Source: Albidovulum sp.
GTDB lineage: Bacteria > Pseudomonadota > Alphaproteobacteria > Rhodobacterales > Rhodobacteraceae
NCBI GenBank assembly: GCA_015491895.1
Contig: WFVA01000067.1
Coordinates: 1-64,000 of the forward strand
Length of the DNA stretch: 64,000 nucleotides
Direction: 5' to 3'
A model generated the notes under the pieces. The model ran no database searches and was not told where the DNA came from. It saw nothing but the letters and a program-made list of their open reading frames with translations. The position numbers and the translations under genes are program-made. Positions 1 to 64,000 of the stretch are shown here, in pieces. Position 1 is the first letter of the stretch. Every line of letters begins with the position of its first letter.

Positions 1-600
1 ATCGTGGGAAAGCACCGCCACATCCTCGCGGCTGAACTGGCAATCCCCCGCGTTTTCCCCGCCCTGCGCATTTTCCCCCCGCGCGCGCCACCAGGCGGCG
101 GCGCGGCCGAGGATGAAGGGCATCTTCCGGGCAAGCTCCTCCGGCTTCATGCGATCACGGCACGAAAGCGCCTCTTCACAGGCCCGGCGCAGGATTGCAG
201 CCGCGCCACTCACGCGCCATTGCGCGGGATCGAAGGGCCGGCATTCCTCCCCCTCGCCCGCATCCGGCGGCAGGAGCGCGGCAGCCTCACATACCCGGCC
301 TTCTCCGGCTTCTCTCCCGAGATCAATCATCGCGCTGGTCCGGCGGAAGCCAAGCCCTGCCGCGAACCATTCCAGCCGGGCGCGGAAATCCTTTCCGGCG
401 GCACGGATGAGAATGCCGGAAGCGGCCGCGCCCATGCGGGACGTGAGGCGCCAGCGAAAAGGCCCCTCGCCCTCGGGCGTGCAGATCAGATGATCGGGCA
501 GGCGCGCCTCATGAAAAGCCAGATCGCCGATCGGGCGGGCAGAGAGCATTTCGAGGAGGGCGGGATCGGCCAGCGGACCGGGGCAGAAGAGATCATCCAT
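1..600 (-). CDS. trgB: TrgB-like protein, N-terminal part (runs off the window)
   Basis: An open frame of 200 codons runs from an ATG at 600 to the window edge without a stop, so only the N-terminal part is present. It begins 12 nt after the trgA stop on the same strand, and trgA-trgB is a known pair in Rhodobacter. The N-terminus (DLFCPGPLADPALLEML) has the shape of the gamma-glutamylcyclotransferase/AIG2-like domain that opens TrgB proteins, although the usual YG of that motif is PG here. The NUDIX hydrolase domain expected at the C-terminus would lie outside the window. The trg genes are linked to tellurite resistance in Rhodobacter sphaeroides; the biochemical role is not established. The name rests on context plus this weak motif match. 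Confidence 0.6.
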   Translation of the reverse strand, partial: MDDLFCPGPLADPALLEMLSARPIGDLAFHEARLPDHLICTPEGEGPFRWRLTSRMGAAASGILIRAAGKDFRARLEWFAAGLGFRRTSAMIDLGREAGEGRVCEAAALLPPDAGEGEECRPFDPAQWRVSGAAAILRRACEEALSCRDRMKPEELARKMPFILGRAAAWWRARGENAQGGENAGDCQFSREDVAVLSHD

Positions 601-612
601 GCGCCCAGTGGA

Positions 613-1053
613 TCACGGCCAGCGCCGCGCGGCAAGCTCCGCCAGCCAGCCGCCGAAAATGCCGCCTATTATCAGGGTGCCGATGATCGTTGGCGTCACG
701 ATCAGCATCCCGTATTCGAGCGCGATCTGGAAAACGCCGACCACCGCCTCGAAAGGATCCTTGTAATGCTTGAGCAGCGAAAGCTTGATCATGCTGATGA
801 TGGAATGGATCAGCAGCGCCCAGAAAACCATTGTCGCCACCGTGGTGAGCCCGCCTCCGATTGCCACGCGCATGCCATCGCCTGCCCGTGGGCCCATGAC
901 CGTCCAGCCGCTGACGAAGCCGATCAGGAAATTGCCCTCGGGGAAGAAGGCCGTCGGGGTGCTTTCGGGCAGGAGCGGAATCACCAGATGCGAAGTGAAC
1001 CAGGCAAGGGCTCCGAAATAGAGGGCGGCGACGAGTTTGGCGGCCGTTGGCAT
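613..1053 (-). CDS. trgA: TrgA family membrane protein (tellurium resistance)
   Basis: A 146-residue integral membrane protein with about four hydrophobic segments (near residues 5-25, 38-55, 62-85 and 110-135). The start is ATG at 1053, preceded by GGAGAG six nt upstream; an in-frame extension to 1230 is GC-rich leader without protein character. The sequence fits the TrgA family of Rhodobacterales, which is associated with tellurite tolerance, and the following gene looks like trgB. The two genes are 12 nt apart and probably form an operon. The molecular activity of TrgA is unknown. Confidence 0.75.
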   Translation of the reverse strand: MPTAAKLVAALYFGALAWFTSHLVIPLLPESTPTAFFPEGNFLIGFVSGWTVMGPRAGDGMRVAIGGGLTTVATMVFWALLIHSIISMIKLSLLKHYKDPFEAVVGVFQIALEYGMLIVTPTIIGTLIIGGIFGGWLAELAARRWP

Positions 1054-1288
1054 GGTGTTCTCTCCGAACAATACTTGGGCGGCGTGCGGAAAATTCCGGC
1101 CACCGTGCCCATTTGTGCCAAGAACGGGGAGCCGTTTCACCAGGTTTTCGCCGCCAAGGCGCCGTTTTGAGGCGCAATGTTGTGCATTCGCCCCGCTTTT
1201 CCAGCTTTCGGGCCGTTCATTCGGGCACAATCAGGGAAAAGCGGGGGCCAGCCTTTCCGATGCGGCAACAAGGTGCTGAACCAGGGAG

Positions 1289-2527
1289 CTACCCCTGCAA
1301 GACCCGCTCGAGCGCCCCGATCAGCTTCTCGATCTCCTGCGCCTGCGTGTAATGCACGAAGCTGAGGCGCAGCACGCCTTTCTTCGGATCGATCCCCAGC
1401 CCTTCGAGCGTGCGCAGGGCGTAGAAATCCCCGCCGCCGGCCATGATGCCGAGCGGCGCGAGGCGTTCGGCCAGCGCCGCGCCGCTCTCGCGCGCCTCGA
1501 TCGCAACTGTCGGGGCGCGGCCTTCCGGCGTGGCGGGGCCGATGAGGCGCAGATCGTTGCACGCCGAGAGCCAATCGAGGAGCGGGGCGAGAAGCGCCGT
1601 TTCATGGGCGCGCATCAGATCATGGACCCGCGCCGCGCGCTCTGCTGCCGCCCTCCCCTCCGCCGCCTGCGGAAAATGATGCGCGAAAAGCTCGTCCCAG
1701 TAATCGGCGATGCCGGCACAGGCCGCCACCTGGGCGTGATCGGGGCCGGCTGGCGTGAAGCGCTTTTCGGGATGATCGGCATTGAACCAGTGCCCCTGCG
1801 CGGGCAGGCGCCCGGCCAGTTCGCGGCGCATCAGCATGACGCCCTGATGGGGGCCGTATGTCTTGTAGGTGGAGAAGAGATAGATGTCGGCGCCGAGGCG
1901 GGGCATGTCGGGCAGGCCGTGGGGGGCGTAGCTCACCCCATCCACGCAGCTGACTGCCCCGGCATCGCGCACCATGGCGCAGATCTTCGCCACATCGTTG
2001 ATCTCGCCCACCACATTGGAGCAATGGGGAAAGCAGACAAGCCTTGCCCGGCTGTCCAGAAGCGGCGCGAGATCGGCAGGATCGAGATGGCCGGTTTCGG
2101 GATCCATGCGCCATTCGCGGATCTCGAAGCCCTCATCGCCGAGCCGGCGCCACACCCCGGAATTGGCCTCGTGATCCTGATTGGTGACGATGATCGCATC
2201 TCCCGGCGAAAGATGGCGGCGGAAGGCCTGGGCCAGCACATATGTGTTCTGGCTGGTGGAAGGCCCGAAGCTGATTTCCTCCGGCGCCACGCCCATCAGG
2301 GCCGCAAGGCGGCTTTGCGCCTCGTCCATCTCCTCGCCGGCAAGTCGGCTTGCCGCGTATGGCCCGTAAGGCTGCACCTTGCGGCTCCTGTAGAAGCGGC
2401 AGAGGCGCTCGATCACCGGCGCGCAGGTGTAGCTGCCGCCGGCATTCTCGAAAAACGCCTGGCCTTCAAGGGAAGGCTCGGAGAAAGCCGGAAAGCGGGA
2501 GCGGACGAAATCGGTATCAAGCTGCAT
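1289..2527 (-). CDS. Cysteine desulfurase-like PLP aminotransferase (class V)
   Basis: A 412-residue fold-type I PLP enzyme of aminotransferase class V. The Schiff-base lysine is in the STYKTYGPHQG segment (about K222), with the upstream PLP aspartate near D196 (CVDGVSYAPHG) and a histidine at about H119 in NQDHEANSG. This matches the cysteine desulfurase-like subfamily (SufS/CsdA relatives). There are no suf or isc genes nearby, so a housekeeping Fe-S role is not supported by context. The true substrate could be another beta-eliminated amino acid. The start at 2527 has a GAGG eight nt upstream. Confidence 0.8.
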   Translation of the reverse strand: MQLDTDFVRSRFPAFSEPSLEGQAFFENAGGSYTCAPVIERLCRFYRSRKVQPYGPYAASRLAGEEMDEAQSRLAALMGVAPEEISFGPSTSQNTYVLAQAFRRHLSPGDAIIVTNQDHEANSGVWRRLGDEGFEIREWRMDPETGHLDPADLAPLLDSRARLVCFPHCSNVVGEINDVAKICAMVRDAGAVSCVDGVSYAPHGLPDMPRLGADIYLFSTYKTYGPHQGVMLMRRELAGRLPAQGHWFNADHPEKRFTPAGPDHAQVAACAGIADYWDELFAHHFPQAAEGRAAAERAARVHDLMRAHETALLAPLLDWLSACNDLRLIGPATPEGRAPTVAIEARESGAALAERLAPLGIMAGGGDFYALRTLEGLGIDPKKGVLRLSFVHYTQAQEIEKLIGALERVLQG

Positions 2528-2631
2528 TGGTTAGCCTCGCGGAACATGGCCGGATCGATCGCCACGATGGCCGCGAAGAGGGCGCTGCGCAAGGGGGAAA
2601 GCGCGGGGCACCCAGCAAGGATCGGGCGGGT

Positions 2632-3666
2632 TCAGAGATCGAGATCGAGGCTGACGGGGAAGTGATCCGAGGCTGTCAGCAGCGCCTCGCGCAGGCGGGT
2701 ATTGGCGAAGCATTCGGGATCGTCAAACGGATGCCAGATGCGCCAGCGCGGGTTGTCCCGCCGGAGATCGGGCGAAATCATGATGTAATCCAAGAGCGCC
2801 GAGAAATAGCGCCCCTCGGATTTCAGATAGAAGCGCGCGGTGGCCGGCCAGGGGCCGGTATGGCGCTTGATCACCATTTCCGCATGCGGATCGAAGAGCG
2901 GCACCCGCCCCGCGCCGCCCTCGCCAAGCACGATCTCCACGCCCGAGCGGCCGAAGAGCCTCTCATATTCATCGAGCCCGGGGCCATCGTTGAAATCCCC
3001 CATCACGATCACCGATTCGCCTTCCGCCAGCAGCTCATCCACCCGGCGGCGGATCCAGATGCACTGGGCCAGCTGCTTGCGGCGGTTGTCGATCGCGATG
3101 CGCATGGCCTCCTTCTCGCTTCCGGCGCCGTGCGGGGCCTTGGATTTGGCGTGAACCCCGATCAGATTGAGGCGTTTGCCGCTCTGAGTGTGCACAAGCG
3201 CCTCGAGGGGAGGCTTGGAGAAGCGGATCTTCTCGGGGGCGGCATCCACGTCGAGATCCCACAGGAAGGTGCCGTCAAAACGCGGCGCGCCGCGCGCGCC
3301 TTTCTTGCCTGTCGGATCTCCCCGCGGCGCGTGGCGCGCCTCCATCACGTCGGGATCGTAGAGAAGCGCGATTTCCTGCCGGGTATCGTTGATGAACCCG
3401 AGCAGCGCCTTGCGCGCGCGCAGCCCGAAGCGGGCGGCGAAATGCTCGAGCGCCGGCCCGGCGGCCTTCCTCGCGCTGCCATCGGGCGCCTCGATCACCA
3501 TCACCGCATCGGCATCGAGCGCGGTGAAAACGATCCCGAGCGCCTCGATCTGCTGCTTTCGCGTCACGTCATGGCGGCCGGACCATTCGTGATCTTCCAG
3601 CAGCCGCCCGTCCCGGCCGAACAATTCGGCAAACCATTCGACATTATAGGTGGCCAGGCGCAGCAT
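2632..3666 (-). CDS. Endonuclease/exonuclease/phosphatase family protein
   Basis: A 344-residue protein with the EEP (DNase I-like) fold signatures in order: TYNVEWF at the N-terminus (catalytic Asn and metal-binding Glu), a VMGDFNDGP motif near the middle, and SDHFPVS close to the C-terminus with the catalytic Asp-His pair. The family cleaves phosphodiester or phosphomonoester bonds in nucleic acids, lipids or sugars, and the substrate cannot be told from sequence. No signal peptide is visible, so it is probably cytoplasmic. Its ATG at 3666 overlaps the stop of the upstream DnaJ-domain gene by one nt (TGATG), which suggests co-translation. Confidence 0.8.
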   Translation of the reverse strand: MLRLATYNVEWFAELFGRDGRLLEDHEWSGRHDVTRKQQIEALGIVFTALDADAVMVIEAPDGSARKAAGPALEHFAARFGLRARKALLGFINDTRQEIALLYDPDVMEARHAPRGDPTGKKGARGAPRFDGTFLWDLDVDAAPEKIRFSKPPLEALVHTQSGKRLNLIGVHAKSKAPHGAGSEKEAMRIAIDNRRKQLAQCIWIRRRVDELLAEGESVIVMGDFNDGPGLDEYERLFGRSGVEIVLGEGGAGRVPLFDPHAEMVIKRHTGPWPATARFYLKSEGRYFSALLDYIMISPDLRRDNPRWRIWHPFDDPECFANTRLREALLTASDHFPVSLDLDL

Positions 3667-4397
3667 CAGGCGGCCTTGCGCTCCTCGCGGATCTTCTCCC
3701 AGGCGTCATTGATCGCCACCATGCGCTCCTGGGCGAGGCGGATCGCCTCCTCGGGCACGCCGCGGGCGATCATGTGATCGGGGTGGCTCCGGCGCACCAG
3801 CCGGCGCCAGGCGGCGCGGATGGTGGCCATGTCGGCATCCGGCGGCACGCCGAGCACCTCGTATGGATCGCGCTCGGCCTCCGGCACAAAGCGCGCGCGC
3901 ACGGCCCCGAATTCACGCTCCGAAAGGCCGAAGATTTCCGCGATCCGGTGCAGGAATTCATCCTCGTTCGGGTGGTAGTTCCCGTCTGCCATGGCGATGT
4001 GAAACAGCCCTTCCAGCACATCGCAAAGCACTTCCCGCCGCTCATCGCCGAACATCCTGCGGATCTTCTTCGCATATTCCTCGAACCCGGCCACATCCTC
4101 GCGCGCGAGATCGAAAACCCGCGCCGCGTGCTTCTCCTCCCCCGGCGGGATGCGGAATACCTGACGAAAGGCGGTGACCTCGTCGCGCGTCACCAGCCCA
4201 TCGGCCTTGGCGAGCTTCGCCCCGAGCGCGATCACCGCGATGGTGAAGCCGACGCTCCGCTCGGGCGGCGTGCGCAGGCGCTCGAACAGCGCCGAGAGCG
4301 CCTCGCCGGAAGCCAGTGCCGAGAGGGCGGCCGATATGCGGGCCCAGAGAGAAGAGAGGCCGGACCGGCCTTCGGCGGGGGGTTCATTCGCACTCAT
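3666..4397 (-). CDS. TerB/DnaJ-domain co-chaperone (DjlA-like)
   Basis: A 243-residue protein with a helical TerB-like domain (about residues 50-165) followed by a C-terminal J domain (about 175-240). The J domain keeps the HPD motif (RSHPDHM) needed to stimulate the ATPase of Hsp70/DnaK. This TerB plus J arrangement is that of DjlA-type co-chaperones, but the N-terminal membrane anchor of E. coli DjlA is not obvious; the first 45 residues are only moderately hydrophobic. It overlaps the EEP gene downstream and lies 9 nt after the GNAT stop region, in a same-strand run of four genes. Confidence 0.75.
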   Translation of the reverse strand: MSANEPPAEGRSGLSSLWARISAALSALASGEALSALFERLRTPPERSVGFTIAVIALGAKLAKADGLVTRDEVTAFRQVFRIPPGEEKHAARVFDLAREDVAGFEEYAKKIRRMFGDERREVLCDVLEGLFHIAMADGNYHPNEDEFLHRIAEIFGLSEREFGAVRARFVPEAERDPYEVLGVPPDADMATIRAAWRRLVRRSHPDHMIARGVPEEAIRLAQERMVAINDAWEKIREERKAA

Positions 4398-4406
4398 GGA
4401 ACCACT

Positions 4407-4913
4407 CTACAGAAGTTTCTGCATGAGGATAAGATCAAACCACCGGCCGGCCTTGAAACCCGCCTGCGGCATACGGGCTACCTGTTCGTATCCGAGCGCG
4501 GCATGGAAGGCCCGGCCGGCATCGTTCGCCCCGGTTATCGCGGCAATCATGGAGCGCACACCCCGCGCCCGGGCGTGTTCCTCGAGCGCCGCCATCAGCG
4601 CCCTGCCGGCCCCGCGCCCACGAAACGATTCGTCCAGATGGATCGTGTGTTCCATCGTGTGGCGATAGCCCGGCCCGCTGCGAAACCGGGCATAGGTGGC
4701 AAAACCAGCCACCCTGCCCTCGCACTCGGCCACAAGAAAGGCATGGCCCTCGGCCTGCCTTGCGGCGATCTCCTCGCGAATGTTGGACAGCGGCTTTTCC
4801 CTGTCGTTGAAGGTGGCGAAGGTATCGCGGATGATGTGGTTCCAGATCACCCGGATCGCCTCCGCATCATCGCCCGTGGCCGGGCGGACGGATATTTCAC
4901 ACACCCGGCTCAC
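4407..4913 (-). CDS. GNAT family N-acetyltransferase
   Basis: A 168-residue acetyltransferase of the phosphinothricin-acetyltransferase-like group. The acetyl-CoA binding motif A is visible as RGRGAGRALMAALEEHA, followed by the ITGANDAGRAFHAALGYEQV segment typical of the family's C-terminal half. It would transfer an acetyl group from acetyl-CoA to an amine; the substrate is unknown. The start is GTG at 4913, which overlaps the stop of the VOC gene by four nt (GTGA), implying translational coupling. Confidence 0.8.
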   Translation of the reverse strand: MSRVCEISVRPATGDDAEAIRVIWNHIIRDTFATFNDREKPLSNIREEIAARQAEGHAFLVAECEGRVAGFATYARFRSGPGYRHTMEHTIHLDESFRGRGAGRALMAALEEHARARGVRSMIAAITGANDAGRAFHAALGYEQVARMPQAGFKAGRWFDLILMQKLL

Positions 4914-5521
4914 AGCCGGCGCGGCCCGCCGGGCGTATCGAATTCGGCCGCGATGGCCGGGGCGGGGCCGGGGCTGATCGCGATCCGCTCATCCGCGAGC
5001 AGGCCGGCCATTGCCGCCTTCAAAGCCTCCGCCTCGGGGTGGATCAGCTCCATCCGGCGCAGGCGGCAGCCGCTCTCGGCCAGCAGCCGTGCCGGGTGCG
5101 CCGCACCCTGCCACGCGATGATCGCCGGAAACAGGCCGTCAAACGGCAGGTAGCCATCATCGGGCACAAGCATCCGCCAGCGCAGATCACCGCGCGCCAG
5201 ATCGATCGGCGTCCCGATCCCCGGCGGCGCGGCGGCGCGCGCCGCCTCCAGATCCTCCGTGCGCACGATCCAGCCGGTGATCCTCGGCGGGCCGGAGAAA
5301 TCATCCAGCGCAAACCAGCGCGGCCGGCCCGGCGGCGGGGCTTCGGGATCGATGGCGATTACCTCGAAATAGACGCCCCCCAGCCCCAGAAGCGCATTAT
5401 GCGTGCCCATCAGCGCATGCTTGCCGCCGGGCTGCAGCCGCACGCCAAGGCACTCTTCCACATGCGCCACGCCCTCCTCGAGCGTTTGCGCCGCCAGCGC
5501 CAGATGATCGAACTGAAGCAC
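4910..5521 (-). CDS. VOC family (glyoxalase-like) protein
   Basis: A 203-residue protein opening with LQFDHLALAAQTLEEG, the first beta-alpha-beta unit and metal-ligand histidine of the vicinal oxygen chelate fold, followed by the paired module around HALMGTHNALLGLGGVYFEVIAI. It belongs to the Glyoxalase_3 (DUF1338-unrelated) type of long VOC proteins; the substrate is unknown. I place the start at GTG 5521 rather than further upstream, because AAGGAGG lies eight nt before it, the best ribosome-binding site in this part of the window. It leads a coupled run with the GNAT gene. Confidence 0.75.
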   Translation of the reverse strand: MLQFDHLALAAQTLEEGVAHVEECLGVRLQPGGKHALMGTHNALLGLGGVYFEVIAIDPEAPPPGRPRWFALDDFSGPPRITGWIVRTEDLEAARAAAPPGIGTPIDLARGDLRWRMLVPDDGYLPFDGLFPAIIAWQGAAHPARLLAESGCRLRRMELIHPEAEALKAAMAGLLADERIAISPGPAPAIAAEFDTPGGPRRL

Positions 5522-5660
5522 CCCGATTTCCTCCTTGACGCCGGATGTTGCAGCATTCCCCGCCGGCACGTCACATCCTGCGACATTCCGTCCCGGACCA
5601 TTGCCGAAAAATGCTTGAGATGCCAGATGAAACATTACAAGCATCCAAAGGCGCGGGATA

Positions 5661-5673
5661 CGTAATGATTACG
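5661..5673. promoter_or_regulatory. Candidate operator upstream of nhaA
   Basis: A perfect 13-bp palindrome, CGTAAT-G-ATTACG, lies in the divergent gap between the VOC gene and nhaA, 43 nt before the nhaA start. It is AT-richer than its surroundings and well placed for a repressor or activator. No regulator gene adjoins, so the binding protein is unknown. Confidence 0.3.
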
Positions 5674-5715
5674 CCAAATCCCGGCCGCCAACACGATCTG
5701 GGAGGGACAGAACCG

Positions 5716-6903
5716 ATGCCGCTGCTGCGCGCCATTGACCGCTTCTTCAAACATGACGCCGCCGGCGGCATCCTGCTGATGCTTTCGGCCATTCTGGCGC
5801 TGGTGGTCGCCAATTCCGCCCTTTCCCCATATTATGAATCCTTCCTCAATACTTATCTGCGTATCGAAATCGGTGAAACCGGGCTGGCCAAGCCGCTGAT
5901 CCTGTGGATCAACGATGGCCTGATGGCGATCTTCTTCTTTCTCGTGGGGCTGGAGCTCAAACACGAGATCATGGAAGGCAAGCTGAAGAACCCGCGGGAT
6001 GTGGTGCTGCCGGGGATGGCGGCTGTTGGCGGCATGGTGGTGCCGGCGCTGATCTACGCGGCGCTCAACTGGGGCAATCCGGCCACGATCGGGGGCTGGG
6101 CCATACCGGCGGCAACCGATATCGCCTTCGCGCTCGGGATTCTGGCGCTCGTGGGCAAGCGCGCTCCCGCCTCGCTCAAGATCTTTCTCCTTACTCTCGC
6201 CATTCTGGATGATCTGGGCGCGATCCTGATCATTGCCATCTTCTACACGGCGAAGCTCGACACAACCTACCTGCTGATGGCGCTGGTGCCGCTTACCGGA
6301 ATGCTCTGGCTCAATCTGAAGGGCTCGCATCGCGTGGCCCCGATCCTGCTGCTTGGCGCGGTGCTGTGGGTGCTGGTGCTGAAATCGGGCGTGCATGCCA
6401 CGATCGCCGGCGTGCTCACCGCCTTCTTCATCCCCCTGAAGGACAAATGGGGCAAATCTCCCCTGCACGGGCTCGAAGCCGGCCTTGCGCCCTATGTGCT
6501 CTACCTTATCGTGCCGATCTTTGCATTTGCCAATGCAGGCGTGGTGCTCGAGGGGCTTTCGGTGGCCGATCTCGCGGCGCCCGTTCCTCTTGGCATCGCG
6601 CTCGGATTGTTCCTCGGCAAGCAGATCGGAGTGATGGGAGCAGTCTTCCTGATGGTGCGGCTCGGCCTTGCCCGTCTGCCTCATGGCGCCAACTGGGGGC
6701 ATGTCTATGGCGTATCGGCACTTGCGGGTATCGGGTTCACCATGTCGCTTTTCATCGGCTCGCTGAGCTTTGCCGATCCCGCGCTGATGAACCACGTGCG
6801 CCTTGGCGTTCTTTCCGGTTCGCTTCTCTCGGCCCTTGTGGGCTACGGGATCCTGCGCCTCATGGCTCCGGTCCGGGAAGCCCGGGAAAAAGCTGCCGCC
6901 TGA
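5716..6903 (+). CDS. nhaA: Na+/H+ antiporter NhaA
   Basis: A 395-residue inner-membrane antiporter, close to the 388 residues of E. coli NhaA. It exchanges internal Na+ for external H+ in salt and alkaline pH homeostasis. The core motifs are present: AATDIAFALGIL (the Asp133 region in E. coli numbering), LDDLGAILIIAIFY with the ion-binding Asp pair, and FAFANAGV in the TM10 region. About twelve hydrophobic segments can be counted. I choose ATG 5716 because it follows GGGAGGGAC and gives the usual N-terminus (RAIDRFFKHDAAGGILL); an upstream ATG at 5665 lies inside the palindromic element. The gene stands alone and ends at a strong bidirectional terminator. Confidence 0.95.
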   Translation: MPLLRAIDRFFKHDAAGGILLMLSAILALVVANSALSPYYESFLNTYLRIEIGETGLAKPLILWINDGLMAIFFFLVGLELKHEIMEGKLKNPRDVVLPGMAAVGGMVVPALIYAALNWGNPATIGGWAIPAATDIAFALGILALVGKRAPASLKIFLLTLAILDDLGAILIIAIFYTAKLDTTYLLMALVPLTGMLWLNLKGSHRVAPILLLGAVLWVLVLKSGVHATIAGVLTAFFIPLKDKWGKSPLHGLEAGLAPYVLYLIVPIFAFANAGVVLEGLSVADLAAPVPLGIALGLFLGKQIGVMGAVFLMVRLGLARLPHGANWGHVYGVSALAGIGFTMSLFIGSLSFADPALMNHVRLGVLSGSLLSALVGYGILRLMAPVREAREKAAA

Positions 6904-6917
6904 CCCGCTCTGCGCTC

Positions 6918-6995
6918 ATCGCTGGTCAGAAAATATCCCCGCCGGAGGCAAGAAACTCAAATGCCTCCGGCGGGGATATTTTATGACCAGTGATG
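6918..6995. terminator. Bidirectional terminator: full palindromic copy of the dispersed GC-rich element
   Basis: Two perfectly complementary 20-nt arms (6931-6950 and 6962-6981) enclose an 11-nt loop. The pairing continues outward through the flanks CATCGCTGGTCA and TGACCAGTGATG with one mismatch. Each outward-reading arm ends in ATATTT, so it can terminate nhaA from the left and the mutase gene from the right. The same unit recurs as single arms elsewhere in the window and as a second full palindrome at 51158-51221. Confidence 0.85.
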
Positions 6996-7005
6996 GCAGC
7001 GAGAA

Positions 7006-9159
7006 TCAGGAGCCGGACTCTTCCCTGCCCCGCGCCTCGCGGATCAGGCGCAGCACGTCACGCGCGGCTTCGGGAATGTTGGTGCCGGGGCCGAAGATCG
7101 CCTTCACGCCGTGTTTCTTCAGATAATCGTAATCCTGCTGCGGGATTACGCCGCCGCAGATCACGATGACGTCCTCCGCCCCCGCTTCCCTCAGCGCTTC
7201 GACAAGCTTCGGCGCCAGCGTCTTGTGGCCGGCGGCCTGCGAGGAGATGCCGATCACGTGCACGTCGTTGTCGATCGCGTCCTGAGCGGCTTCCTCCGGG
7301 GTCTGGAACAGGGGGCCCACATCCACGTCAAAGCCGATATCGGCGAAGGCCGTGGCGATCACCTTGGCGCCGCGGTCGTGGCCGTCCTGGCCCATCTTCA
7401 CAACCAGCATGCGCGGGCGGCGGCCTTCTTCCTCGGCGAAGGCTTCCACTTCCCGCTGGATCGCGGCGAAATCCTCGTCGCCCTCGTAAGCCGCGCCGTA
7501 AACGCCCGAGAGGGTCTTCACCTCGGCCTGGTGGCGGCCGAATGCCTTTTCCATCGCCATCGAAATCTCTCCCACGGTTGCGCGCGCACGCGCGGCCTCC
7601 ACGGCCAGCTCCAGCAGATTGCCCTCTCCCGAACGCGCGGCATCCTCAAGCGCGCCGAGCGCCTTTTCCACAGCCACGGGATCACGGCTTGCGCGGATCT
7701 TCCCGAGGCGTGCGATCTGGGCCGCGCGCACCGCGTCGTTGTCGATTTCGAGGATATCGACGGGCGCATCCCCCTCCGGCGGGCGGAACCTGTTGACGCC
7801 CACGATCACCTCATCGCCCCGGTCGATCGCCGCCTGGCGGCGCGCGGCGGCCTCCTCGATGCGCATCTTGGGCATGCCCGAGGCCACCGCCTTCGTCATC
7901 CCGCCCATTTCATCCACCTCCGCGATCAGCTTCCCGGCTTCCTCGATCAGATCGGCGGTGAGCTTTTCCACGTAATAGCTCCCCGCCAGAGGATCGACGA
8001 CCTTGGTGATCCCGGTTTCGTTCTGCAGGATCAGCTGGGTGTTGCGGGCGATGCGGGCGGAAAATTCGGTGGGGAGGGCGATGGCTTCGTCAAAGGCGTT
8101 GGTGTGGAGGCTCTGCGTGCCGCCGAGCACCGCCGAGAGGGCCTCGTAGGCGGTGCGGATGATGTTGTTGTAGGGATCCTGCGCCTGGAGGCTCACGCCC
8201 GATGTCTGGCAATGGGTGCGCAGCATCTTCGAGCGCGGATCTTTGGCCCCGAACTCGCTCATGATCTTGTGCCAGAGGTAGCGCGCCGCCCTGAGCTTTG
8301 CCGCCTCCATGAAGAAATTCATGCCGATGGCGAAGAAGAAGGAAAGGCGGGGGGCGAACTTGTCCACATCGAGGCCGCGCGCCATGGCGGCCTTCACGTA
8401 TTCCTTGCCGTCGGCAAGGGTGAAGGCGAGCTCCTGCACCAGCGTCGCGCCGGCTTCCTGCATGTGATAGCCCGAGATCGAGATCGAATTGAAGCGGGGC
8501 ATCTCGCGCGAGGTATATTCGATGATGTCGGAGACGATGCGCATCGAGGGCTCGGGCGGGTAGATATAGGTGTTGCGCACCATGAATTCCTTGAGGATGT
8601 CGTTCTGGATGGTGCCCGAGAGCTTTTCGCGGCTCACCCCCTGCTCCTCGCCCGCGACGATGAAACTGGCGAGGATGGGGATCACCGCGCCGTTCATCGT
8701 CATCGACACGGAAACCTTGTCAAGCGGGATGCCGTCAAACAGGATCTTCATGTCCTCGACCGAGTCGATCGCCACGCCCGCCTTGCCCACATCGCCCACG
8801 ACGCGGGGGTGATCGCTGTCATAGCCGCGGTGGGTGGCAAGATCGAAGGCCACCGAGATGCCCTGCTGGCCGGCCTCGAGCGCCTTTCTGTAGAAGGCGT
8901 TGCTCTCCTCGGCGGTGGAGAAGCCCGCGTATTGGCGGATCGTCCAGGGGCGGCCGGCATACATGGTGGCGCGGGGGCCGCGGGTGAAGGGCTCGAAGCC
9001 GGGCATCGAGCCCATGTGGGGCAGGCCCTGCGCATCTTCCTCGTCATAGACCGGCTCGATGTCGATCCCCTCGGGCGTGTGCCAGATGAGATCCTCGAGC
9101 GGGCGGCCGCGAAGCTCCTTTTCGGCCAGGCGGGCCCATTCTTCCTTCTTCTTGCTCAT
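7006..9159 (-). CDS. mcmA: Methylmalonyl-CoA mutase
   Basis: A 717-residue homodimer-type mutase that isomerises (R)-methylmalonyl-CoA to succinyl-CoA with adenosylcobalamin, the last step in propionyl-CoA assimilation. The N-terminal TIM-barrel substrate domain contains [18 protein letters not shown] and the C-terminal domain has the base-off cobalamin motif DGHDRG (lower axial His at about 594) and GVIPQQDY. Length is normal for the single-chain enzyme. The start at 9159 has AAGGGAAA eight nt upstream. It lies with pccA and pccB in one region; a TTTGCA-centred palindrome about 60 nt upstream may be a PccR site. Confidence 0.95.
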
Positions 9160-9213
9160 CGGATTTCCCTTCCGCGGTGGGGGCGATCTGCCCCATGTGG
9201 TGGATCATGTCGG

Positions 9214-9231
9214 AAAAGCTTTGCAGCTTTT
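9214..9231. promoter_or_regulatory. Candidate PccR half-site in the mcmA promoter
   Basis: AAAAGC-TTTGCA-GCTTTT is an 18-bp interrupted palindrome between the divergent mcmA and DUF4174 genes, 55 nt upstream of the mcmA start. Its centre matches six of eight bases of the PccR half-site TTTGCAAA known from Rhodobacter sphaeroides, where the mutase gene is a PccR target. No second half-site at the expected spacing is seen, so this is tentative. Confidence 0.35.
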
Positions 9232-9291
9232 CGGCTTTTTCCCTTCGGATCGCCCGCGCAAGGGCTTATATCTTGAAGTGAAGGAGCCGAT

Positions 9292-9792
9292 ATGAAGCTG
9301 ATGAAAACACTCGCGCTGGCGCTGGCGCCGACATTGTTCGCCCAACCGGACGTCCTCGCGGCCCAGGAGAACGGCGCGAAGCCAGGCGAAGCCATGGTGG
9401 ATCCGGCAGCGGAGCTTGCCATACTTGATGCGCGCGATATCGAACTGGACGATTTCCTCTGGATTGCCCGTCCGCTGGTGATTTTTGCAGATACCCCGCG
9501 CGATCCCCGCTTCATCCTGCAGATGGAGCGGATCGAAGCCAGGCCCGGGGATCTCATCGAGCGCGATGTGGTGGTCATCATCGATACCGATCCCGCGGCG
9601 AGGAGCGCCGTGCGCCAGAAGCTGCGGCCCAACGGATTTACCTTCGTGCTCATTGACAAGGACGGCACCATCATCCTGCGCAAGCCCCAGCCCTGGGGCA
9701 CGCGCGAACTGGCCCGCGCCATCGACAAGACGCCCCTGCGCCAGGAAGAGATGGAGGCCGAAAAGGAATTGCAGCACGATGCGCTGAACTGA
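9292..9792 (+). CDS. DUF4174 family exported protein
   Basis: A 166-residue protein with an N-terminal signal peptide (hydrophobic residues 4-20, cleavage likely before AAQEN), so it is probably periplasmic. The mature part carries the DUF4174 pattern RPLVIFADTPRDPRF and FVLIDKDGTIILRKPQPW. The family has a thioredoxin-like appearance without a CxxC pair; its function is unknown. The start ATG 9292 has AAGGAG six nt upstream. It is transcribed divergently from mcmA; such DUF4174 genes often sit near propionate genes in Rhodobacterales, but no functional link is proven. Confidence 0.75.
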   Translation: MKLMKTLALALAPTLFAQPDVLAAQENGAKPGEAMVDPAAELAILDARDIELDDFLWIARPLVIFADTPRDPRFILQMERIEARPGDLIERDVVVIIDTDPAARSAVRQKLRPNGFTFVLIDKDGTIILRKPQPWGTRELARAIDKTPLRQEEMEAEKELQHDALN

Positions 9793-9831
9793 GCCGGCCC
9801 ATTGCCGGCATCGCGGCCCCTTCGGTGCAGA

Positions 9832-11559
9832 TCAGTCATCCCGCACTCCTTCCCCGCCCGTTTCACCTGCGCCGGCAGATGGCAGGGAGGCGGCAGGCGA
9901 CGCGCCCTGCCCGTCCATGCGCCGCCCGTCGGCGAAGCGGAAATGGGCGCCCTTTGGCATGGTTGGCACGAAAGCCTCCAGCGCTTCTTGCAGAGGTGCC
10001 GCCGAAGCGGCATCGGGCGCATAGAAATCCACCTCGTTCCCACCGAGATAGTGGGTCTTCTCGCCGAGCCCGAGCGTGCCGAGATAGATCCACTCCGGCC
10101 CCACGGCCTCGCCCAGCCATTTGTCGTAGATCATGACGAGCTTCACGCCCCTCGCCTTCACGAGCGGGCCCGCCCATCCTTCGGGCACATCCTCGCGCAG
10201 GCGGATCTTCAGCGCCTCCAGGCTGGCCAGCCCCCAGAGATCGAGCACGTAATCATCATTGCGGTATGAAACCCAGCCGAGATCGTTCACCGCCACGGGC
10301 CCCTTCACGTATTCGCGCTGGAAACGGGCCATCTGCCCCTGCTGGCGATGGATCTGGGAGGGTGCGAGGGTGACGTCCTGAAGCACCACCGGAATGTAAT
10401 ACTGGCCGATGCTTGCCCCCGTCCAGACAACGAAGGCCGGCATGATCAGCTTCCCCGCCTTGTGCCACATGCTGCGCGCGGGATCGGGCGCGATCAGATC
10501 CGCCAGCATCGGGCGGATGGCACAAAGCGCGGCGCCGTAGCCGAACAGGAGCACATAGTGCTCATAGCGATTCATGTAGCCGAACTTGCCGAACATCAGA
10601 TGCCCCGCGCCCACGATCACCAGCGCCAGGGCAAAGGGCCAGTAGCGCCCGTTCCAGGCGCGCCACATGCGCGGCCACAGGAGCGAGATCGCGAAGGCAA
10701 GCACGAGAATGAGAAAGCTCATCCCCTGCACCCGCGCCATGTTGCGCAGCACCGCCCGCACCATTCTGTCGGCAAGGGGCATGTGTGCCTCGCTCAGGTC
10801 CGCCAGTTTCGACATCACCGAATTGGGCACCGGCTCCAGCCCCAGCGCGTGAAGAAAGAAACCGAAAGCGATCAGCGGCAGGAGGCTCGCCGCAAACAGG
10901 GCGAGTCCCGCCCGCCAGCGGCCCTTGAGCGCAATCACCAGCGCAATGGCAAAGCTCACCCCGAGCCCCTCATAGCGCAGCATCACGCCAAGGATGAGAC
11001 TCGCCACCAGCCAGAGCGGGACACGGCCGCTTTCAAGGAAGGTCTGCAAACCATAGAGCGCCACCAGCACCAGGAAGGCATGCAGGGAATGCTCCATGCC
11101 GGTGAAGGCCACGCCGGCCACGTTGAGCACCAACGGCCCCGTGAAGGCAAGGATCAGCCCGAGCGGCCTGAGCGCGCCCTCTCCATAGCCCGCCCGCCAG
11201 AGGATCCGCCCCCACATGAAGGCCGTGCCGAGAAGGCCGATCACGTTCCAGAAGATGGGCAGATAGCGATGCAGGGATGTGCCGGCAAAGGGGGCGAGCA
11301 GCAGGGGATAGAGCAGCGAGGAATCGGCCGAAGCGTATTCGCCGGCATTCACCCCATATCCCCCGCGCGCGATCTCCTCGGCCATGGCGAGGTGGATATA
11401 GACATCATCGAGAGGATATTCGAACACACCGCCGGCACGCATCCAGGCGATTCCCTGCAGCAGCAGATACATGCCCAGGGCCGATGCCATCGCCAGCAGC
11501 GAAAAGAGCCGCGCACCCCTCGCGTCACGATCCATGCCCGTTTCCACCTGTGCAACCAT
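9832..11559 (-). CDS. Large polytopic membrane protein, GT-C glycosyltransferase-like
   Basis: A 575-residue membrane protein with about ten hydrophobic segments in residues 12-400 and a soluble C-terminal part. Near the N-terminus, after the first membrane span, it has EYPLDDVYIHLAMAEEIARG followed by SSLLYPLLLAPF. An acidic pair in the first external loop and this layout resemble GT-C fold glycosyltransferases that use lipid-linked sugars, but I see no diagnostic family motif. I use ATG 11559, seven nt after AAGGA, instead of the TTG just upstream. It follows pccA on the same strand by 39 nt and may be read through from it, although no metabolic link is apparent. Confidence 0.6.
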   Translation of the reverse strand: MVAQVETGMDRDARGARLFSLLAMASALGMYLLLQGIAWMRAGGVFEYPLDDVYIHLAMAEEIARGGYGVNAGEYASADSSLLYPLLLAPFAGTSLHRYLPIFWNVIGLLGTAFMWGRILWRAGYGEGALRPLGLILAFTGPLVLNVAGVAFTGMEHSLHAFLVLVALYGLQTFLESGRVPLWLVASLILGVMLRYEGLGVSFAIALVIALKGRWRAGLALFAASLLPLIAFGFFLHALGLEPVPNSVMSKLADLSEAHMPLADRMVRAVLRNMARVQGMSFLILVLAFAISLLWPRMWRAWNGRYWPFALALVIVGAGHLMFGKFGYMNRYEHYVLLFGYGAALCAIRPMLADLIAPDPARSMWHKAGKLIMPAFVVWTGASIGQYYIPVVLQDVTLAPSQIHRQQGQMARFQREYVKGPVAVNDLGWVSYRNDDYVLDLWGLASLEALKIRLREDVPEGWAGPLVKARGVKLVMIYDKWLGEAVGPEWIYLGTLGLGEKTHYLGGNEVDFYAPDAASAAPLQEALEAFVPTMPKGAHFRFADGRRMDGQGASPAASLPSAGAGETGGEGVRDD

Positions 11560-11598
11560 CCACAATTCCTTCCCCGTATCGCGCCGCCCTTCCCGGCC

Positions 11599-13644
11599 TC
11601 ACTCGAACTCCATGATCACGTCATCCACCGCCAGGCTCTGCCCCGGCCCGGCGTTGATCTTCGCCACCACGGCGCGGCGCTCGGCGCGCAGGATGTTTTC
11701 CATCTTCATCGCCTCCACGGTGCACAGGGCCTGCCCCTCTTCCACCGTATCGCCCACCTCCACCGCAAGGCTCACCACGAGCCCCGGCATCGGGCACAGG
11801 AGCAGGCGCGAGGTATCGGGGGGCTGCTTCTCGGGCATCAGGCGCGCAAGCTCCGCCTGGCGGGGCGTGAGCACCCGCACGCCAAGATCCGCCCCCCGCG
11901 TGCGCAGGCGGAAACCGCCGGGAATCTTGCTCACCTTGAAGATGAGCGGCCCGCCATCCACCGTGAGGCGTGCGAGGCTTTTCCCCGGCACCCAATCCGA
12001 TTGCACCCGAAGGCAGGCGCCATCCTCGAAGCACACATCCGAGCCCCCGGGATCGGCCTTGATCCTGACCGGCCATTCGCGATCGCCGATCCTCACCACC
12101 CAATCGCTGCCCACATGGCGCTCGTGGTTGTCCATCCGCCCCGATATGCGGGCGCGGCGGATCTCCGTCACCCGATACATGGCCGCCGCGGCCGCCGCCA
12201 CCCGGCGGAGCTGATCCTCCGGGAGTTCCACACCCTGAAAACCTTCCGGGTATTCCTCGGCAATGAAGGCGGTGGTGATGTCGCCGCTCATGAAACGGGG
12301 ATGATCCATCACCGCCGAGAGGAAGGGGAGGTTGTGGCCGATCCCCTCCACCTCGAAGGCATCGAGCGCATCGGCCATCGCCGCGCGCGCCGCCTCGCGA
12401 TCCGCCCCCCAGGTGCAGAGCTTTGCGATCATCGGATCGTAATACATCGAGATCTCGCCGCCCTCGTAAACGCCGGTATCGTTGCGCACCCCGGTTTCGC
12501 CGGGCGCGGCCTCGTCGAGCCACTTGCCGCTTTCGAGCATCGGCCCCGCGGCGCGCGGCGCAGGCGGGCGGTAGCGCGAAAGCCGGCCGATCGAGGGCAG
12601 GAAGTTGCGATAGGGATCCTCGGCGTAAAGGCGGCTCTCGATGGCCCAGCCCTCAAGCTTCACATCGCCCTGCGCGCGTTCGAGCGTCTCGCCCGCCGCG
12701 ATGCGGATCATCTGTTCCACCAGATCGATGCCGGTGATGAGCTCCGTCACCGGGTGCTCCACCTGCAGGCGGGTGTTCATCTCGAGGAAATAGAAATTCC
12801 GCTCGCCATCGACGATGAATTCCACCGTGCCGGCGCTTTCGTAATCCACCGCCTGCGCCAGCGCCACCGCCTGCGCGCCCATGGCGCGGCGCGTCTTTTC
12901 ATCGAGAAAGGGCGAGGGCGCTTCCTCGATCACTTTCTGATTGCGCCGCTGGATCGAACACTCCCGCTCGCCGAGATAGATGCAGTTGCCGTGCTTGTCC
13001 GCCAGCACCTGGATCTCGATATGACGCGGCCGGGTGATGAATTTCTCGATGAAGATGCGATCATCGCCGAAGCTCGCCGCCGCCTCGTTCTTCGAACTCT
13101 GGAAACCCTCGCGTGCCTCTTCGTCATTCCAGGCGATGCGCATCCCCTTGCCGCCACCGCCGGCGCTGGCCTTGATCATCACCGGATAGCCGATCTCGCG
13201 CGCGATCCTCACCGCTTCATCTGCATCCCCGATCAGCCCCATGAAGCCGGGCACCGTGGAAACGCCCGCTTCCTGCGCGAGCTTCTTCGAGGTGATCTTG
13301 TCGCCCATGGCCTCGATCGCCGCCTTGGGCGGGCCGATGAAGGCCACGCCCATTTCCGCCAGCGCCTCGGGGAAGGCCGGGTTTTCGGATAGGAAGCCAT
13401 AGCCCGGATGCACCGCCTCGGCCCCGCTCTCGCGCACCGCTGCGAGGATCTTCTCCATCACGATATAGGATTGGCTGGCCGCCGGCGGGCCGATGTGGAT
13501 CGCCTCGTCGGCCATCTTCACATGCAGGGCGTTCCTGTCGGCATCGGAATATACGGCCACGGTATTGATGCCCATGCGCCGCGCCGTCTTGATGACGCGG
13601 CAGGCGATTTCGCCTCGGTTCGCTATCAGGATCTTATTGAACAT
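11599..13644 (-). CDS. pccA: Propionyl-CoA carboxylase, biotin-containing alpha subunit
   Basis: A 681-residue alpha subunit: biotin carboxylase domain (residues 1 to about 450, starting FNKILIANRGEIACRV and holding the ATP-grasp loop ASAGGGGKGMR), a BT linker domain, and a C-terminal biotin carboxyl carrier domain with EAMKMEN (biotinylated Lys about 647). With PccB it makes methylmalonyl-CoA from propionyl-CoA, ATP and bicarbonate. Length and domain order are normal for PccA. The start is ATG 13644. It is separated from pccB by about 3 kb of small genes on the same strand. Confidence 0.95.
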   Translation of the reverse strand: MFNKILIANRGEIACRVIKTARRMGINTVAVYSDADRNALHVKMADEAIHIGPPAASQSYIVMEKILAAVRESGAEAVHPGYGFLSENPAFPEALAEMGVAFIGPPKAAIEAMGDKITSKKLAQEAGVSTVPGFMGLIGDADEAVRIAREIGYPVMIKASAGGGGKGMRIAWNDEEAREGFQSSKNEAAASFGDDRIFIEKFITRPRHIEIQVLADKHGNCIYLGERECSIQRRNQKVIEEAPSPFLDEKTRRAMGAQAVALAQAVDYESAGTVEFIVDGERNFYFLEMNTRLQVEHPVTELITGIDLVEQMIRIAAGETLERAQGDVKLEGWAIESRLYAEDPYRNFLPSIGRLSRYRPPAPRAAGPMLESGKWLDEAAPGETGVRNDTGVYEGGEISMYYDPMIAKLCTWGADREAARAAMADALDAFEVEGIGHNLPFLSAVMDHPRFMSGDITTAFIAEEYPEGFQGVELPEDQLRRVAAAAAAMYRVTEIRRARISGRMDNHERHVGSDWVVRIGDREWPVRIKADPGGSDVCFEDGACLRVQSDWVPGKSLARLTVDGGPLIFKVSKIPGGFRLRTRGADLGVRVLTPRQAELARLMPEKQPPDTSRLLLCPMPGLVVSLAVEVGDTVEEGQALCTVEAMKMENILRAERRAVVAKINAGPGQSLAVDDVIMEFE

Positions 13645-14205
13645 CAGGCTGCCCTTCTCTTTTCTTCCCCCGCCCCGATCCGGGGCTGCTCTTTTCCTTC
13701 GGTCCGGTCAATTGCGCCGAGAATATACACGCCCGCGCTCCCGGCGGGCCGATCTCGAAAAGCACCACGGCGGCGATCCGCGCCGGGGACGATCAAATCC
13801 CGGATGCCACCCTCGCGCTTGCCTGAAGGGCCGGCAACCGCTTCGTGAAGCCCGCCGGCCCCTGCCGGCGCTTCAACACGCGCATATCCAATGTTTTCGC
13901 GGATGGAGGGGGGGGAGAGCTCCCGGGCAATGCGCCGCTCCGGCAGGGCGGCACGGTGCGCGCCTCCTTCGCGCCCACCGGCACGGAGAGCGCGCGCACC
14001 ACGCATGCGGCCCGGCTTTTCAAGCCGGCGGACAGGCTGACGATCGGGGCCGGGATCGCCTGTGGCCGGCGCGGGACCCTGACGGGCACTTCCGATGACG
14101 CGGCCCGCTTCAGGATCTCGTGCCAGTTCACTTTCTGAACGGTGCGGAGCACCGCCGGGCGCAGATCCGCTGCCCGGCGGCTCCGGTTTCGCTGTCAGGC
14201 TGCTG
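13645..14205. other. Gene-poor interval between pccA and a lipoprotein gene
   Basis: I find no gene I can support. The plus strand has one frame with coding-like composition: about 48 codons (13683-13823), an in-frame TGA at 13824-13826, then 103 codons (13827-14138) ending in a stop. It has no convincing start or ribosome-binding site and no family I recognise, so it may be a decayed gene or chance. A long GC hairpin (arms CCGCCGGGC and GCCCGGCGG, near 14152-14183) lies just after the lipoprotein gene on the minus strand and could end its transcript. Confidence 0.4.
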
Positions 14206-14406
14206 TCAGTCGCAAATGCCGGCGTCGTCGCACAGGGCACCGGCACCCGCGCCGATGGCCGCCCCGGCGATGACATTGCTGTCAAGCGCCTCGGCAACGA
14301 TCGCACCAGCTGCTGCGCCGGCAACGGCGCGCTCGCCATCGGTCCGCAGGCAGCCGGAAAGAGCGGTGGTGAGAATGGCCGCGATGGCCCAGAGTTTGAT
14401 CTGCAT
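14206..14406 (-). CDS. Small glycine-zipper lipoprotein
   Basis: A 66-residue predicted lipoprotein. A signal peptide with lipobox (TTALSGC, Cys about residue 19) is followed by an alanine/glycine-rich stretch with repeated AxAAGA and GAAIGAGAGA patterns, as in short glycine-zipper outer-membrane lipoproteins, and a C-terminus with two cysteines (LCDDAGIC) that may form a disulfide. GGAGG lies 9-14 nt before ATG 14406, directly next to a 13-bp palindrome. It belongs to a series of small lipoprotein genes between pccA and pccB. The function is unknown. Confidence 0.75.
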   Translation of the reverse strand: MQIKLWAIAAILTTALSGCLRTDGERAVAGAAAGAIVAEALDSNVIAGAAIGAGAGALCDDAGICD

Positions 14407-14749
14407 CTTCTTCTGCCTCCAACAAGTCTTGTTATTGCGCCTGAATATAACACCTGGCCGGCGGCAAAAAAAGGGTTGCCGGCATGATCAGCAGGCTCGG
14501 CATGGTTTCGCCGAAGGCAGCCGGAACCGATGGCGGTAAAGAAAATGGGTGGCTTGAACATCAGATGCTCAAACCACCCAGAAGGGGAAGGGTAACGGTA
14601 TTGACATTGTGAAGCGAACAACTTGCTGGAGGAGCTCGCCTCGGAACTCAACCTGAACGATTCGGGCGCCGATTGAAACCCTGCCAGTGACAATCGGCCG
14701 ATATGGGCCGAAATCCGCCAAAAACGAGAACAATCAAGCAGATTCATGC
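14407..14749. promoter_or_regulatory. Leader of the glycine-zipper lipoprotein gene, otherwise no gene
   Basis: This 343-nt gap lies upstream of the lipoprotein gene on the minus strand. It contains a perfect palindrome AACAAG-T-CTTGTT at 14421-14433, abutting the ribosome-binding site. The rest is AT-richer than the surroundings. A 20-codon plus-strand tail ending at 14675 looks coding-like (LLEELASELNLNDSGAD then stop) but has no start codon, so it may be a gene remnant. I see nothing else. Confidence 0.4.
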
Positions 14750-15115
14750 TCAAACCCATTCCTCATCCCCTCCCGCGAACACTTCCGGGAAGCTCGCGCG
14801 GGCCTTTTCCACATCGATCCTGAGCAGAGCATCGTAACTTTCGGGATCAAAGGGATCCTCCGCCGGCACCACCTCACGGCCGAACAGCCATGAAAGGCGC
14901 CCGGCATCGAGATTGCCGCGCATGAAGGGTTCTTCTCCGAAATATTCCCAGAGCGCCGCCATGAAGGCTTCATCGGCGGCAAGATCGGCGGGGCGGCGAT
15001 CGGCATAGCGCTCACGGGCGATCAGCCGCGTTGCCCCTTTCTTGCCGGGACGGCGAATGGTGAAATGGTAATCGGTTCCGGTGAGGCGGGAGGGGAAGCC
15101 ACGGTGCTTCAGCAT
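14750..15115 (-). CDS. Conserved hypothetical protein
   Basis: A 121-residue soluble protein I do not recognise as a named family. It opens with LTGTDYHFTIRRPGKKGATRLIARERYADRRPA and has an acidic C-terminal half (AEDPFDPESYDALLRIDVEKARASFPE). There is no signal peptide or membrane span. The codon composition and the orderly amphipathic C-terminal part argue that it is real. It shares strand and spacing with the lipoprotein genes and pccA. ATG 15115 has GGAG about ten nt upstream. No function can be assigned. Confidence 0.65.
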   Translation of the reverse strand: MLKHRGFPSRLTGTDYHFTIRRPGKKGATRLIARERYADRRPADLAADEAFMAALWEYFGEEPFMRGNLDAGRLSWLFGREVVPAEDPFDPESYDALLRIDVEKARASFPEVFAGGDEEWV

Positions 15116-15241
15116 GGCGCTTCATCTCCCCGCAGCGCCCTCGCAGGCAGAATGCAGCCAAGGGAAGGCCGCGCACCCGGGGAGCGCGCGGCCTGGTGCT
15201 GCAAATCCGTGCCCGGCACGATGCCGGGGCCCCGGAAATGG

Positions 15242-15559
15242 TTACAGGTGCGTGAGCGTCGTATTGCCGCCGGTGTTGTTGCCCCCGCCATCGTCATCCC
15301 TGCCATTGTCATCCCGGCCATTGTGCGGGACGTCGCAGGGCATGCCCTGGCTGTCATAGCCATTCTCGCAGCGCGGCGGCTCGCAGGACTGGGTCTGGCT
15401 GTTGTAATCATAGCCGCCGGTGCACTGGCCCGTTGGCTCGCCATACTTGTTATAGATCGGCTCTGCCTGAATCGGCTCGGGCTCCGGGGCTGTCTGCGCA
15501 CATGCGGCAACCATCGAAACCACACCAAGAGCCGTAAAGATACCATGCCTGAATTGCAT
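15242..15559 (-). CDS. Small Asn/Gly-rich lipoprotein
   Basis: A 105-residue predicted lipoprotein: signal peptide with lipobox VAAC (Cys about 20), then AQTAPEPEPIQAEPIYNKYGEPTGQC, a cysteine-containing middle (four Cys) and a low-complexity tail rich in N, G and D. The start ATG 15559 follows AAGGAG at six to seven nt; an upstream GTG/TTG extension lacks support. It shares the lipobox region and the P-x-YNK motif with the 44-residue lipoprotein encoded just upstream, suggesting a tandem duplication. The function is unknown. Confidence 0.75.
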   Translation of the reverse strand: MQFRHGIFTALGVVSMVAACAQTAPEPEPIQAEPIYNKYGEPTGQCTGGYDYNSQTQSCEPPRCENGYDSQGMPCDVPHNGRDDNGRDDDGGGNNTGGNTTLTHL

Positions 15560-15678
15560 TTCGTTCTCCTTCCACAATCAATTGGCTTTACGCAAGGGAA
15601 AGCTAGCCATGCCTTTGCGGCAATATCAATAGCGGAATTCCATACCCGGCAGAATGGCGTGGAGATAACGGGCGCATG

Positions 15679-15724
15679 AAAAAACCCCGGCGGCACGGGC
15701 CGTGCGCACGGGGGGCTTTCGCCT
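15679..15724 (-). terminator. Rho-independent terminator after the 44-residue lipoprotein gene
   Basis: On the minus strand a GC hairpin (inner stem GCACG-GCC-CGTGC, outer CCCC/GGGG) is followed directly by six T residues. It lies 50-100 nt downstream of the small lipoprotein stop, and separates that transcript from the next lipoprotein gene. Confidence 0.75.
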
Positions 15725-15775
15725 CGAAAGGCGGCGCCATGCGGGGCAGGCCCGAAAGCCCGCCCCGAAAAGCGA

Positions 15776-15910
15776 TCAGACCTTGTTGTAGGTCGGCTGC
15801 TCGGTGACCATCGGAGCTTCTTCCATCGGCGCCGGCTCTTCCTGCTGGGCGCAGGCAGCAACGAAGGCAACGAGGCTGAGTGCAGCAACGAACTTGACTG
15901 TTTTCGACAT
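15776..15910 (-). CDS. 44-residue lipoprotein
   Basis: A very short gene of 44 codons plus stop. The product starts MSKTVKFVAALSLVAFV, has lipobox VAAC (Cys 20) and a mature peptide of only 25 residues rich in E, P and M that ends TEQPTYNKV. The ribosome-binding site AGGAGAAA lies before ATG 15910, and a strong terminator follows, so it is a complete transcription unit. Its signal peptide and YNK ending match the neighbouring 105-residue lipoprotein. Tiny lipoproteins of this type are common in Rhodobacterales and of unknown function; export to the outer membrane is expected. Confidence 0.8.
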   Translation of the reverse strand: MSKTVKFVAALSLVAFVAACAQQEEPAPMEEAPMVTEQPTYNKV

Positions 15911-16124
15911 GTCTTTCTCCTGTCTCTATGGCTTATGCCACTTATATCAGGCTCGCGGGAAATTTCCGCAAGCCTCATGAAGCCCACCCCAGGGGCGGCC
16001 GATGAAACATTAGCGGAAGATTTTCCGGTTGCATACCGAATATTGCCCCCATGGGGGGTATGTGGCGCGAATGCATCATTTTTCCGCCGATCCATGGCCC
16101 GTTCGGATGCCCGTTTCCCGCCCA

Positions 16125-16547
16125 TCAGAACGCCTCCCATTGACAGGCGCCACCGGCGAGGCTGTAGGCCTCGAAGAACTGCGTAACAGCGGGATCGCCC
16201 ACGCCGAATTCCACCGGCGCGCTGGCCAGCGATATGATGATCTGGGCCGGGTGGGGGCCGGTTTCGGCGATGCGCGGCAGGGCGTAGTGATCGCAGAGAT
16301 ATTGCATGTCCTGCCCGATCAGATCCGCCGCCATGCCGCCGCTTTCACGTGCGATAGCCGGTGCGAGGAAGCGAAAGCGCACCGTGAGCCCGGCCGGGCC
16401 GGGCTGGCCCCAGATGGTTTCCATCCATTCCACATGCTGCCCCGAAGGCACGGGGATCGCCATGCCTTCCGCCTCGCCCGCGTGCAGGGAGGAAGCGGCA
16501 AGGGCCACAAGCCCGAGCGGAGCGGATATGTAACGCGCGGCACTCAC
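16125..16547 (-). CDS. DUF6497 family protein
   Basis: A 140-residue exported protein with an N-terminal hydrophobic signal ([18 protein letters not shown]). The body includes [23 protein letters not shown] and a [14 protein letters not shown] segment, as in the DUF6497 family found beside pccB in many Rhodobacterales. It starts with GTG 16547, which overlaps the pccB stop by four nt (GTGA), so it is translationally coupled to the carboxylase beta subunit. The function is unknown; being exported, it is not an obvious enzyme of the pathway. Confidence 0.75.
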
Positions 16548-18076
16548 AGCGGGATGTTGTCGTGCTTCTTCCAGGGGTTCTGCAGGCTCTTGTTGCGCAG
16601 GCTCGCGAAGGCGCGGCAGACGCGCTTTCGGGTGGATTCGGGCATGATCACCTCATCGATGAAGCCACGTTCGGCGGCCACGAAGGGATTGGCGAAGCGC
16701 TTTTCGTAATCCGCCGTGCGGGAGGCGATCTTCTCCGCATCTTCAAGCTCCCTGCGGTAGAGGATCTCCACCGCGCCCTTCGCGCCCATCACGGCGATTT
16801 CGGCCGTCGGCCAGGCATAGTTGAAATCGCCCCGCAGGTGCTTGGAGGCCATCACGTCATAGGCGCCGCCATAGGCCTTGCGGGTGATGACGGTAACCTT
16901 TGGCACCGTGGCCTCGCCATAGGCAAACAGGAGCTTCGCACCATGCTTGATGACGCCGCCGTATTCCTGCGCCGTGCCCGGCAGGAAGCCCGGCACATCG
17001 ACGAATGTGAGGATCGGGATCTCGAAGGCATCGCAGAAACGCACGAAGCGCGCCGCCTTGCGCGAACTGTCGATATCAAGCACCCCGGCGAGCACCATCG
17101 GCTGATTGGCCACCACCCCCACGGTGCGGCCCTCGAGGCGGATGAACCCGGTGATGATATTGCCGGCGAAATCCTTCTGGATCTCGTAGAAATCGCCCTC
17201 GTCGGCCACCTTGAGCACAAGCTCCTTCATGTCATAGGGCTGATTGGGGCTGTCAGGAATCAGGGTGTTGAGGCTGGGCTCGAGGCGCTCGGGATCATCG
17301 AAGAACGGGCGCACCGGCACCTTGGCGCGATTGTTCAGCGGCAGAAAATCGAACAGCCGGCGGATCTCCAGCAGCGCCTCCACGTCATTTTCGAAGGCCC
17401 CGTCGGCCACGCTCGATTTCTTCGTATGCGTGGCGGCGCCGCCAAGCTCCTCGGCCGTCACCTCCTCGTTGGTGACGGTCTTCACCACATCGGGGCCGGT
17501 CACGAACATGTAGCTCGTATCCTTCACCATGAAGATGAAATCCGTCATCGCCGGGCTGTAAACGGCGCCGCCCGCGCAGGGGCCCATGATAACGGAGATC
17601 TGAGGGATCACGCCCGAGGCCAGGATGTTGCGCTGAAACACCTCAGCATAGCCCGCAAGGCTCGCCACGCCCTCCTGGATGCGCGCGCCGCCCGAATCAT
17701 TAAGCCCGATCACCGGCGCGCCGTTCTGCATCGCCATGTCCATGATCTTGCAGATCTTCTGGGCGTGGGTTTCGGAAAGCGAGCCGCCGAACACGGTGAA
17801 ATCCTGGCTGAAGACATAGACAAGCCGGCCGTTGATCGTACCCCAGCCGGTAACAACCCCATCCCCGGCGGGGCGGTCCTTTTCCATGCTGAAATCGGTG
17901 CAGCGGTGAGCCACGAACATGTCGAACTCCTCGAAGCTGCCCTCGTCGAGCAGCAGATCGATACGCTCGCGCGCCGTCAGCTTGCCCTTCTTGTGCTGCG
18001 CCTCGATGCGCCGCTCGCCCCCGCCCTTGCGCGCCACCTCACGGCGGCGCTCGAGCTCGTCAAGAATTTCCTGCAT
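16544..18076 (-). CDS. pccB: Propionyl-CoA carboxylase, carboxyltransferase beta subunit
   Basis: A 510-residue carboxyltransferase subunit with two crotonase-like halves. It moves the carboxyl group from PccA-bound biotin to propionyl-CoA. Typical segments are [19 protein letters not shown] near the N-terminus, [19 protein letters not shown] in the first half and [24 protein letters not shown] followed by [11 protein letters not shown] in the second. I start it at ATG 18076, which has GGAGGAG six nt upstream and gives the usual MQEILDELE; the longer frame to 18214 includes the promoter. Its upstream region carries a cluster of TTTGC half-sites, the expected target of PccR. Confidence 0.95.
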
Positions 18077-18136
18077 TGATTGCTCCTCCGGCCGGTTTCC
18101 GGGCAAACTAACCCCACAGGGCAGCGCGGCAAAGCC

Positions 18137-18168
18137 TTTTTGCGTTAATTTGCAAAATATTGGCAAGG
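18137..18168. promoter_or_regulatory. Candidate PccR operator upstream of pccB
   Basis: A perfect TTTGCAAA lies at 18149-18156, 73 nt upstream of pccB. It is flanked by related half-sites (TTTGC at 18139-18143, and TTGGCAAG at 18160-18167) at 10-11 nt phasing, so all fall on one face of the helix. The published PccR site of Rhodobacter sphaeroides is two TTTGCAAA units four nt apart; here the outer units are degenerate. Two further GCAAA units (18184-18196) follow towards the MFS gene. Confidence 0.6.
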
Positions 18169-18243
18169 TGCGGCGCGCGAAATGCAAATCAGCAAACCAT
18201 TGGCAACCGCGCACTGACGCAAAGCCCTTGGCACCGCCATTTG

Positions 18244-18258
18244 ATTGACAATGTCAAT
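18244..18258. promoter_or_regulatory. Palindrome ATTGAC-AAT-GTCAAT upstream of the MFS gene
   Basis: A 15-bp inverted repeat with six-nt arms lies 22 nt before the transporter start, over a likely promoter or leader. The arms are identical to those of the BetI-type operator at 25755-25768, but the spacer is three nt, not two. A TetR-family or similar dimer is the likely binder. Confidence 0.4.
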
Positions 18259-18279
18259 AAACACCGATACGCCGCCCTC

Positions 18280-19509
18280 ATGCAGATCAAACCGAAGGCG
18301 CAATTTCTGAACCGCGCCACGCCACCCCATATCATGACCCTGATCCTGCTCGCAGGCCTGGCGGCGCTGACCATGAACATGTTCCTGCCCTCGCTGCCGG
18401 CCATGACGGCCCATTTCCGCACCGATTACCGCACCATGCAGCTTTCGGTGGCGCTCTATCTTGCGATGAGCGGCGCATTGCAGCTGGTGATCGGCCCCCT
18501 TTCCGATCGCTTCGGCCGCCGCCCGGTGCTTCTGGGCGCGCTTGCCCTCTTCATCATCGCCACCATCGGCTGCCTGATGGCGCCAACGGTCGGGATATTC
18601 CTGGCGTTTCGCATGATGCAGGCGGTGGTGGCGGCGGGCATGGTGCTCTCGCGCGCCATCGTGCGAGACATGGTGCCGATGGAGGAAGCCGCCTCGATGA
18701 TCGGCTATGTGACGATGGGCATGGCCGTGGCACCGATGATCGGCCCCTTCTTCGGCGGCCTCCTCGATACGGTCTTCGGCTGGCAGGCCAATTTCCAGGC
18801 CCTGCTCATCCTTGGCGTGATCCTGCTGTGGCTTGTCCATCGCGATCTCGGCGAAACCGCCACCGCCCGCAGCGCCAGCTTCGCCGCGCAGTTTCGCCAG
18901 TATCCCGAGCTTCTCGCCTCGCGCCGCTTCTGGGGCTACTGCCTTTCCGCAGCCTTCGCCTCGGGCGCCTTCTTCGCCTATCTCGGCGGCGCGCCCTTCG
19001 TGGGCAAGGAGGTGTTTGGCATGAACGCCGTGTGGCTCGGCATATCCTTCGGAGCGGTATCGCTCGGCTATATGCTGGGCAATTTCATATCGGGGCGCTA
19101 CTCGATCCGTGTCGGCGTCAATCGCATGGTTCTGTGGGGCGCGATCATCTCGGCGCTCGGCACCGGGCTATCGCTGCTGATGTTCGAGATCGGCCTCGGC
19201 TCGGCGTTTCTGTTCTTCTTCTTCATGACCTTCGTCGGCCTCGGCAACGGCATGGCGCTGCCGAATGCCAATGCCGGGATGCTGAGCGTGCGCCCCGAGC
19301 TTGCCGGCTCCGCTTCGGGGCTTGGCGGCGCAATCATGATCGGCGGCGGCGCGGCGCTGTCCGCCTTTGCCGGCAGCATGCTCGGCCCCGGCACCGGGCC
19401 CTTTCCGCTCCTGTGGATCATGTTCGCCTGCGCGCTCCTCGGCGTGGCCGCGATCCTCTACGTGATCTGGCGCGAGCGCCGCCTCGCGGCCATGGGCGAA
19501 TTGCCCTGA
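18280..19509 (+). CDS. MFS transporter, Bcr/CflA-type drug efflux
   Basis: A 409-residue proton-coupled efflux protein with twelve predicted membrane helices. The loop 2-3 motif A is GPLSDRFGRRPVLL and the motif C-like segment is MGMAVAPMIGPFFGGLLD, both typical of the 12-TM Bcr/CflA drug:H+ antiporter family. The substrate is unknown. The start ATG 18280 gives a normal short N-terminus; the open frame extends to 18160 but that part overlaps the PccR operator. There is no clear Shine-Dalgarno sequence. It lies between pccB and pccR but divergent from pccB. Confidence 0.85.
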   Translation: MQIKPKAQFLNRATPPHIMTLILLAGLAALTMNMFLPSLPAMTAHFRTDYRTMQLSVALYLAMSGALQLVIGPLSDRFGRRPVLLGALALFIIATIGCLMAPTVGIFLAFRMMQAVVAAGMVLSRAIVRDMVPMEEAASMIGYVTMGMAVAPMIGPFFGGLLDTVFGWQANFQALLILGVILLWLVHRDLGETATARSASFAAQFRQYPELLASRRFWGYCLSAAFASGAFFAYLGGAPFVGKEVFGMNAVWLGISFGAVSLGYMLGNFISGRYSIRVGVNRMVLWGAIISALGTGLSLLMFEIGLGSAFLFFFFMTFVGLGNGMALPNANAGMLSVRPELAGSASGLGGAIMIGGGAALSAFAGSMLGPGTGPFPLLWIMFACALLGVAAILYVIWRERRLAAMGELP

Positions 19510-19525
19510 GGCTTGCGCCCGACGG

Positions 19526-19533
19526 TTTGCAAA
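19526..19533. promoter_or_regulatory. TTTGCAAA site upstream of pccR
   Basis: A perfect TTTGCAAA half-site 44 nt before the pccR start, matching the PccR recognition unit. A second unit (GCAAAT at 19551) lies 17 nt further but not at the known spacing. Autoregulation is plausible. Confidence 0.45.
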
Positions 19534-19577
19534 GGTAACTCCCCGCACAAGCAAATCCGCTAACCCCGGGGGATACC

Positions 19578-20975
19578 ATGGCCACCCAGAAGCTCTATGC
19601 CGGCGCCAAGCTGCGCGAATTGCGCACCCGCCTCGGCCTCACCCAGAAGGCCTTCGCCCAGAAGCTCGGCATCAGCCTGCCCTATCTCAACCAAATGGAA
19701 AACAACAACCGCCCCGTCTCCACCACGGTGCTGCTGGCGCTTGCGCAGGAGTTCGGCTTTGACGTGACGGAGCTTTCCGCAGGCGATACCGAGCGCATGG
19801 TGAGCGACATGCGCGAGGCCCTCGCAGATCCCGTCTTTCGCGGCGATCCGCCGCCGCTTGCCGATCTGCGCCTTGCCGCCTCCAACGCCCCGGCGCTGGC
19901 GCGTTCCTTCCTCGATCTCCACCGCGCCTATCGCCAGACGCACGAACGCCTCGCCTCGCTCGATGAAGCACTCGGGCGCGAGGATGCCCGCCTGCAGCCG
20001 AGCCCCTGGGAAGAGGTGCGCGATTTCTTCCACTATTGCGACAACTACATCGACGCCGTGGATCACGCCGCCGAACATTTCGCCGCGCCGGGCGGGCAGA
20101 TGCGGGATGTGGAAAAGGCGGCGCTGGATCTGCTGGAGGCGGAAGGGATCACGCTCGCGCTCGCCGACACCCCCACCCTGCGCCACTACGATCCCGCGGC
20201 CCGCCGCCTCGCCCTCTCCACCCGCGCCGATCCCGCCACCCGCCGCTTCCAGCTGCTGCACCAGATCGCGCTCCTGCGTCAGGGCGATCTTCTCGATGCC
20301 ACGCTCGATCTCGCCCGCTTCGCCACCCCCGAGGCCCGCGCCATCGCCCGGGTGGGGCTTGCCAATTATTTCGCCGGCGCCGCGCTCATGCCCTATCGCC
20401 CCTTTCTCGAGGCCGCGCGCGAAACCCGCCACGATCTGGAGCTTCTAGCCACCCGATTCGGCGCATCGATCGAACAGGTGGCCCACCGCCTCTCCACCCT
20501 CCAGCGCCCCGGCGCCAAGGGCATCCCCTTCTTCTTCGTGCGCGTAGATCAGGCCGGCACCATCACCAAGCGCCACTCCGCCACCCGCCTGCAATTCGCC
20601 CGCTTCGGCGGCGCCTGCCCCTTGTGGAACGTCCACCAGGCCTTCGAAACCCCGGGCCGCTTCCTGCGCCAGCTGGCCGAAACGCCCGACGGCGTGCGCT
20701 ATTTCTGCCTCGCGCGCGATGTCTCCAAGCCCGGCGGCGCCTTCAACGCCCCCGTGCGCCGCTACGCGATCGGCCTTGGCTGCGAGGTGAAACACGCCGC
20801 CGATCTCGTCTATGCCGACGACATGGATCTCACCGGCCCCTATGATCCGATCGGCATTTCCTGCCGCATCTGCGAACGCCCCGCCTGCCACCAGCGATCG
20901 GTGCCCCCGCTCGAACGCAGGCTCACGATCAATCCCGATACACGGGGCGTCCTGCCATATGAGGTGGAAGGTTAG
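19578..20975 (+). CDS. pccR: Short-chain fatty acyl regulator PccR (ScfR family)
   Basis: A 465-residue transcription factor. Residues 9-65 form an XRE-type helix-turn-helix (LRELRTRLGLTQKAFAQKLGISLPYLNQMENN). The middle has an IrrE-like DUF955 fold region and the C-terminal ScfR domain ends in a cysteine-rich patch (ISCRICERPACHQRS). In Rhodobacter sphaeroides this family senses short-chain acyl-CoA and activates pccB and the mutase gene through TTTGCAAA sites. Here such sites are found in front of pccB and pccR itself. The start ATG 19578 is preceded by GGGGGATA. Confidence 0.9.
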   Translation: MATQKLYAGAKLRELRTRLGLTQKAFAQKLGISLPYLNQMENNNRPVSTTVLLALAQEFGFDVTELSAGDTERMVSDMREALADPVFRGDPPPLADLRLAASNAPALARSFLDLHRAYRQTHERLASLDEALGREDARLQPSPWEEVRDFFHYCDNYIDAVDHAAEHFAAPGGQMRDVEKAALDLLEAEGITLALADTPTLRHYDPAARRLALSTRADPATRRFQLLHQIALLRQGDLLDATLDLARFATPEARAIARVGLANYFAGAALMPYRPFLEAARETRHDLELLATRFGASIEQVAHRLSTLQRPGAKGIPFFFVRVDQAGTITKRHSATRLQFARFGGACPLWNVHQAFETPGRFLRQLAETPDGVRYFCLARDVSKPGGAFNAPVRRYAIGLGCEVKHAADLVYADDMDLTGPYDPIGISCRICERPACHQRSVPPLERRLTINPDTRGVLPYEVEG

Positions 20976-21038
20976 GCCCGGGCTTTACGCCCGCCACCCG
21001 CCACCTTAAACAGATTGCAAAAGGGAGGAAATCACATC

Positions 21039-21512
21039 ATGGAACTCGAGGGCAGCCGCAGCATCGCCGCCGATTGCGCTACCGTCTGGAAGCATCTCAA
21101 CGATCCCGAAACGCTCTGCGGCTGCATCCCCGGCTGCCAGGAGATGAAGGGCAATGCCGAAGAGGGCTTCGAGGCGGTGGTGAAGCAGAAGATCGGCCCG
21201 GTGAAGGCCACCTTCAAGGGGCGCGTGGAGCTTCAGGACGTGGTGGCGGGCGTCAGCTACAAGCTGGTGGGCGAGGGCAAGGGCGGGATCGCCGGCTTCG
21301 CCAAGGGCTGCGCCGATGTGCGTCTCGAGCCCTGCGAAGAAGGCTGCACCCTCACCTATGTGGTCGATGCCAAGGTGGGCGGCAAGCTCGCCCAGCTCGG
21401 CAACCGGCTGATCAGCGGATTTGCAAAAAAGATGGCCGATCAGTTCTTCACCCGCTTTCAGGAAGCGGTGGAAGGGAACGGCGGAAACGGGGAAGAAGAA
21501 GCCGGTGCCTGA
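21039..21512 (+). CDS. CoxG-like SRPBCC protein
   Basis: A 157-residue protein of the carbon monoxide dehydrogenase subunit G (CoxG) family, a START-like fold. It has the family pattern from the N-terminus ELEGSRSIAADCATVWKHLNDPETLCGCIPGCQ through GPVKATFKGRVEL to GGKLAQLGNRLISGFAKKMADQFF. CoxG helps assemble or anchor CO dehydrogenase, but no cox genes are near, and most stand-alone relatives have unknown roles. ATG 21039 follows GGGAGG at nine nt. The stop lies within a hairpin shared with the convergent DUF465 gene. Confidence 0.8.
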   Translation: MELEGSRSIAADCATVWKHLNDPETLCGCIPGCQEMKGNAEEGFEAVVKQKIGPVKATFKGRVELQDVVAGVSYKLVGEGKGGIAGFAKGCADVRLEPCEEGCTLTYVVDAKVGGKLAQLGNRLISGFAKKMADQFFTRFQEAVEGNGGNGEEEAGA

Positions 21513-21528
21513 GGGCTGTCGCCTCAGG
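21508..21528. terminator. Hairpin holding both convergent stop codons
   Basis: CCTGAGG (21508-21514), a seven-nt loop and CCTCAGG (21522-21528) form a perfect stem. The stop of the CoxG-like gene (TGA at 21510-21512) is in the left arm and the stop of the DUF465 gene (TGA on the minus strand at 21524-21526) is in the right arm. No T-run follows either way, so terminator strength is uncertain. Confidence 0.45.
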
Positions 21529-21778
21529 GCCTTGCCCGAACCTCCTTCAGGATCATCGAAAGGATTTCGTCCTTGAGGGCAAGGCGCTTCTTGCGCATTT
21601 CGGTCAGATGCAGATCGTCCGTCGGCTCGATATTGCTCTCGGCACGATGGATTTCCCGGTTCAGCGCGTGATAATCCTCAAGCAACCGGGCGAAATGGGC
21701 GTTGGCGACCTTCAGATCATGGATCCGGGCGGCATGTTCGGGAAATTCCTCAGGAATTTCGTGCGGCGTATTCGACAT
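21524..21778 (-). CDS. DUF465 (YdcH-like) small coiled-coil protein
   Basis: An 84-residue protein: after a short polar head (MSNTPHEIPEEFPEH) it forms one helical hairpin (AARIHDLKVANAHFARLLEDYHALNREIHRAES then HLTEMRKKRLALKDEILSMIL), the signature of DUF465/YdcH. Members are cytosolic and of unknown function. I start it at ATG 21778; the longer frame to 21844 begins at a rare codon in non-coding leader. It converges on the CoxG-like gene. Confidence 0.85.
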   Translation of the reverse strand: MSNTPHEIPEEFPEHAARIHDLKVANAHFARLLEDYHALNREIHRAESNIEPTDDLHLTEMRKKRLALKDEILSMILKEVRARP

Positions 21779-21889
21779 GGGCCTTATCCCCCTTCTCATC
21801 CTGCTTCTGCCCCCAAGCCTAGCAGCCCGGATCGCGCCCCACATTGATCAGGATCATACCCCCGGGATCAAGCCCCGCGCCCCTCTCGT

Positions 21890-21921
21890 CACTGGTCCCT
21901 GAAATATCCCCGCCGGAGGCA
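21890..21921. repeat. Single-arm copy of the dispersed GC-rich element downstream of betA
   Basis: Read on the minus strand this is TGCCTCCGGCGGGGATATTT, five nt, then GACCAGTGAC, 20 nt after the betA stop. The short CCTC-CGGC-GGGG hairpin with ATATTT resembles a compact intrinsic terminator. Orientation relative to the upstream gene is the same as at other operon ends. Confidence 0.7.
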
Positions 21922-21941
21922 TCCCGCCCCTGCCGTTCGCC

Positions 21942-23600
21942 TCACCGCTGGGCCGTCTGCCACTCGGGATGGATCCAGGGCGCAAGCTCCTCGCGCGGCA
22001 GGGGGGCGCGCCCGAGTATATGGTCGGCCGCCTTTTCCCCCACCATGATCGTGGGCGCATTGATATTGCCGTTGGTGATGCGCGGGAAGATGGAGCTGTC
22101 GGCCACGCGCAGGCCATCCACCCCGATCACCCGGCATTCGGAATCGACAACCGCGCGCGGATCATCCGCCGCCCCCATCCGGCAGGTGCCGCAGGGGTGA
22201 AAGGCGCTTTCCACATGCGCGCGGATGAAATCATCCATCTCGTCATTGCTCCGCACATCCGCCCCGGGCTGGATCTCGTGCTTCACGTAAGGGGCGAAGG
22301 CCCCTTGCGCGAAGATTTCCCGCGTCAGCCTTATGCAGGTGCGAAAATCCCGCCAGTCCTCTTCATGGCTCATGTAGTTGAACAGGATCTTCGGCGCGTC
22401 GCCCGGCTCATCGCTCGCCAGCGTCACCGCCCCGCGCGAGGGCGAGCGCATCGGCCCCACATGGGCCTGAAAGCCGTGCCCCTCGGCCACCGCCTTGCCA
22501 TCGTATCGCACCGCCAGAGGCAGGAAATGATACTGGATATCCGGGTATTCCACGCCCGCGCGCGAGCGAATGAAGCCCGCGCTTTCGAACTGGTTGGAGG
22601 CCCCGAGCCCGGTTTTCGTCAGCAGCCACTGCGCGCCGATCAGCGCCTTGGAAACAAGGTTCCAATGCCTGTAGAGCGTGATCGGCTGGCGGCTCGCATA
22701 CTGGATGTAAAGCTCCAGGTGATCCTGAAGATTCTGCCCCACCCCGGGGCGATCGGCGAGCACCTCGATCCCGTGCCCTGCCAGATGCGCCGCCGGGCCT
22801 ATGCCCGAGAGCATCAGCAGCTTCGGCGAATTGATGCTCGAGGCCGCAAGGATCACCTCGCGGCGTGCATGGATCACCTCGATCCTGCCGCCGCGTTCGA
22901 CCTCGACCCCGAGAGCGCGCCCGTCCCTGATCGCCACACGCCGCGCCAGCGCGCGGACCAGCCCGCAATTCGCCCGCTTCAGCGCGGGGCGAAGGTAAGC
23001 ATTGGCCGCCGACCAGCGCCGCCCGCGCCAGACCGTCTGCTCCATCGGGCCGAAGCCTTCCTGCCGATGGCCGTTGTAATCATCCGTCAGCGGATAGCCC
23101 GCCTGCCGGCCGGCTTCTACGAAGGCATGGTAAAGCGGGTTCTTCCTTGGCCCGCGGGTCACGTGCAGGGGGCCGTCGTAACCCCGCCAGGGGCTCTTCA
23201 CACCGCCCCGCCCCCCATGCCAATGCTCCATGCGTCTGAAATAGGGCAGCACATCGGGCCAGGCCCAACCCTTCGCGCCCATCCGTGCCCAGTGATCGAA
23301 ATCGCGCGGGTGGCCACGCACGAAGACCATGCCGTTGATCGAGGAAGAGCCGCCGATCACCCGCCCGCGCGGCACGATCATCCGCCGCCCTCCCAGATGC
23401 GGCTCGGGTTCGGTCTGATAGCCCCAGTCATAGCGGCGCATGTTCATCGGATAGGAAAGCGCGGCCGGCATCTGGATGAAGGGCCCCGCGTCCGAGCCCC
23501 CCGCCTCGATCACGATCACCGAAGCGCCGGCTTCCGAGAGGCGATAGGCCAATGCGCAGCCTGCAGAGCCCGCACCGACGATCACGAAATCGGCTTCCAT
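21942..23600 (-). CDS. betA: Choline dehydrogenase
   Basis: A 552-residue GMC flavoenzyme that oxidises choline to betaine aldehyde at the membrane. It starts with the FAD-binding Rossmann motif [20 protein letters not shown], then has the GMC signatures [19 protein letters not shown] and [16 protein letters not shown], and a catalytic His region near the C-terminus ([14 protein letters not shown]). Length is typical of BetA. It is the last gene of betI-betB-betA, 21 nt after betB, in glycine betaine synthesis for osmoprotection. Confidence 0.9.
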
Positions 23601-23621
23601 CAGGCCGGCCTCCGCGCTCTC

Positions 23622-25094
23622 TCAGAACGGGGCATCCACGCCCCCCATCCCGACGTAAACCGATTTTACTTGCGTGTAATGTTCGATCGCGGCGCGGCCG
23701 TTCTCGCGCCCGAGCCCAGAGGCCTTCACGCCGCCGAAGGGCATTTCCACCGGCGTAAGGTTGTAGGTGTTGATCCAGGTGGTGCCGGCCTCGAGCGCCG
23801 CCACCACGCGGTGCGCGCGGGAAAGATCGCGGGTGAACACCCCGCCCGCAAGGCCGTATTCGCTGGCATTGGCGCGCGCGATCACCTCCGCCTCGTCGTT
23901 GAAATCCAGCACCGACATCACCGGGCCGAAGATTTCCTCGCGCGCGATGGTCATCTCGTCCGTCACATCGGCGAAAACCGTGGGTTCGAGGAAGAAACCG
24001 GGGCGATCGGCGCGCCTGCCGCCGGTGACGAGCCGCGCGCCCTCCTCGATCCCCTTGTGAATATAGCCCAGCGCAAGGCGAAGCTGGCCCTCGGAAACCA
24101 TCGGCCCGAAGTTCGTGGCCTCGTCCAGCGGATCGCCCATCACCACGCCGGCCTTGATCCGCTCCCCGAGGCGGGCGAGGAAAGCCTCCTTGATGGCGGG
24201 CTGGACGAAGACCCGCGTGCCGTTCGAGCAGATCTGGCCGGAACTGTAGAAATTGCCGAGGATCGCGGCCGAGACGGCATCTTCGAGATCGGCGTCATCG
24301 AAGATGATGAGGGGCGATTTGCCGCCAAGCTCCATGGTCACATGCTTCATCCCCTCTGCCGCCATCGCATAGACCTTCCGCCCCGTAGGCACCGAGCCGG
24401 TGAGCGATATCTTCGCCACGCGCGGATCGCGCACCAGCACCGCGCCCACATCGCCTGCGCCCTGCACCACGTTGAACACCCCTGCCGGCAGGCCCGCCTC
24501 ATGCAGGATTTCCGCAAGCTTCAGGGCACCGAGCGGGGTGGTTTCGGAGGGTTTGAACACCATCGCATTGCCGCAGGCGAGCGCGGGGGCGGCCTTCCAG
24601 CAGGCGATCTGGGTGGGGTAGTTCCAAGCGCCGATGCCGACGCAGACGCCGAGAGGCTCGCGCAGCGTATAGGCGAAATCGCCGCCCGGACCGCCGCCAA
24701 GGGGGATCTGCTCGCCGGTGATGGAGGCCGCGAGCCCGCCGAAATACTCGAGCGCATCGGCGCCCGAGGCGGCATCGGCCACGAGGGTTTCGGTAAGCGG
24801 CTTGCCGGTGTCGAGGGTCTCGATCCGGCTGAGGTCGCGGTTGCGCGCGCGGATGATCTCTGCCGCGCGGATCAGGATGCGGCCGCGTTCGCGCCCCGGT
24901 ACGGCAGCCCATTCTCGCTGGGCGGCTCCAGCGCTTTCCAAAGCCTCCTCGATCAGCGCCGGGGTGGCCTCATGCAGGCGCGCGATCACCTCGCCTGTGG
25001 CGGGGTAGATCACATCGAGCGGCGCGCCGGCGGGATCTTCCACAGGGGCGCCATTGATGAAATGGCTGGCCGTTGGCTGGGCGTTCGGTTTCAA
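23622..25094 (-). CDS. betB: Betaine aldehyde dehydrogenase
   Basis: A 490-residue NAD(P)+-dependent aldehyde dehydrogenase that makes glycine betaine from betaine aldehyde. The NAD-binding [19 protein letters not shown], catalytic Glu segment [11 protein letters not shown] and catalytic Cys in [14 protein letters not shown] are all intact. The start is TTG 25094, overlapping the betI stop by four nt (TTGA). Its Shine-Dalgarno GGAGG (25106-25110 on the plus strand as CCTCC) is provided by a copy of the dispersed GC-rich element. No ATG is available nearby in frame. Confidence 0.9.
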
Positions 25095-25708
25095 GATTTC
25101 TTCCCTCCGTCGGGGATATTTTCAGGATCAGTGATCGAAAAAAGCAGCGCATCGAGGCAGGCGAGCACCTGATCGCCGGCGGATTTGGGATCGGGATCGG
25201 CTTCACGCAGGGCGTGGCGGATGTAGAGGCCGTCGATCAGGGCGGCGATCGTTGCGGCAATGTCCGAAGCCCGGCGACCGGCCAGCGGGCGCAGGGCGTG
25301 GAGAAGATTGGAGCGCAGCCGGTGCTGATAGATTCGCAGCAGGCGGCGGGCTTCGTCCGATGTCTGGGCCTGGACGTAGAAATTCATCCAGGCGGCGATC
25401 ACCTCGGGGCGGAAATTGCCGGCCTCGAAGCTGGCGCGGATGATGGCTTCGAGGCGGTCGCGCGGGGTAGTGGCGAGGCCAAGGGCCGCGCGCACCTGGG
25501 CGCCGTAGATGCCCAGGATATGACGCATGGCGGCAGTAAAGATCTGCTCCTTGCCGCCGAAATAATGATGCGCCAGCGCGCTGGAGACACCGGCGCGGCG
25601 CGCGATCTGGCCGACCGTCACATCGAGCGAGCCGCGATGGCCGATTTCCGCAATTGTGGCTTTGATCAGGGCGTCGCGGCGGATAGGCTCCATTCCGAGC
25701 TTGGGCAT
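25091..25708 (-). CDS. betI: TetR-family repressor BetI
   Basis: A 205-residue choline-responsive repressor. The N-terminal TetR helix-turn-helix is [41 protein letters not shown] (residues 14-54), and the C-terminal ligand domain follows. It controls bet genes and, from position, the divergent cho transporter, through the palindrome at 25755-25768. Its last 14 codons ([14 protein letters not shown]) are translated from a dispersed GC-rich element. The betB start overlaps its stop. Confidence 0.9.
25098..25136. repeat. Dispersed element inside the betI 3' end and betB leader
   Basis: On the plus strand: CCCTCCGTCGGGGATATTTT, then CAGGATCAGTGATCG. It differs from the consensus (GCCTCCGGCGGGGATATTT, GACCAGTGATG) at a few positions. 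Unlike the other copies it lies inside an operon and within coding sequence, reversed relative to betI transcription. Confidence 0.7.
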
Positions 25709-25754
25709 GGGTTTCTCCGAAAATGCTTGCCAGAATCAAGCTAGTGGATTTTTA

Positions 25755-25768
25755 ATTGACTCGTCAAT
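25755..25768. promoter_or_regulatory. BetI-type operator
   Basis: ATTGAC-TC-GTCAAT, a perfect 14-bp palindrome, lies in the 81-nt divergent gap between betI and choX, 46 nt from the betI start and 21 nt before choX. Position and form fit a TetR-family repressor acting on both directions. The binding of BetI itself is inferred. Confidence 0.7.
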
Positions 25769-25789
25769 CAAGAAAACAGGGAGCCGATC

Positions 25790-26737
25790 ATGACTGTCAG
25801 GAAAACCATAACGGCGCTGGCCTTCGCCGCCTTCGCCGCACCCGCACTGGCCGCCACTGAGCCCGAGCAGTGCGGCAAGGTCACCTTCTCGGATGTGGGC
25901 TGGACCGACATAACCGCCACCACCGCCGCGGCAAGCGAGGTGCTCGAGGCGCTGGGGTATGACGCAGAAACCAAGGTGCTGAGCGTGCCTGTTACCTATA
26001 CCGCGCTTTCGCAGGGCGATGTGGACGTGTTCCTCGGCAACTGGATGCCCACGATGGAGGCCGATATCGCCCCCTATCGCGAGGCCGGCACCGTGGACAC
26101 GGTGCGCGCCAATCTCGAAGGGGCGAAATACACGCTCGCCACCAACAAGGCCGGCGCCGACCTCGGCATCAGGGATTTCGCCGATATCGCCAGGCACCGC
26201 GATGCGCTTGACGGCAAGATCTACGGCATCGAGCCCGGCAATGACGGCAACCGCCTGATCATGGACATGATCGAGAAGGATGCCTTCGGCCTCAAGGGCT
26301 TCAAGCTGGTGGAAAGCTCCGAACAGGGGATGCTGGCGCAGGTGGCCCGGGCCACGAAGAAGGGCGAGCCGATCGTGTTTCTCGGCTGGGAGCCGCATCC
26401 GATGAACGCCAATTTCGAGCTCACCTATCTGACCGGCGGGGATGAGTGGTTCGGCCCCGATTACGGCGGTGCCACGGTTTATACCAATACCCGCGCCGGC
26501 TATGTGGAGGAATGCCCCAACGTGGGAAGGTTCCTGAAAAATCTCGAATTTTCCCTGCCGATGGAAAACGAGATCATGGGCGCGATCCTGAATGACGGCG
26601 AAGATCCCCGCGCTGCCGCCAAGGCCTGGCTGAAGGCGCACCCGGAGGTGGCGCTGGGGTGGGTCGAGGGTGTCACCACCCGCGATGGCGGCGATGGTGC
26701 GGCGGCCGTGAAGAAGGCGCTCGGGATCGAGGGCTGA
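25790..26737 (+). CDS. choX: Choline ABC transporter, substrate-binding protein
   Basis: A 315-residue periplasmic binding protein of the OpuAC/ProX family. A signal peptide covers residues 1-22 (cleavage after PALAA). Aromatic and polar ligand-box segments are seen at FSDVGWTDITATT, FLGNWMPTMEADI, GIEPGNDGNR and FLGWEPHPMNANFEL. This pattern is typical of ChoX, which binds choline with an aromatic cage. It is the first gene of choXWV, divergent from betI. A GGGAG lies before ATG 25790, and a stem-loop follows its stop. Confidence 0.9.
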   Translation: MTVRKTITALAFAAFAAPALAATEPEQCGKVTFSDVGWTDITATTAAASEVLEALGYDAETKVLSVPVTYTALSQGDVDVFLGNWMPTMEADIAPYREAGTVDTVRANLEGAKYTLATNKAGADLGIRDFADIARHRDALDGKIYGIEPGNDGNRLIMDMIEKDAFGLKGFKLVESSEQGMLAQVARATKKGEPIVFLGWEPHPMNANFELTYLTGGDEWFGPDYGGATVYTNTRAGYVEECPNVGRFLKNLEFSLPMENEIMGAILNDGEDPRAAAKAWLKAHPEVALGWVEGVTTRDGGDGAAAVKKALGIEG

Positions 26738-26750
26738 GAGACGCTGAAAC

Positions 26751-26792
26751 CGCCCCCCGCCGGCCGGATCAGCACCGGGCGGGGGGCGCTTT
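26751..26792 (+). terminator. Stem-loop (attenuator) between choX and choW
   Basis: A perfect 11-bp stem (CGCCCCCCGCC at 26751-26761 and its complement at 26778-26788) with a 16-nt loop, followed by CTTTTC. It sits between the binding-protein gene and the permease gene, where it can lower read-through and stabilise the choX message. Confidence 0.75.
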
Positions 26793-26816
26793 TCGTGGCG
26801 AGCGGAGGGGCCGGCG

Positions 26817-27650
26817 ATGGAATGGCTGACCGAGCACAAGATCCCGATCGGCAAATACGCCAAGCGCGGCATCGACTGGCTGCAGGACACCGCCGAACCC
26901 TTCTTCGACTGGCTCTCCTGGCTTCTCGAACTGCTGATCGAAAACATTCTGTGGGCGCTTCAGGCCCCCCACCCCCTGATCGTCATCGCCGCCTTCGTGG
27001 CGCTCACCTGGGCCCTGCAAAGGGGCTGGAAGGCACCACTTCTGGTGCTCGCCGGCTTCCTCTTCATCCTCAACCAGGGCTATTGGGAGGAAACCACCGA
27101 AAGCCTCACCCTGGTGCTTTCCTCCTGCGTGGTGTGCATGGGGCTCGGAGTGCCGATCGGCATTGCCGCGGCGCACCGCCCCCGCCTTTACGGCGCCATG
27201 CGCCCGGTTCTCGATCTGATGCAGACGCTCCCGGCCTTCGTCTATCTGATCCCGGCAATCATCTTCTTCGGCATCGGCATGGTGCCGGGGCTGATCGCCA
27301 CGGTGATCTTCGTCCTTCCCGCGCCGATCCGCCTCACCCAGCTTGGCGTGGCCAGCACCCCGAAGCCCCTCCTGGAAGCGGCCGAAGCATTCGGTGCCAC
27401 GCCCCGACAGCGGCTTTTCAAGGTGGAGCTTCCTCATGCGCTGCCGCAGATCATGACCGGCCTCAACCAGACGATCATGCTCTCGCTCTCGATGGTGGTG
27501 ATCGCGGCGCTGGTGGGGGCCGACGGCCTCGGCGTGCCGGTGGTGCGGGCCCTGAATTCCGTCAACACCGCGCTCGGCTTTGAAAGCGGCATCATCATCG
27601 TGGTGGTGGCGATCATGCTTGATCGCATGCTGAGGATGGGGCGGAAATGA
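26817..27650 (+). CDS. choW: Choline ABC transporter permease
   Basis: A 277-residue inner-membrane permease of the ProW/OpuAB type with six or seven membrane helices. The coupling (EAA) loop is LLEAAEAFGATPRQRLFKVELP. It forms a dimer and with ChoV and ChoX imports choline. The start ATG 26817 follows GGAGGGG. The gene overlaps choV by four nt (ATGA), so the two are translationally coupled. Confidence 0.9.
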   Translation: MEWLTEHKIPIGKYAKRGIDWLQDTAEPFFDWLSWLLELLIENILWALQAPHPLIVIAAFVALTWALQRGWKAPLLVLAGFLFILNQGYWEETTESLTLVLSSCVVCMGLGVPIGIAAAHRPRLYGAMRPVLDLMQTLPAFVYLIPAIIFFGIGMVPGLIATVIFVLPAPIRLTQLGVASTPKPLLEAAEAFGATPRQRLFKVELPHALPQIMTGLNQTIMLSLSMVVIAALVGADGLGVPVVRALNSVNTALGFESGIIIVVVAIMLDRMLRMGRK

Positions 27651-28684
27651 GCAAGGCGGTGATTTTCGAGAACGTCTCCATCGTGTTCGGGCCCCGTCCC
27701 GAGCGCGCTCTTCCGCTGATGGACGAAGGCAAGAGCCGCGCCGAGGTGCAGGCGGCGACCGGCCAGGTGCTCGGCGTGCATGATTGCACGCTTGACGTGG
27801 CGGAGGGGGAAATCCTGGTGCTGATGGGGCTCTCGGGCTCGGGCAAATCCACCCTGCTGAGGGCGGTGAACGGGCTCAACCCCGTCACCCGCGGCCGGGT
27901 GCTGGTGAATGACGGCGCAGGCATGGTGGATGTGACCCATGCCGATGCCGCCACCCTGCGCCGGCTGCGGCTTCAGCGCATCGCCATGGTGTTCCAGCAG
28001 TTCGGCCTCTTGCCGTGGCGCAGCGTGCGCGACAATGTGGGCCTCGGGCTCGAGCTTGCCGGCATGCCCCGCGCCGAGCGGCGCCGGCGCACCGACGAGC
28101 AGCTCGCCCTCGTCGGCCTCTCCGACTGGGCCGATCGCATGGTGAGCGAGCTTTCGGGCGGGATGCAGCAGCGCGTTGGGCTTGCACGCGCCTTCGCCAC
28201 CAGCGCGCCCATTCTCCTGATGGACGAGCCCTTCTCGGCGCTCGATCCCCTGATCCGCACCCATCTGCAGGATGAGCTTCTGGAACTGCAGGAGAGCCTG
28301 AAGCGCACCATCATCTTCGTCAGCCACGATCTCGACGAAGCCTTCAAGCTGGGCGACCGCATCGCCATCATGGAAGGCGGGCGCATCATCCAGTGTGGCA
28401 CCCCGCGCGATATCTTCACGGCGCCGGCCAATGATTACGTGGCCGATTTCGTCGCCCACATGAACCCGCTCGGCGTGCTCACTGCGCGCGACGTGATGGA
28501 CCCCCCGGCCGAAAGTGCGCCGCAGGGTGAGGCCGCCCCCGTCCGGCCCGACGAACCCCTTGCGCGCGTGATGCGCCGGCTGGAAGAGAGCCCGGCCCTG
28601 GCCGTCATGGAAAACGGCGCAGCCCTCGGGCGGATCACGCCGACATCGGTGATGCGGAAGCTGCGCGATCCCCGCGCCACGTGA
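27647..28684 (+). CDS. choV: Choline ABC transporter ATP-binding protein
   Basis: A 345-residue ATPase of the ProV/OpuAA class. Walker A is GLSGSGKST, the signature is LSGGMQQR, Walker B is ILLMDEPFSALD, and the switch His is in FVSHDLDEA. After the nucleotide-binding domain (up to about residue 255) is a C-terminal tail of about 80 residues ending in a single CBS-like segment (LARVMRRLEESPALAVMENGAALGRITP); related proteins use this to sense osmotic strength. Last gene of choXWV, stopping 17 nt from a convergent gene. Confidence 0.9.
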   Translation: MSKAVIFENVSIVFGPRPERALPLMDEGKSRAEVQAATGQVLGVHDCTLDVAEGEILVLMGLSGSGKSTLLRAVNGLNPVTRGRVLVNDGAGMVDVTHADAATLRRLRLQRIAMVFQQFGLLPWRSVRDNVGLGLELAGMPRAERRRRTDEQLALVGLSDWADRMVSELSGGMQQRVGLARAFATSAPILLMDEPFSALDPLIRTHLQDELLELQESLKRTIIFVSHDLDEAFKLGDRIAIMEGGRIIQCGTPRDIFTAPANDYVADFVAHMNPLGVLTARDVMDPPAESAPQGEAAPVRPDEPLARVMRRLEESPALAVMENGAALGRITPTSVMRKLRDPRAT

Positions 28685-28700
28685 TGCGCCCGGGCATGGA

Positions 28701-29255
28701 TCAGCCGGGAGGGCCGGATGGCTTCCCCTTCTTGCCGCCCACCGCCCTTTGCACCAGTGCATCCTTGCATTCGCCGAGCGCGTCGAGCGCGGCGAAGGAG
28801 CCCCTGAGCGACCAGCCGCCAAGGCCCCTGCCCTGCCTGTCCAGGAGCACCACGCGCCTGCCTTCGCGCAGATCACGCAGAAGTGCGCTGCCCTTTTCGG
28901 GATCCTGAAGCTCGAAAACGGCGGACTGCCCCAGAAGCACCGCCCCACCGAGCCGCCAGGGAGGGCGCTCATCGATGCGCAGGCCGAGATCCGCCTTGCC
29001 GCCACGAAAATCCCAGCGCGGCGAGGTGAAGACAAGCCGCACCCGCCCCATGCCGTCGGACCAGACGGAAAACCGCCCCGGCGCCGCCATCACCTCTGCC
29101 ACGCAGAAAGCGGCGCCATCGCGAAAGCCGATCACCTGCACCCGCCAGTCGCGGCTCTGAAAGATCACCTTTCCCGCCCCCACCGTGCGCGCTTCCGCCC
29201 CCGCCACGGCGAGGATAAGAGCCGGAAGCGCCGCCGAAAGGGCGCGGAGGATCAT
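28701..29255 (-). CDS. Hypothetical exported protein
   Basis: A 184-residue protein with a signal peptide (residues 1-22, ALPALILAVAGAEA) and so probably periplasmic. The body resembles the pattern of invasion-associated locus B-like proteins in its C-terminal portion (WSLRGSFAALDALGECKDAL), but the match is weak and I do not assign the family. The C-terminal tail is Lys/Gly/Pro rich. Its ATG overlaps the acyl-CoA synthetase stop by four nt (ATGA), so it is co-translated with that enzyme. Confidence 0.65.
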   Translation of the reverse strand: MILRALSAALPALILAVAGAEARTVGAGKVIFQSRDWRVQVIGFRDGAAFCVAEVMAAPGRFSVWSDGMGRVRLVFTSPRWDFRGGKADLGLRIDERPPWRLGGAVLLGQSAVFELQDPEKGSALLRDLREGRRVVLLDRQGRGLGGWSLRGSFAALDALGECKDALVQRAVGGKKGKPSGPPG

Positions 29256-31147
29256 TCCTTCCAGGCCCAGGGGCGGGTGAATTCGCCGAGCACCTTCTCG
29301 ATATCCTCTTCGCTCACCTCGCCGCTGCGCTCGAGCATCGCCGTGAGCCCCTGTTTCTTGCTGTCGATCACCTCGGCAACCCGCACCGGCAGGCCGGCCT
29401 CCTCGAGTGCGGCATTGTAGACCCGGGTGATCGCCCGTTTCCTCAGATCGGGCTTGAACACCTTGCCCACGGCGGTTTTCGGCAGTTCGTCGAGGATCTC
29501 GATATATTTCGGGATGGCGGCGCGCTCGTGCACGTGCTCCCGGGCGAATTCCATCAGTTCGTCCACGCTCGCCTCGGCGCCGTCCACCAGCTCCACATAG
29601 GCGCAGGGGAGCTCGCCGGCGAAGGCATCAGGCTGGCCGATCGCCCCGACGAAGGCCACAGCCGGATGGCCCGCCAGCGCCTCCTCGATCTCGGCCGGAT
29701 CGATATTGTGGCCGCCGCGGATGATAAGATCCTTGGCACGCCCCGTGATCCACAGGTAGCCATCGGCGTCCATCCGCCCCAGATCCCCGGTGCGCAGATA
29801 TTTCCCTTCGGCAAAGAGGCCCCTGTTCTTCTCTTCCTCGGTATAGGTGTGCCCGCTCCAGACCCCGGGATTATGGACGCAGATCTCGCCCACCTCGTCT
29901 ACCGCGCATTCCTTCTTCACATTGCCTTCGGAATCGCAATCGAGGATGCGCACATGGGTATAGGGGAAGGGAATGCCGACCGATCCGATCTTCTTCTCGC
30001 CCTCGGGCGGGTTGCACGAGACGAGACAGGTGGCTTCCGTCAGCCCGTAGCCCTCGACGATCGTTACCCCGGTGGCCTTTTCGAAGCGGTTGTAAAGCTC
30101 CACCGGCAGCGGCGCCGAGCCGGAAAACGCCACCTTCAGCGTGGACACATCCGCATCAACCGGCCGCTGCATGAGCGCTGCGATCGCGGTGGGCACGGTG
30201 ATGACGAAGGTGACCTTCCAACGCTCGATCAGCTTCCAGAAATTGTCAAACACCCCCTCGCCGCGATAGCCCTGCGGCGTGGGAAACACCACATGCGCGC
30301 CCGATGCGATCGCCGCCATCAGCACCACCTGCACCGCGAACACGTGAAAAAGCGGCAGCGGGCAGATCAGCGTGTCCTCATGGGTAAACAGGAGCCGCTG
30401 GCCGAGCCAGCCGTTATAGACCATCCCCGAATACCTGTGCTGCGCCACCTTGGGCATGCCGGTGGTGCCGCCGGTGTGGAAATAGGCGCCCACGCGATCG
30501 CCGGCGCTGTCATCGAAGGTGAGCGCGTCTGCCGGGTATTTCGCCATTTCCTTCCAGAAATCCAGCACCTTCGCCTTGTGGCTGACCGGATTCTTCGGCC
30601 GGATGAGCGGCACGATCCAGCTTTTGGGCGGCGTCAGATAGCGGTTGAGATCCACCTCCAGCACCGTTTCCACATCCGGCGCATCCTCGAGCGCCTTCGC
30701 CACCTTCTGCGCCACGTCGGTTTTCGGGAAGCTCTTCAGCGTCACCACCACCTTCGCGCCCGTCTCGCGCAGGATCGAGGCGATCTGCTCGGCATCGAGA
30801 AGCGGGTTGATCGGGTTGACGATCCCGGCAACCGAACCGCCCAGCAGGGTGATGATGGTTTCATTGGCATTGGGCAGGATATAGGCCACCACGTCATCTT
30901 CCCCGATGCCCAGCGCGCGAAACATGTTGGCCGCCTGCGTCACCTTCGCCAGGAGCGCGCCCCAGGTAAGGGTTTCGGCCTTGTCATCGGGGCCCGAGGT
31001 GATCTGATAGCTCACGGCCGGCCGCTCGCCATGCTTTTGCGCCACATTGCTCAGGAACTGATACATCGTGGCGGGAACATCACGCTCCTCCCACGGCTTC
31101 TCGGCCTCGATGGCGTTGCGATCCTCGATGCTGGCAAAGCGCGTCAT
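29252..31147 (-). CDS. Acyl-CoA synthetase (AMP-forming)
   Basis: A 631-residue ANL-superfamily ligase that activates a carboxylic acid as acyl-AMP and then acyl-CoA. The ATP loop is FHTGGTTGMPKVAQH, motif A5 is EGYGLTEAT, and the C-terminal hinge and catalytic lysine region are ITGRAKDLIIRGGHNIDP and LPKTAVGKVFK. Length is that of long- or medium-chain enzymes, and the substrate is unknown. I start it at ATG 31147 (nine nt after GGAGG); ATG 31156 is equally possible. An exported-protein gene is coupled downstream. Confidence 0.85.
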   Translation of the reverse strand: MTRFASIEDRNAIEAEKPWEERDVPATMYQFLSNVAQKHGERPAVSYQITSGPDDKAETLTWGALLAKVTQAANMFRALGIGEDDVVAYILPNANETIITLLGGSVAGIVNPINPLLDAEQIASILRETGAKVVVTLKSFPKTDVAQKVAKALEDAPDVETVLEVDLNRYLTPPKSWIVPLIRPKNPVSHKAKVLDFWKEMAKYPADALTFDDSAGDRVGAYFHTGGTTGMPKVAQHRYSGMVYNGWLGQRLLFTHEDTLICPLPLFHVFAVQVVLMAAIASGAHVVFPTPQGYRGEGVFDNFWKLIERWKVTFVITVPTAIAALMQRPVDADVSTLKVAFSGSAPLPVELYNRFEKATGVTIVEGYGLTEATCLVSCNPPEGEKKIGSVGIPFPYTHVRILDCDSEGNVKKECAVDEVGEICVHNPGVWSGHTYTEEEKNRGLFAEGKYLRTGDLGRMDADGYLWITGRAKDLIIRGGHNIDPAEIEEALAGHPAVAFVGAIGQPDAFAGELPCAYVELVDGAEASVDELMEFAREHVHERAAIPKYIEILDELPKTAVGKVFKPDLRKRAITRVYNAALEEAGLPVRVAEVIDSKKQGLTAMLERSGEVSEEDIEKVLGEFTRPWAWKE

Positions 31148-31307
31148 GTCATTCATCCTCCCTGTCGCCATTTTTCGGCTTTCGGGCCCGAAAATGAAGG
31201 TTTTTCGCCTTTCGCGCAACTCTGACGCTGCGAAACGGAAAACAAACCGCCGCCCGATCCTTCAATCCGGCCGGAATACCTCCGGGAATGCGGGGCGGAG
31301 AGCACAT

Positions 31308-31331
31308 GAAGGCGGGGCAAACCCCGCTTGC
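31308..31331 (-). terminator. Small GC hairpin downstream of the ABC exporter gene
   Basis: GCGGGG-CAAA-CCCCGC with complementary AAG/CTT-type ends lies 11-34 nt after the exporter stop on the minus strand. There is only a short T-run, so it is a probable but not certain terminator. Confidence 0.5.
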
Positions 31332-31341
31332 GCGCGCGGCG

Positions 31342-33135
31342 CTACTCTGCCGCCAGCCCTTCGGTGAACTGGAGGCGCGCAAGGCGCGCATAAAGCCCGC
31401 CTTCGGCCACCAGATCGTCATGCCGGCCCTCGGCCACGATCCGGCCCTCGTCAAACACCACGATCCTGTCAGCCTTCTTCACCGTCGCGAGGCGGTGGGC
31501 GATGATGATCGTCGTGCGCTCGCGCGCCATCTCCTCCACAGCCCGCTGCACCGCGCGCTCGCTCTCGGCATCGAGCGCCGAGGTGGCTTCGTCCAGCAGC
31601 AGGATCGGCGCGTCGCGCAGGATCGCGCGGGCAATGGCGATGCGCTGCTTCTGCCCGCCCGAAAGCATCACGCCGCGCTCGCCCACGAAGGTATCGTAGC
31701 CATTCGGCAGCGCCACGATGAAATCATGCGCCGCCGCCGCACGCGCCGCCGCCGCCACTTCCGCATCCGTGGCGCCGGGGCGTCCGAAACGGATGTTCTC
31801 GCGCACGCTGGTGGCAAAGATCGCCGGATCCTGCGGCACCAGCGCGATCTCGCGGCGGAAATCATGGCGCGCCAGCGCCCCGAGATCCTGCCCGTCGATC
31901 AGCACCGCGCCGCTGTCGGGATCGTAAAAGCGCAGCAGAAGCTGGATGATGGTGGATTTTCCCGCCCCCGAAGGGCCGACGAGCGCCACCGTCTCGCCCG
32001 GGTTGACCGCGAGCGAAACGTCACGAAGCGCCGGCTGCTCGGGGCGCGAAGGGTAGTGAAACGTCACCCCTTCGAAGGCCACCGCCCCCTTCACAGGGCG
32101 CGCCAGTGCCACCGGGCGGGGCGGATCCTGAACCGCGTCCTCGGCATGGAGCAGCTCCACCAGCCGCTCGGTGGCGCCCGCGGCGCGCTGCAATTCGCCC
32201 CAGATCTCGGAAAGCGCGCCCACCGCGCCGGCCACGAGGATCGCATAGATGACGAACTGCACCAGTTCGCCCGGTGTCATGGTGCCGGCGTTCACATCGC
32301 GCGCGCCCACCCAGAGAACCCCCACGACCCCGGCAAAGACGAGGAAGATCACGATCACCGTCATCACCGCGCGGGTGGAGATGCGGTTGAGGGCGGAGCG
32401 GAAGCTTTGCTCCGTCACGTCGCGGAACTTGCGCGCCACGTTCTCTTCCTGGGTGAAGGCCTGCACCGTCTGCACCGCGCCCAGCGCCTCGGAGGCCATT
32501 CCGGAGCTGTTGGCGATCCATTCCTGGTTTTCGCGCGAGAGCCTGCGCAGGCGCCGCCCCAGCACGACGATCGGCACGATCACCAGCGGCACCAGCAGCA
32601 GCACCAGGCCGGTGAGCTTGGCCGAGGTGAACAGCATGAGCACCATCCCCCCGATGAACAGGAGCACGTTTCTGAGCGCCACCGAAACGGAAGAGCCGAT
32701 CACCGAGAGGATGAGCGTGGTATCCGTGGTGAGGCGCGAAAGCACCTCGCCCGTCATGATCCTTTCGTAGAAGGCGGGGCTGAGCTTGATGACGCGATCG
32801 AATACCGCCTCGCGGATGTCGGCCACCACCCGCTCGCCCAGCCGGGTAACGAAGTAGTAGCGCAGCCCGGTGCCGACAGCGAGCAGCGCCGCCACCCCCA
32901 GCGCCGCGCCGAAATACTGATCGAGAAGCGATGTGTTGCCGGCATTGAAGCCATCCACCACCCGGCGCACCGCCATCGGCAGGATGAGCGAAAGCGAGGC
33001 GGTGAGCGTGAGCGCCAGCAGCGAAAGAACGACCAGCCCGCGATAGGGCCTCAGGAAAGGAGCAAGCCCGCGAAGCGCCCCGACGGATTTCGCCTTCGGG
33101 CGATCCTCATCCACATCTGCCGTGCGCCTGGCCAT
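31342..33135 (-). CDS. ABC exporter, fused permease and ATPase
   Basis: A 597-residue half-transporter of the MsbA/LmrA type: six membrane helices (about residues 25-320) fused to a nucleotide-binding domain. Walker A is GPSGAGKST, the signature is LSGGQKQR, Walker B is ILLLDEATSALD, and the H-loop is IIAHRLATV. It acts as a homodimer, exporting lipids, drugs or peptides; the substrate is not known. ATG 33135 gives a polar leader (ARRTADVDEDRPKAK). It is single and ends at a GC hairpin. Confidence 0.85.
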   Translation of the reverse strand: MARRTADVDEDRPKAKSVGALRGLAPFLRPYRGLVVLSLLALTLTASLSLILPMAVRRVVDGFNAGNTSLLDQYFGAALGVAALLAVGTGLRYYFVTRLGERVVADIREAVFDRVIKLSPAFYERIMTGEVLSRLTTDTTLILSVIGSSVSVALRNVLLFIGGMVLMLFTSAKLTGLVLLLVPLVIVPIVVLGRRLRRLSRENQEWIANSSGMASEALGAVQTVQAFTQEENVARKFRDVTEQSFRSALNRISTRAVMTVIVIFLVFAGVVGVLWVGARDVNAGTMTPGELVQFVIYAILVAGAVGALSEIWGELQRAAGATERLVELLHAEDAVQDPPRPVALARPVKGAVAFEGVTFHYPSRPEQPALRDVSLAVNPGETVALVGPSGAGKSTIIQLLLRFYDPDSGAVLIDGQDLGALARHDFRREIALVPQDPAIFATSVRENIRFGRPGATDAEVAAAARAAAAHDFIVALPNGYDTFVGERGVMLSGGQKQRIAIARAILRDAPILLLDEATSALDAESERAVQRAVEEMARERTTIIIAHRLATVKKADRIVVFDEGRIVAEGRHDDLVAEGGLYARLARLQFTEGLAAE

Positions 33136-33310
33136 CCGGTAAATTCCCTTCCTGTGACGCAGGCTTGATAGGGGTTTCCCCGCAGCTTCACAAGCGCCGG
33201 AAAGCCGCAGGCCGACAGGGCGCCCCGGGGAAGGCGGGCGGCGTATCTGGCGGGGAAATCATCCTGCTCCGGGATCGGGGAAAAATAAGGGGGTGATGAG
33301 GGGATGGGAG

Positions 33311-33384
33311 TGGAGCGGGTGATGGGAATCGAACCCACGTCTTCAGCTTGGAAGGCTGCGGCTCTACCATTGAGCTACACCCGC
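33311..33384 (-). tRNA. tRNA-Gly (anticodon TCC)
   Basis: On the minus strand the sequence folds as a cloverleaf: acceptor stem GCGGGTG pairs with its 3' partner CACCCGC, D-arm GCTC-AATGGTA-GAGC, anticodon loop CTTCCAA (TCC), and T-arm with GGTTCGATTCC. Discriminator T and a genomically encoded CCA end (33311-33313) follow. It decodes GGA and GGG. It stands between the ABC exporter and the eRF1-like gene. Confidence 0.95.
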
Positions 33385-33437
33385 GCCCGGGGGAAGATAT
33401 AGGTGAATATCCTCCCCCGATGCAAGCCCCGAGAAAC

Positions 33438-34640
33438 CTACCAGCGCCGCTTGGCGGCAATGCCTTCGAATTCACGCATGAGGCGATCCTTCGATTCGCC
33501 TTCGACGAATTCCAGCCGCGTGCCGTAATCGCGCGCAAGTGCGAAGATGTGATCGCCGAGGTTCAGTTCCTCCACCTCTTCGCAGACCTCTTTCAGCTTC
33601 TCGGGATCGGCGGCGAGAAATCCGAGATCGGGGCAGGTCCAGATCTTCACATCGAGATCGAAGGGCACCACCAGCGTATCGAGCTGGCCGATCTGCAGCG
33701 CGTCGATCACCGGCTCCAGCCCCCAGATGCCGGGCTGCTCGCGGATCTCGTCGAGAAGCGCCATCTCGCCCTCGCGCTCGGCCGCTTCCAGCACCGGCTC
33801 CACGCGCGCCTTGATATCGGCGATGTCGGGAGCCTTTTCATCCTTCGGGTTGTGGATGCGGGCCACGATCTTCTGGCGCAGATGCTTGGGCAGCACGTTG
33901 TAGAAGGGGCCGGTTTCATCCTCGTCGCCCATGATCACCAGGCGATCGATGTGAAGCGCGCGCAGCGCCTTTTCCAGGAGCCGCGAAAGGCGCACGTAAA
34001 GCTTGTGCAGCCATGTGGCGCGCTTCTTCTTGTAGGGATCCTTGGTATCGCCGGCGCGGGTTGGTTCCGTCTTTTCGCGCACCCGGCCGCTCAGGATGAA
34101 TTCGGCGGCTTCCTTCAGCTCCTTCCAGTCCTCCTCGTCGATCTCCCTGAATACGTCATCGCATTCCTCGATCTCGCCCATGTAAAGCTCGAAGAAGCGC
34201 CAGCTGGCGCCGTCGACATGCAGCACGGCGGTGCGCTCGTATTCATCGAGCGCATAGACGAGCGGCATGATGTAGGGCTCGCCCCAGCGCGCCTCGACCC
34301 GCCCCTGGCGCAGATCCACCACCGGCAGATCCACCTGCAGATCCACCCGCTCGACGAATGTCTTTCCAAGGTGATTCTGCCTGGCGAAAAGCGCCATGGT
34401 GCGCGCCGCCGGGCGCTCTTCGGCCAGAAGCTCCAGCACCGCATCGTAAAGCGATTCGCGGTGTTCGGTGCGCTTGTGGATCTCGGGAATGTCTTTCAGG
34501 GCGTTCTTCACCCGCGTGCGCCAGCCGCCGCCCTTGTTGTCGGGGTTGGCCGGGTTGATATCGGCATAGACGGAAAGCACGGGGGCCTCCAGCGCCGAGA
34601 GGCTTTCGATCAGTTCGTTCGTCTGTTTCTGCTTGAGCAT
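33438..34640 (-). CDS. Bacterial eRF1-like (baeRF family) protein
   Basis: A 400-residue soluble protein with the domain order of bacterial archaeo-eukaryotic release-factor homologues: an N-terminal alpha/beta domain (LSALEAPVLSVYADINPANPDNKGG), a central domain (AVLHVDGASWRFFELYMGEIEE) and a C-terminal eRF1 domain 3-like part (LGLEPV to FALARDYGTRLEFVE). The GGQ catalytic motif of true release factors is not seen, so it is unlikely to terminate translation normally. Proposed roles for the family are in ribosome rescue; this is not proven. I use ATG 34640 over the GTG just before it. Confidence 0.6.
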   Translation of the reverse strand: MLKQKQTNELIESLSALEAPVLSVYADINPANPDNKGGGWRTRVKNALKDIPEIHKRTEHRESLYDAVLELLAEERPAARTMALFARQNHLGKTFVERVDLQVDLPVVDLRQGRVEARWGEPYIMPLVYALDEYERTAVLHVDGASWRFFELYMGEIEECDDVFREIDEEDWKELKEAAEFILSGRVREKTEPTRAGDTKDPYKKKRATWLHKLYVRLSRLLEKALRALHIDRLVIMGDEDETGPFYNVLPKHLRQKIVARIHNPKDEKAPDIADIKARVEPVLEAAEREGEMALLDEIREQPGIWGLEPVIDALQIGQLDTLVVPFDLDVKIWTCPDLGFLAADPEKLKEVCEEVEELNLGDHIFALARDYGTRLEFVEGESKDRLMREFEGIAAKRRW

Positions 34641-34961
34641 CACTGTTCCGTTTCTTTCCTGTGTTTCTTTCGTTGCGCCGGCGCCGGTATCCTGCCCCGA
34701 TCGGGCTTCCCGGTGTTCGCGCCTGCGTTCGTATCACCCGCTTCATTGCGGCCTGACCTGCATCTAGGCGGGTGGCGGGCCGGTTCAAGGTGTAGTGTGA
34801 AATTCATCCCGGCGCCATCCCGCGACCTACCAAAAGGTAAAATTTACGTTTGACTCGCGCCGCCCTGCTGGCGCTTACTCTGGGGCAACCGGCAGGAAAA
34901 TGACGCCATGACAAAAGGGCGGGCCTGCCGGCCGAAAAGAACAGACACCAGGGAGGATATC
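34641..34961 (+). promoter_or_regulatory. tctC promoter region
   Basis: This 321-nt gap separates the divergent baeRF-like gene and tctC. It contains the interrupted palindrome TACC-AAAA-GGTA (34828-34839), 11 nt before a TTGACT-like -35 box (34850-34855). The -10 is unclear. No regulator gene adjoins, and I see nothing else in the gap. Confidence 0.35.
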
Positions 34962-35930
34962 ATGGTGAAAGGATTTCTGAGGAAATTTGCCGCCGGCGCT
35001 GCGCTGGCGATGGCAATGGCGTCATCCGCCGCGGCCTATGAATGCATCGCGCCGGCCAATCCGGGCGGCGGCTGGGATTTCACCTGCCGCACCATCAGCA
35101 AGATCATGTATGACATCGGCGCGGTGGACAAGCCGATCCAGGTCACCAACATGGCCGGCGGCGGCGGCGGGCTTGCCTATGCGCTGGTGGTGAACGAGCG
35201 CAATGACGATCCCGATCTGATCGTCGCCGCCTCATCCGCCACCGCCACGCGGCTCGCGCAGAACGCCTACGGCGGGCTCACCGCCGATCAGGTGCGCTTT
35301 CTGGGTGCGATCGGCGCCGATCCCGGCATGATCGCGGTGGCGAAGGACAGCCCCTATCAGACGCTGAACGATCTGATCGAGGCGGTGAAGAAGGATCCCG
35401 CCTCCGTCACCTTCGCGGGCGGCTCGGCGGCGGGCGGCTTCGATCACCTCAAGGTGCTGATGATGCTCGGGCGCGCCGGCTTCAACGATATCCGCAAGGT
35501 GAAATACGTCGGCCTCGATGGCGGCGGCGATGCCATCACCCAGGCGATCGGCGGCCATGTGCAGGCGGTGACGGGCGATCTGTCGGAGGTTGTCGGCTTC
35601 CTGAAATCGGGCGACATGCGGGTGCTCGCCGTCTTCACCGAGGATCGCATCCCCGGCTTTGACGACATCCCCACGGCCAAGGAACAGGGGATCGACGTTG
35701 TCGCGGTGAACTGGCGCGGGCTCTACGTGCCGAAAAACATCACCGACGAGCAATACAACACCTGGGTCGAACGCCTGCGCAAGGTGGCCGAATCCGAAGA
35801 GTGGAAGGAAGCGATGGAATCGCACGGCCTTGCGCCCTTCACCCTGCTCGGAAAGGATTTCGAGGGCTATCTGAAGGGCGTGATCGAGGAAGTTGCGCAG
35901 CTCTCGCGCGATCTCGGCGTGATCCAGTAG
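34962..35930 (+). CDS. tctC: Tripartite tricarboxylate transporter, substrate-binding protein
   Basis: A 322-residue periplasmic binding protein of the TctC/BugT family. The signal peptide covers about residues 1-25 (ALAMAMASSAAA then YE). The N-terminal ligand pattern IAPANPGGGWDFTCRTISKIM and the middle FAGGSAAGGFDHLKVLMML are typical of the family, which traps carboxylated compounds between two lobes. ATG 34962 follows GGGAGGATATC; the frame's first codon at 34908 is leader. It starts a seven-gene cluster with tctB, tctA and catabolic genes. Confidence 0.9.
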   Translation: MVKGFLRKFAAGAALAMAMASSAAAYECIAPANPGGGWDFTCRTISKIMYDIGAVDKPIQVTNMAGGGGGLAYALVVNERNDDPDLIVAASSATATRLAQNAYGGLTADQVRFLGAIGADPGMIAVAKDSPYQTLNDLIEAVKKDPASVTFAGGSAAGGFDHLKVLMMLGRAGFNDIRKVKYVGLDGGGDAITQAIGGHVQAVTGDLSEVVGFLKSGDMRVLAVFTEDRIPGFDDIPTAKEQGIDVVAVNWRGLYVPKNITDEQYNTWVERLRKVAESEEWKEAMESHGLAPFTLLGKDFEGYLKGVIEEVAQLSRDLGVIQ

Positions 35931-35940
35931 GCGCGCGCGC

Positions 35941-36390
35941 ATGAGCAGGATGAGCGATCGCCTGTTTGCGCTCGCCGTGATCGTGGTGGCGCTGGGATAT
36001 ATCCTCAGCGCCACCACGATCCAGAGCGGCTTCATGCCCGATCCGGTGGGGCCGAAGCTTTTTCCCTACATGATCGGAGGGGCCGCGATCATCGCCGCCA
36101 TCACGATCCTCATCCGCCCCGACGAGGAGCCGGACTGGCCCGGTGCCGCCACCTTCGGGCGCATCGCGCTCGCGGTGATCGTGCTGGTGGGCTATGCCTA
36201 TGCGCTGAAGCCGCTCGGCTTTCTCATTCCCACCGCCATCGCGGCGGGGCTGCTGAGCTACCAGATCCATCCGAATGCGCGCCGCGCCGCCCTCACCGGG
36301 CTCGGCCTTTCGATCGGGCTTTTCGTGATCTTCCGCTTCGGGCTCGGGCTCGGCCTTTTCGGCTTCCCCCGCGGCTGGGGCATATTCTGA
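35941..36390 (+). CDS. tctB: Tripartite tricarboxylate transporter, small membrane subunit
   Basis: A 149-residue membrane protein with four predicted helices, as in TctB. The conserved turn is GFMPDPVGPKLFPYMIGGAAI at residues 27-47. It pairs with TctA in the membrane. It begins ten nt after the tctC stop; another ATG nine nt further (35950) is possible. Part of tctCBA. Confidence 0.9.
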   Translation: MSRMSDRLFALAVIVVALGYILSATTIQSGFMPDPVGPKLFPYMIGGAAIIAAITILIRPDEEPDWPGAATFGRIALAVIVLVGYAYALKPLGFLIPTAIAAGLLSYQIHPNARRAALTGLGLSIGLFVIFRFGLGLGLFGFPRGWGIF

Positions 36391-36414
36391 GCACCAGGAA
36401 AGGGCAGATTGCCG

Positions 36415-37920
36415 ATGGAAACGCTTTCCCTTCTTGCCGATGGCTTTGAGATCGCCCTTACCCCCGGCAATCTGATGCTGGCGATGGCCGGCTGCGTGCT
36501 CGGCACCATCATCGGCGCGCTGCCGGGGCTCGGGCCCAGCAATGGCGTGGCGATCCTCATTCCGCTGGCCTTCTCGCTCGGCCTTGACGCCACCGCCGCG
36601 CTGGTCCTGATGACGGCCGTCTATTACGGGGCGATGTATGGCGGGCGGATCAGTTCGATCCTGCTCAACATCCCCGGCGACGAACCGGCCCTCATGACAA
36701 CCCTTGACGGCTATCCGATGGCCAGACAGGGCCGCGCGGGCGATGCGCTGGTGCTATCGGGGGTGGCCTCCTTCGTGGGGGCCTTTCTTGCCACGCTCGG
36801 GCTGATGATGCTGGCGCCGTGGCTTGCGCGCATCGCCTTCAAGTTCGGCCCGGCGGAATATTTCGCGCTCTATATCCTCGCCTTCAGCACCCTGGGCGGC
36901 ATCGCCTCGGGCAATCAGGCCAAGGCGCTGATCGCCACCTGCATCGGGCTTGGCATCGCCATGATCGGGCTCGACAACGCCACCGGCATGCCCCGCTTCA
37001 CCTTCGGCAGCATGCACATGATGGACGGCATCGATTTCCTGGTGGCGATCGTCGGGCTTTTCGCCGTGGCGGAAGTGTTCGTGTTCATCGAAAGCCATGG
37101 CCGCGAATCCGCGCTCGGGGTGAAGCTCGGACGTATCCGCATCCCCTGGCGCGATATCCGCGCCACATTCACCACCATGCTGCGCGCAACCGGCATCGGC
37201 TTCATCGCCGGCATCCTGCCGGGCGCGGGCGCTTCGCTCGGCAGCTTCCTCGCCTATATGGGCGAAAAGGCCGTGGCGAAGGACAAATCCCGCTTCGGCA
37301 AGGGCGATCCGCGCGGCATCGCGGCGCCCGAAGCGGGCAACAACGCCGCCGCAGGGGGCGCGCTGGTGCCGATGCTGACGCTGGGCGTGCCGGGCTCGGG
37401 CACCACGGCGGTGCTGCTCGCGCTCCTGATGACGCTCAACATCACCCCCGGCCCCACGCTTTTCACCGATCGCCCGGATGTTGTCTGGGGGCTCATCGCC
37501 TCGCTTCTGATCGCCAATATCGTGCTGCTGGTGCTGAACGTGCCGCTGGTGAAGCTTTTCGTGAAGATCCTGATGGTGCCGCCCTCCGTGCTGCTGCCGG
37601 GAGTCACCATGATCTCCTTCGTCGGCATCTATTCGCTCTCGGGCTCGAGCTTCGATCTTCTGATGATGATCGGCTTCGGGGTGATGGGCTATTTCTTCCG
37701 CAAGCTCGATGTGCCCACGGTGCCGATCATCCTCGGCATCCTCCTTGGCAACAACATGGAAGACAGCCTGCGCCGCGCCATGGTGATCTCGGGCGGGGAC
37801 TGGACCTATCTCTTCTCCTCGCCGATCGCCATCGGCCTGTGGATCGCCGCCGTGCTCGGCTTCATGGCGCCGATGTTCCTGCGCGGCGTGCTGAAGCGCC
37901 CGCAGGCGATCACCGACTGA
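36415..37920 (+). CDS. tctA: Tripartite tricarboxylate transporter, large membrane subunit
   Basis: A 501-residue protein with about twelve helices, the TctA family hallmark. The conserved GALPGLGPSNGVAILIPLAF near residue 40 and GILPGAGASLGSFLAYMGEKA near 270 are the two inverted motif repeats. It forms the sodium- or proton-driven translocation channel. The frame could begin at TTG 36409, but ATG 36415 is preferred. Its stop overlaps the start of the AtuA gene by one nt. Confidence 0.9.
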   Translation: METLSLLADGFEIALTPGNLMLAMAGCVLGTIIGALPGLGPSNGVAILIPLAFSLGLDATAALVLMTAVYYGAMYGGRISSILLNIPGDEPALMTTLDGYPMARQGRAGDALVLSGVASFVGAFLATLGLMMLAPWLARIAFKFGPAEYFALYILAFSTLGGIASGNQAKALIATCIGLGIAMIGLDNATGMPRFTFGSMHMMDGIDFLVAIVGLFAVAEVFVFIESHGRESALGVKLGRIRIPWRDIRATFTTMLRATGIGFIAGILPGAGASLGSFLAYMGEKAVAKDKSRFGKGDPRGIAAPEAGNNAAAGGALVPMLTLGVPGSGTTAVLLALLMTLNITPGPTLFTDRPDVVWGLIASLLIANIVLLVLNVPLVKLFVKILMVPPSVLLPGVTMISFVGIYSLSGSSFDLLMMIGFGVMGYFFRKLDVPTVPIILGILLGNNMEDSLRRAMVISGGDWTYLFSSPIAIGLWIAAVLGFMAPMFLRGVLKRPQAITD

Positions 37921-39272
37921 TGCCCACCCGGGTGCTCATCCCCGGCGGCGCGCTCGGGCTTGGCTTTGACGAAGCGGCTCTCCGGCGCGGGGTCGGCGAA
38001 AGGCCCGACATCATCTGCATCGACGGCGGCTCCACCGACAGCGGCCCCCATTACCTCGGCACCGGCACCTCGAAATATTCGCGCGCCGGCACGAAGGCCG
38101 AATGGCGGCTCCTGATGGAAGCGCGCGCGCGCGCCGGCGTGCCGCTTCTGATCGGCACGGCCGGCACCTGCGGCACCGATGCCATGGTGGACCGGATGGC
38201 CGAGATCACCCGCGAGATCGCCGCAGAGCTGGGCCAGGCCCCGAAGATCGCCCGCCTCTACAGCGAGCAGAGCCCCGAGGCGATGGCGCGCGCCTTTCGC
38301 GCCGGCAGGATCGCGCCGCTCTGGCCCGAGATCCCGATCAGCGAGGAAACCCTGCTTTCCTGCACCCATATCGTGGCGCTTGCGGGGGCCGAGCAGATCA
38401 TGGCCGCGCTTGAAACCGGCGCCGATATCGTGATCGCCGGACGCGCCACCGATACCGCGGTGATCGCCGCCCTTCCCCTGATGCGCGGAGAAGATGCGGG
38501 CGCCGCCTGGCACGGCGCCAAGATCGGGGAATGCGGCGCGCTCTGCTCCACCAATCCGACCTCGGGCGTGATCGTGATCGATTTCGATCAGGCGGGCTTC
38601 ACGGTGCGCCCGATGGCCAAAGGCGCCTGCTGCACCCCCGATCTGGTGGCCGCGCACATGCTCTACGAGAACGCCGATCCCATCCGCCTGCACGAGCCCG
38701 GCGGCGTGCTGGATGTGAGCGGCGCGCGCTATGAGGCGGCAGGCGATGGCGCGGTGCGGGTGGAGGGCGCGGCATGGGAAGAAGGCCCCTACAGCGTGAA
38801 GCTCGAAGGCGCGCGGCTGGCCGGGTATCAGTCTTCTGCGCTGGTGCTGCTGCGCAATCCGCGCTACGTGGCCCGGGCGCGCGAATGGTGTGCACGCCTT
38901 GAAGAAACGCTGCGCGGCGAGATCGCCGCCCGCCTCGGCCTCACGCCCGGCCAGTATCACCTCGAGCTACGCCGCATCGGCGAGGATGCCACCCTCGGCC
39001 CCCTCGAAAACGCGCCGGGCAGCCCATGCGAAATCGGCGTGCTGCTGATCGCCACCGCGCCCGATCAGGCCAGCGCGCACGAGATCGCGCGCCTTGCCAA
39101 CCCTCACCTCCTGCACATGCCGCTCGGGCCCGACGAACCCCAGGCCACCCATGCCTTCCCCTTCTCGCCGCCGGAATGGGATCGCGGCGCGCTCCATGAA
39201 TTCTGCCTCAATCACGTGCTGGCCTGCGATGATCCGATGGCCCCCTTCCGCATCGAAACGGAGCAGCTCTGA
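37920..39272 (+). CDS. AtuA-like (DUF1446) acyl-CoA catabolism protein
   Basis: A 450-residue protein of the acyclic terpene utilization AtuA family. The N-terminal half contains LIPGGALGLGFDEAAL, PDIICIDGGSTDSGPHYLG and LIGTAGTCGTDAMVDRM, all typical of the family. AtuA is required for citronellol/geraniol breakdown in Pseudomonas but its reaction is unknown. The gene starts with ATG overlapping the tctA stop (TGATG), and is followed by DUF4387 with a one-nt gap. This fixed pair recurs in other genomes. The substrate is probably the compound imported by TctABC. Confidence 0.75.
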   Translation: MPTRVLIPGGALGLGFDEAALRRGVGERPDIICIDGGSTDSGPHYLGTGTSKYSRAGTKAEWRLLMEARARAGVPLLIGTAGTCGTDAMVDRMAEITREIAAELGQAPKIARLYSEQSPEAMARAFRAGRIAPLWPEIPISEETLLSCTHIVALAGAEQIMAALETGADIVIAGRATDTAVIAALPLMRGEDAGAAWHGAKIGECGALCSTNPTSGVIVIDFDQAGFTVRPMAKGACCTPDLVAAHMLYENADPIRLHEPGGVLDVSGARYEAAGDGAVRVEGAAWEEGPYSVKLEGARLAGYQSSALVLLRNPRYVARAREWCARLEETLRGEIAARLGLTPGQYHLELRRIGEDATLGPLENAPGSPCEIGVLLIATAPDQASAHEIARLANPHLLHMPLGPDEPQATHAFPFSPPEWDRGALHEFCLNHVLACDDPMAPFRIETEQL

Positions 39273-39273
39273 C

Positions 39274-39579
39274 ATGCCCCGCCTCGCCGATATCGCCGCC
39301 CGCATCCGCGCCAAGAATGCCGGCCCCTTCGTTCTGACCCTCGATATCTTCTGCGCTGACGCCGCAAGCTTCGATACCATCCGAAGTGCTCTCCCCACCG
39401 CCCGCATCGCCGCCCTTTACGGCGCGCGGGAAACGGATGTGAAGCGCTTCGAGCTGCCCGCGCTCAAGGTGCTGAAATTCTCGTTTCCCCGCCCCGTGGT
39501 GCAGGGAAGCCGCGAAGACCGCGACATGCACGCCTCGCAATGGGCCATCCCGCTTGGCGAACTCGAAATCGGCGCCTGA
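39274..39579 (+). CDS. DUF4387 family protein
   Basis: A 101-residue protein with the DUF4387 pattern: IRAKNAGPFVLTLDIFC at the N-terminus, ALYGARETDVKRFELPALKVLKFSFPRPVVQGS in the middle and DRDMHASQWAIPL near the end. The family usually follows or is fused to AtuA-type DUF1446, so the two act together, possibly as one hydratase or mutase. It begins one nt after the AtuA stop. Confidence 0.85.
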   Translation: MPRLADIAARIRAKNAGPFVLTLDIFCADAASFDTIRSALPTARIAALYGARETDVKRFELPALKVLKFSFPRPVVQGSREDRDMHASQWAIPLGELEIGA

Positions 39580-39677
39580 CGGAAAGCGACGCCCCCATGT
39601 CGCCCCCGTGATTGCGCCGGCCCACCGTTGTGGCAAGGCTTGGGAAAATGCCAAGCATATCTGATCGGGAGACGCTC

Positions 39678-40604
39678 ATGGCCATCTCCTTCTTCACCGC
39701 GCCGGGGCGCTTCTTCAAGGGTAATCTGCACACCCATTCCGATATGTCCGATGGCGCGCTTGCGCCTGGCGAGGTGTGCCGGCGCTACCGCGAGGCGGGC
39801 TATGATTTCATCTCGATCACCGATCATTTTCTCGGCATGTATGGCTATCCGATCACCGATACCCGCGCCTTCCGGGCGGATGGTTTCACCACGATCCCCG
39901 GCGCCGAACTTCATATCGACGCGATGGACAACGGCGGGCTTTGGCATATCCTCGCCGTCGGCCTGCCGGAGGATTTCGCCCCCCCCGACGTGCCCCATTT
40001 CATGCACACCGAATGCAGCGAAAGCGCGGCCGAACTGGCCGCGCGGGCGCGCGAGGCGGGGGCTTTCGTGGCGATCGCGCATCCGCACTGGTCGGGCCTC
40101 ACCGAGGCCGACGCGCGCCGCATCACCGCCGCCCATGCGGTGGAGATCTACAACCACGGCTGCGCCGTCGAATGCGATCGCGGGGATGGTCTGCTTTCCT
40201 TCGAACACATGCTCAACGAGGGCCGCCGCCTCACCGCCATCGCCACGGATGACGCTCATTTCCACAACCCCGATCACTTCGGCGGCTGGGTGATGGTGAA
40301 AGCGCGCGAAAACAGCCCCGAAGCCCTGCTCGCGGCCCTGAAGGCGGGCGATTTCTACGCCTCGAGCGGCCCCGAAATCCATGACATCCGCCTCACCGGA
40401 CGCGCCATCGAGGTGAAATGCTCCCCCGCTTCCACCATCGCCGTGCAGGGCAATGTGACAGCCGCAAGCTTCGAATGCGGCGAGGGGCTTGCCTCGGCCA
40501 CGATCGCGCTCGACCGCTTCGCCGCCAGCCCCTGGGTGCGGGTCACGGTGATCGACGGCGCGGGCAAAAGGGCATGGTCCAACCCGATCTGGCTTGACGG
40601 CTGA
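39678..40604 (+). CDS. PHP-domain metallohydrolase (CehA/McbA-like)
   Basis: A 308-residue metal-dependent hydrolase with the PHP motifs: NLHTHSDMSDG (His-His pair), FISITDHFLGM, IAHPHWSG and ATDDAHFHN. The CehA/McbA group includes carbaryl hydrolases and phosphoesterases, so an ester or amide bond of the catabolised compound may be the substrate. ATG 39678 has GGGAG upstream. It is 98 nt after the DUF4387 gene on the same strand. Confidence 0.8.
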   Translation: MAISFFTAPGRFFKGNLHTHSDMSDGALAPGEVCRRYREAGYDFISITDHFLGMYGYPITDTRAFRADGFTTIPGAELHIDAMDNGGLWHILAVGLPEDFAPPDVPHFMHTECSESAAELAARAREAGAFVAIAHPHWSGLTEADARRITAAHAVEIYNHGCAVECDRGDGLLSFEHMLNEGRRLTAIATDDAHFHNPDHFGGWVMVKARENSPEALLAALKAGDFYASSGPEIHDIRLTGRAIEVKCSPASTIAVQGNVTAASFECGEGLASATIALDRFAASPWVRVTVIDGAGKRAWSNPIWLDG

Positions 40605-40746
40605 TCCCCCTTTCCGCCAGATGCCCGCATGACCTGCGCTTCACCGTGGCGCATGTGCAATCGCCCGTTTGCATCGCCGGCCGAAGGATCAGCCGGCACG
40701 AACGGGGGCCGCCATATCCGGGGCAGGAGCCGAAGGGAGGCGAGGA

Positions 40747-42159
40747 ATGAGCCTTGTGGATGAAATCGCCGGGATCATCGGCGCAAAACACGTGCTGCGG
40801 GGCGCCGACATGACCCCCTTCACAAGGGACTGGACGGGCAAATACACGAGCCGCCCGCGCGCCGTGCTGCGCCCGGGCAATACGCGGGAGGTCGCGGAGA
40901 TCGTGAAGCGCGCCGCCGCAGAAGGTGCGGCAATCGTGCCGGTGGGCGGCAACACGGGGCTTGCGGGCGGCACCATGAACGAGGGTGCGCTGATGATCTC
41001 GCTTTCGCGGCTCAATCGCATTCAGGAGATCAACCGCGCCGCGCGCACGGCGCGGGTTGAGGCGGGCGTTGTGCTTGCCGCCCTGCACGAGGCGGCAGGC
41101 GCCGAGGGGCTTTCCTTCCCCCTCACCTTCGGCGCGCGCGGCTCGGCCACAATCGGCGGCGTGCTATCCACCAATGCCGGGGGCTCGAACGTGCTTCGCT
41201 ACGGCAACGCGCGCGCGCTTTGCCTCGGGATCGAGGCGGTGCTGCCCTCGGGCGAGGTGATGGATCTGATGAGCCCCCTCCACAAGGACAACACCGGCTA
41301 TGATCTGCGCGATCTCATGATCGGCGCCGAGGGCACGCTCGGCATCATCACCAGCGCGGTGCTGAAGCTGGTGCCGGCCCCGCGCGCCCATGCCACGGCG
41401 CTCGTGGCGCCGGCCTCGCTCGAAGAGGCGCTGACGCTTCTCAACCGCCTGCAGGAGGAAAGCGACGGCGCGGTGGAAGCCTTTGAATTCATGCCGGGAA
41501 CATACATGAAAAGCCTCGTCCGCCACCGCCCCGACCTGAAGCCTCCCTTTTCGCAGATTCACGAGGTGAACATCCTTGTCGAGGCGGCCTCGGCTGCCCC
41601 GCGCGCGGCCATTCCGGGCCCGGACGGGCGCCTGCCGCTGGATGCGCTGCTCGAAGACACCCTCGGCGAGATGCTGGAAAGCGGCGCGGTGATTGATGCC
41701 GTCATCGCCCATACCGAAAGCCAGCGCGCGCATCTGTGGGCGATGCGCGAGGCGGCGGCCGAGATCACCTTCACCCGCCGGCCGATCGTGGACAATGATA
41801 TCGCCCTGCCCCTCGATCGGGTGGCGGCCTTCTTCGCGGGGGCGGAAGAACGGCTCGTGGCACTTGATCCCGGGGCCGAAACGATCAGTGTTGCGCATCT
41901 GGGCGATGGCAACATTCATTACGCTGTCTATCCGACGCGCGATGATCCGGCCCATCTCGATGCGATCCGCGGGATGGTGGAGGATGTGGTGGCCGAACTG
42001 GGGGGAAGCTTCTCGGCCGAACACGGGATCGGGCTTTCGAAGCTCGCCACAATGGCCCGGCGCAAGGATCGCGCGGCGCTCGGGATGATGCGCGCGATCA
42101 AGGCGGCTGTGGATCCGCTCAACATCATGAACCCGGGCAAGCTGCTGCCGGGGGGCTGA
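40747..42159 (+). CDS. FAD-linked D-2-hydroxyacid dehydrogenase
   Basis: A 470-residue flavoprotein of the GlcD/D-lactate dehydrogenase type. The FAD domain has GGNTGLAGGTMNEGA and FGARGSATIGGVLSTNAGGSNVLRYGNARA, and the C-terminal half has the metal/catalytic His motifs HLGDGNIHYAV and SAEHGIGLSK. It should oxidise a 2-hydroxyacid such as D-lactate or D-2-hydroxyglutarate. ATG 40747 follows GGGAGG. As the last gene of the TctABC cluster it fits a hydroxyacid intermediate in catabolism. Confidence 0.85.
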   Translation: MSLVDEIAGIIGAKHVLRGADMTPFTRDWTGKYTSRPRAVLRPGNTREVAEIVKRAAAEGAAIVPVGGNTGLAGGTMNEGALMISLSRLNRIQEINRAARTARVEAGVVLAALHEAAGAEGLSFPLTFGARGSATIGGVLSTNAGGSNVLRYGNARALCLGIEAVLPSGEVMDLMSPLHKDNTGYDLRDLMIGAEGTLGIITSAVLKLVPAPRAHATALVAPASLEEALTLLNRLQEESDGAVEAFEFMPGTYMKSLVRHRPDLKPPFSQIHEVNILVEAASAAPRAAIPGPDGRLPLDALLEDTLGEMLESGAVIDAVIAHTESQRAHLWAMREAAAEITFTRRPIVDNDIALPLDRVAAFFAGAEERLVALDPGAETISVAHLGDGNIHYAVYPTRDDPAHLDAIRGMVEDVVAELGGSFSAEHGIGLSKLATMARRKDRAALGMMRAIKAAVDPLNIMNPGKLLPGG

Positions 42160-42166
42160 AATTTCT

Positions 42167-42200
42167 TGCCTCCGGCGGGGATATTTGCAGACCAGTGATG
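42167..42200. repeat. Single-arm dispersed element after the FAD dehydrogenase gene
   Basis: TTGCCTCCGGCGGGGATATTTGCAGACCAGTGATG on the plus strand, 7 nt after the gene's stop. It is in the same orientation, relative to the preceding gene, as the copies after betA and hemE. Confidence 0.75.
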
Positions 42201-42237
42201 GGGAACAGAAGCGCAGGTGAAACGCAAGCGGCACGAC

Positions 42238-43185
42238 TCAGGCGATCCAGTCGAAGAAATCCGCGCCGGCGAGGGATTTCAGGCGTTCGGCAAGTGCCTG
42301 GCCCATTTCGGCGGCGTCTTCGAAGGGGCCGCGCTCTTCGCCGGCGTGGGCCTCGCTGCCATCCGGGCGCAGGATTTCGCCGCGCAGGTGGAGGTGACCC
42401 TCGTGCAGCGTGGCAAGGCCGGCGATCGGGGTCTCGCAGGAGCCGTCCAGCGTTGCGAGAAAGGCGCGCTCTGCCGCGAGGCGGTGGCCCGTTTCGCCAT
42501 CGTGGATGGCTTCGAGCATGGCGGCCACGCGCACATCGCCCGCGCGCCGTTCGATCCCGATTGCGCCCTGGGCAACGGCGGGCAGCATTTCATCAGGCGA
42601 GATCGCGATGCGGGGCACATCCTCATAGCCCAGGCGATTGAGGCCCGCCATGGCGAGAAAGGTGCAATCGGCCATGCCCTGCTCGAGCTTTTTGAGGCGG
42701 GTCTGAACATTGCCGCGGAATTCGACCACCTGAAGATCGGGGCGCTTGTGCAGGATCTGGGCGCTGCGGCGCAGGCTCGAGGTGCCCACCACGGCGCCGG
42801 GCACAAGCGCATCGAGGCTCTCGACATGGGGGGAGATGAAGGCATCGCGCACATCCTCGCGCGGCAGGTAGCAATCGAGAAGAAGCCCCTCGGGCTGGAG
42901 CACCGGCATGTCCTTCATCGAATGCACGGCGATATCGATCGCGCCGGAGAGGAGATCCTCCTCGATCTCCTTCGTGAACAGCCCCTTGCCGCCGATATCC
43001 TTCAGCGGACGATCCTGCACACGATCGCCGGTGGTGGTGATCACCACGATCTCGAAGGCGGCCTCTGGCAGATCGAAGGCGTGGGCCAGGCGTTCGCGGG
43101 TTTCATGGGCCTGCGCGAGGGCGAGCGGCGAGCCGCGGGTGCCGATCCTGAGCGGCTGGGAGGGAGAGGGGAGATCCTGTTTCAT
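42238..43185 (-). CDS. hemC: Hydroxymethylbilane synthase (porphobilinogen deaminase)
   Basis: A 315-residue enzyme that joins four porphobilinogen units into hydroxymethylbilane in heme biosynthesis. It has RIGTRGSPLALAQ at the N-terminus, IGGKGLFTKEIEEDLLSGAIDIAVHSMKDMP, and the dipyrromethane cofactor Cys in LDGSCETPIAG (near residue 245). ATG 43185 has AAGGGCC nearby. It diverges from hemE across 111 nt, as is usual in Rhodobacterales. Confidence 0.95.
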   Translation of the reverse strand: MKQDLPSPSQPLRIGTRGSPLALAQAHETRERLAHAFDLPEAAFEIVVITTTGDRVQDRPLKDIGGKGLFTKEIEEDLLSGAIDIAVHSMKDMPVLQPEGLLLDCYLPREDVRDAFISPHVESLDALVPGAVVGTSSLRRSAQILHKRPDLQVVEFRGNVQTRLKKLEQGMADCTFLAMAGLNRLGYEDVPRIAISPDEMLPAVAQGAIGIERRAGDVRVAAMLEAIHDGETGHRLAAERAFLATLDGSCETPIAGLATLHEGHLHLRGEILRPDGSEAHAGEERGPFEDAAEMGQALAERLKSLAGADFFDWIA

Positions 43186-43296
43186 ACGGCCCTTGATAGA
43201 CGCGGCATAAGGCCCTGACAACGCCAAAAGGAAAGCTTGCGGCTTGACATCCGCGCGCACTCGGGGGAGTGCGGGGTAACGAGGAAAGGAATGGGC

Positions 43297-44334
43297 ATGA
43301 GCGAGGAAAAGAAGCTTCTGCGTGCGCTTCGCGGCGAGGTTATGGATGTGCCGCCGGTGTGGATGATGCGTCAGGCCGGGCGTTACCTGCCGGAATACAG
43401 GGAAACGCGGGCAAAGGCGGGGGATTTCCTTTCGCTCTGCTACAATCCCGAGCTTGCGGCGGAGGTGACGCTCCAGCCGATCCGCCGTTTCGGCTTTGAT
43501 GCGGCGATCCTTTTCGCCGATATTCTGCTGGTGCCCCAGGCGCTTGGCGCTGACCTGTGGTTTGTTGCCGGGGAAGGCCCGCGGCTTTCGACGATCACGA
43601 CCCCAGGCGAATTGGCCGCACTGAAGCCGGTGGAGGAGATACACGAGACCCTCGCGCCGGTTTATGAAACCGTGCGCATCCTGGCGCGGGAACTGCCGCA
43701 GGAAACCGCGCTGATCGGCTTTGCCGGCGCTCCCTGGACGGTGGCCACCTACATGATCGCCGGGCGCGGCACGCCGGATCAAGGCCCCGCGCACCGGCTG
43801 AAGGCGGAGGACCGCGCCACATTCGAGGCCCTGCTCGGGCGCATCACCGAGGCCACGATCGAATATCTTTCACGCCAGATCGAGGCCGGCGCGGAGGTGG
43901 TGAAACTGTTTGACAGCTGGGCGGGATCGCTCAGGGGCGACGATTTCCGCGCCTATGCGCTTGAGCCGACGAAGCGGATCATCGCCGAACTGAAGCAGCG
44001 CCACCCGGGCATACCGGTGATCGCCTTCCCCCGCGAGGCGGGCGAGAACTACATCGGATTTTCCCGCGCCACCGGCGCCGATTGCGTGGCGCTCGACAAT
44101 TCCGTGGATGCTGAATGGGCGGCGCGGCATGTGCAGAAGGACGGCTGCGTGCAGGGCAATCTCGCACCCGGCCACATGGTGACGGGCGGGCAGGCGCTGA
44201 TCGACGAGACGCGGCGCATTCGCGATGCCTTCGCCGGCGGGCCGCATATCTTCAACCTCGGCCATGGAATCACCCCGGATGCGGATCCCGAGAATGTGCA
44301 GCTTATGATCGATACGCTGCGCGAGGCGCGATAG
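43297..44334 (+). CDS. hemE: Uroporphyrinogen decarboxylase
   Basis: A 345-residue enzyme that decarboxylates uroporphyrinogen III to coproporphyrinogen III. The substrate-binding motif [17 protein letters not shown] and [16 protein letters not shown] are intact. ATG 43297 (six nt after AAGGA) gives a typical short N-terminus; ATG 43291, two codons upstream, is equally possible. A TTGACA -35 is at 43244-43249. The gene ends in a hairpin followed by a degenerate copy of the dispersed element. Confidence 0.95.
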
Positions 44335-44396
44335 GCGCGAGAGGGGGCTTGGGGCATCCTGCCGGACTGGCCTTACTGTCTGCTGCTGCCTCGAGA

Positions 44397-44430
44397 GCGG
44401 GGGCTGCCCGACCTTGCTTTCGGCCCCCGC
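44397..44430 (+). terminator. GC stem-loop after hemE
   Basis: GCGGGGGC (44397-44404) and GCCCCCGC (44423-44430) make a perfect 8-bp stem with an 18-nt loop, 60-95 nt past the hemE stop. No T-run follows directly; a degenerate dispersed element with ATATTT comes ten nt later. Confidence 0.55.
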
Positions 44431-44439
44431 CCCGCGCGC

Positions 44440-44465
44440 CCGGGATATTTGGCGACCAGTGAGGG
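44440..44465. repeat. Degenerate copy of the dispersed element
   Basis: CCCGGGATATTTGGCGACCAGTGAGG keeps the GGGATATTT core and GACCAGTGA end of the element but has lost the CCTCCGGC part. It reads in the sense of the preceding hemE gene. Confidence 0.6.
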
Positions 44466-44528
44466 AATGAAAGAGGGCGGCACATGGCCGCCCTTTGCTT
44501 TCGATATTCGCCGGGTGCCCGGCCTGGC

Positions 44529-45170
44529 TCAGCTCGCGAGGCTGAGAGCCGGTTGCGGCGCGAAGACATCGTGGCGGATGCCGGAGAATTCGCGGATGTT
44601 GTTGATCCGCTGCTGGCTGCAATCCATCAGCGCCGCCAGAGCGGTGACCTTGCCCATGGGCTTGGGGCTTCCGAGATAGCCGTAGGGCGCATTGCCCGAG
44701 CGCTTCAGAACCCGGTCCATCACCGGATCGATCACCGCCACGGCATCCTTGATCCCCGCCTGGAGGCCGTATTCGAAAGCGCCGATCATCACTTCGCTCG
44801 TCACGTAGGAGATCGAGCGCGGGTGCTTGCCGCGGGTGAGCTTCTTCGTGTCCACGCAAAAGCGCGTCGCTTCCCACACCCGGCTGCTGCGGATCGGCGG
44901 CTCGCCATCAAGGAGGCAGGAGAACACGTCCGAGAGCATGTGCGGCCCGGTTGTCTGCAACAGGCGCATGCAGCCCACCACATCGCCATCCTCATCCACG
45001 CTGATCACATGGGCGGGATCGAGATCATCGAACTGATCGATCTCCCGCCCGTTGACGACATTGACTTCCCAGCCGAGCCGCCCCTCGAAGACGCGAGCGC
45101 GCAACTGGAACATGGCATCGAGAAGCTCAGGATATTCGTGTTTGTTCAGTGAATCGACGATAATGATCAT
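44529..45170 (-). CDS. luxI: Acyl-homoserine lactone synthase
   Basis: A 213-residue autoinducer synthase, joining an acyl chain from acyl-ACP to S-adenosylmethionine. The invariant LuxI residues are present: LRARVFEGRLGWEV (Arg, Phe, Trp in the N-terminal third), GREIDQFDDLDPAHVI, and the C-terminal SRVWEATRFCVD (Glu-Arg pair). ATG 45170 follows AAGGGGAAA. It lies 120 nt downstream of luxR on the same strand, with a palindromic lux-box-like site between. The acyl chain length cannot be predicted. Confidence 0.95.
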   Translation of the reverse strand: MIIIVDSLNKHEYPELLDAMFQLRARVFEGRLGWEVNVVNGREIDQFDDLDPAHVISVDEDGDVVGCMRLLQTTGPHMLSDVFSCLLDGEPPIRSSRVWEATRFCVDTKKLTRGKHPRSISYVTSEVMIGAFEYGLQAGIKDAVAVIDPVMDRVLKRSGNAPYGYLGSPKPMGKVTALAALMDCSQQRINNIREFSGIRHDVFAPQPALSLAS

Positions 45171-45227
45171 GGCATTTCCCCTTTTGTTTCTGAAACCTAC
45201 ATTCGGGGAAAAATTCGTTAACTACTA

Positions 45228-45243
45228 TACGGGTATTCCCGTA
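45228..45243. promoter_or_regulatory. Candidate lux box upstream of luxI
   Basis: TACGGG-TATT-CCCGTA, a perfect 16-bp inverted repeat, lies 58-73 nt before luxI, in the usual place for LuxR-AHL activation from a -40 region. The sequence differs from the Vibrio box but the size and spacing fit. Confidence 0.55.
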
Positions 45244-45290
45244 AAATGCCCGCAATGGGCGATTTTTTCTCTTCCCGGTAGATCGGAAAT

Positions 45291-45992
45291 CTATTTCGGG
45301 TAGATCAACCCAAGGCCGATCGCGCGCCCCACGGCCTGCACCGTGGTGAGAGCGCCGAGCTTCTCACGCGCGCTTCTCAGGTGCACCTCGACGGTTCGAT
45401 CGGAGATCAGGAGAATATCGCCGATATCCTGCATCGTCTTGCCGGCGGCCACCCATTGCAGCACCTCACGCTCGCGCGCCGAAAGCTTCGGCTGGCGCAG
45501 CGCCCGCGAGATCGCGTCCGACCGCATCACCGCGTCATGCATGTGGACGGCGGCCATCTGCAAATCGCCGATGATCTTCGGAATGAGCTTTTCCCATTCC
45601 CTGTCCGGGCAGTGGCGGGTGACGCTCAGAAGCCCACGATCTCCATAGGGCCCGCGCACCGGGATCGTCAAGCCCTTGTTGGGGATGCCGAAATCATGGG
45701 CGGCAAAGAACACGGCCTCGAATTTCTCATCGCGCTGGAAGCGTGACCAATCCACCGGAGCGATGCTGAGCGCGGCGCGATGGATGGTTGGATCAACAAG
45801 ATGCAGGTTGCGCCGCATGTAATGCATCTTCCAGGCATCGGGATAATTGGCATAGCCCTGCACCGCCCCGCTGACGGGGCTCGTCGTGGCGTAGGAGCCG
45901 TAATCGAGCCCGAGACGCTCGCACAGCTGATCGAGGAACATCTGATGATGCTCCGGGCTGTTTTCCACGGTGCTTAGATCAATGAGATCCAT
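45291..45992 (-). CDS. LuxR-family autoinducer-responsive regulator (cognate to luxI)
   Basis: A 233-residue transcription factor. The N-terminal autoinducer domain keeps the canonical AHL-binding residues in AWKMHYMRRNLHLVDPTIHRAALSIAPVDW (Trp, Tyr, Asp-Pro, Trp). The C-terminal helix-turn-helix is LSAREREVLQWVAAGKTMQDIG to VEVHLRSAREKLG. Located immediately upstream of luxI, with the candidate lux box between, it probably drives luxI autoinduction. The start ATG 45992 has GGAG before it. Confidence 0.9.
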   Translation of the reverse strand: MDLIDLSTVENSPEHHQMFLDQLCERLGLDYGSYATTSPVSGAVQGYANYPDAWKMHYMRRNLHLVDPTIHRAALSIAPVDWSRFQRDEKFEAVFFAAHDFGIPNKGLTIPVRGPYGDRGLLSVTRHCPDREWEKLIPKIIGDLQMAAVHMHDAVMRSDAISRALRQPKLSAREREVLQWVAAGKTMQDIGDILLISDRTVEVHLRSAREKLGALTTVQAVGRAIGLGLIYPK

Positions 45993-46026
45993 GCGCTTTG
46001 CTCCGGCACCCGGCGAGAATGTGCTG

Positions 46027-46644
46027 CTACAGCAGCCCCTTTCGCGATGCGATCGAAGCTGCCTGGGCGGCCGTCTTGGCGCCCATCTTCCTGATCGAAC
46101 CTTTCAGCCGGGCTTTCACCGCACTTTGCGATATCCCGAGCTCATAGGCAATTTCTTTCTGCCGCATGCCGCTGGCAAGAAGACGCAGCGCATCGATCTG
46201 GGCAGGGGTCAGATTGCCCTCCACCTTCATGCTGTTGTGATCTGCAAGCAGCTCGTCATGCAGCTTCTGCATCTCCTCATCGGTGAATTCGCGATCAGAG
46301 CGCGCGAAGAAACCGATGCTGCGCATGGGGTGCTCGCTCTCGCCCGGGATGCAGGCCACGGCGCCGAAGGTGAGGCCATGCGCGGCGTAGGAGCGCAGCA
46401 CGTTGCCGGGATCGAGCGTGGCCAGTTCGCTCCAGCGGATCACGCCCTCGTTGCCGTAGGCCCAGCGCATCAGCGGATCGTCGAGCGCGAGGCCGCGCAC
46501 GGTATATTCCTCGATCCAGGCCGCGGGAAATGTATTCAGCTCCTCCTCGGGAGCGTAAAACCCGAGCCAAAGAGCGATGTAACACCCGGCAGGCGCGATT
46601 TCGCAATAAGTTTGTTCCCATCTCTCGAGCAAGGGGTTAGACAT
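46027..46644 (-). CDS. Second LuxR-family regulator
   Basis: A 205-residue LuxR-type protein with an autoinducer-binding domain (AWIEEYTVRGLALDDPLMRWAYGNEGVIRW keeps Trp, Tyr, Asp-Pro and Trp) and a short C-terminal helix-turn-helix (LTPAQIDALRLLASGMRQKEIAYELGISQSAVKARL). It is shorter than the first luxR. It stands 34 nt upstream of luxR on the same strand and diverges across 53 nt from the HTH-less relative. Whether it responds to the same signal is unknown. Confidence 0.85.
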   Translation of the reverse strand: MSNPLLERWEQTYCEIAPAGCYIALWLGFYAPEEELNTFPAAWIEEYTVRGLALDDPLMRWAYGNEGVIRWSELATLDPGNVLRSYAAHGLTFGAVACIPGESEHPMRSIGFFARSDREFTDEEMQKLHDELLADHNSMKVEGNLTPAQIDALRLLASGMRQKEIAYELGISQSAVKARLKGSIRKMGAKTAAQAASIASRKGLL

Positions 46645-46697
46645 GACCGGAAATCTTAACTATTCTGCCTCGGGGCGCACACACTTACGGTTCCTTC

Positions 46698-47186
46698 ATG
46701 AAACAACCAAAAGACATTCGCGAGATTCTGCAGCGCATGGTTGCATCGGGTGATTGGCTCTTCGCTATAGGTGTTCGCATTCGTTTTAGCAATCCCACGC
46801 TGCTTTACCAGACATATCCTGAAGAGTGGGTTGATCACTATGAAGCGAACGGCCTGCTTCTGAAGGATCCCACGATACGCTGGGGGCTCACCCATACCGG
46901 CCTGTGCGACTGGGCGGATCTGAAAAGCGAAGATCGCCATGGCGTGCTCGAGGAGGCCGCCGGGCATGGCCTGCGCCACGGGATCGCCATTTCCGTCGGC
47001 GGGCCCAGGGAAAGAACGCTCGGCTTTTTCGCCCGCGAGGAAAGCCCGTTCACCCCGGAAGAAAAGGCGCTCGCTCAGGCCCTTGTGCAGGAGCTGCATG
47101 ACGCTACGGAAGGTCTGGCCGCGCTGCCGGAAGAGGAGCTCGATGCCTATCGCGCCCTCTCGGTAGGGCTGAATGCCCGCGGCTGA
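46698..47186 (+). CDS. LuxR-type autoinducer-binding domain protein lacking the DNA-binding domain
   Basis: A 162-residue protein similar to the autoinducer domain of the neighbouring regulators: WVDHYEANGLLLKDPTIRWGLTHTGLCDW keeps the Trp, Tyr, Asp-Pro and Trp residues. It ends at LPEEELDAYRALSVGLNARG, the point where the first helix of the HTH starts in the paralogue, so the DNA-binding domain is missing. The downstream frames do not continue the HTH. By analogy with known truncated homologues it might sequester ligand or form inactive heterodimers. ATG 46698 has no clear Shine-Dalgarno. Confidence 0.8.
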   Translation: MKQPKDIREILQRMVASGDWLFAIGVRIRFSNPTLLYQTYPEEWVDHYEANGLLLKDPTIRWGLTHTGLCDWADLKSEDRHGVLEEAAGHGLRHGIAISVGGPRERTLGFFAREESPFTPEEKALAQALVQELHDATEGLAALPEEELDAYRALSVGLNARG

Positions 47187-47764
47187 TTTCAACCCTTTGA
47201 AAACAAATCAGACATCTTTTCAGGCGCTGGCTTTCCAAGGCAACGGGCCGCCCCGCGGGCAGGGATTTGCAGGCAAGACCTTCCCGGATCATGCCAATGG
47301 CGGCCCGCGCCGGCTGCATGGCCAGACGCGCCAGCGCACCGGGCCCTGGCGCACGCCCGTTCCCGGCCTGCAAAACCCAGAGTCAGCCCCTGCCCCTGGA
47401 AGCCCCGGCCCGTGATCTCGCCGAAATCAGGCTGCGCCCGAACACCGACACGCGAAGCCCGCATGAAAATGCCGGGAAACAGCCTGCGAAGGCAGGCAGC
47501 TCTCCGTGCGGCTCAACACGGAATTTGCTGTCATGAAAAATTGCTGCATTGTTCGCAATATGAGGAGATACTGTGCATATACTCACATATGCGATTTTGA
47601 TTATCAGGCAACAATAACCCTTGGAGAATACCATTCATCCGCATTTTTCACCGGGAAGGCGAATCAATGCGCTTCGTTGCGCGCTCACCCGCCCCTTGAC
47701 CTCGCGCCCTGTCGTGCCATACCCCGGAAGCCATCCGCGAGTGCGGCCAGAAAAGGAGACGTCA
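47187..47764. other. Gene-poor interval, with an AT-rich core, before deoC
   Basis: No gene can be supported in these 578 nt. A hairpin with 6-bp stem, GCCTGC-GAAG-GCAGGC, is at 47482-47497. Around 47520-47640 the sequence becomes strikingly AT-rich compared with the window and includes the palindrome GCATAT-ACTCAC-ATATGC (47575-47592). Short frames exist but have no ribosome-binding site or recognisable family. The deoC promoter is at the right-hand end. Confidence 0.45.
47696..47724 (+). promoter_or_regulatory. Candidate deoC promoter
   Basis: TTGACC (47696-47701), a 17-nt spacer and ATACCC (47719-47724) resemble a sigma-70 promoter with a good -35 and weak -10. It lies 41 nt before the deoC start. 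Confidence 0.4.
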
Positions 47765-48784
47765 TTGCCAGGCAGGAGCAAGAGCCCGGAGCGCAGTGAG
47801 GGCAAGGCGGCAGGCCCCGGCCTCCCTCAGATCCATCTGCCGCGCAACACGGGCCGGCCGCTCGACATGGATTGGGTGCTGGCGGCAGAGGCCAATACCT
47901 CGGCCATCGAGCGGCGGGTGAAGGCCCTTCCGAGGCGGCGCAGCCTCAAGAAGGCGCATCAGGCCGCCTGGCTCCTGCGCGCCGTCACCCTGATCGATCT
48001 CACCACCCTTTCGGGCGATGATACGCCGGGCCGGGTGCGCCGCCTTTGCGCCAAGGCCCGCCAGCCGGTGCGCGCCGATCTCCTCGAGGCGCTCGGGATG
48101 AAACCGGGCGAGATCACCACCGGCGCGGTCTGTGTCTATCACGAGATGGTGGAGACGGCCGTTCGGGCGCTCGAGGGCACCGGCATTCCCGTCGCCGCCG
48201 TGTCCACCGGCTTCCCGGCCGGGCTTTCGCCCTTACACCTGCGGGTCGCCGAGATCGGCGAAAGCGTGAAGGCCGGCGCGCGCGAGATCGATATCGTCAT
48301 TTCGCGGCGCCATGTGCTCACCGGCAGCTGGCAGGCGCTTTACGATGAGCTGTGCGAATTCCGCGAGGCCTGCGGCGAAGCGCACATGAAGGCGATCCTC
48401 GCCACCGGCGAGCTTGGCAACCTGCGCAACGTGGCCCGCGCAAGCCGCGTTGCCATGCTTGCCGGCGCCGATTTCATCAAGACATCCACCGGCAAGGAAA
48501 GCGTAAACGCCACCCTGCCCGTTTCCCTGGTGATGTTGCGCGCGATCCGCGATTACGAAGCGCTCACGGGTTTCAAGGTGGGCTACAAGCCCGCCGGCGG
48601 CATCTCGAAGGCGAAGGATGCGCTCAACTATCTCGTGCTGGTGAAGGAAGAGCTCGGCACCCGCTGGCTTGCCCCCGAACTCTTCCGCTTCGGCGCAAGC
48701 TCGCTTCTGGGCGATATCGAGCGCCAGCTCGAACATCATGTAACCGGCGCCTATTCCGCCTCCTGGCGCCATGCGATCGGATAA
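47765..48784 (+). CDS. deoC: Deoxyribose-phosphate aldolase
   Basis: A 339-residue class I aldolase that splits 2-deoxyribose-5-phosphate into glyceraldehyde-3-phosphate and acetaldehyde. It has the VKAGAREIDIVISRR strand, HMKAILATGELG and the Schiff-base lysine in ADFIKTSTGKES. Length is that of the longer DeoC form. I choose TTG 47765 because AAGGAG is six nt before it; upstream codons are promoter. It ends four nt before the aldehyde dehydrogenase gene, and the pair can oxidise the acetaldehyde product. Confidence 0.9.
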   Translation: MPGRSKSPERSEGKAAGPGLPQIHLPRNTGRPLDMDWVLAAEANTSAIERRVKALPRRRSLKKAHQAAWLLRAVTLIDLTTLSGDDTPGRVRRLCAKARQPVRADLLEALGMKPGEITTGAVCVYHEMVETAVRALEGTGIPVAAVSTGFPAGLSPLHLRVAEIGESVKAGAREIDIVISRRHVLTGSWQALYDELCEFREACGEAHMKAILATGELGNLRNVARASRVAMLAGADFIKTSTGKESVNATLPVSLVMLRAIRDYEALTGFKVGYKPAGGISKAKDALNYLVLVKEELGTRWLAPELFRFGASSLLGDIERQLEHHVTGAYSASWRHAIG

Positions 48785-48788
48785 CAAC

Positions 48789-51143
48789 ATGACCGTAAAA
48801 GACATTTTCGAAAGCATGGATTACGGCCCCGCTCCCGAAAGCCCCGCCGAGGCGCTGAAATGGATCCAAAATCACGGCGGCGAGTTCGGCCATTTCATCA
48901 ATGGCGAATTCACCCGCCCGCGCGCCGATTTCGCCACCATGAATCCGGCCACCGGCGAGGTGCTGGCCCATGTCGCCCAGGCCACGGGCGATGAGGTGGA
49001 CACCGCCGTGGCCGCCGCGCGAAAGGCGCAAGGGCCATGGGCGAAGCTCCCGGGCCATCAGCGGGCGAAGTATCTCTATGCCCTTGCCCGCCTGATCCAG
49101 AAACACGCCCGCCTGTTTGCCGTTCTGGAAACGCTCGACAACGGCAAGCCGATCCGCGAGAGCCGCGATATCGACATCCCGCTCGCCGCGCGCCATTTCT
49201 ATTACCACGCCGGCATTGCACAGCTGATGGAGGCCGAGCTTCCCGACGCCGAGCCTCTTGGCGTTGCCGGGCAGATCATCCCATGGAATTTCCCGCTCCT
49301 GATGTTCGCCTGGAAGATCGCGCCGGCCATTGCCACCGGCAACACGGTGGTGCTGAAACCGGCCGAATACACCCCGCTCACGGCGTTGCTGTTTGCCGAA
49401 ATCTGCCGCGAGGCCGGGCTGCCGAAGGGGGTTGTCAACATCGTCACCGGCGATGGCGCGGTGGGAGAAATGATCGTGGCCCATGAGGGGATCGACAAGA
49501 TCGCCTTCACCGGCTCCACCGAGGTCGGCCGGCGCATCCGCGAGGCCACGGCAGGGAGCGGCAAGGCGCTCACCCTCGAGCTTGGCGGCAAATCGCCCTA
49601 TATCGTGTTCGAAGATGCCGATATCGACAGCGCCATCGAAGGGCTGGTGGAGGCGATCTGGTTCAATCAGGGGCAGGTCTGCTGCGCGGGCTCGCGGCTC
49701 CTGGTGCAGGAAGGCATCGCCGAGGATTTCCTTGCCCGCCTCAAGGCGCGCATGAACAAGCTGCGCATCGGTGATCCGCTGGACAAATCCATCGATATCG
49801 GCGCGCTCGTCGATCCGGTGCAGCTTGATCGCGTGCGCCGCATGGTGGCCGAGGGCGGCGGCGAGGGCGAGGTTTTCCACGCCGATTGCCCGCTCCCCGA
49901 TCGGGGCTGCTACTACCCGCCCACGCTGGTGACGGATCTCGCCCCCGCCTCGATGCTGATGCAGGAGGAGATCTTCGGCCCCGTCCTGTGCGCCACCACC
50001 TTCCGCACCAAGGCGGAAGCGATCGAGATTGCCAACAACACCCGCTACGGCCTCGCCGCCAGCGTCTGGAGCGAAAACCTCAACCGCGCGCTCGATGTGG
50101 CGCCGGCGCTGGCCGCGGGCGTGGTGTGGGTCAATGCCTCCAATCTCTTCGATGCGGCGGCCGGCTTTGGCGGTGTGCGCGAAAGCGGCTTTGGCCGCGA
50201 GGGCGGCTGGGAGGGGCTTTGGGCCTACATGCGCCCGCGCATGAAGCTCACCCCCCTGAAACCGATCCCGCCGGTGCCCGCGCCCAAGGATGCAAAGGTG
50301 GAGGGGATCGACCGCACCGCCAAGATGTTCATCGGCGGCAAACAGGCCCGCCCCGACAGCGGTTATTCCCGCGCCGTCTGGTCACCGGACGGAAAGCTCC
50401 TCGGCCATGTGGGCCTCGGCAACCGCAAGGATGTGCGCAACGCGGTAGAAGCCGCGCGCAAGGCGCAAGGGCCCTGGGCCGCCACGCCGGGCGCGCTCAA
50501 GGCGCAGATCCTCTATTACATCGGCGAAAACCTCGCCTCGCGGGCCGATGAATTCGCCGCCCGCATTGATGCGATGACGGGAAGGCGCAGCGGCACGAAA
50601 GAGGTGGAAGCAGCCATCTCGCGCCTTTTCACCTATGCCGCCTGGGCCGATAAATACGACGGCCTCGCCCACAACGTGCCGATCCGCGGCAAGGCGCTGG
50701 CGATGAACCAGCCCGTGGGCGTGATCGCCGCGCTTGCGCCGGACGAATCCCCGCTCCTCGGGCTGATCTCCGTGATGGCACCCGCAATCGCCATGGGCAA
50801 TGCGGCGGTGATCGCCGCCAGCGAGCCCTACCCTCTCGCCGCCACCGATTTCTCCGAGGTGCTCGAAACATCCGACGTGCCGGCCGGCGTCGTCAACATC
50901 CTCACCGGCCAGCACACGGACATGGCCGAAACCATGGCCCGCCACATGGATGTGGATGCCTGCTGGAGCTTCTCCTCCACCGATCTTTCCGCCCTGATCG
51001 AACATGGCTCGGCCACGAACCTGAAGCGCACATGGGCCAACAACGCCCGCAGCCGCGACTGGCTCTCCCCCGCCGGAGAAGGCCGTGAATTCCTGCGCCA
51101 GGCCACCGAAGTGCAGAACATCTGGATCCCCTGGGGAGAATGA
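48789..51143 (+). CDS. Double-domain aldehyde dehydrogenase, ALDH16 type
   Basis: A 784-residue protein with two aldehyde dehydrogenase domains in tandem. The first (about residues 30-480) is complete, with NAD motif GQIIPWNFPLLMFAWK, LELGGKSPYIVF and catalytic Cys in FNQGQVCCAGSRLLVQ. The second (about 500-780) resembles an ALDH fold but lacks the catalytic Cys motif and Glu motif, as in ALDH16. The first domain probably oxidises aldehydes such as the acetaldehyde from DeoC; the second is structural. The start ATG 48789 follows deoC by four nt. Confidence 0.85.
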   Translation: MTVKDIFESMDYGPAPESPAEALKWIQNHGGEFGHFINGEFTRPRADFATMNPATGEVLAHVAQATGDEVDTAVAAARKAQGPWAKLPGHQRAKYLYALARLIQKHARLFAVLETLDNGKPIRESRDIDIPLAARHFYYHAGIAQLMEAELPDAEPLGVAGQIIPWNFPLLMFAWKIAPAIATGNTVVLKPAEYTPLTALLFAEICREAGLPKGVVNIVTGDGAVGEMIVAHEGIDKIAFTGSTEVGRRIREATAGSGKALTLELGGKSPYIVFEDADIDSAIEGLVEAIWFNQGQVCCAGSRLLVQEGIAEDFLARLKARMNKLRIGDPLDKSIDIGALVDPVQLDRVRRMVAEGGGEGEVFHADCPLPDRGCYYPPTLVTDLAPASMLMQEEIFGPVLCATTFRTKAEAIEIANNTRYGLAASVWSENLNRALDVAPALAAGVVWVNASNLFDAAAGFGGVRESGFGREGGWEGLWAYMRPRMKLTPLKPIPPVPAPKDAKVEGIDRTAKMFIGGKQARPDSGYSRAVWSPDGKLLGHVGLGNRKDVRNAVEAARKAQGPWAATPGALKAQILYYIGENLASRADEFAARIDAMTGRRSGTKEVEAAISRLFTYAAWADKYDGLAHNVPIRGKALAMNQPVGVIAALAPDESPLLGLISVMAPAIAMGNAAVIAASEPYPLAATDFSEVLETSDVPAGVVNILTGQHTDMAETMARHMDVDACWSFSSTDLSALIEHGSATNLKRTWANNARSRDWLSPAGEGREFLRQATEVQNIWIPWGE

Positions 51144-51157
51144 TCTCCTCATTTCTC

Positions 51158-51221
51158 ATCACTGGCCGATAAATATCCCCGCCGGAGGCAAGAAAGTTCG
51201 ATGCCTCCGGCGGGAGTATTT
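51158..51221. terminator. Bidirectional terminator: second full palindrome of the dispersed element
   Basis: Arms at 51171-51190 and 51202-51221 are complementary except at two positions, with an 11-nt loop similar in sequence to that at 6951-6961. The left flank is CATCACTGGC. It lies between the convergent ALDH16 and ArgE/DapE genes, the same genetic setting as at 6918-6995. Confidence 0.85.
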
Positions 51222-51236
51222 TCACCAAGATGAAGA

Positions 51237-52526
51237 TCAGGCGCGGCAGAGAAGCTTTTCCAGTGTGAGCGCCATCACCTCGGCGCTGTCGCACATGTCC
51301 TGCACCGAAATCCATTCATCAGGCTGATGGGCCAGATCGAGGATGCCGGGGCCATAGGCGATGCAGTTCTTCAGCCGGCCGATGCGATCGATGTGCTTCT
51401 GATCGTATGTGCCCGGCGAGACGACATATTCGGGGCGTTTCCTGAGCACCGCTTCGATCGCCTCGGCCACGGTCGTGACGACGGGGGCGCCGCGGTCCGT
51501 CATCGAAGGGGCGACCTCCATCATGTCGCGGATTTCATAAGAGAAATTCGGGCGGCGGGCCTTTATCCGCTCCAGCATGGCGGCGATCTCGCCCTTTACC
51601 TCCTCAAGGCTCTCCTCGATCAGGAAACGGCGATCGATCACGATGCGGCAGCGATCGGGCACGCAAGGCGCCGGCAGGCCGGTGTAGCCTTCGCACTGCT
51701 CGGGCTCGCCGCCGTGAATGGAGTTGATGTTGAGCGTGGAGTGGCGCGCGCCCTCGGGCACCACGGGCATTTCGGTGCTGCGCCCTTCGAGAAGCGGGAA
51801 GAGATATTCCTCCATCTCTGCCAGCACTGCGCCCATGTGGCGAATGGCGCTGTCGCCGAGGAAGGGCATGGAGCCGTGGGCGATGCGGCCCTTCGTTTCG
51901 ATCTCGGCCCACCAGACACCGCGATGGCCGAGGCAGATGCGATCCTTGTTGAGCGGTTCGGGGATGATCACGTGTTGCACCCGATCGGGGCTGAAATATC
52001 CTCGCTCCGCCAGATGAGCGACGCCGCCATAGCCGCCGGTTTCCTCGTCAGCGGTGGCGGAGATCTCGATTGCGCCGGCGAAATCGGGATGGATGGCGAG
52101 AAAGGCCTCGGCGGCGATGATGGAGGTGGCGAGGCCGCCTTTCATGTCGCATGCGCCGCGGCCATAGATGCGATCTCCCTCAAGGACGGCGGCGAAAGGA
52201 TCGCGGCGCCACCCCTGGCCGACCTCGACTACATCGTGATGGCTGTTGAAATGGACGCACTCCCCCGCGCGCGCCCCCTCGCGCCGCGCGATCATGTTCC
52301 AGCGCGGATGTTCTTCGCTGTCGCCCGGCGCGCCTTCGGCGCGGATCAGTTCCACCGCAAAGCCCGAACCTTCCAGCCGGGCGGCGAGAAACGCGCAGAT
52401 CTCGTGATAGTTCAGCCCCGGCGGATTGAGCGTCGGGATGCGGATCAGATCCTGCGTCAGCGCGATCAGATCCTCTCTTCGGGCGGCAATTTCGGCGCGC
52501 AGGCTTTTTTCACGGGCTTCATTCAT
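51237..52526 (-). CDS. ArgE/DapE family metallo-deacylase
   Basis: A 429-residue M20-type hydrolase with a binuclear zinc site: VHFNSHHDVVEVG (His-Asp), IYGRGACDMKGGLA (bridging Asp), ATADEETGGYGG (catalytic Glu pair) and a C-terminal His ligand near the end. It removes acyl groups from amino acids or small peptides; the precise substrate cannot be told between acetylornithine, succinyl-DAP and others. A lid domain interrupts the catalytic one around residues 185-310. The start ATG 52526 has a weak ribosome-binding site. Confidence 0.8.
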   Translation of the reverse strand: MNEAREKSLRAEIAARREDLIALTQDLIRIPTLNPPGLNYHEICAFLAARLEGSGFAVELIRAEGAPGDSEEHPRWNMIARREGARAGECVHFNSHHDVVEVGQGWRRDPFAAVLEGDRIYGRGACDMKGGLATSIIAAEAFLAIHPDFAGAIEISATADEETGGYGGVAHLAERGYFSPDRVQHVIIPEPLNKDRICLGHRGVWWAEIETKGRIAHGSMPFLGDSAIRHMGAVLAEMEEYLFPLLEGRSTEMPVVPEGARHSTLNINSIHGGEPEQCEGYTGLPAPCVPDRCRIVIDRRFLIEESLEEVKGEIAAMLERIKARRPNFSYEIRDMMEVAPSMTDRGAPVVTTVAEAIEAVLRKRPEYVVSPGTYDQKHIDRIGRLKNCIAYGPGILDLAHQPDEWISVQDMCDSAEVMALTLEKLLCRA

Positions 52527-52653
52527 GTAATCAGCTTATGACTCCGTTACTGATGCCGCAACGCAACAGTTGCGGCGATTTGCAGGCCAGGTGATGTAAA
52601 GTAGATTAACATTACCCATATGAAGGCCATCCGTATGATGACGAGGAGGAAAT

Positions 52654-53730
52654 ATGGCCGATTTTGACGCTCAGATCGAGGCTTCGAAGAAGCAAGTTGC
52701 GCAGGCGCAGAGCAAGATCTCTGAAATCACCTCGCGCATCGACAGGGTGCGCGAGAAACTGAAGGCGGGGGAGGAGATCGAACTCGATATCGAAAATGCC
52801 ACGCTTGAGGACGTGCATGCCCATACCGAGGCGATGAATGCCAATATCGCCGAACTGATCATGGGGCTTGACGACGTCACTGCCGGATTTTCGCGCGAAT
52901 TCAACGAGATGCGCGACAAGACGGGCTGGGAGAGCTTTGTCGGTATCTTCTCGAAGGCCAAGGCCGAATCCATGCGCGCCGAGCGTATCCGCGCCGCCAG
53001 CGTGGATGACAAGCTGCAGGATCTGATCTCGAAATCAGATGTGATCGTGAAGCTTCTCGAAGGCCAGCTTGCGGTGCTCAACGAGCAGAAGGAAAAGGTA
53101 AGCGCCAATCTCGCCGATACGCTGGATGAGCGCGAGGCGGTGGTGGCCGAGCTTGAAAGCCTGCGCGCCGAGATTCAGGCGCTTGATCCGAAGATCATCG
53201 ATCTCGAGAACAGGATCAGCGTCGAGCAGGATGCGGCAAAACGCACCCAGCTCGAAACCGAGCTTGCCGAGCTCAACGCGAAATACAATGAGATGGTGCA
53301 GCAGGAGCAGGTGAAGCTCGCCAAGAGCCAGACGCTCGAGCGCTATATCGAGAAGGGCAAGACATGGGTAGACAGCCTGCAGAATCAGGCCGCGACCCAG
53401 ATGGTGCTGATCAACAAGCTGCAGACGGATACACGCCAGCGCGTGGTGCTCTATGACGCGCTGACCAAATCTCTGAAAACGGCGCAGCAGCAGGATGTGG
53501 CGCACCGGATCAACGAGATCGGCGTGGAAACCGACAAGGAAGCCCAGGCCGCCATGGCCGCGATCGGCACCGCAACCAACCAGCGCATGGCCGACATGAT
53601 GGAGGCCCATGAGGATCAGATGGTCTTTGCCCGCAAGGTGCTGGAACAGAAGGCAAAGGCCGATGAACGCTTCGCCCGCCGCTTTGCCGAGATCGTCGAG
53701 AAGCACGACAAGAATCTCTACGGTTCCTGA
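52654..53730 (+). CDS. Large coiled-coil protein, first gene of AAA/DUF6638/DUF1523 operon
   Basis: A 358-residue, highly charged, mostly helical protein with long coiled-coil segments (about residues 5-60, 115-215 and 215-330), no cysteine, no signal peptide and no membrane span. The composition (E, Q, K, A rich) and ordered heptads, for example DEREAVVAELESLRAEIQALDPKI, look like TelA or PspA-like membrane-stress proteins, but no family motif is certain. ATG 52654 follows GAGGAGG. It overlaps the next gene by one nt (TGATG), so it belongs to the operon. Confidence 0.75.
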   Translation: MADFDAQIEASKKQVAQAQSKISEITSRIDRVREKLKAGEEIELDIENATLEDVHAHTEAMNANIAELIMGLDDVTAGFSREFNEMRDKTGWESFVGIFSKAKAESMRAERIRAASVDDKLQDLISKSDVIVKLLEGQLAVLNEQKEKVSANLADTLDEREAVVAELESLRAEIQALDPKIIDLENRISVEQDAAKRTQLETELAELNAKYNEMVQQEQVKLAKSQTLERYIEKGKTWVDSLQNQAATQMVLINKLQTDTRQRVVLYDALTKSLKTAQQQDVAHRINEIGVETDKEAQAAMAAIGTATNQRMADMMEAHEDQMVFARKVLEQKAKADERFARRFAEIVEKHDKNLYGS

Positions 53731-54863
53731 TGGCAGACACCGATCTCACCAAGGATCACGCCGAAATCGCAGATGGGGCACTGACAGGGCGCTATTTCGC
53801 AAAGTTCGAGCGCATCCTCGCCCATCTTGATCGCGTAGCCGGGATGATGGAGCGCGAAGGGCGTCTTGCGCGGGCCGATGTGGCGATTCTTGCGGGATAC
53901 ATGCGTGCGCTGGCCAGGACCTTCACCGCGCTTTCCCACAAATACATGTTTGCCCGCCACCGGGCCGGGGGCGGCGGCAGCGGGCTGACCATAGATCGGA
54001 TCGAGAGCGGGTTTCCCGTGTTTCAGGAGATCCTGACCATGGCCAATGATGCCCAGCAGGCCGAACGCCACCTGCGCAACATGCCCGGCGGGGATGAACT
54101 GCGCGAGGCGATGATCCGCGAGATCCTGGGCGAATTGCGGGTGCCGGTGAAGCTGCAATATGCGCTGGCCCAGCGGCTCTATTACGAGGCCCTTGCGGGG
54201 GGCGAACTGTTCTGGGCGCGAAACGATCCGGTTGCCATCTGGCTGGGCAATGTGGGGGATGGGGACAGGCGGCGCTATATGCTGCATTGGGCCGTCTATG
54301 ACAGTCAGACGAATCTCCCGGCGATCTATCTGATGGATCTCGAGGATTCAGGCCGCGACGCGCTCGCGAAGGACGAACGCCGCTGGCCCGAGGTGCAGGC
54401 GCATCTGATGGCGCAATCGGTGAATGCGCTGAAGCTTCTGACCATCGCCAGGGGGTTTGACGAGGATTTCGCCGATCTCCACCCCAAGCGCCTGCGCCGT
54501 TTTCATGTGGGGCCGATGTATTCCTCCGCCTTCACCCGCCAGAGCGGCCCGCTCAGCGAGGTGCTGGAGCAGGCGCGAGGGGGGGCGGGCGAGGATTGGG
54601 CCCTTGCCTGGACGGTGGAAACACTTGCAAGCGAGCGGGTGAAGGAGGAGCGCACGGGCTGGTTTTCCACCGTGGAGCGCGAGATCTTCGCGCTGGATCC
54701 CTTCTCTGCCGAAGGATCGGACAGCGGCGCAACCCGCATCGAGCGCGCATTGATCCTGCCGCAAAAGCCCTTTCAGGTGCTGGACGAGCTGGATCCGCCC
54801 GGTTTCCGGGCCTTGCGCAAGTTCGTGGTAAGCCCCGGAGGGACGGTTGTGAGCTATCGCTAG
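53730..54863 (+). CDS. Unknown cytoplasmic protein of the AAA operon
   Basis: A 377-residue soluble protein I do not recognise. Features are an N-terminal helical part (GRYFAKFERILAHLDRVAGMM), a middle with conserved-looking LFWARNDPVAIWLGNVGDGDRRRYMLHWAVYDSQ, and a C-terminus ending in SPGGTVVSYR. It has no membrane segment or signal. Its start overlaps the stop of the coiled-coil gene and it is followed by the AAA ATPase after 42 nt. It is likely a partner of that ATPase, but the role is unknown. Confidence 0.7.
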   Translation: MADTDLTKDHAEIADGALTGRYFAKFERILAHLDRVAGMMEREGRLARADVAILAGYMRALARTFTALSHKYMFARHRAGGGGSGLTIDRIESGFPVFQEILTMANDAQQAERHLRNMPGGDELREAMIREILGELRVPVKLQYALAQRLYYEALAGGELFWARNDPVAIWLGNVGDGDRRRYMLHWAVYDSQTNLPAIYLMDLEDSGRDALAKDERRWPEVQAHLMAQSVNALKLLTIARGFDEDFADLHPKRLRRFHVGPMYSSAFTRQSGPLSEVLEQARGGAGEDWALAWTVETLASERVKEERTGWFSTVEREIFALDPFSAEGSDSGATRIERALILPQKPFQVLDELDPPGFRALRKFVVSPGGTVVSYR

Positions 54864-54905
54864 GCGCCGGACAGAGGGTCTCGAAGCAGGAAGAAGGAAA
54901 GAAAT

Positions 54906-56846
54906 GTGAGCATCACGGGTGACATGATGGAGCTTCGCGAAAGCGATATCCGGGCGCATTACGGCGCGGCGGAGGAAATGCTCGCAGGCTTCGATCACAC
55001 GCCGCGCCTTGCGCGGCCCAGGGAAGCCCCGAAAACGGAGCGCTCGCCCGGAATCGCCACCCGCCGCCGTTTCCGCTCCACCACCCCGGGGCTGGTGACG
55101 CGCAGCACCGCGCGCCCCGAAGGCGTGCGGCTGATCGAGCGGATCGAAGCGGCTGACGGGGGCGATGCGCTGATCTCTCCAACCCAGGCGAGCGTGATCC
55201 ACGCCCTGCGCCGCGCGATGGCGATCGCGCTTGCGCTTGGCGATACCTACGCCGGGCAGACGGGGCTGAAGGCGCTGAAGAAGGCCAATCTGGAGGGGGG
55301 GCTGGCGGCGGCGAAGAAGGCTGAATTCACCGAGCTTCTGGCTGCCGAGGCAGCAATCGTGCTGCATGTGTTTGCCAATGCGCTTTCCTTCCTGCTTGCG
55401 CCGCTGGCCGGCAGCGCCACGGTGGAGGTGGGGGAGGTCGAGGAAATCCTGCTGGAAAACGCGCCGCTCGCGCTTCAGGGCGCGCTCTGGGAGCTCGATC
55501 AGGACATCGACGCCTTCGCGAGCGACGAGCCCCATCTGGTGGCCACGCTCATGGCGTTTGGCGAGCAGCTGATGGAAAAGGTGGCCCTGCGCGCGCAGAA
55601 CCTGCCCCGCCTCGGCCCATTCGAGGGCGCGCGCTACCGGGTTGAAGCCGATGATCTCACCATCCAGGGCTTCACCCCGGCGCGCCGCGGCAGGGGCGCG
55701 GCGCTCACCATGGCCTTCAAAAAGCCCGAGGAGGTGGTGGGCAACCATATCGCCAAATACCAGGCGATGAAACTGGCCAAGATGCTGATGGCCTATGATT
55801 TCGAACGCCGGCTCAATCCCTTCGCCGAGCTTGGCGGCTTCATCTTCACCTTCATGGGCGATGGCCTGCCCGGCACCGGCAAGACGCTGCTGATCCAGAT
55901 GATGGCCGGAATGATCAACGATTACTGCCGGAATGCCGGCTACCCCTTCCGCTATCAGAATTTCTCGATCGATCAGATCGATAGCTACCAGGGCAAGTCC
56001 GGCCAGAACGCCAAGGCCTTCATCACCTCGATCACAGATCCCGCCGTGATCGGCTTCGGCACCGTGGACGATATCGATCAGGTGGCCGGCAAGCGGGGGG
56101 ATCGCCAGTCGAGCGCCGGCCAGCAGGAGGTCACGGCGGTGCTGATGGAGGCCTTCGCCGGCGCCAATACGGTGGTGCGGGGCAACTGCACCTTCGGCAT
56201 GTTCTCCAACTATCCCGAAAACGTGGATGACGCCCTGCGCCAGCGCGCCGGCGCCCGTTTCCTCGTGGATGGCCCGCAGACGCGCGAGGATTACATCGAT
56301 ATCCTGCACCTGCTTCTGGGCAAGAACCACGAGATCCCGGTGGGCGATCACGATCTGTTTGCGTCCCAGGCCATCAGGAAGGCGGTGGCGAAGAGCTACG
56401 AAAGCTACAACCGCCCGCATGAGGAGGGGCTGATCAGGGTCTGGGAGCGGGTGGAGAGCGAAATCGGCGCGCTTGACACGATCGCGAAGCTCGGCACCTA
56501 CCTCAAGGCCATCCAGGAGGCCGATCCCCGCTTCACCGGCCGCGCCATCAAGAACATCACCGATGCGGTGAAGGTGCGGGCGATGGATTTCGAACTGCCG
56601 GACGAATGGATGGAAAAGCCCGATCTCTTCCTGTTGCGCTCCTATGACGAGAAGAAGGAAATGATCCGCGAACTGATGCGTCCGATCACCGCCGAGATGG
56701 TGATCCAGGAGATCAACCGCTACGCCGACAGCGAATTTCGCTATGCCGACAAATCCGACGAAGCCGCGATCGCGGCGATGGTGCGCGAGATGCGCCGCAC
56801 CGAGGAGGCCAGGCGGCGCTATCTGGAGGAGAAGGGCAGCAAATGA
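54906..56846 (+). CDS. AAA+ ATPase with long N-terminal region
   Basis: A 646-residue AAA+ ATPase. A helical N-terminal region (about 1-300) precedes the ATPase core: Walker A GDGLPGTGKT (residues 318-327), Walker B GFGTVDDID (383-391), and a second-region segment DDALRQRAGARF (441-452) with the spacing of the sensor and arginine residues of classical AAA proteins. The ribosome-binding site AAGGAAAG precedes the GTG start at 54906. It overlaps the DUF6638 gene by four nt (ATGA). It should remodel or disassemble a partner, plausibly the coiled-coil or membrane proteins encoded beside it. Confidence 0.85.
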   Translation: MSITGDMMELRESDIRAHYGAAEEMLAGFDHTPRLARPREAPKTERSPGIATRRRFRSTTPGLVTRSTARPEGVRLIERIEAADGGDALISPTQASVIHALRRAMAIALALGDTYAGQTGLKALKKANLEGGLAAAKKAEFTELLAAEAAIVLHVFANALSFLLAPLAGSATVEVGEVEEILLENAPLALQGALWELDQDIDAFASDEPHLVATLMAFGEQLMEKVALRAQNLPRLGPFEGARYRVEADDLTIQGFTPARRGRGAALTMAFKKPEEVVGNHIAKYQAMKLAKMLMAYDFERRLNPFAELGGFIFTFMGDGLPGTGKTLLIQMMAGMINDYCRNAGYPFRYQNFSIDQIDSYQGKSGQNAKAFITSITDPAVIGFGTVDDIDQVAGKRGDRQSSAGQQEVTAVLMEAFAGANTVVRGNCTFGMFSNYPENVDDALRQRAGARFLVDGPQTREDYIDILHLLLGKNHEIPVGDHDLFASQAIRKAVAKSYESYNRPHEEGLIRVWERVESEIGALDTIAKLGTYLKAIQEADPRFTGRAIKNITDAVKVRAMDFELPDEWMEKPDLFLLRSYDEKKEMIRELMRPITAEMVIQEINRYADSEFRYADKSDEAAIAAMVREMRRTEEARRRYLEEKGSK

Positions 56847-58198
56847 AGCGGCTGATCGAACGCGGGCTGATGTTTGGCAATCTGGTGCGGGTCGATACGC
56901 CTGCGCTGGTGGCGCGCTACAACCGCGCGCTTGAAAAGCTCACCGGCAGGCGCACCGATCTCACGGATTTTCACATCGATCTTTCCGGCTACTCGCCGGA
57001 GGTGGGCGATCAGCTGGGCGATCACCTCTATCTCAATGAAAACGGCTGCAATCGCCAGTTCATCCTGCTCACCACCGAGCAGAAGCGCGCACCGCTCCTC
57101 AATGCGAAATTTTCCACCTCGCGCGCCATCCTGCGCCGCTTCATCGAGGAAAACGAAGCACAGCTCTTCGCCCTCACCGCACGCGATGCGGTGATCGGCG
57201 AGATGCTGAACTCCGTCTATGACGTGAGCGAGCCCGCACGCCTGCTGGATCTCCGTCGGATCACCATCGAAGCCGATACCACCGAAGGCCATGTGGAAAT
57301 CGCCGGCGAGCTGGCCCGCATGATCGAACGTTTCCGCAAGGAGGAAAACGCCTGGCGCGACGAGGCCTTGATCGCGGAGATGATCCTGCTGGCGCAAAAG
57401 ACGGGCGACGTGACGCGCAGCCCGATCCGGCTCAGATCCGCCAGCTTCCGGCAGGACAATTTCTGGACGGCCCATTTCGGCGGGCTTTACATCTTTCAGG
57501 GGGTCGAGCATCCGGCGGCGATTTCGGAAAGCGAGGGGAAGAAGCCGGACGGCCTGCCGATGAAATATGTGTTCGATCTCTCCAATCGCAACCGGATCGC
57601 GCATTTCCTCGATCTGAACGATCTCGTGGAGCCCATCGTGCAGGCGCGCGGGATTGATGCGGCGTCGATCCTGCGGCGCAAGATGGATTTCATCGTGATG
57701 GATGTGGCGGCGGAAAGGGGCGATGATCCGGCCGGCGCCTCAAGGCGCGATCTGCGCGCCTATGCCCGGCGCCATGCCGGTGATCTGCCCGAAGAATTTC
57801 ACGCCCTCTCGGCGCTGCTGCGCTGGGCCGAGGGGGGCGGAAAATGGCCGCGCATCTCGGCCGGGCATCCGGCCTATTTCTATACCCTGCGCGCGGCACC
57901 CCACGCTGACCGCGATCTGGTGAACATGCTTCTGGCCGCGCTTTCGCCGCGCGATTTCTTTCAGCTCTTCATCACCCACAAGGAGCTTTTCTACCGCAGA
58001 TACGCCACCTGGCCCGAGGCGAAGAAGGATTTCGTGGCCGATTTTCTCGAACGCGAGTATCTTGCCGACAAGGCCGGCGCGCGCGAAGCATTGTTCGGCA
58101 CGCCCGAGGCGCGCGAAACAGGCAGAGGCGGAGACGCGGGCAATGATCTGATCGATCTCGTCGGCCCCTGGGGCGCCGTCAGGAAAAGGAGGCGATGA
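56843..58198 (+). CDS. DUF6638 family protein
   Basis: A 451-residue protein of DUF6638, a family restricted mostly to alphaproteobacteria. It has FHIDLSGYSPEVGDQLGDHLYLN near residue 43, RLRSASFRQDNFWTAHFGGLYIFQG in the middle and RRYATWPEAKKDFVADFLEREYL near the C-terminus. No membrane span or enzymatic motif is evident. It overlaps the AAA gene by four nt and the next small gene at its stop. The function is unknown; co-translation with the ATPase implies physical association. Confidence 0.8.
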   Translation: MKRLIERGLMFGNLVRVDTPALVARYNRALEKLTGRRTDLTDFHIDLSGYSPEVGDQLGDHLYLNENGCNRQFILLTTEQKRAPLLNAKFSTSRAILRRFIEENEAQLFALTARDAVIGEMLNSVYDVSEPARLLDLRRITIEADTTEGHVEIAGELARMIERFRKEENAWRDEALIAEMILLAQKTGDVTRSPIRLRSASFRQDNFWTAHFGGLYIFQGVEHPAAISESEGKKPDGLPMKYVFDLSNRNRIAHFLDLNDLVEPIVQARGIDAASILRRKMDFIVMDVAAERGDDPAGASRRDLRAYARRHAGDLPEEFHALSALLRWAEGGGKWPRISAGHPAYFYTLRAAPHADRDLVNMLLAALSPRDFFQLFITHKELFYRRYATWPEAKKDFVADFLEREYLADKAGAREALFGTPEARETGRGGDAGNDLIDLVGPWGAVRKRRR

Positions 58199-58464
58199 TG
58201 TTCGCTCTTGTCCGGCTTGCCGTGATCGGCTTCGTCTTTCTCACCATCGTCTATTTCATTGTGCGCATCTACATGCGCTCGCTGGAAGCGGAGCGCCTTG
58301 AAAAGCTCTGGGAAGAAGAGGGCCGCCCCGGCACGATGGATGATTTCGTCGATCGCGGCCTCGCCGATTACGAGCGCTCGCTGAGGCGCAAGCTGATCTG
58401 GCTTGTCTATGTGGTGCCGACGCTCCTCGTGGCGGTGCTGATCTATGTCGTCAATTTCATGTGA
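58198..58464 (+). CDS. Small two-helix membrane protein
   Basis: An 88-residue protein with two membrane helices (residues 5-25 and 65-87) around a charged middle (RSLEAERLEKLWEEEGRPGTMDDFVDRGLADYERSLRRK). The start is ATG 58198, five nt after AGGAGG; ATG 58195 is too close to the ribosome-binding site. The DUF6638 stop overlaps it. It would place the operon's product in the membrane, next to the DUF1523 protein. Confidence 0.75.
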   Translation: MFALVRLAVIGFVFLTIVYFIVRIYMRSLEAERLEKLWEEEGRPGTMDDFVDRGLADYERSLRRKLIWLVYVVPTLLVAVLIYVVNFM

Positions 58465-58472
58465 GGAATGCA

Positions 58473-59162
58473 ATGCGCCTGCCAAGCTGGAAGAATGTCA
58501 AACGCACGCTGAAGGTGCTCCTCGTGCTGCTGGTGATCGCGGTGCTGCACTACAGTCTGCCCCAGCACGATATCGTGCGCATCACGGATACTTACGAAAA
58601 GCGTATCGATCCCGGGGAAAACCGGATCTTCTGGGCCGCGCCCGATATCGGCAATGATCCCAATGTGCAGAACCGCGACGTGTTCTTCATCCAGGCGGTG
58701 CGGCCCAACGGCAAGGTGATCGTCTATCGCAACGAGGATACCGGCTGGGGCTGGCCACCCTATTTCAAGTTCGATACCTCCGATCTTCAGGCCGAGGCAT
58801 CGGATCTGAAATCCACCGCCGGCAATCCGAAGTGGGTTTCGATCACCCATTACGGCTGGCGCAACCGTTTCCTCTCGATCTACCCGAATGCGATCTCGAT
58901 CAAGCCGGTGTCGGGGCCGGATGTGCGCATCATTCCCTGGGCCAGCATCTTCATCCTGGCCGCGCTTGCCTTCGTCCTGTTCATGATCCGGCGCATGTGG
59001 CTGCAGTTTCGCGAGCGCATGGTGGATCCCGCGATCGATAACGTCAGCGAGGTGATCGATCGCGTGGACAGCCAGGCGGACGAGGCGGCCGAGCGCGCGC
59101 GGGGGCTCTGGGCACGCTTTCGCGCCTGGCTCGATACATGGCGCGGCAAGCCCCGGCCGTGA
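58473..59162 (+). CDS. DUF1523 family membrane protein
   Basis: A 229-residue DUF1523 protein: a membrane helix at residues 10-28, a soluble (probably periplasmic) domain with QHDIVRITDTYEKRID, ENRIFWAAPDIG and FKFDTSDLQAEASDL, a second helix at about 155-175, and a charged C-terminal tail. The start ATG 58473 follows GAGGA; it begins nine nt after the small membrane protein. The function of the family is unknown. Confidence 0.85.
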   Translation: MRLPSWKNVKRTLKVLLVLLVIAVLHYSLPQHDIVRITDTYEKRIDPGENRIFWAAPDIGNDPNVQNRDVFFIQAVRPNGKVIVYRNEDTGWGWPPYFKFDTSDLQAEASDLKSTAGNPKWVSITHYGWRNRFLSIYPNAISIKPVSGPDVRIIPWASIFILAALAFVLFMIRRMWLQFRERMVDPAIDNVSEVIDRVDSQADEAAERARGLWARFRAWLDTWRGKPRP

Positions 59163-59237
59163 AAGGGGCTTCCAAAGCTGTTGATCTGCGCTAGGCTTGC
59201 GAAAAAGACCGCAAAGAAAACAGTGGAGGATACCCCG

Positions 59238-60710
59238 ATGTTCAACCGACTGAAGCTCGCCATCGCCGCGCTGGCGCTCTCCGCGAGCGCCGCCCTGGCC
59301 GCGAAGGACACGATCACGCTGGGCATGGTGCTGGAGCCCCCCAATCTCGATCCCACCGCCGGGGCGGCGGCGGCGATCGACGAGGTGGTTTACGCCAACA
59401 TCTTCGAAGGGCTCACGCGCTTTGGCCCCGATGGCTCGATCCTGCCGGCGCTCGCCGAAAGCTGGGAAATCTCCGATGACGGCAAGGTCTATACCTTCAC
59501 CCTGCATGGCGGGGTGAAATTCCATGACGACACGGAGATGGAGGCGACGGACGTCAAGTTCAGCCTCGATCGCGCCCGCGCGGAGGACAGCACCAACGCC
59601 CAGAAGGCGCTTTTTGCCGGGATCGAGAGCGTCGAGGCGCTCGACCCACGCACGGTGCGCGTGACCTTGAAGAACCCGGACGGCCTCTTCCCCTTCAAGA
59701 TGGCCTGGGGGGATGCGGTGATCGTGGCGCCCGAAAGCATCGGCAAGGCCGCGACCCATCCGATCGGCACCGGGCCTTTCCGCTTCGTGAAATGGGTGAA
59801 GGGCGATCGGGTGGAGATCGAAAGGAACCCGGATTACTGGGGCGCGCCGGTGAAGCTTTCGCATGCCACGTTCAAGTTCATCTCCGATCCCAATGCCGCC
59901 TTCGCCGCCATGATGGCCGGGGATGTGGATGCCTTCCCCAATTTCCCCGCACCCGAGACGCTGGAGCAGTTCAGGGCAGATCCGCGCTTTCGCGTGATCG
60001 TGGGCTCGACGGAGGGCGAAACCATCCTCTCCACCAACAACAAGGCCGGGCCGCTGGCCGATATCCGGGTGCGCAAGGCTATCGCCCATGCGATCAACCG
60101 GCAGGAAATCATCGATGGCGCCATGTTCGGCTACGGCACTCCGATCGGCACCCATTTCGCCCCCCACAACCCGGCCTATGTGGATCTGCGCGCGCTTTCG
60201 AAACATGATCCCGAGCTTTCGAAAAAGCTTCTGAAGGAAGCCGGGCAGGAGGGGCTTCGCCTGCGCCTCATGCTGCCGCCCCCCACCTATGCGCGCCGGG
60301 GCGGCGAGATCGTCGCCTCGCAGCTGCGCGCGGTGGGAATCGAAACCGAGATCACCAATCTCGAGTGGGCGCAATGGCTTGAGCAGGTGTTCAAGGGCAA
60401 GGATTACGATCTGACGATCGTCAGCCACACCGAGCCGATGGATATCGGCATCTATGCCCGCCCGGATTACTATTTCCAGTATGACAACCCGGCATTCCGC
60501 GATCTGATGGATCAGCTCAATCTCGCCACCGCTCCCACCAGGCGCGCCGCCATTCTCGGCGCGGCGCAGGCGATGATCGCGCGAGATTACGTCAATGGCT
60601 ATCTCTTCCAGCTTGCGAAAACCGGTGTCGCCAACGCGAAGATCCGCGGCCTGTGGGAAAACGCGCCCACCCAGGCCAATGATCTGACGGGCGTCTACTG
60701 GGAAGAATAG
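59238..60710 (+). CDS. Peptide/nickel-type ABC transporter substrate-binding protein
   Basis: A 490-residue periplasmic binding protein of family 5 (DppA/OppA). The signal peptide is residues 1-22 (cleavage after SASAALA). The signature is YANIFEGLTRFGPDGSILPALAESWEISDDGKVYTFTLHGGVKFHD. It should bind peptides or similar compounds. ATG 59238 follows GGAGG. It starts a transporter operon; a complex stem-loop separates it from the permeases. Confidence 0.85.
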   Translation: MFNRLKLAIAALALSASAALAAKDTITLGMVLEPPNLDPTAGAAAAIDEVVYANIFEGLTRFGPDGSILPALAESWEISDDGKVYTFTLHGGVKFHDDTEMEATDVKFSLDRARAEDSTNAQKALFAGIESVEALDPRTVRVTLKNPDGLFPFKMAWGDAVIVAPESIGKAATHPIGTGPFRFVKWVKGDRVEIERNPDYWGAPVKLSHATFKFISDPNAAFAAMMAGDVDAFPNFPAPETLEQFRADPRFRVIVGSTEGETILSTNNKAGPLADIRVRKAIAHAINRQEIIDGAMFGYGTPIGTHFAPHNPAYVDLRALSKHDPELSKKLLKEAGQEGLRLRLMLPPPTYARRGGEIVASQLRAVGIETEITNLEWAQWLEQVFKGKDYDLTIVSHTEPMDIGIYARPDYYFQYDNPAFRDLMDQLNLATAPTRRAAILGAAQAMIARDYVNGYLFQLAKTGVANAKIRGLWENAPTQANDLTGVYWEE

Positions 60711-60724
60711 CCCCCGCCGAAAGC

Positions 60725-60780
60725 GCGGCCCGGCGTGCCCCTTGCAGCGCATAAAACGCTGGAAGCCGGCACCGGGCCGC
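60725..60780 (+). terminator. Two-part stem-loop between binding-protein and permease genes
   Basis: GCGGCCCGG-CGTGCC (60725-60739) pairs with GGCAC-CGGGCCGC (60768-60780) with a two-nt bulge, and encloses an inner hairpin CAGCG-CATAAAA-CGCTG (60745-60761). No T-run follows. It probably stabilises the binding-protein mRNA or attenuates transcription into the permease genes, as does the choX-choW hairpin. Confidence 0.65.
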
Positions 60781-60794
60781 CCTAACCTCGCGCC

Positions 60795-61742
60795 ATGATC
60801 CGCTACCTTGCCAGACGCCTCCTTTCGCTCGCGCTCAGCCTGATCGCGGCAAGCATCGTGATCTTCGCCGTGATCGAGGTCATCCCCGGCGATCCGGCGG
60901 CCTACATGCTCGGCCTCAACGCAAGCCCCGAGGCTGTCGAGGCGCTGCGCGATCAACTGGGGCTGAACGGCACGGCCTTCAGCCGCTATCTCGATTGGGC
61001 CGGCGGGCTCCTGCAAGGCGATTTCGGGCAATCCTACACCTATCGCGTGCCGGTGGCGGAGCTGATCGGCGAGCGCATCCAGGTATCGCTGCCGCTCGCG
61101 GCCTATGCGCTGGCGCTCACGGTGCTGATCGCCTTTCCGGTGGGGCTCATCGCCGCCGCAAGGCGCGGCCGGCCGGCCGACTGGGGCATCATGGCCGCCA
61201 CCCAGCTTGGCATCGCCATCCCGAATTTCTGGTTTGCGATGCTGCTGGTGCTGCTGTTTGCGGTGAAGCTGCACTGGTTCTCGGCCGGGGGATTCCCCGG
61301 CTGGGAGGGCGGGCTCGCGGCGGGGCTGAAGGCGCTCACGCTCCCCGCCATCGCGCTGGCGCTTCCACAGGCCTCGATCCTCGCGCGCGTGATGCGCTCG
61401 AGCCTCATCGACACGCTCCATCAGGATTACATCCGCACCGCCCGCGCCAAGGGGCTCACGCGCCGTCAGGCACTCCTGCGCCACGCTCTGCGCAACGGCC
61501 TCATCCCGGTGCTCACCATCATGGGGCTGCAATTCTCCTTTCTGCTTGCGGGCGCGATCATCATCGAAAACGTCTTCTTCCTGCCGGGCCTCGGGCGGCT
61601 CATCTTCCAGGCCATCACCCAGCGTGATCTCATCGTGGTGGAGAGCGTGGTGATGCTCTTGGTATTTGCGGTGATCGTGGTGAATTTCGTGGTCGACATC
61701 GCCTATGGAGCGGCCGATCCGCGGCTGAGGCGGCGGCGATGA
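60795..61742 (+). CDS. ABC transporter permease, DppB type
   Basis: A 315-residue inner-membrane permease with six helices. The conserved EAA-type cytoplasmic loop is HQDYIRTARAKGLTRRQALLRHALRNGLIPVLTI. It pairs with the DppC-like permease to form the channel. The start ATG 60795 lacks a clear Shine-Dalgarno, in keeping with the stem-loop just before. It overlaps the next gene by four nt (ATGA). Confidence 0.85.
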   Translation: MIRYLARRLLSLALSLIAASIVIFAVIEVIPGDPAAYMLGLNASPEAVEALRDQLGLNGTAFSRYLDWAGGLLQGDFGQSYTYRVPVAELIGERIQVSLPLAAYALALTVLIAFPVGLIAAARRGRPADWGIMAATQLGIAIPNFWFAMLLVLLFAVKLHWFSAGGFPGWEGGLAAGLKALTLPAIALALPQASILARVMRSSLIDTLHQDYIRTARAKGLTRRQALLRHALRNGLIPVLTIMGLQFSFLLAGAIIIENVFFLPGLGRLIFQAITQRDLIVVESVVMLLVFAVIVVNFVVDIAYGAADPRLRRRR

Positions 61743-62562
61743 GGGCGCGCCTTCCCCTCCAGTTCCTGATCGGCGCGGCGATCTTCGCGGCCTTCGCGCT
61801 GGCGGCGCTCGTCTCCTTCCTCTGGGTTCCCCATGACGTCACCGCCCTCAACATCGCCGCGAAGCTCGCGCCGCCATCGCGCGAATATCCGCTCGGCACC
61901 GATCACTTCGGGCGCGACATGCTCTCGATGCTGATGGTGGGTGCGCGCACATCGATTGCGGTGGCGATCCTCGCGGTGGGGATCGGGATGCTCGCCGGCG
62001 TGCCTCTCGGCCTCTGGGCGGCGGCGCGTCGGGGCAGCCTCATCGATGAAATCATCATGCGCGGCAATGATCTCGTGTTTGCCTTTCCCTCGCTGGTGAT
62101 CGCGATCCTGATCACCGCCGTGTTCGGCCCCTCGGCCACCAATGCGATCATCGCCATCGGCATTTTCAACATCCCCGTCTTCGCCCGCGTCTCCCGCGGC
62201 GCCGCGCTTTCCCTCTGGACCCGCGATTTCATCATGGCCGCGCGGGTGGCGGGCAAGCGCGCCTTCCGCATCAGCCTTGAGCACATCCTGCCCAATATCG
62301 CCAATGTGCTGATCGTTCAGGGCACGATCCAGTTCAGCCTCGGCATCCTCGCCGAGGCCGGGCTTTCCTATGTGGGCCTCGGCGCCCAGCCCCCCACTCC
62401 GAGCTGGGGGCGGATGCTGGCCGAAGCGCAGACGATGATCTACACCGCCCCGCGCCTCGCGATCCTGCCGGGGCTGGCGATCGTGCTGGCGGTGCTGGGG
62501 CTCAACCTGATGGGCGATGGCTTGCGCGATCTCCTCGATCCGCGCCTGAGGAGGGCGAGGCA

Positions 62563-62566
<4 letters not shown>
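61739..62566 (+). CDS. ABC transporter permease, DppC type
   Basis: A 275-residue permease. The family N-terminal segment YPLGTDHFGRDMLSMLMVGARTS and the EAA loop ARVAGKRAFRISLEHILPNIANVLIV are present. It overlaps both the upstream permease and downstream ATPase gene by four nt (ATGA each), so the three are translationally coupled. Confidence 0.9.

Positions 62567-64000
<1,434 letters not shown>

Follow-up and report, generated by a model that had tools for sequence, protein, structure and literature searches.

The locus examined here raises two questions: whether six tightly packed genes, among them an AAA ATPase, a coiled-coil protein and a DUF1523 membrane protein, form one unit, and what that unit does. 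We analyzed them within a 64,000-nt stretch of Albidovulum sp. DNA (contig WFVA01000067.1; the window), where a preliminary description had proposed a six-gene operon at 52654-59162 and had offered membrane stress, envelope maintenance or defense as its role. Gene calls were made with a GC-frame heuristic, and membrane helices were predicted with a Kyte-Doolittle window. All six proposed open reading frames (ORFs) are real, lie where they had been placed, and run on the plus strand. They encode G1, a coiled-coil protein of 358 amino acids (aa) and the first of four core genes (52654..53730), which keeps its place in distant cores; G2, 377 aa (53730..54863); G3, the AAA ATPase, 646 aa from a GTG start (54906..56846), with its AAA domain at about residues 320 to 453 by Pfam, profiles and motif columns; G4, a DUF6638 protein of 451 aa and the final core gene (56843..58198); G5, 89 aa with two membrane helices predicted by hydropathy, the first of a separable pair (58195..58464); and G6, a DUF1523 membrane protein of 233 aa from a GTG start (58461..59162), with helices predicted at residues 13-31 and 157-175. 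The window genes flanking the operon look metabolic from their sequences. A sigma-70 promoter scan returned 0 sites and was uninformative.

G3 matched Pfam AAA (PF00004; E = 1.5e-13, 51.8 bits, cut-off 21.2), G4 matched DUF6638 (PF20343; 7.3e-222, 737.4 bits, cut-off 27), and G6 matched DUF1523 (PF07509; 1.2e-73, 246.7 bits, cut-off 23); G1, G2 and G5 gave zero Pfam families over cut-off. In profile searches, G3 matched Cdc48/PAN/Rpt chains. Its Walker A motif is canonical (GLPGTGKT), and columns 320-327, 435, 445, 447 and 451, which we take to be the Walker A, sensor Asn and arginine fingers of classical AAA proteins, are conserved among 99 aligned sequences. AAA proteins normally have the catalytic Glu at the second acidic position of Walker B; here the motif reads VDDID, with Asp at that position in 99/99 aligned sequences, the window included. 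The Walker motifs had been described as intact, a description to be qualified for Walker B. On these sequence features, G3 is placed among the classical AAA ATPases, with the Walker B Asp as a caveat.

Loci from 80 relatives were named and 79 were used (L140, 4,744 bases, was excluded as too short). Rhodobacteraceae and rhizobia, megaplasmids of Vibrio and a handful of further lineages keep the order G1-G4. DUF6638 is present in 54/120 family genomes, with DUF1523 284 to 474 nt away in 54/54; in a class sample, it was found in 4/240, with DUF1523 adjoining in 4/4. DUF1523 itself occurs in 106/120 family genomes, 52 of them without DUF6638 (20 of these 52 loci were read, as were five of the eight f155 genomes with the core), and G5 adjoins it even where the core is missing. 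A congener (L046) keeps both flanks and the G5-DUF1523 pair without G1-G4: by blastn, window positions 47818-52511 match it at 81% and 58195-60708 at 82%, and the stretch with G1-G4 (52512..58194) is missing at the syntenic site. Rhizobia and Vibrio carry the core, with DUF1523 not found within the stretches read. DUF2333 adjoins G4 in 8/9 rhizobial-type loci read and lies immediately 5' of G1 in L181; four gammaproteobacterial loci with DUF2333 only (L188-L191) held zero core genes.

The six genes are thus a four-gene core (G1-G4) plus a separable G5-DUF1523 pair; a single six-gene unit is ruled out, as each part was found without the other. What survives of the operon first proposed is an operon-like, co-inherited set of AAA ATPase, coiled-coil protein and membrane proteins, and the outcome named as its refutation, co-occurrence confined to random neighbors, did not arise in the family sample, either for the core or for the core with DUF1523. 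Because the core is missing in 66/120 family genomes (about half), it is dispensable. Nine loci were without the full set of six genes; seven run off a contig edge and two are full length with a broken core (G3 alone in L118, G1-G3 alone in L153). A literature search by DUF names returned papers on DUF1523 and none on DUF6638. In Sinorhizobium (S.) meliloti, SMc02733 presumably lies within the core.

Two junctions inside the core are hypervariable slots among relatives. Both are empty in the window, where G1 and G2 overlap by 1 nt (junction 53728..53732, plus strand) and G3 and G4 by 4 nt (56843..56846, plus strand); G4/G5 and G5/G6 also overlap by 4 nt each, and the gap between G2 and G3 is 42 nt. 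Overlaps of one, four and three nt had been listed, and the 3-nt overlap was not found. Among the relatives, overlap counts used the start codon closest to a 4-nt overlap and are biased toward 4 nt. Across the 79 relatives, the two slots hold 108/113 same-strand inserts (38 in G1-G2 and 70 in G3-G4, with 5 in G2-G3), of which 89/108 have predicted membrane helices; for all inserts the count is 91/113, against 19/113 length-matched flank ORFs. Inserted ORFs are co-directional with the operon in 113/127 cases, and the adjacent junctions G4-G5 and G5-G6 hold none (0/72 each). The slot proteins are small, often with two or three helices, and the 113 inserts fall into 80 clusters, mostly unrelated to one another; Pfam recognized 17 families with a single member each, and most inserts are without a known family. 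Mixed nuclease- and toxin-like genes also occur; a Fic gene sits in G2-G3 of L170, and the S. meliloti inserts include an IS4 transposase and an endonuclease. Direct repeats were ruled out as a general insertion mechanism, as the G2 start is partly repeated in 3/42 G1-G2 gaps and in 0/69 G3-G4 gaps. Carriers with occupied slots include the culturable Ruegeria faecimaris DSM 28009 and Shimia abyssi DSM 100673. Some relatives share the empty slots of the window, so that the core must have an activity that needs no slot genes.

Slot content turns over between close relatives. At AAA identities of at least 90% with the slot occupied in both loci, an insert family was in common in 4/62 pairs for G3-G4 and in 5/42 for G1-G2 (the pairs are nonindependent, drawn from 23 and 15 loci). 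DNA alignment of locus pairs at the same AAA identity fails at G3-G4 in 61/63 and at G1-G2 in 50/63, with 38 alignment breaks in 414 kb of downstream flanks; the test reaches 250 nt into G4 and less into the other genes, which can inflate the G3-G4 count. The inserts behave as coding sequence (611/410/932 changes by codon position in 16 listed pairs). Subunits of a housekeeping complex are not usually replaced almost completely between close relatives, and turnover this fast fits an arms race against phages or rival bacteria better than it fits housekeeping.

The hypervariable membrane-protein slots favor, as far as sequence can tell, a modular membrane machine, which may serve in membrane stress, envelope maintenance or defense. 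Our leading reading, held at somewhat under an even chance, is a modular machine for membrane surveillance or conflict, in which the ATPase core stays fixed and the membrane proteins can be exchanged. More tentatively, we propose that G1-G4 with a membrane partner form an undescribed immune or conflict machine, whose core at the inner membrane would control interchangeable small membrane effectors in the two slots, so that one chassis could carry different membrane weapons or phage-exclusion proteins even in close relatives. The AAA protein may assemble as a ring and, at the inner membrane, remodel or gate a coiled-coil assembly of G1; the noncytoplasmic parts of the partner adjoining the core (G5-DUF1523 here, DUF2333 in rhizobia) may report membrane state; and the slot proteins would be outputs (effectors) or self-protection parts, exchanged via recombination between the conserved core genes. 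The window would then be a bare version, with both slots empty.

Several observations count against a conflict role. Within the family the site beside DUF1523 is stable, which is not the pattern of a highly mobile defense island; the window flanks look metabolic, the core is broken in L118 and L153, and in the window and some relatives it works with empty slots. The core has no convincing match in PADLOC-DB 2.0.0 (weak matches of G1 to LmuB at 2.2e-4 and REase_II at 2.4e-3 and of G3 to TRIP13 at 6e-4; zero for G2, G4, G5 and G6), and PADLOC models are not enriched among the inserts (at least 18 families, one member each, in 113 inserts, versus at least 23, with up to three members each, in 113 control ORFs, whose matches are largely to regulator-like models [Csa3, CasR and CARF3] plus mad2/mad3/mad8). 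Ten of the 113 inserts were rescanned and gave an Mrr-like type IV restriction enzyme (L106), PDC-S31 (L124) and a weak DrmA (L109), with 7/10 matchless. A phage origin of the core is not supported: tblastn of G3 against 50,697 phage records gave zero matches, and one IMG/VR contig that carries the core, the possibly viral L181 (359 kb), also has SmpB, FliM and DnaJ, with neither Terminase_6N nor DUF1523 found when searched for.

Among known systems, the MoxR-vWA ternary conflict systems, as set out in the sections of PMC7159879 used here, have hypervariable effectors and likewise join a conserved AAA+ NTPase core to outputs that differ strongly among relatives, the output role of the slots being putative here. 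The present core differs in that G3 is a classical AAA protein (PF00004 only) and not MoxR, no vWA family was found in any of the six proteins at E ≤ 1, and the variable part is made up of individual small proteins, most of them membrane proteins, encoded at two junctions. BREX and related systems (PMC12839542, main text) also take additional nuclease effectors inside a conserved operon; Pfam found zero BREX parts in the present operon, inserts here are mainly membrane proteins, and DUF6638 is absent from that main text. Against PDB sequence profiles, G1 gave just weak coiled-coil matches. It is helical like the TelA/KlaA toxic-anion resistance proteins (PF05816), and its residues 116-278 align with TelA 142-300, but weakly (hhalign probability 17%) and with no Pfam TelA match at E ≤ 1; homology is doubtful, and a TelA gene lies elsewhere in the genome (G000:C30). 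For G2, hhalign against TelA gave a probability of 4.7%. G1, G2 and G4 are not relatives of one another (probability 0.1 in all three comparisons).

A rather unlikely but substantial alternative is a housekeeping-type system for membrane remodeling or envelope stress, in the style of PspA/Vipp1 or of ESCRT-III with a Vps4-type ATPase, in which slot genes would be fast-evolving accessory subunits tuned to each species' membrane. A classical AAA ATPase adjoining a coiled-coil protein and membrane proteins is what such systems have, the AAA-PspA/Snf7 operons are described as membrane remodelers in the sections of PMC11237479 used here, and the constant chromosomal site beside DUF1523 would suit one. 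G1, however, has no PspA_IM30 or Snf7 match (E ≤ 1 for the window, E ≤ 0.1 for Vibrio and S. meliloti), which argues from sequence against membership, and neither G2 nor DUF6638 is named in those sections; a dispensable core and slots almost wholly replaced between close relatives also sit poorly with this account.

It is less probable, and on the whole unlikely, that the slots are passive landing sites, where orphan small genes, functionally unconnected to the core, settle because insertion there is harmless. The scarcity of known families among the inserts and their mixed nuclease- and toxin-like members, along with Fic and the IS4 transposase and endonuclease, would be expected of such sites, but the excess of membrane proteins over control ORFs, the shared gene direction and the insert-free junctions next door would not. 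Quite improbable is a third account, in which G2 would be a T-fold-type enzyme acting on purines or pterins, partnered by the AAA protein, and the operon would produce or detect a small molecule. The AlphaFold model of G2 (pLDDT 89.3, pTM 0.88) has a helical N-terminal half and a beta C-terminal half in a weakly T-fold-like arrangement, and 41 of the 50 VIA-align matches listed are urate oxidases, dihydroneopterin aldolases/epimerases, PTPS, QueF-like proteins or GTP cyclohydrolase I, which we take to share the T-fold; thymidine kinase and formate-THF ligase adjoin rhizobial-type loci. The best match, however, has a Z score of 4.8 (rmsd 3.6 over 119 residues), and by the tool's own note a Z below 5 may reflect a common arrangement only; Foldseek against PDB gave zero matches at E ≤ 0.001, and the kinase and folate neighbors were seen in that type of locus only. 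A match of G2 to a viral model (E = 7.2e-4) was dropped at a TM score of 0.10. Sequence profiles from PDB gave no significant match for G2 or G4, and a fold search with the G4 model (pLDDT 83.7) gave none worth naming.

Should the core control the slot proteins, as the modular conflict machine proposes, Alpha- and Gammaproteobacteria would have in it a new chassis on which membrane effectors can be swapped, one role would fall jointly to DUF6638, DUF1523 and perhaps DUF2333, and dozens of small membrane proteins would come presorted by position. The quick turnover of the slots leaves the arms-race idea open to direct testing. Even if it were an envelope-stress system, a conserved AAA operon whose membrane proteins are hypervariable at two positions would be an unusual case.

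All six open reading frames at 52654-59162 (forward strand) were present as described beforehand, encoding a coiled-coil protein (G1), a 377-aa protein (G2), an AAA ATPase (G3), DUF6638 (G4), an 89-aa two-helix membrane protein (G5), and DUF1523 (G6). The preliminary description gave overlaps of one, four, and three nt; the first two sizes were recovered, and the computed values were 1, 4, 4, and 4 nt, plus a single 42-nt gap. Only the AAA domain, DUF6638, and DUF1523 exceeded Pfam cut-offs, no NCBIfam family exceeded its cut-off for any of the six proteins, and PADLOC (defense-system models) matched G1 and G3 only, both weakly. The best named relatives of G3 were for the most part Rhodobacteraceae, which suggests a host from this group. 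A separate TelA gene was found in the window's own genome (G000:C30:2015-3007; E 2.2e-110).

Profile comparison placed the G3 family with classical AAA domains (Cdc48, PAN, and Rpt). Across 99 aligned AAA sequences, Walker A (one Ser replacing Thr at 327) and arginines 445, 447, and 451 were conserved. The Walker motifs had been called intact, which held for Walker A and needs qualifying for Walker B, whose second acidic position was Asp in 99/99 sequences (DDID, not DEID); this conserved Asp may slow ATP hydrolysis.

The G1-G4 core is conserved and is adjoined by DUF1523 throughout the family sample (120 Rhodobacteraceae genomes). DUF6638 occurred in 54 and DUF1523 in 106 of these genomes, and the proposed co-occurrence was borne out, with DUF1523 lying 284-474 nt from DUF6638 in 54/54 carriers and adjoining it in 4/4 copies in the class sample (240 genomes; DUF6638 in 4, DUF1523 in 7). 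Another 52 family genomes had DUF1523 without DUF6638, and G5 was immediately 5' of DUF1523 in 15 of 20 such loci read. A congener (G341, locus L046) matched the window at 81-82% on either side, G5 and G6 included, and lacked window positions 52512-58194, the stretch containing G1-G4. Therefore, G1-G4 are gained or lost as a block beside a more stable G5-DUF1523 pair; of the single six-gene set first described, the congener has the pair but not the core. Exceptions to the core were a metagenome-assembled locus with a lone G3 (L118) and Roseovarius sp. ZX-A-9 (L153), with G1-G3 and without G4-G6.

Further cores were found with profiles built in this analysis, and the AAA profile matched 20/299 genomes of the phylum sample at E<=1e-15. 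Gene order G1-G2-G3-G4 was kept in families f105 and f161 (core with DUF1523, no recognized G5), gammaproteobacterium G399, rhizobial-type loci, Vibrio megaplasmids (AAA 37-39% identical to that of the window), and G920, a very divergent gammaproteobacterial copy (AAA 23%). G399 (L172), which belongs to another class, carried all six genes; its AAA protein was 72% identical to the window's, suggesting transfer from bacteria akin to Rhodobacteraceae. The membrane protein DUF2333 adjoined G4 in 8/9 rhizobial-type loci, and G920 had a distinct 291-aa protein (two predicted helices) overlapping G4 by 4 nt. At Vibrio loci, neither DUF1523 nor DUF2333 was seen adjoining the core, and mfd lay downstream. 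Gammaproteobacteria often carry DUF2333 in the absence of the core (97/369 genomes versus 2/369 for DUF6638). An IMG/VR contig classed as viral (L181, 359 kb) carried at 895-15668 the core, with DUF2333 immediately upstream of G1, and SmpB, FliM, and DnaJ genes; a search with one terminase family gave no match, and the contig is either bacterial DNA put in the wrong class or a large phage of unusual type.

In named relatives, the operon was often noncompact. Among the 79 loci long enough for scanning, all six genes were on one strand in 70, and two junctions, G1-G2 and G3-G4, were hypervariable slots rich in membrane proteins. Extra ORFs occupied G3-G4 in 56/75 loci (same strand in 54), G1-G2 in 33/76 (same strand in 31), and G2-G3 in 5/78; none were found at G4-G5 or G5-G6 (0/72 each). 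Of 127 inserted ORFs, 113 were on the operon strand (38 at G1-G2, 70 at G3-G4, 5 at G2-G3), forming 80 clusters with 66 singletons, or 74 groups under looser profile clustering (7 reversed-decoy matches at that threshold). At least one helix was predicted in 91/113 inserts versus 19/113 length-matched flank ORFs, and two to three in 67 versus 6. Among nonsingleton inserts, 16 listed within-cluster pairs show the codon-position pattern expected of coding DNA (611/410/932 changes at positions 1/2/3). Partial copies of the G2 start upstream of the G1-G2 insert in two Ruegeria loci (L162, 8463-8516; L163, 8427-8482) would fit tandem addition of a cassette.

Pfam (E<=0.001) assigned the 113 inserts to 17 families with one member each, including Mrr, DUF559, PIN_10, AbiJ_NTD4, and DUF433; PADLOC matches were no commoner in inserts than in control ORFs. 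The G3-G4 slot held a DUF559-like endonuclease in one Rhodobacteraceae locus (L164) as well as at loci of rhizobial type (L168 and L175). In an insert family recurring at 11 loci, a charged stretch resembling a coiled coil came after the membrane helices. When the 120 Rhodobacteraceae genomes were searched with 10 of the 11 members, five matches reached E<=1e-4; the strongest two, in G282 and G277, were situated 324 and 30 nt, respectively, from DUF6638, and the other three, which were weaker, came from genomes in which DUF6638 was not matched. A Fic-domain ORF lay between G2 and G3 in rhizobial-type L170 (8803-9630); in S. meliloti (L175, 11106-12851), the G3-G4 junction held an IS4-like transposase alongside an endonuclease-domain gene.

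Turnover was compared in non-independent locus pairs with AAA identity of at least 90%. Where the slot was occupied in both loci, an insert family was common to both in 4/62 (G3-G4) and 5/42 (G1-G2) pairs, also under looser clustering. DNA was nonaligning in 61 (G3-G4), 50 (G1-G2), 4 (G2-G3), 0 (G4-G5), and 10 (G5-G6) of 63 pairs; flanks aligned with 38 breaks per 414 kb downstream (62 pairs) and 54 per 246 kb upstream (41 pairs). Ruegeria faecimaris (L159) and Ruegeria sp. ANG-R (L163), with AAA proteins 97% identical, had no related inserts at the threshold used.

We tentatively favor a modular conflict or surveillance machine, in which an AAA ring would act at the inner membrane on an assembly of G1, DUF1523 or DUF2333 would be sensor or anchor, and slot proteins would be exchangeable outputs. 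Envelope maintenance with fast-evolving accessories is possible though rather unlikely, and slots that are passive landing sites are improbable. A T-fold enzyme is a very improbable reading: the G2 model was confident (pLDDT 89.3), with a C-terminal half whose strands and helices follow one another as in T-folds. Of the 50 structural matches listed, 41 were enzymes that we take to be T-folds, but T-fold membership is a lead only because Z was 4.8 or less. The G4 model was fair (pLDDT 83.7), and its structural search gave no useful match.

Both slots are empty in the window's operon, and therefore the core must be active to some extent without slot proteins. The operon resembles MoxR-vWA ternary systems (PMC7159879) in working principle and AAA-coiled-coil membrane remodelers (PMC11237479) in parts, but by sequence test it lacks a defining feature of each. 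No described system containing the G1-G4 core was found in the literature searched, so by its components the operon appears to be new; the underlying idea, variable outputs on a fixed NTPase core, is already known.
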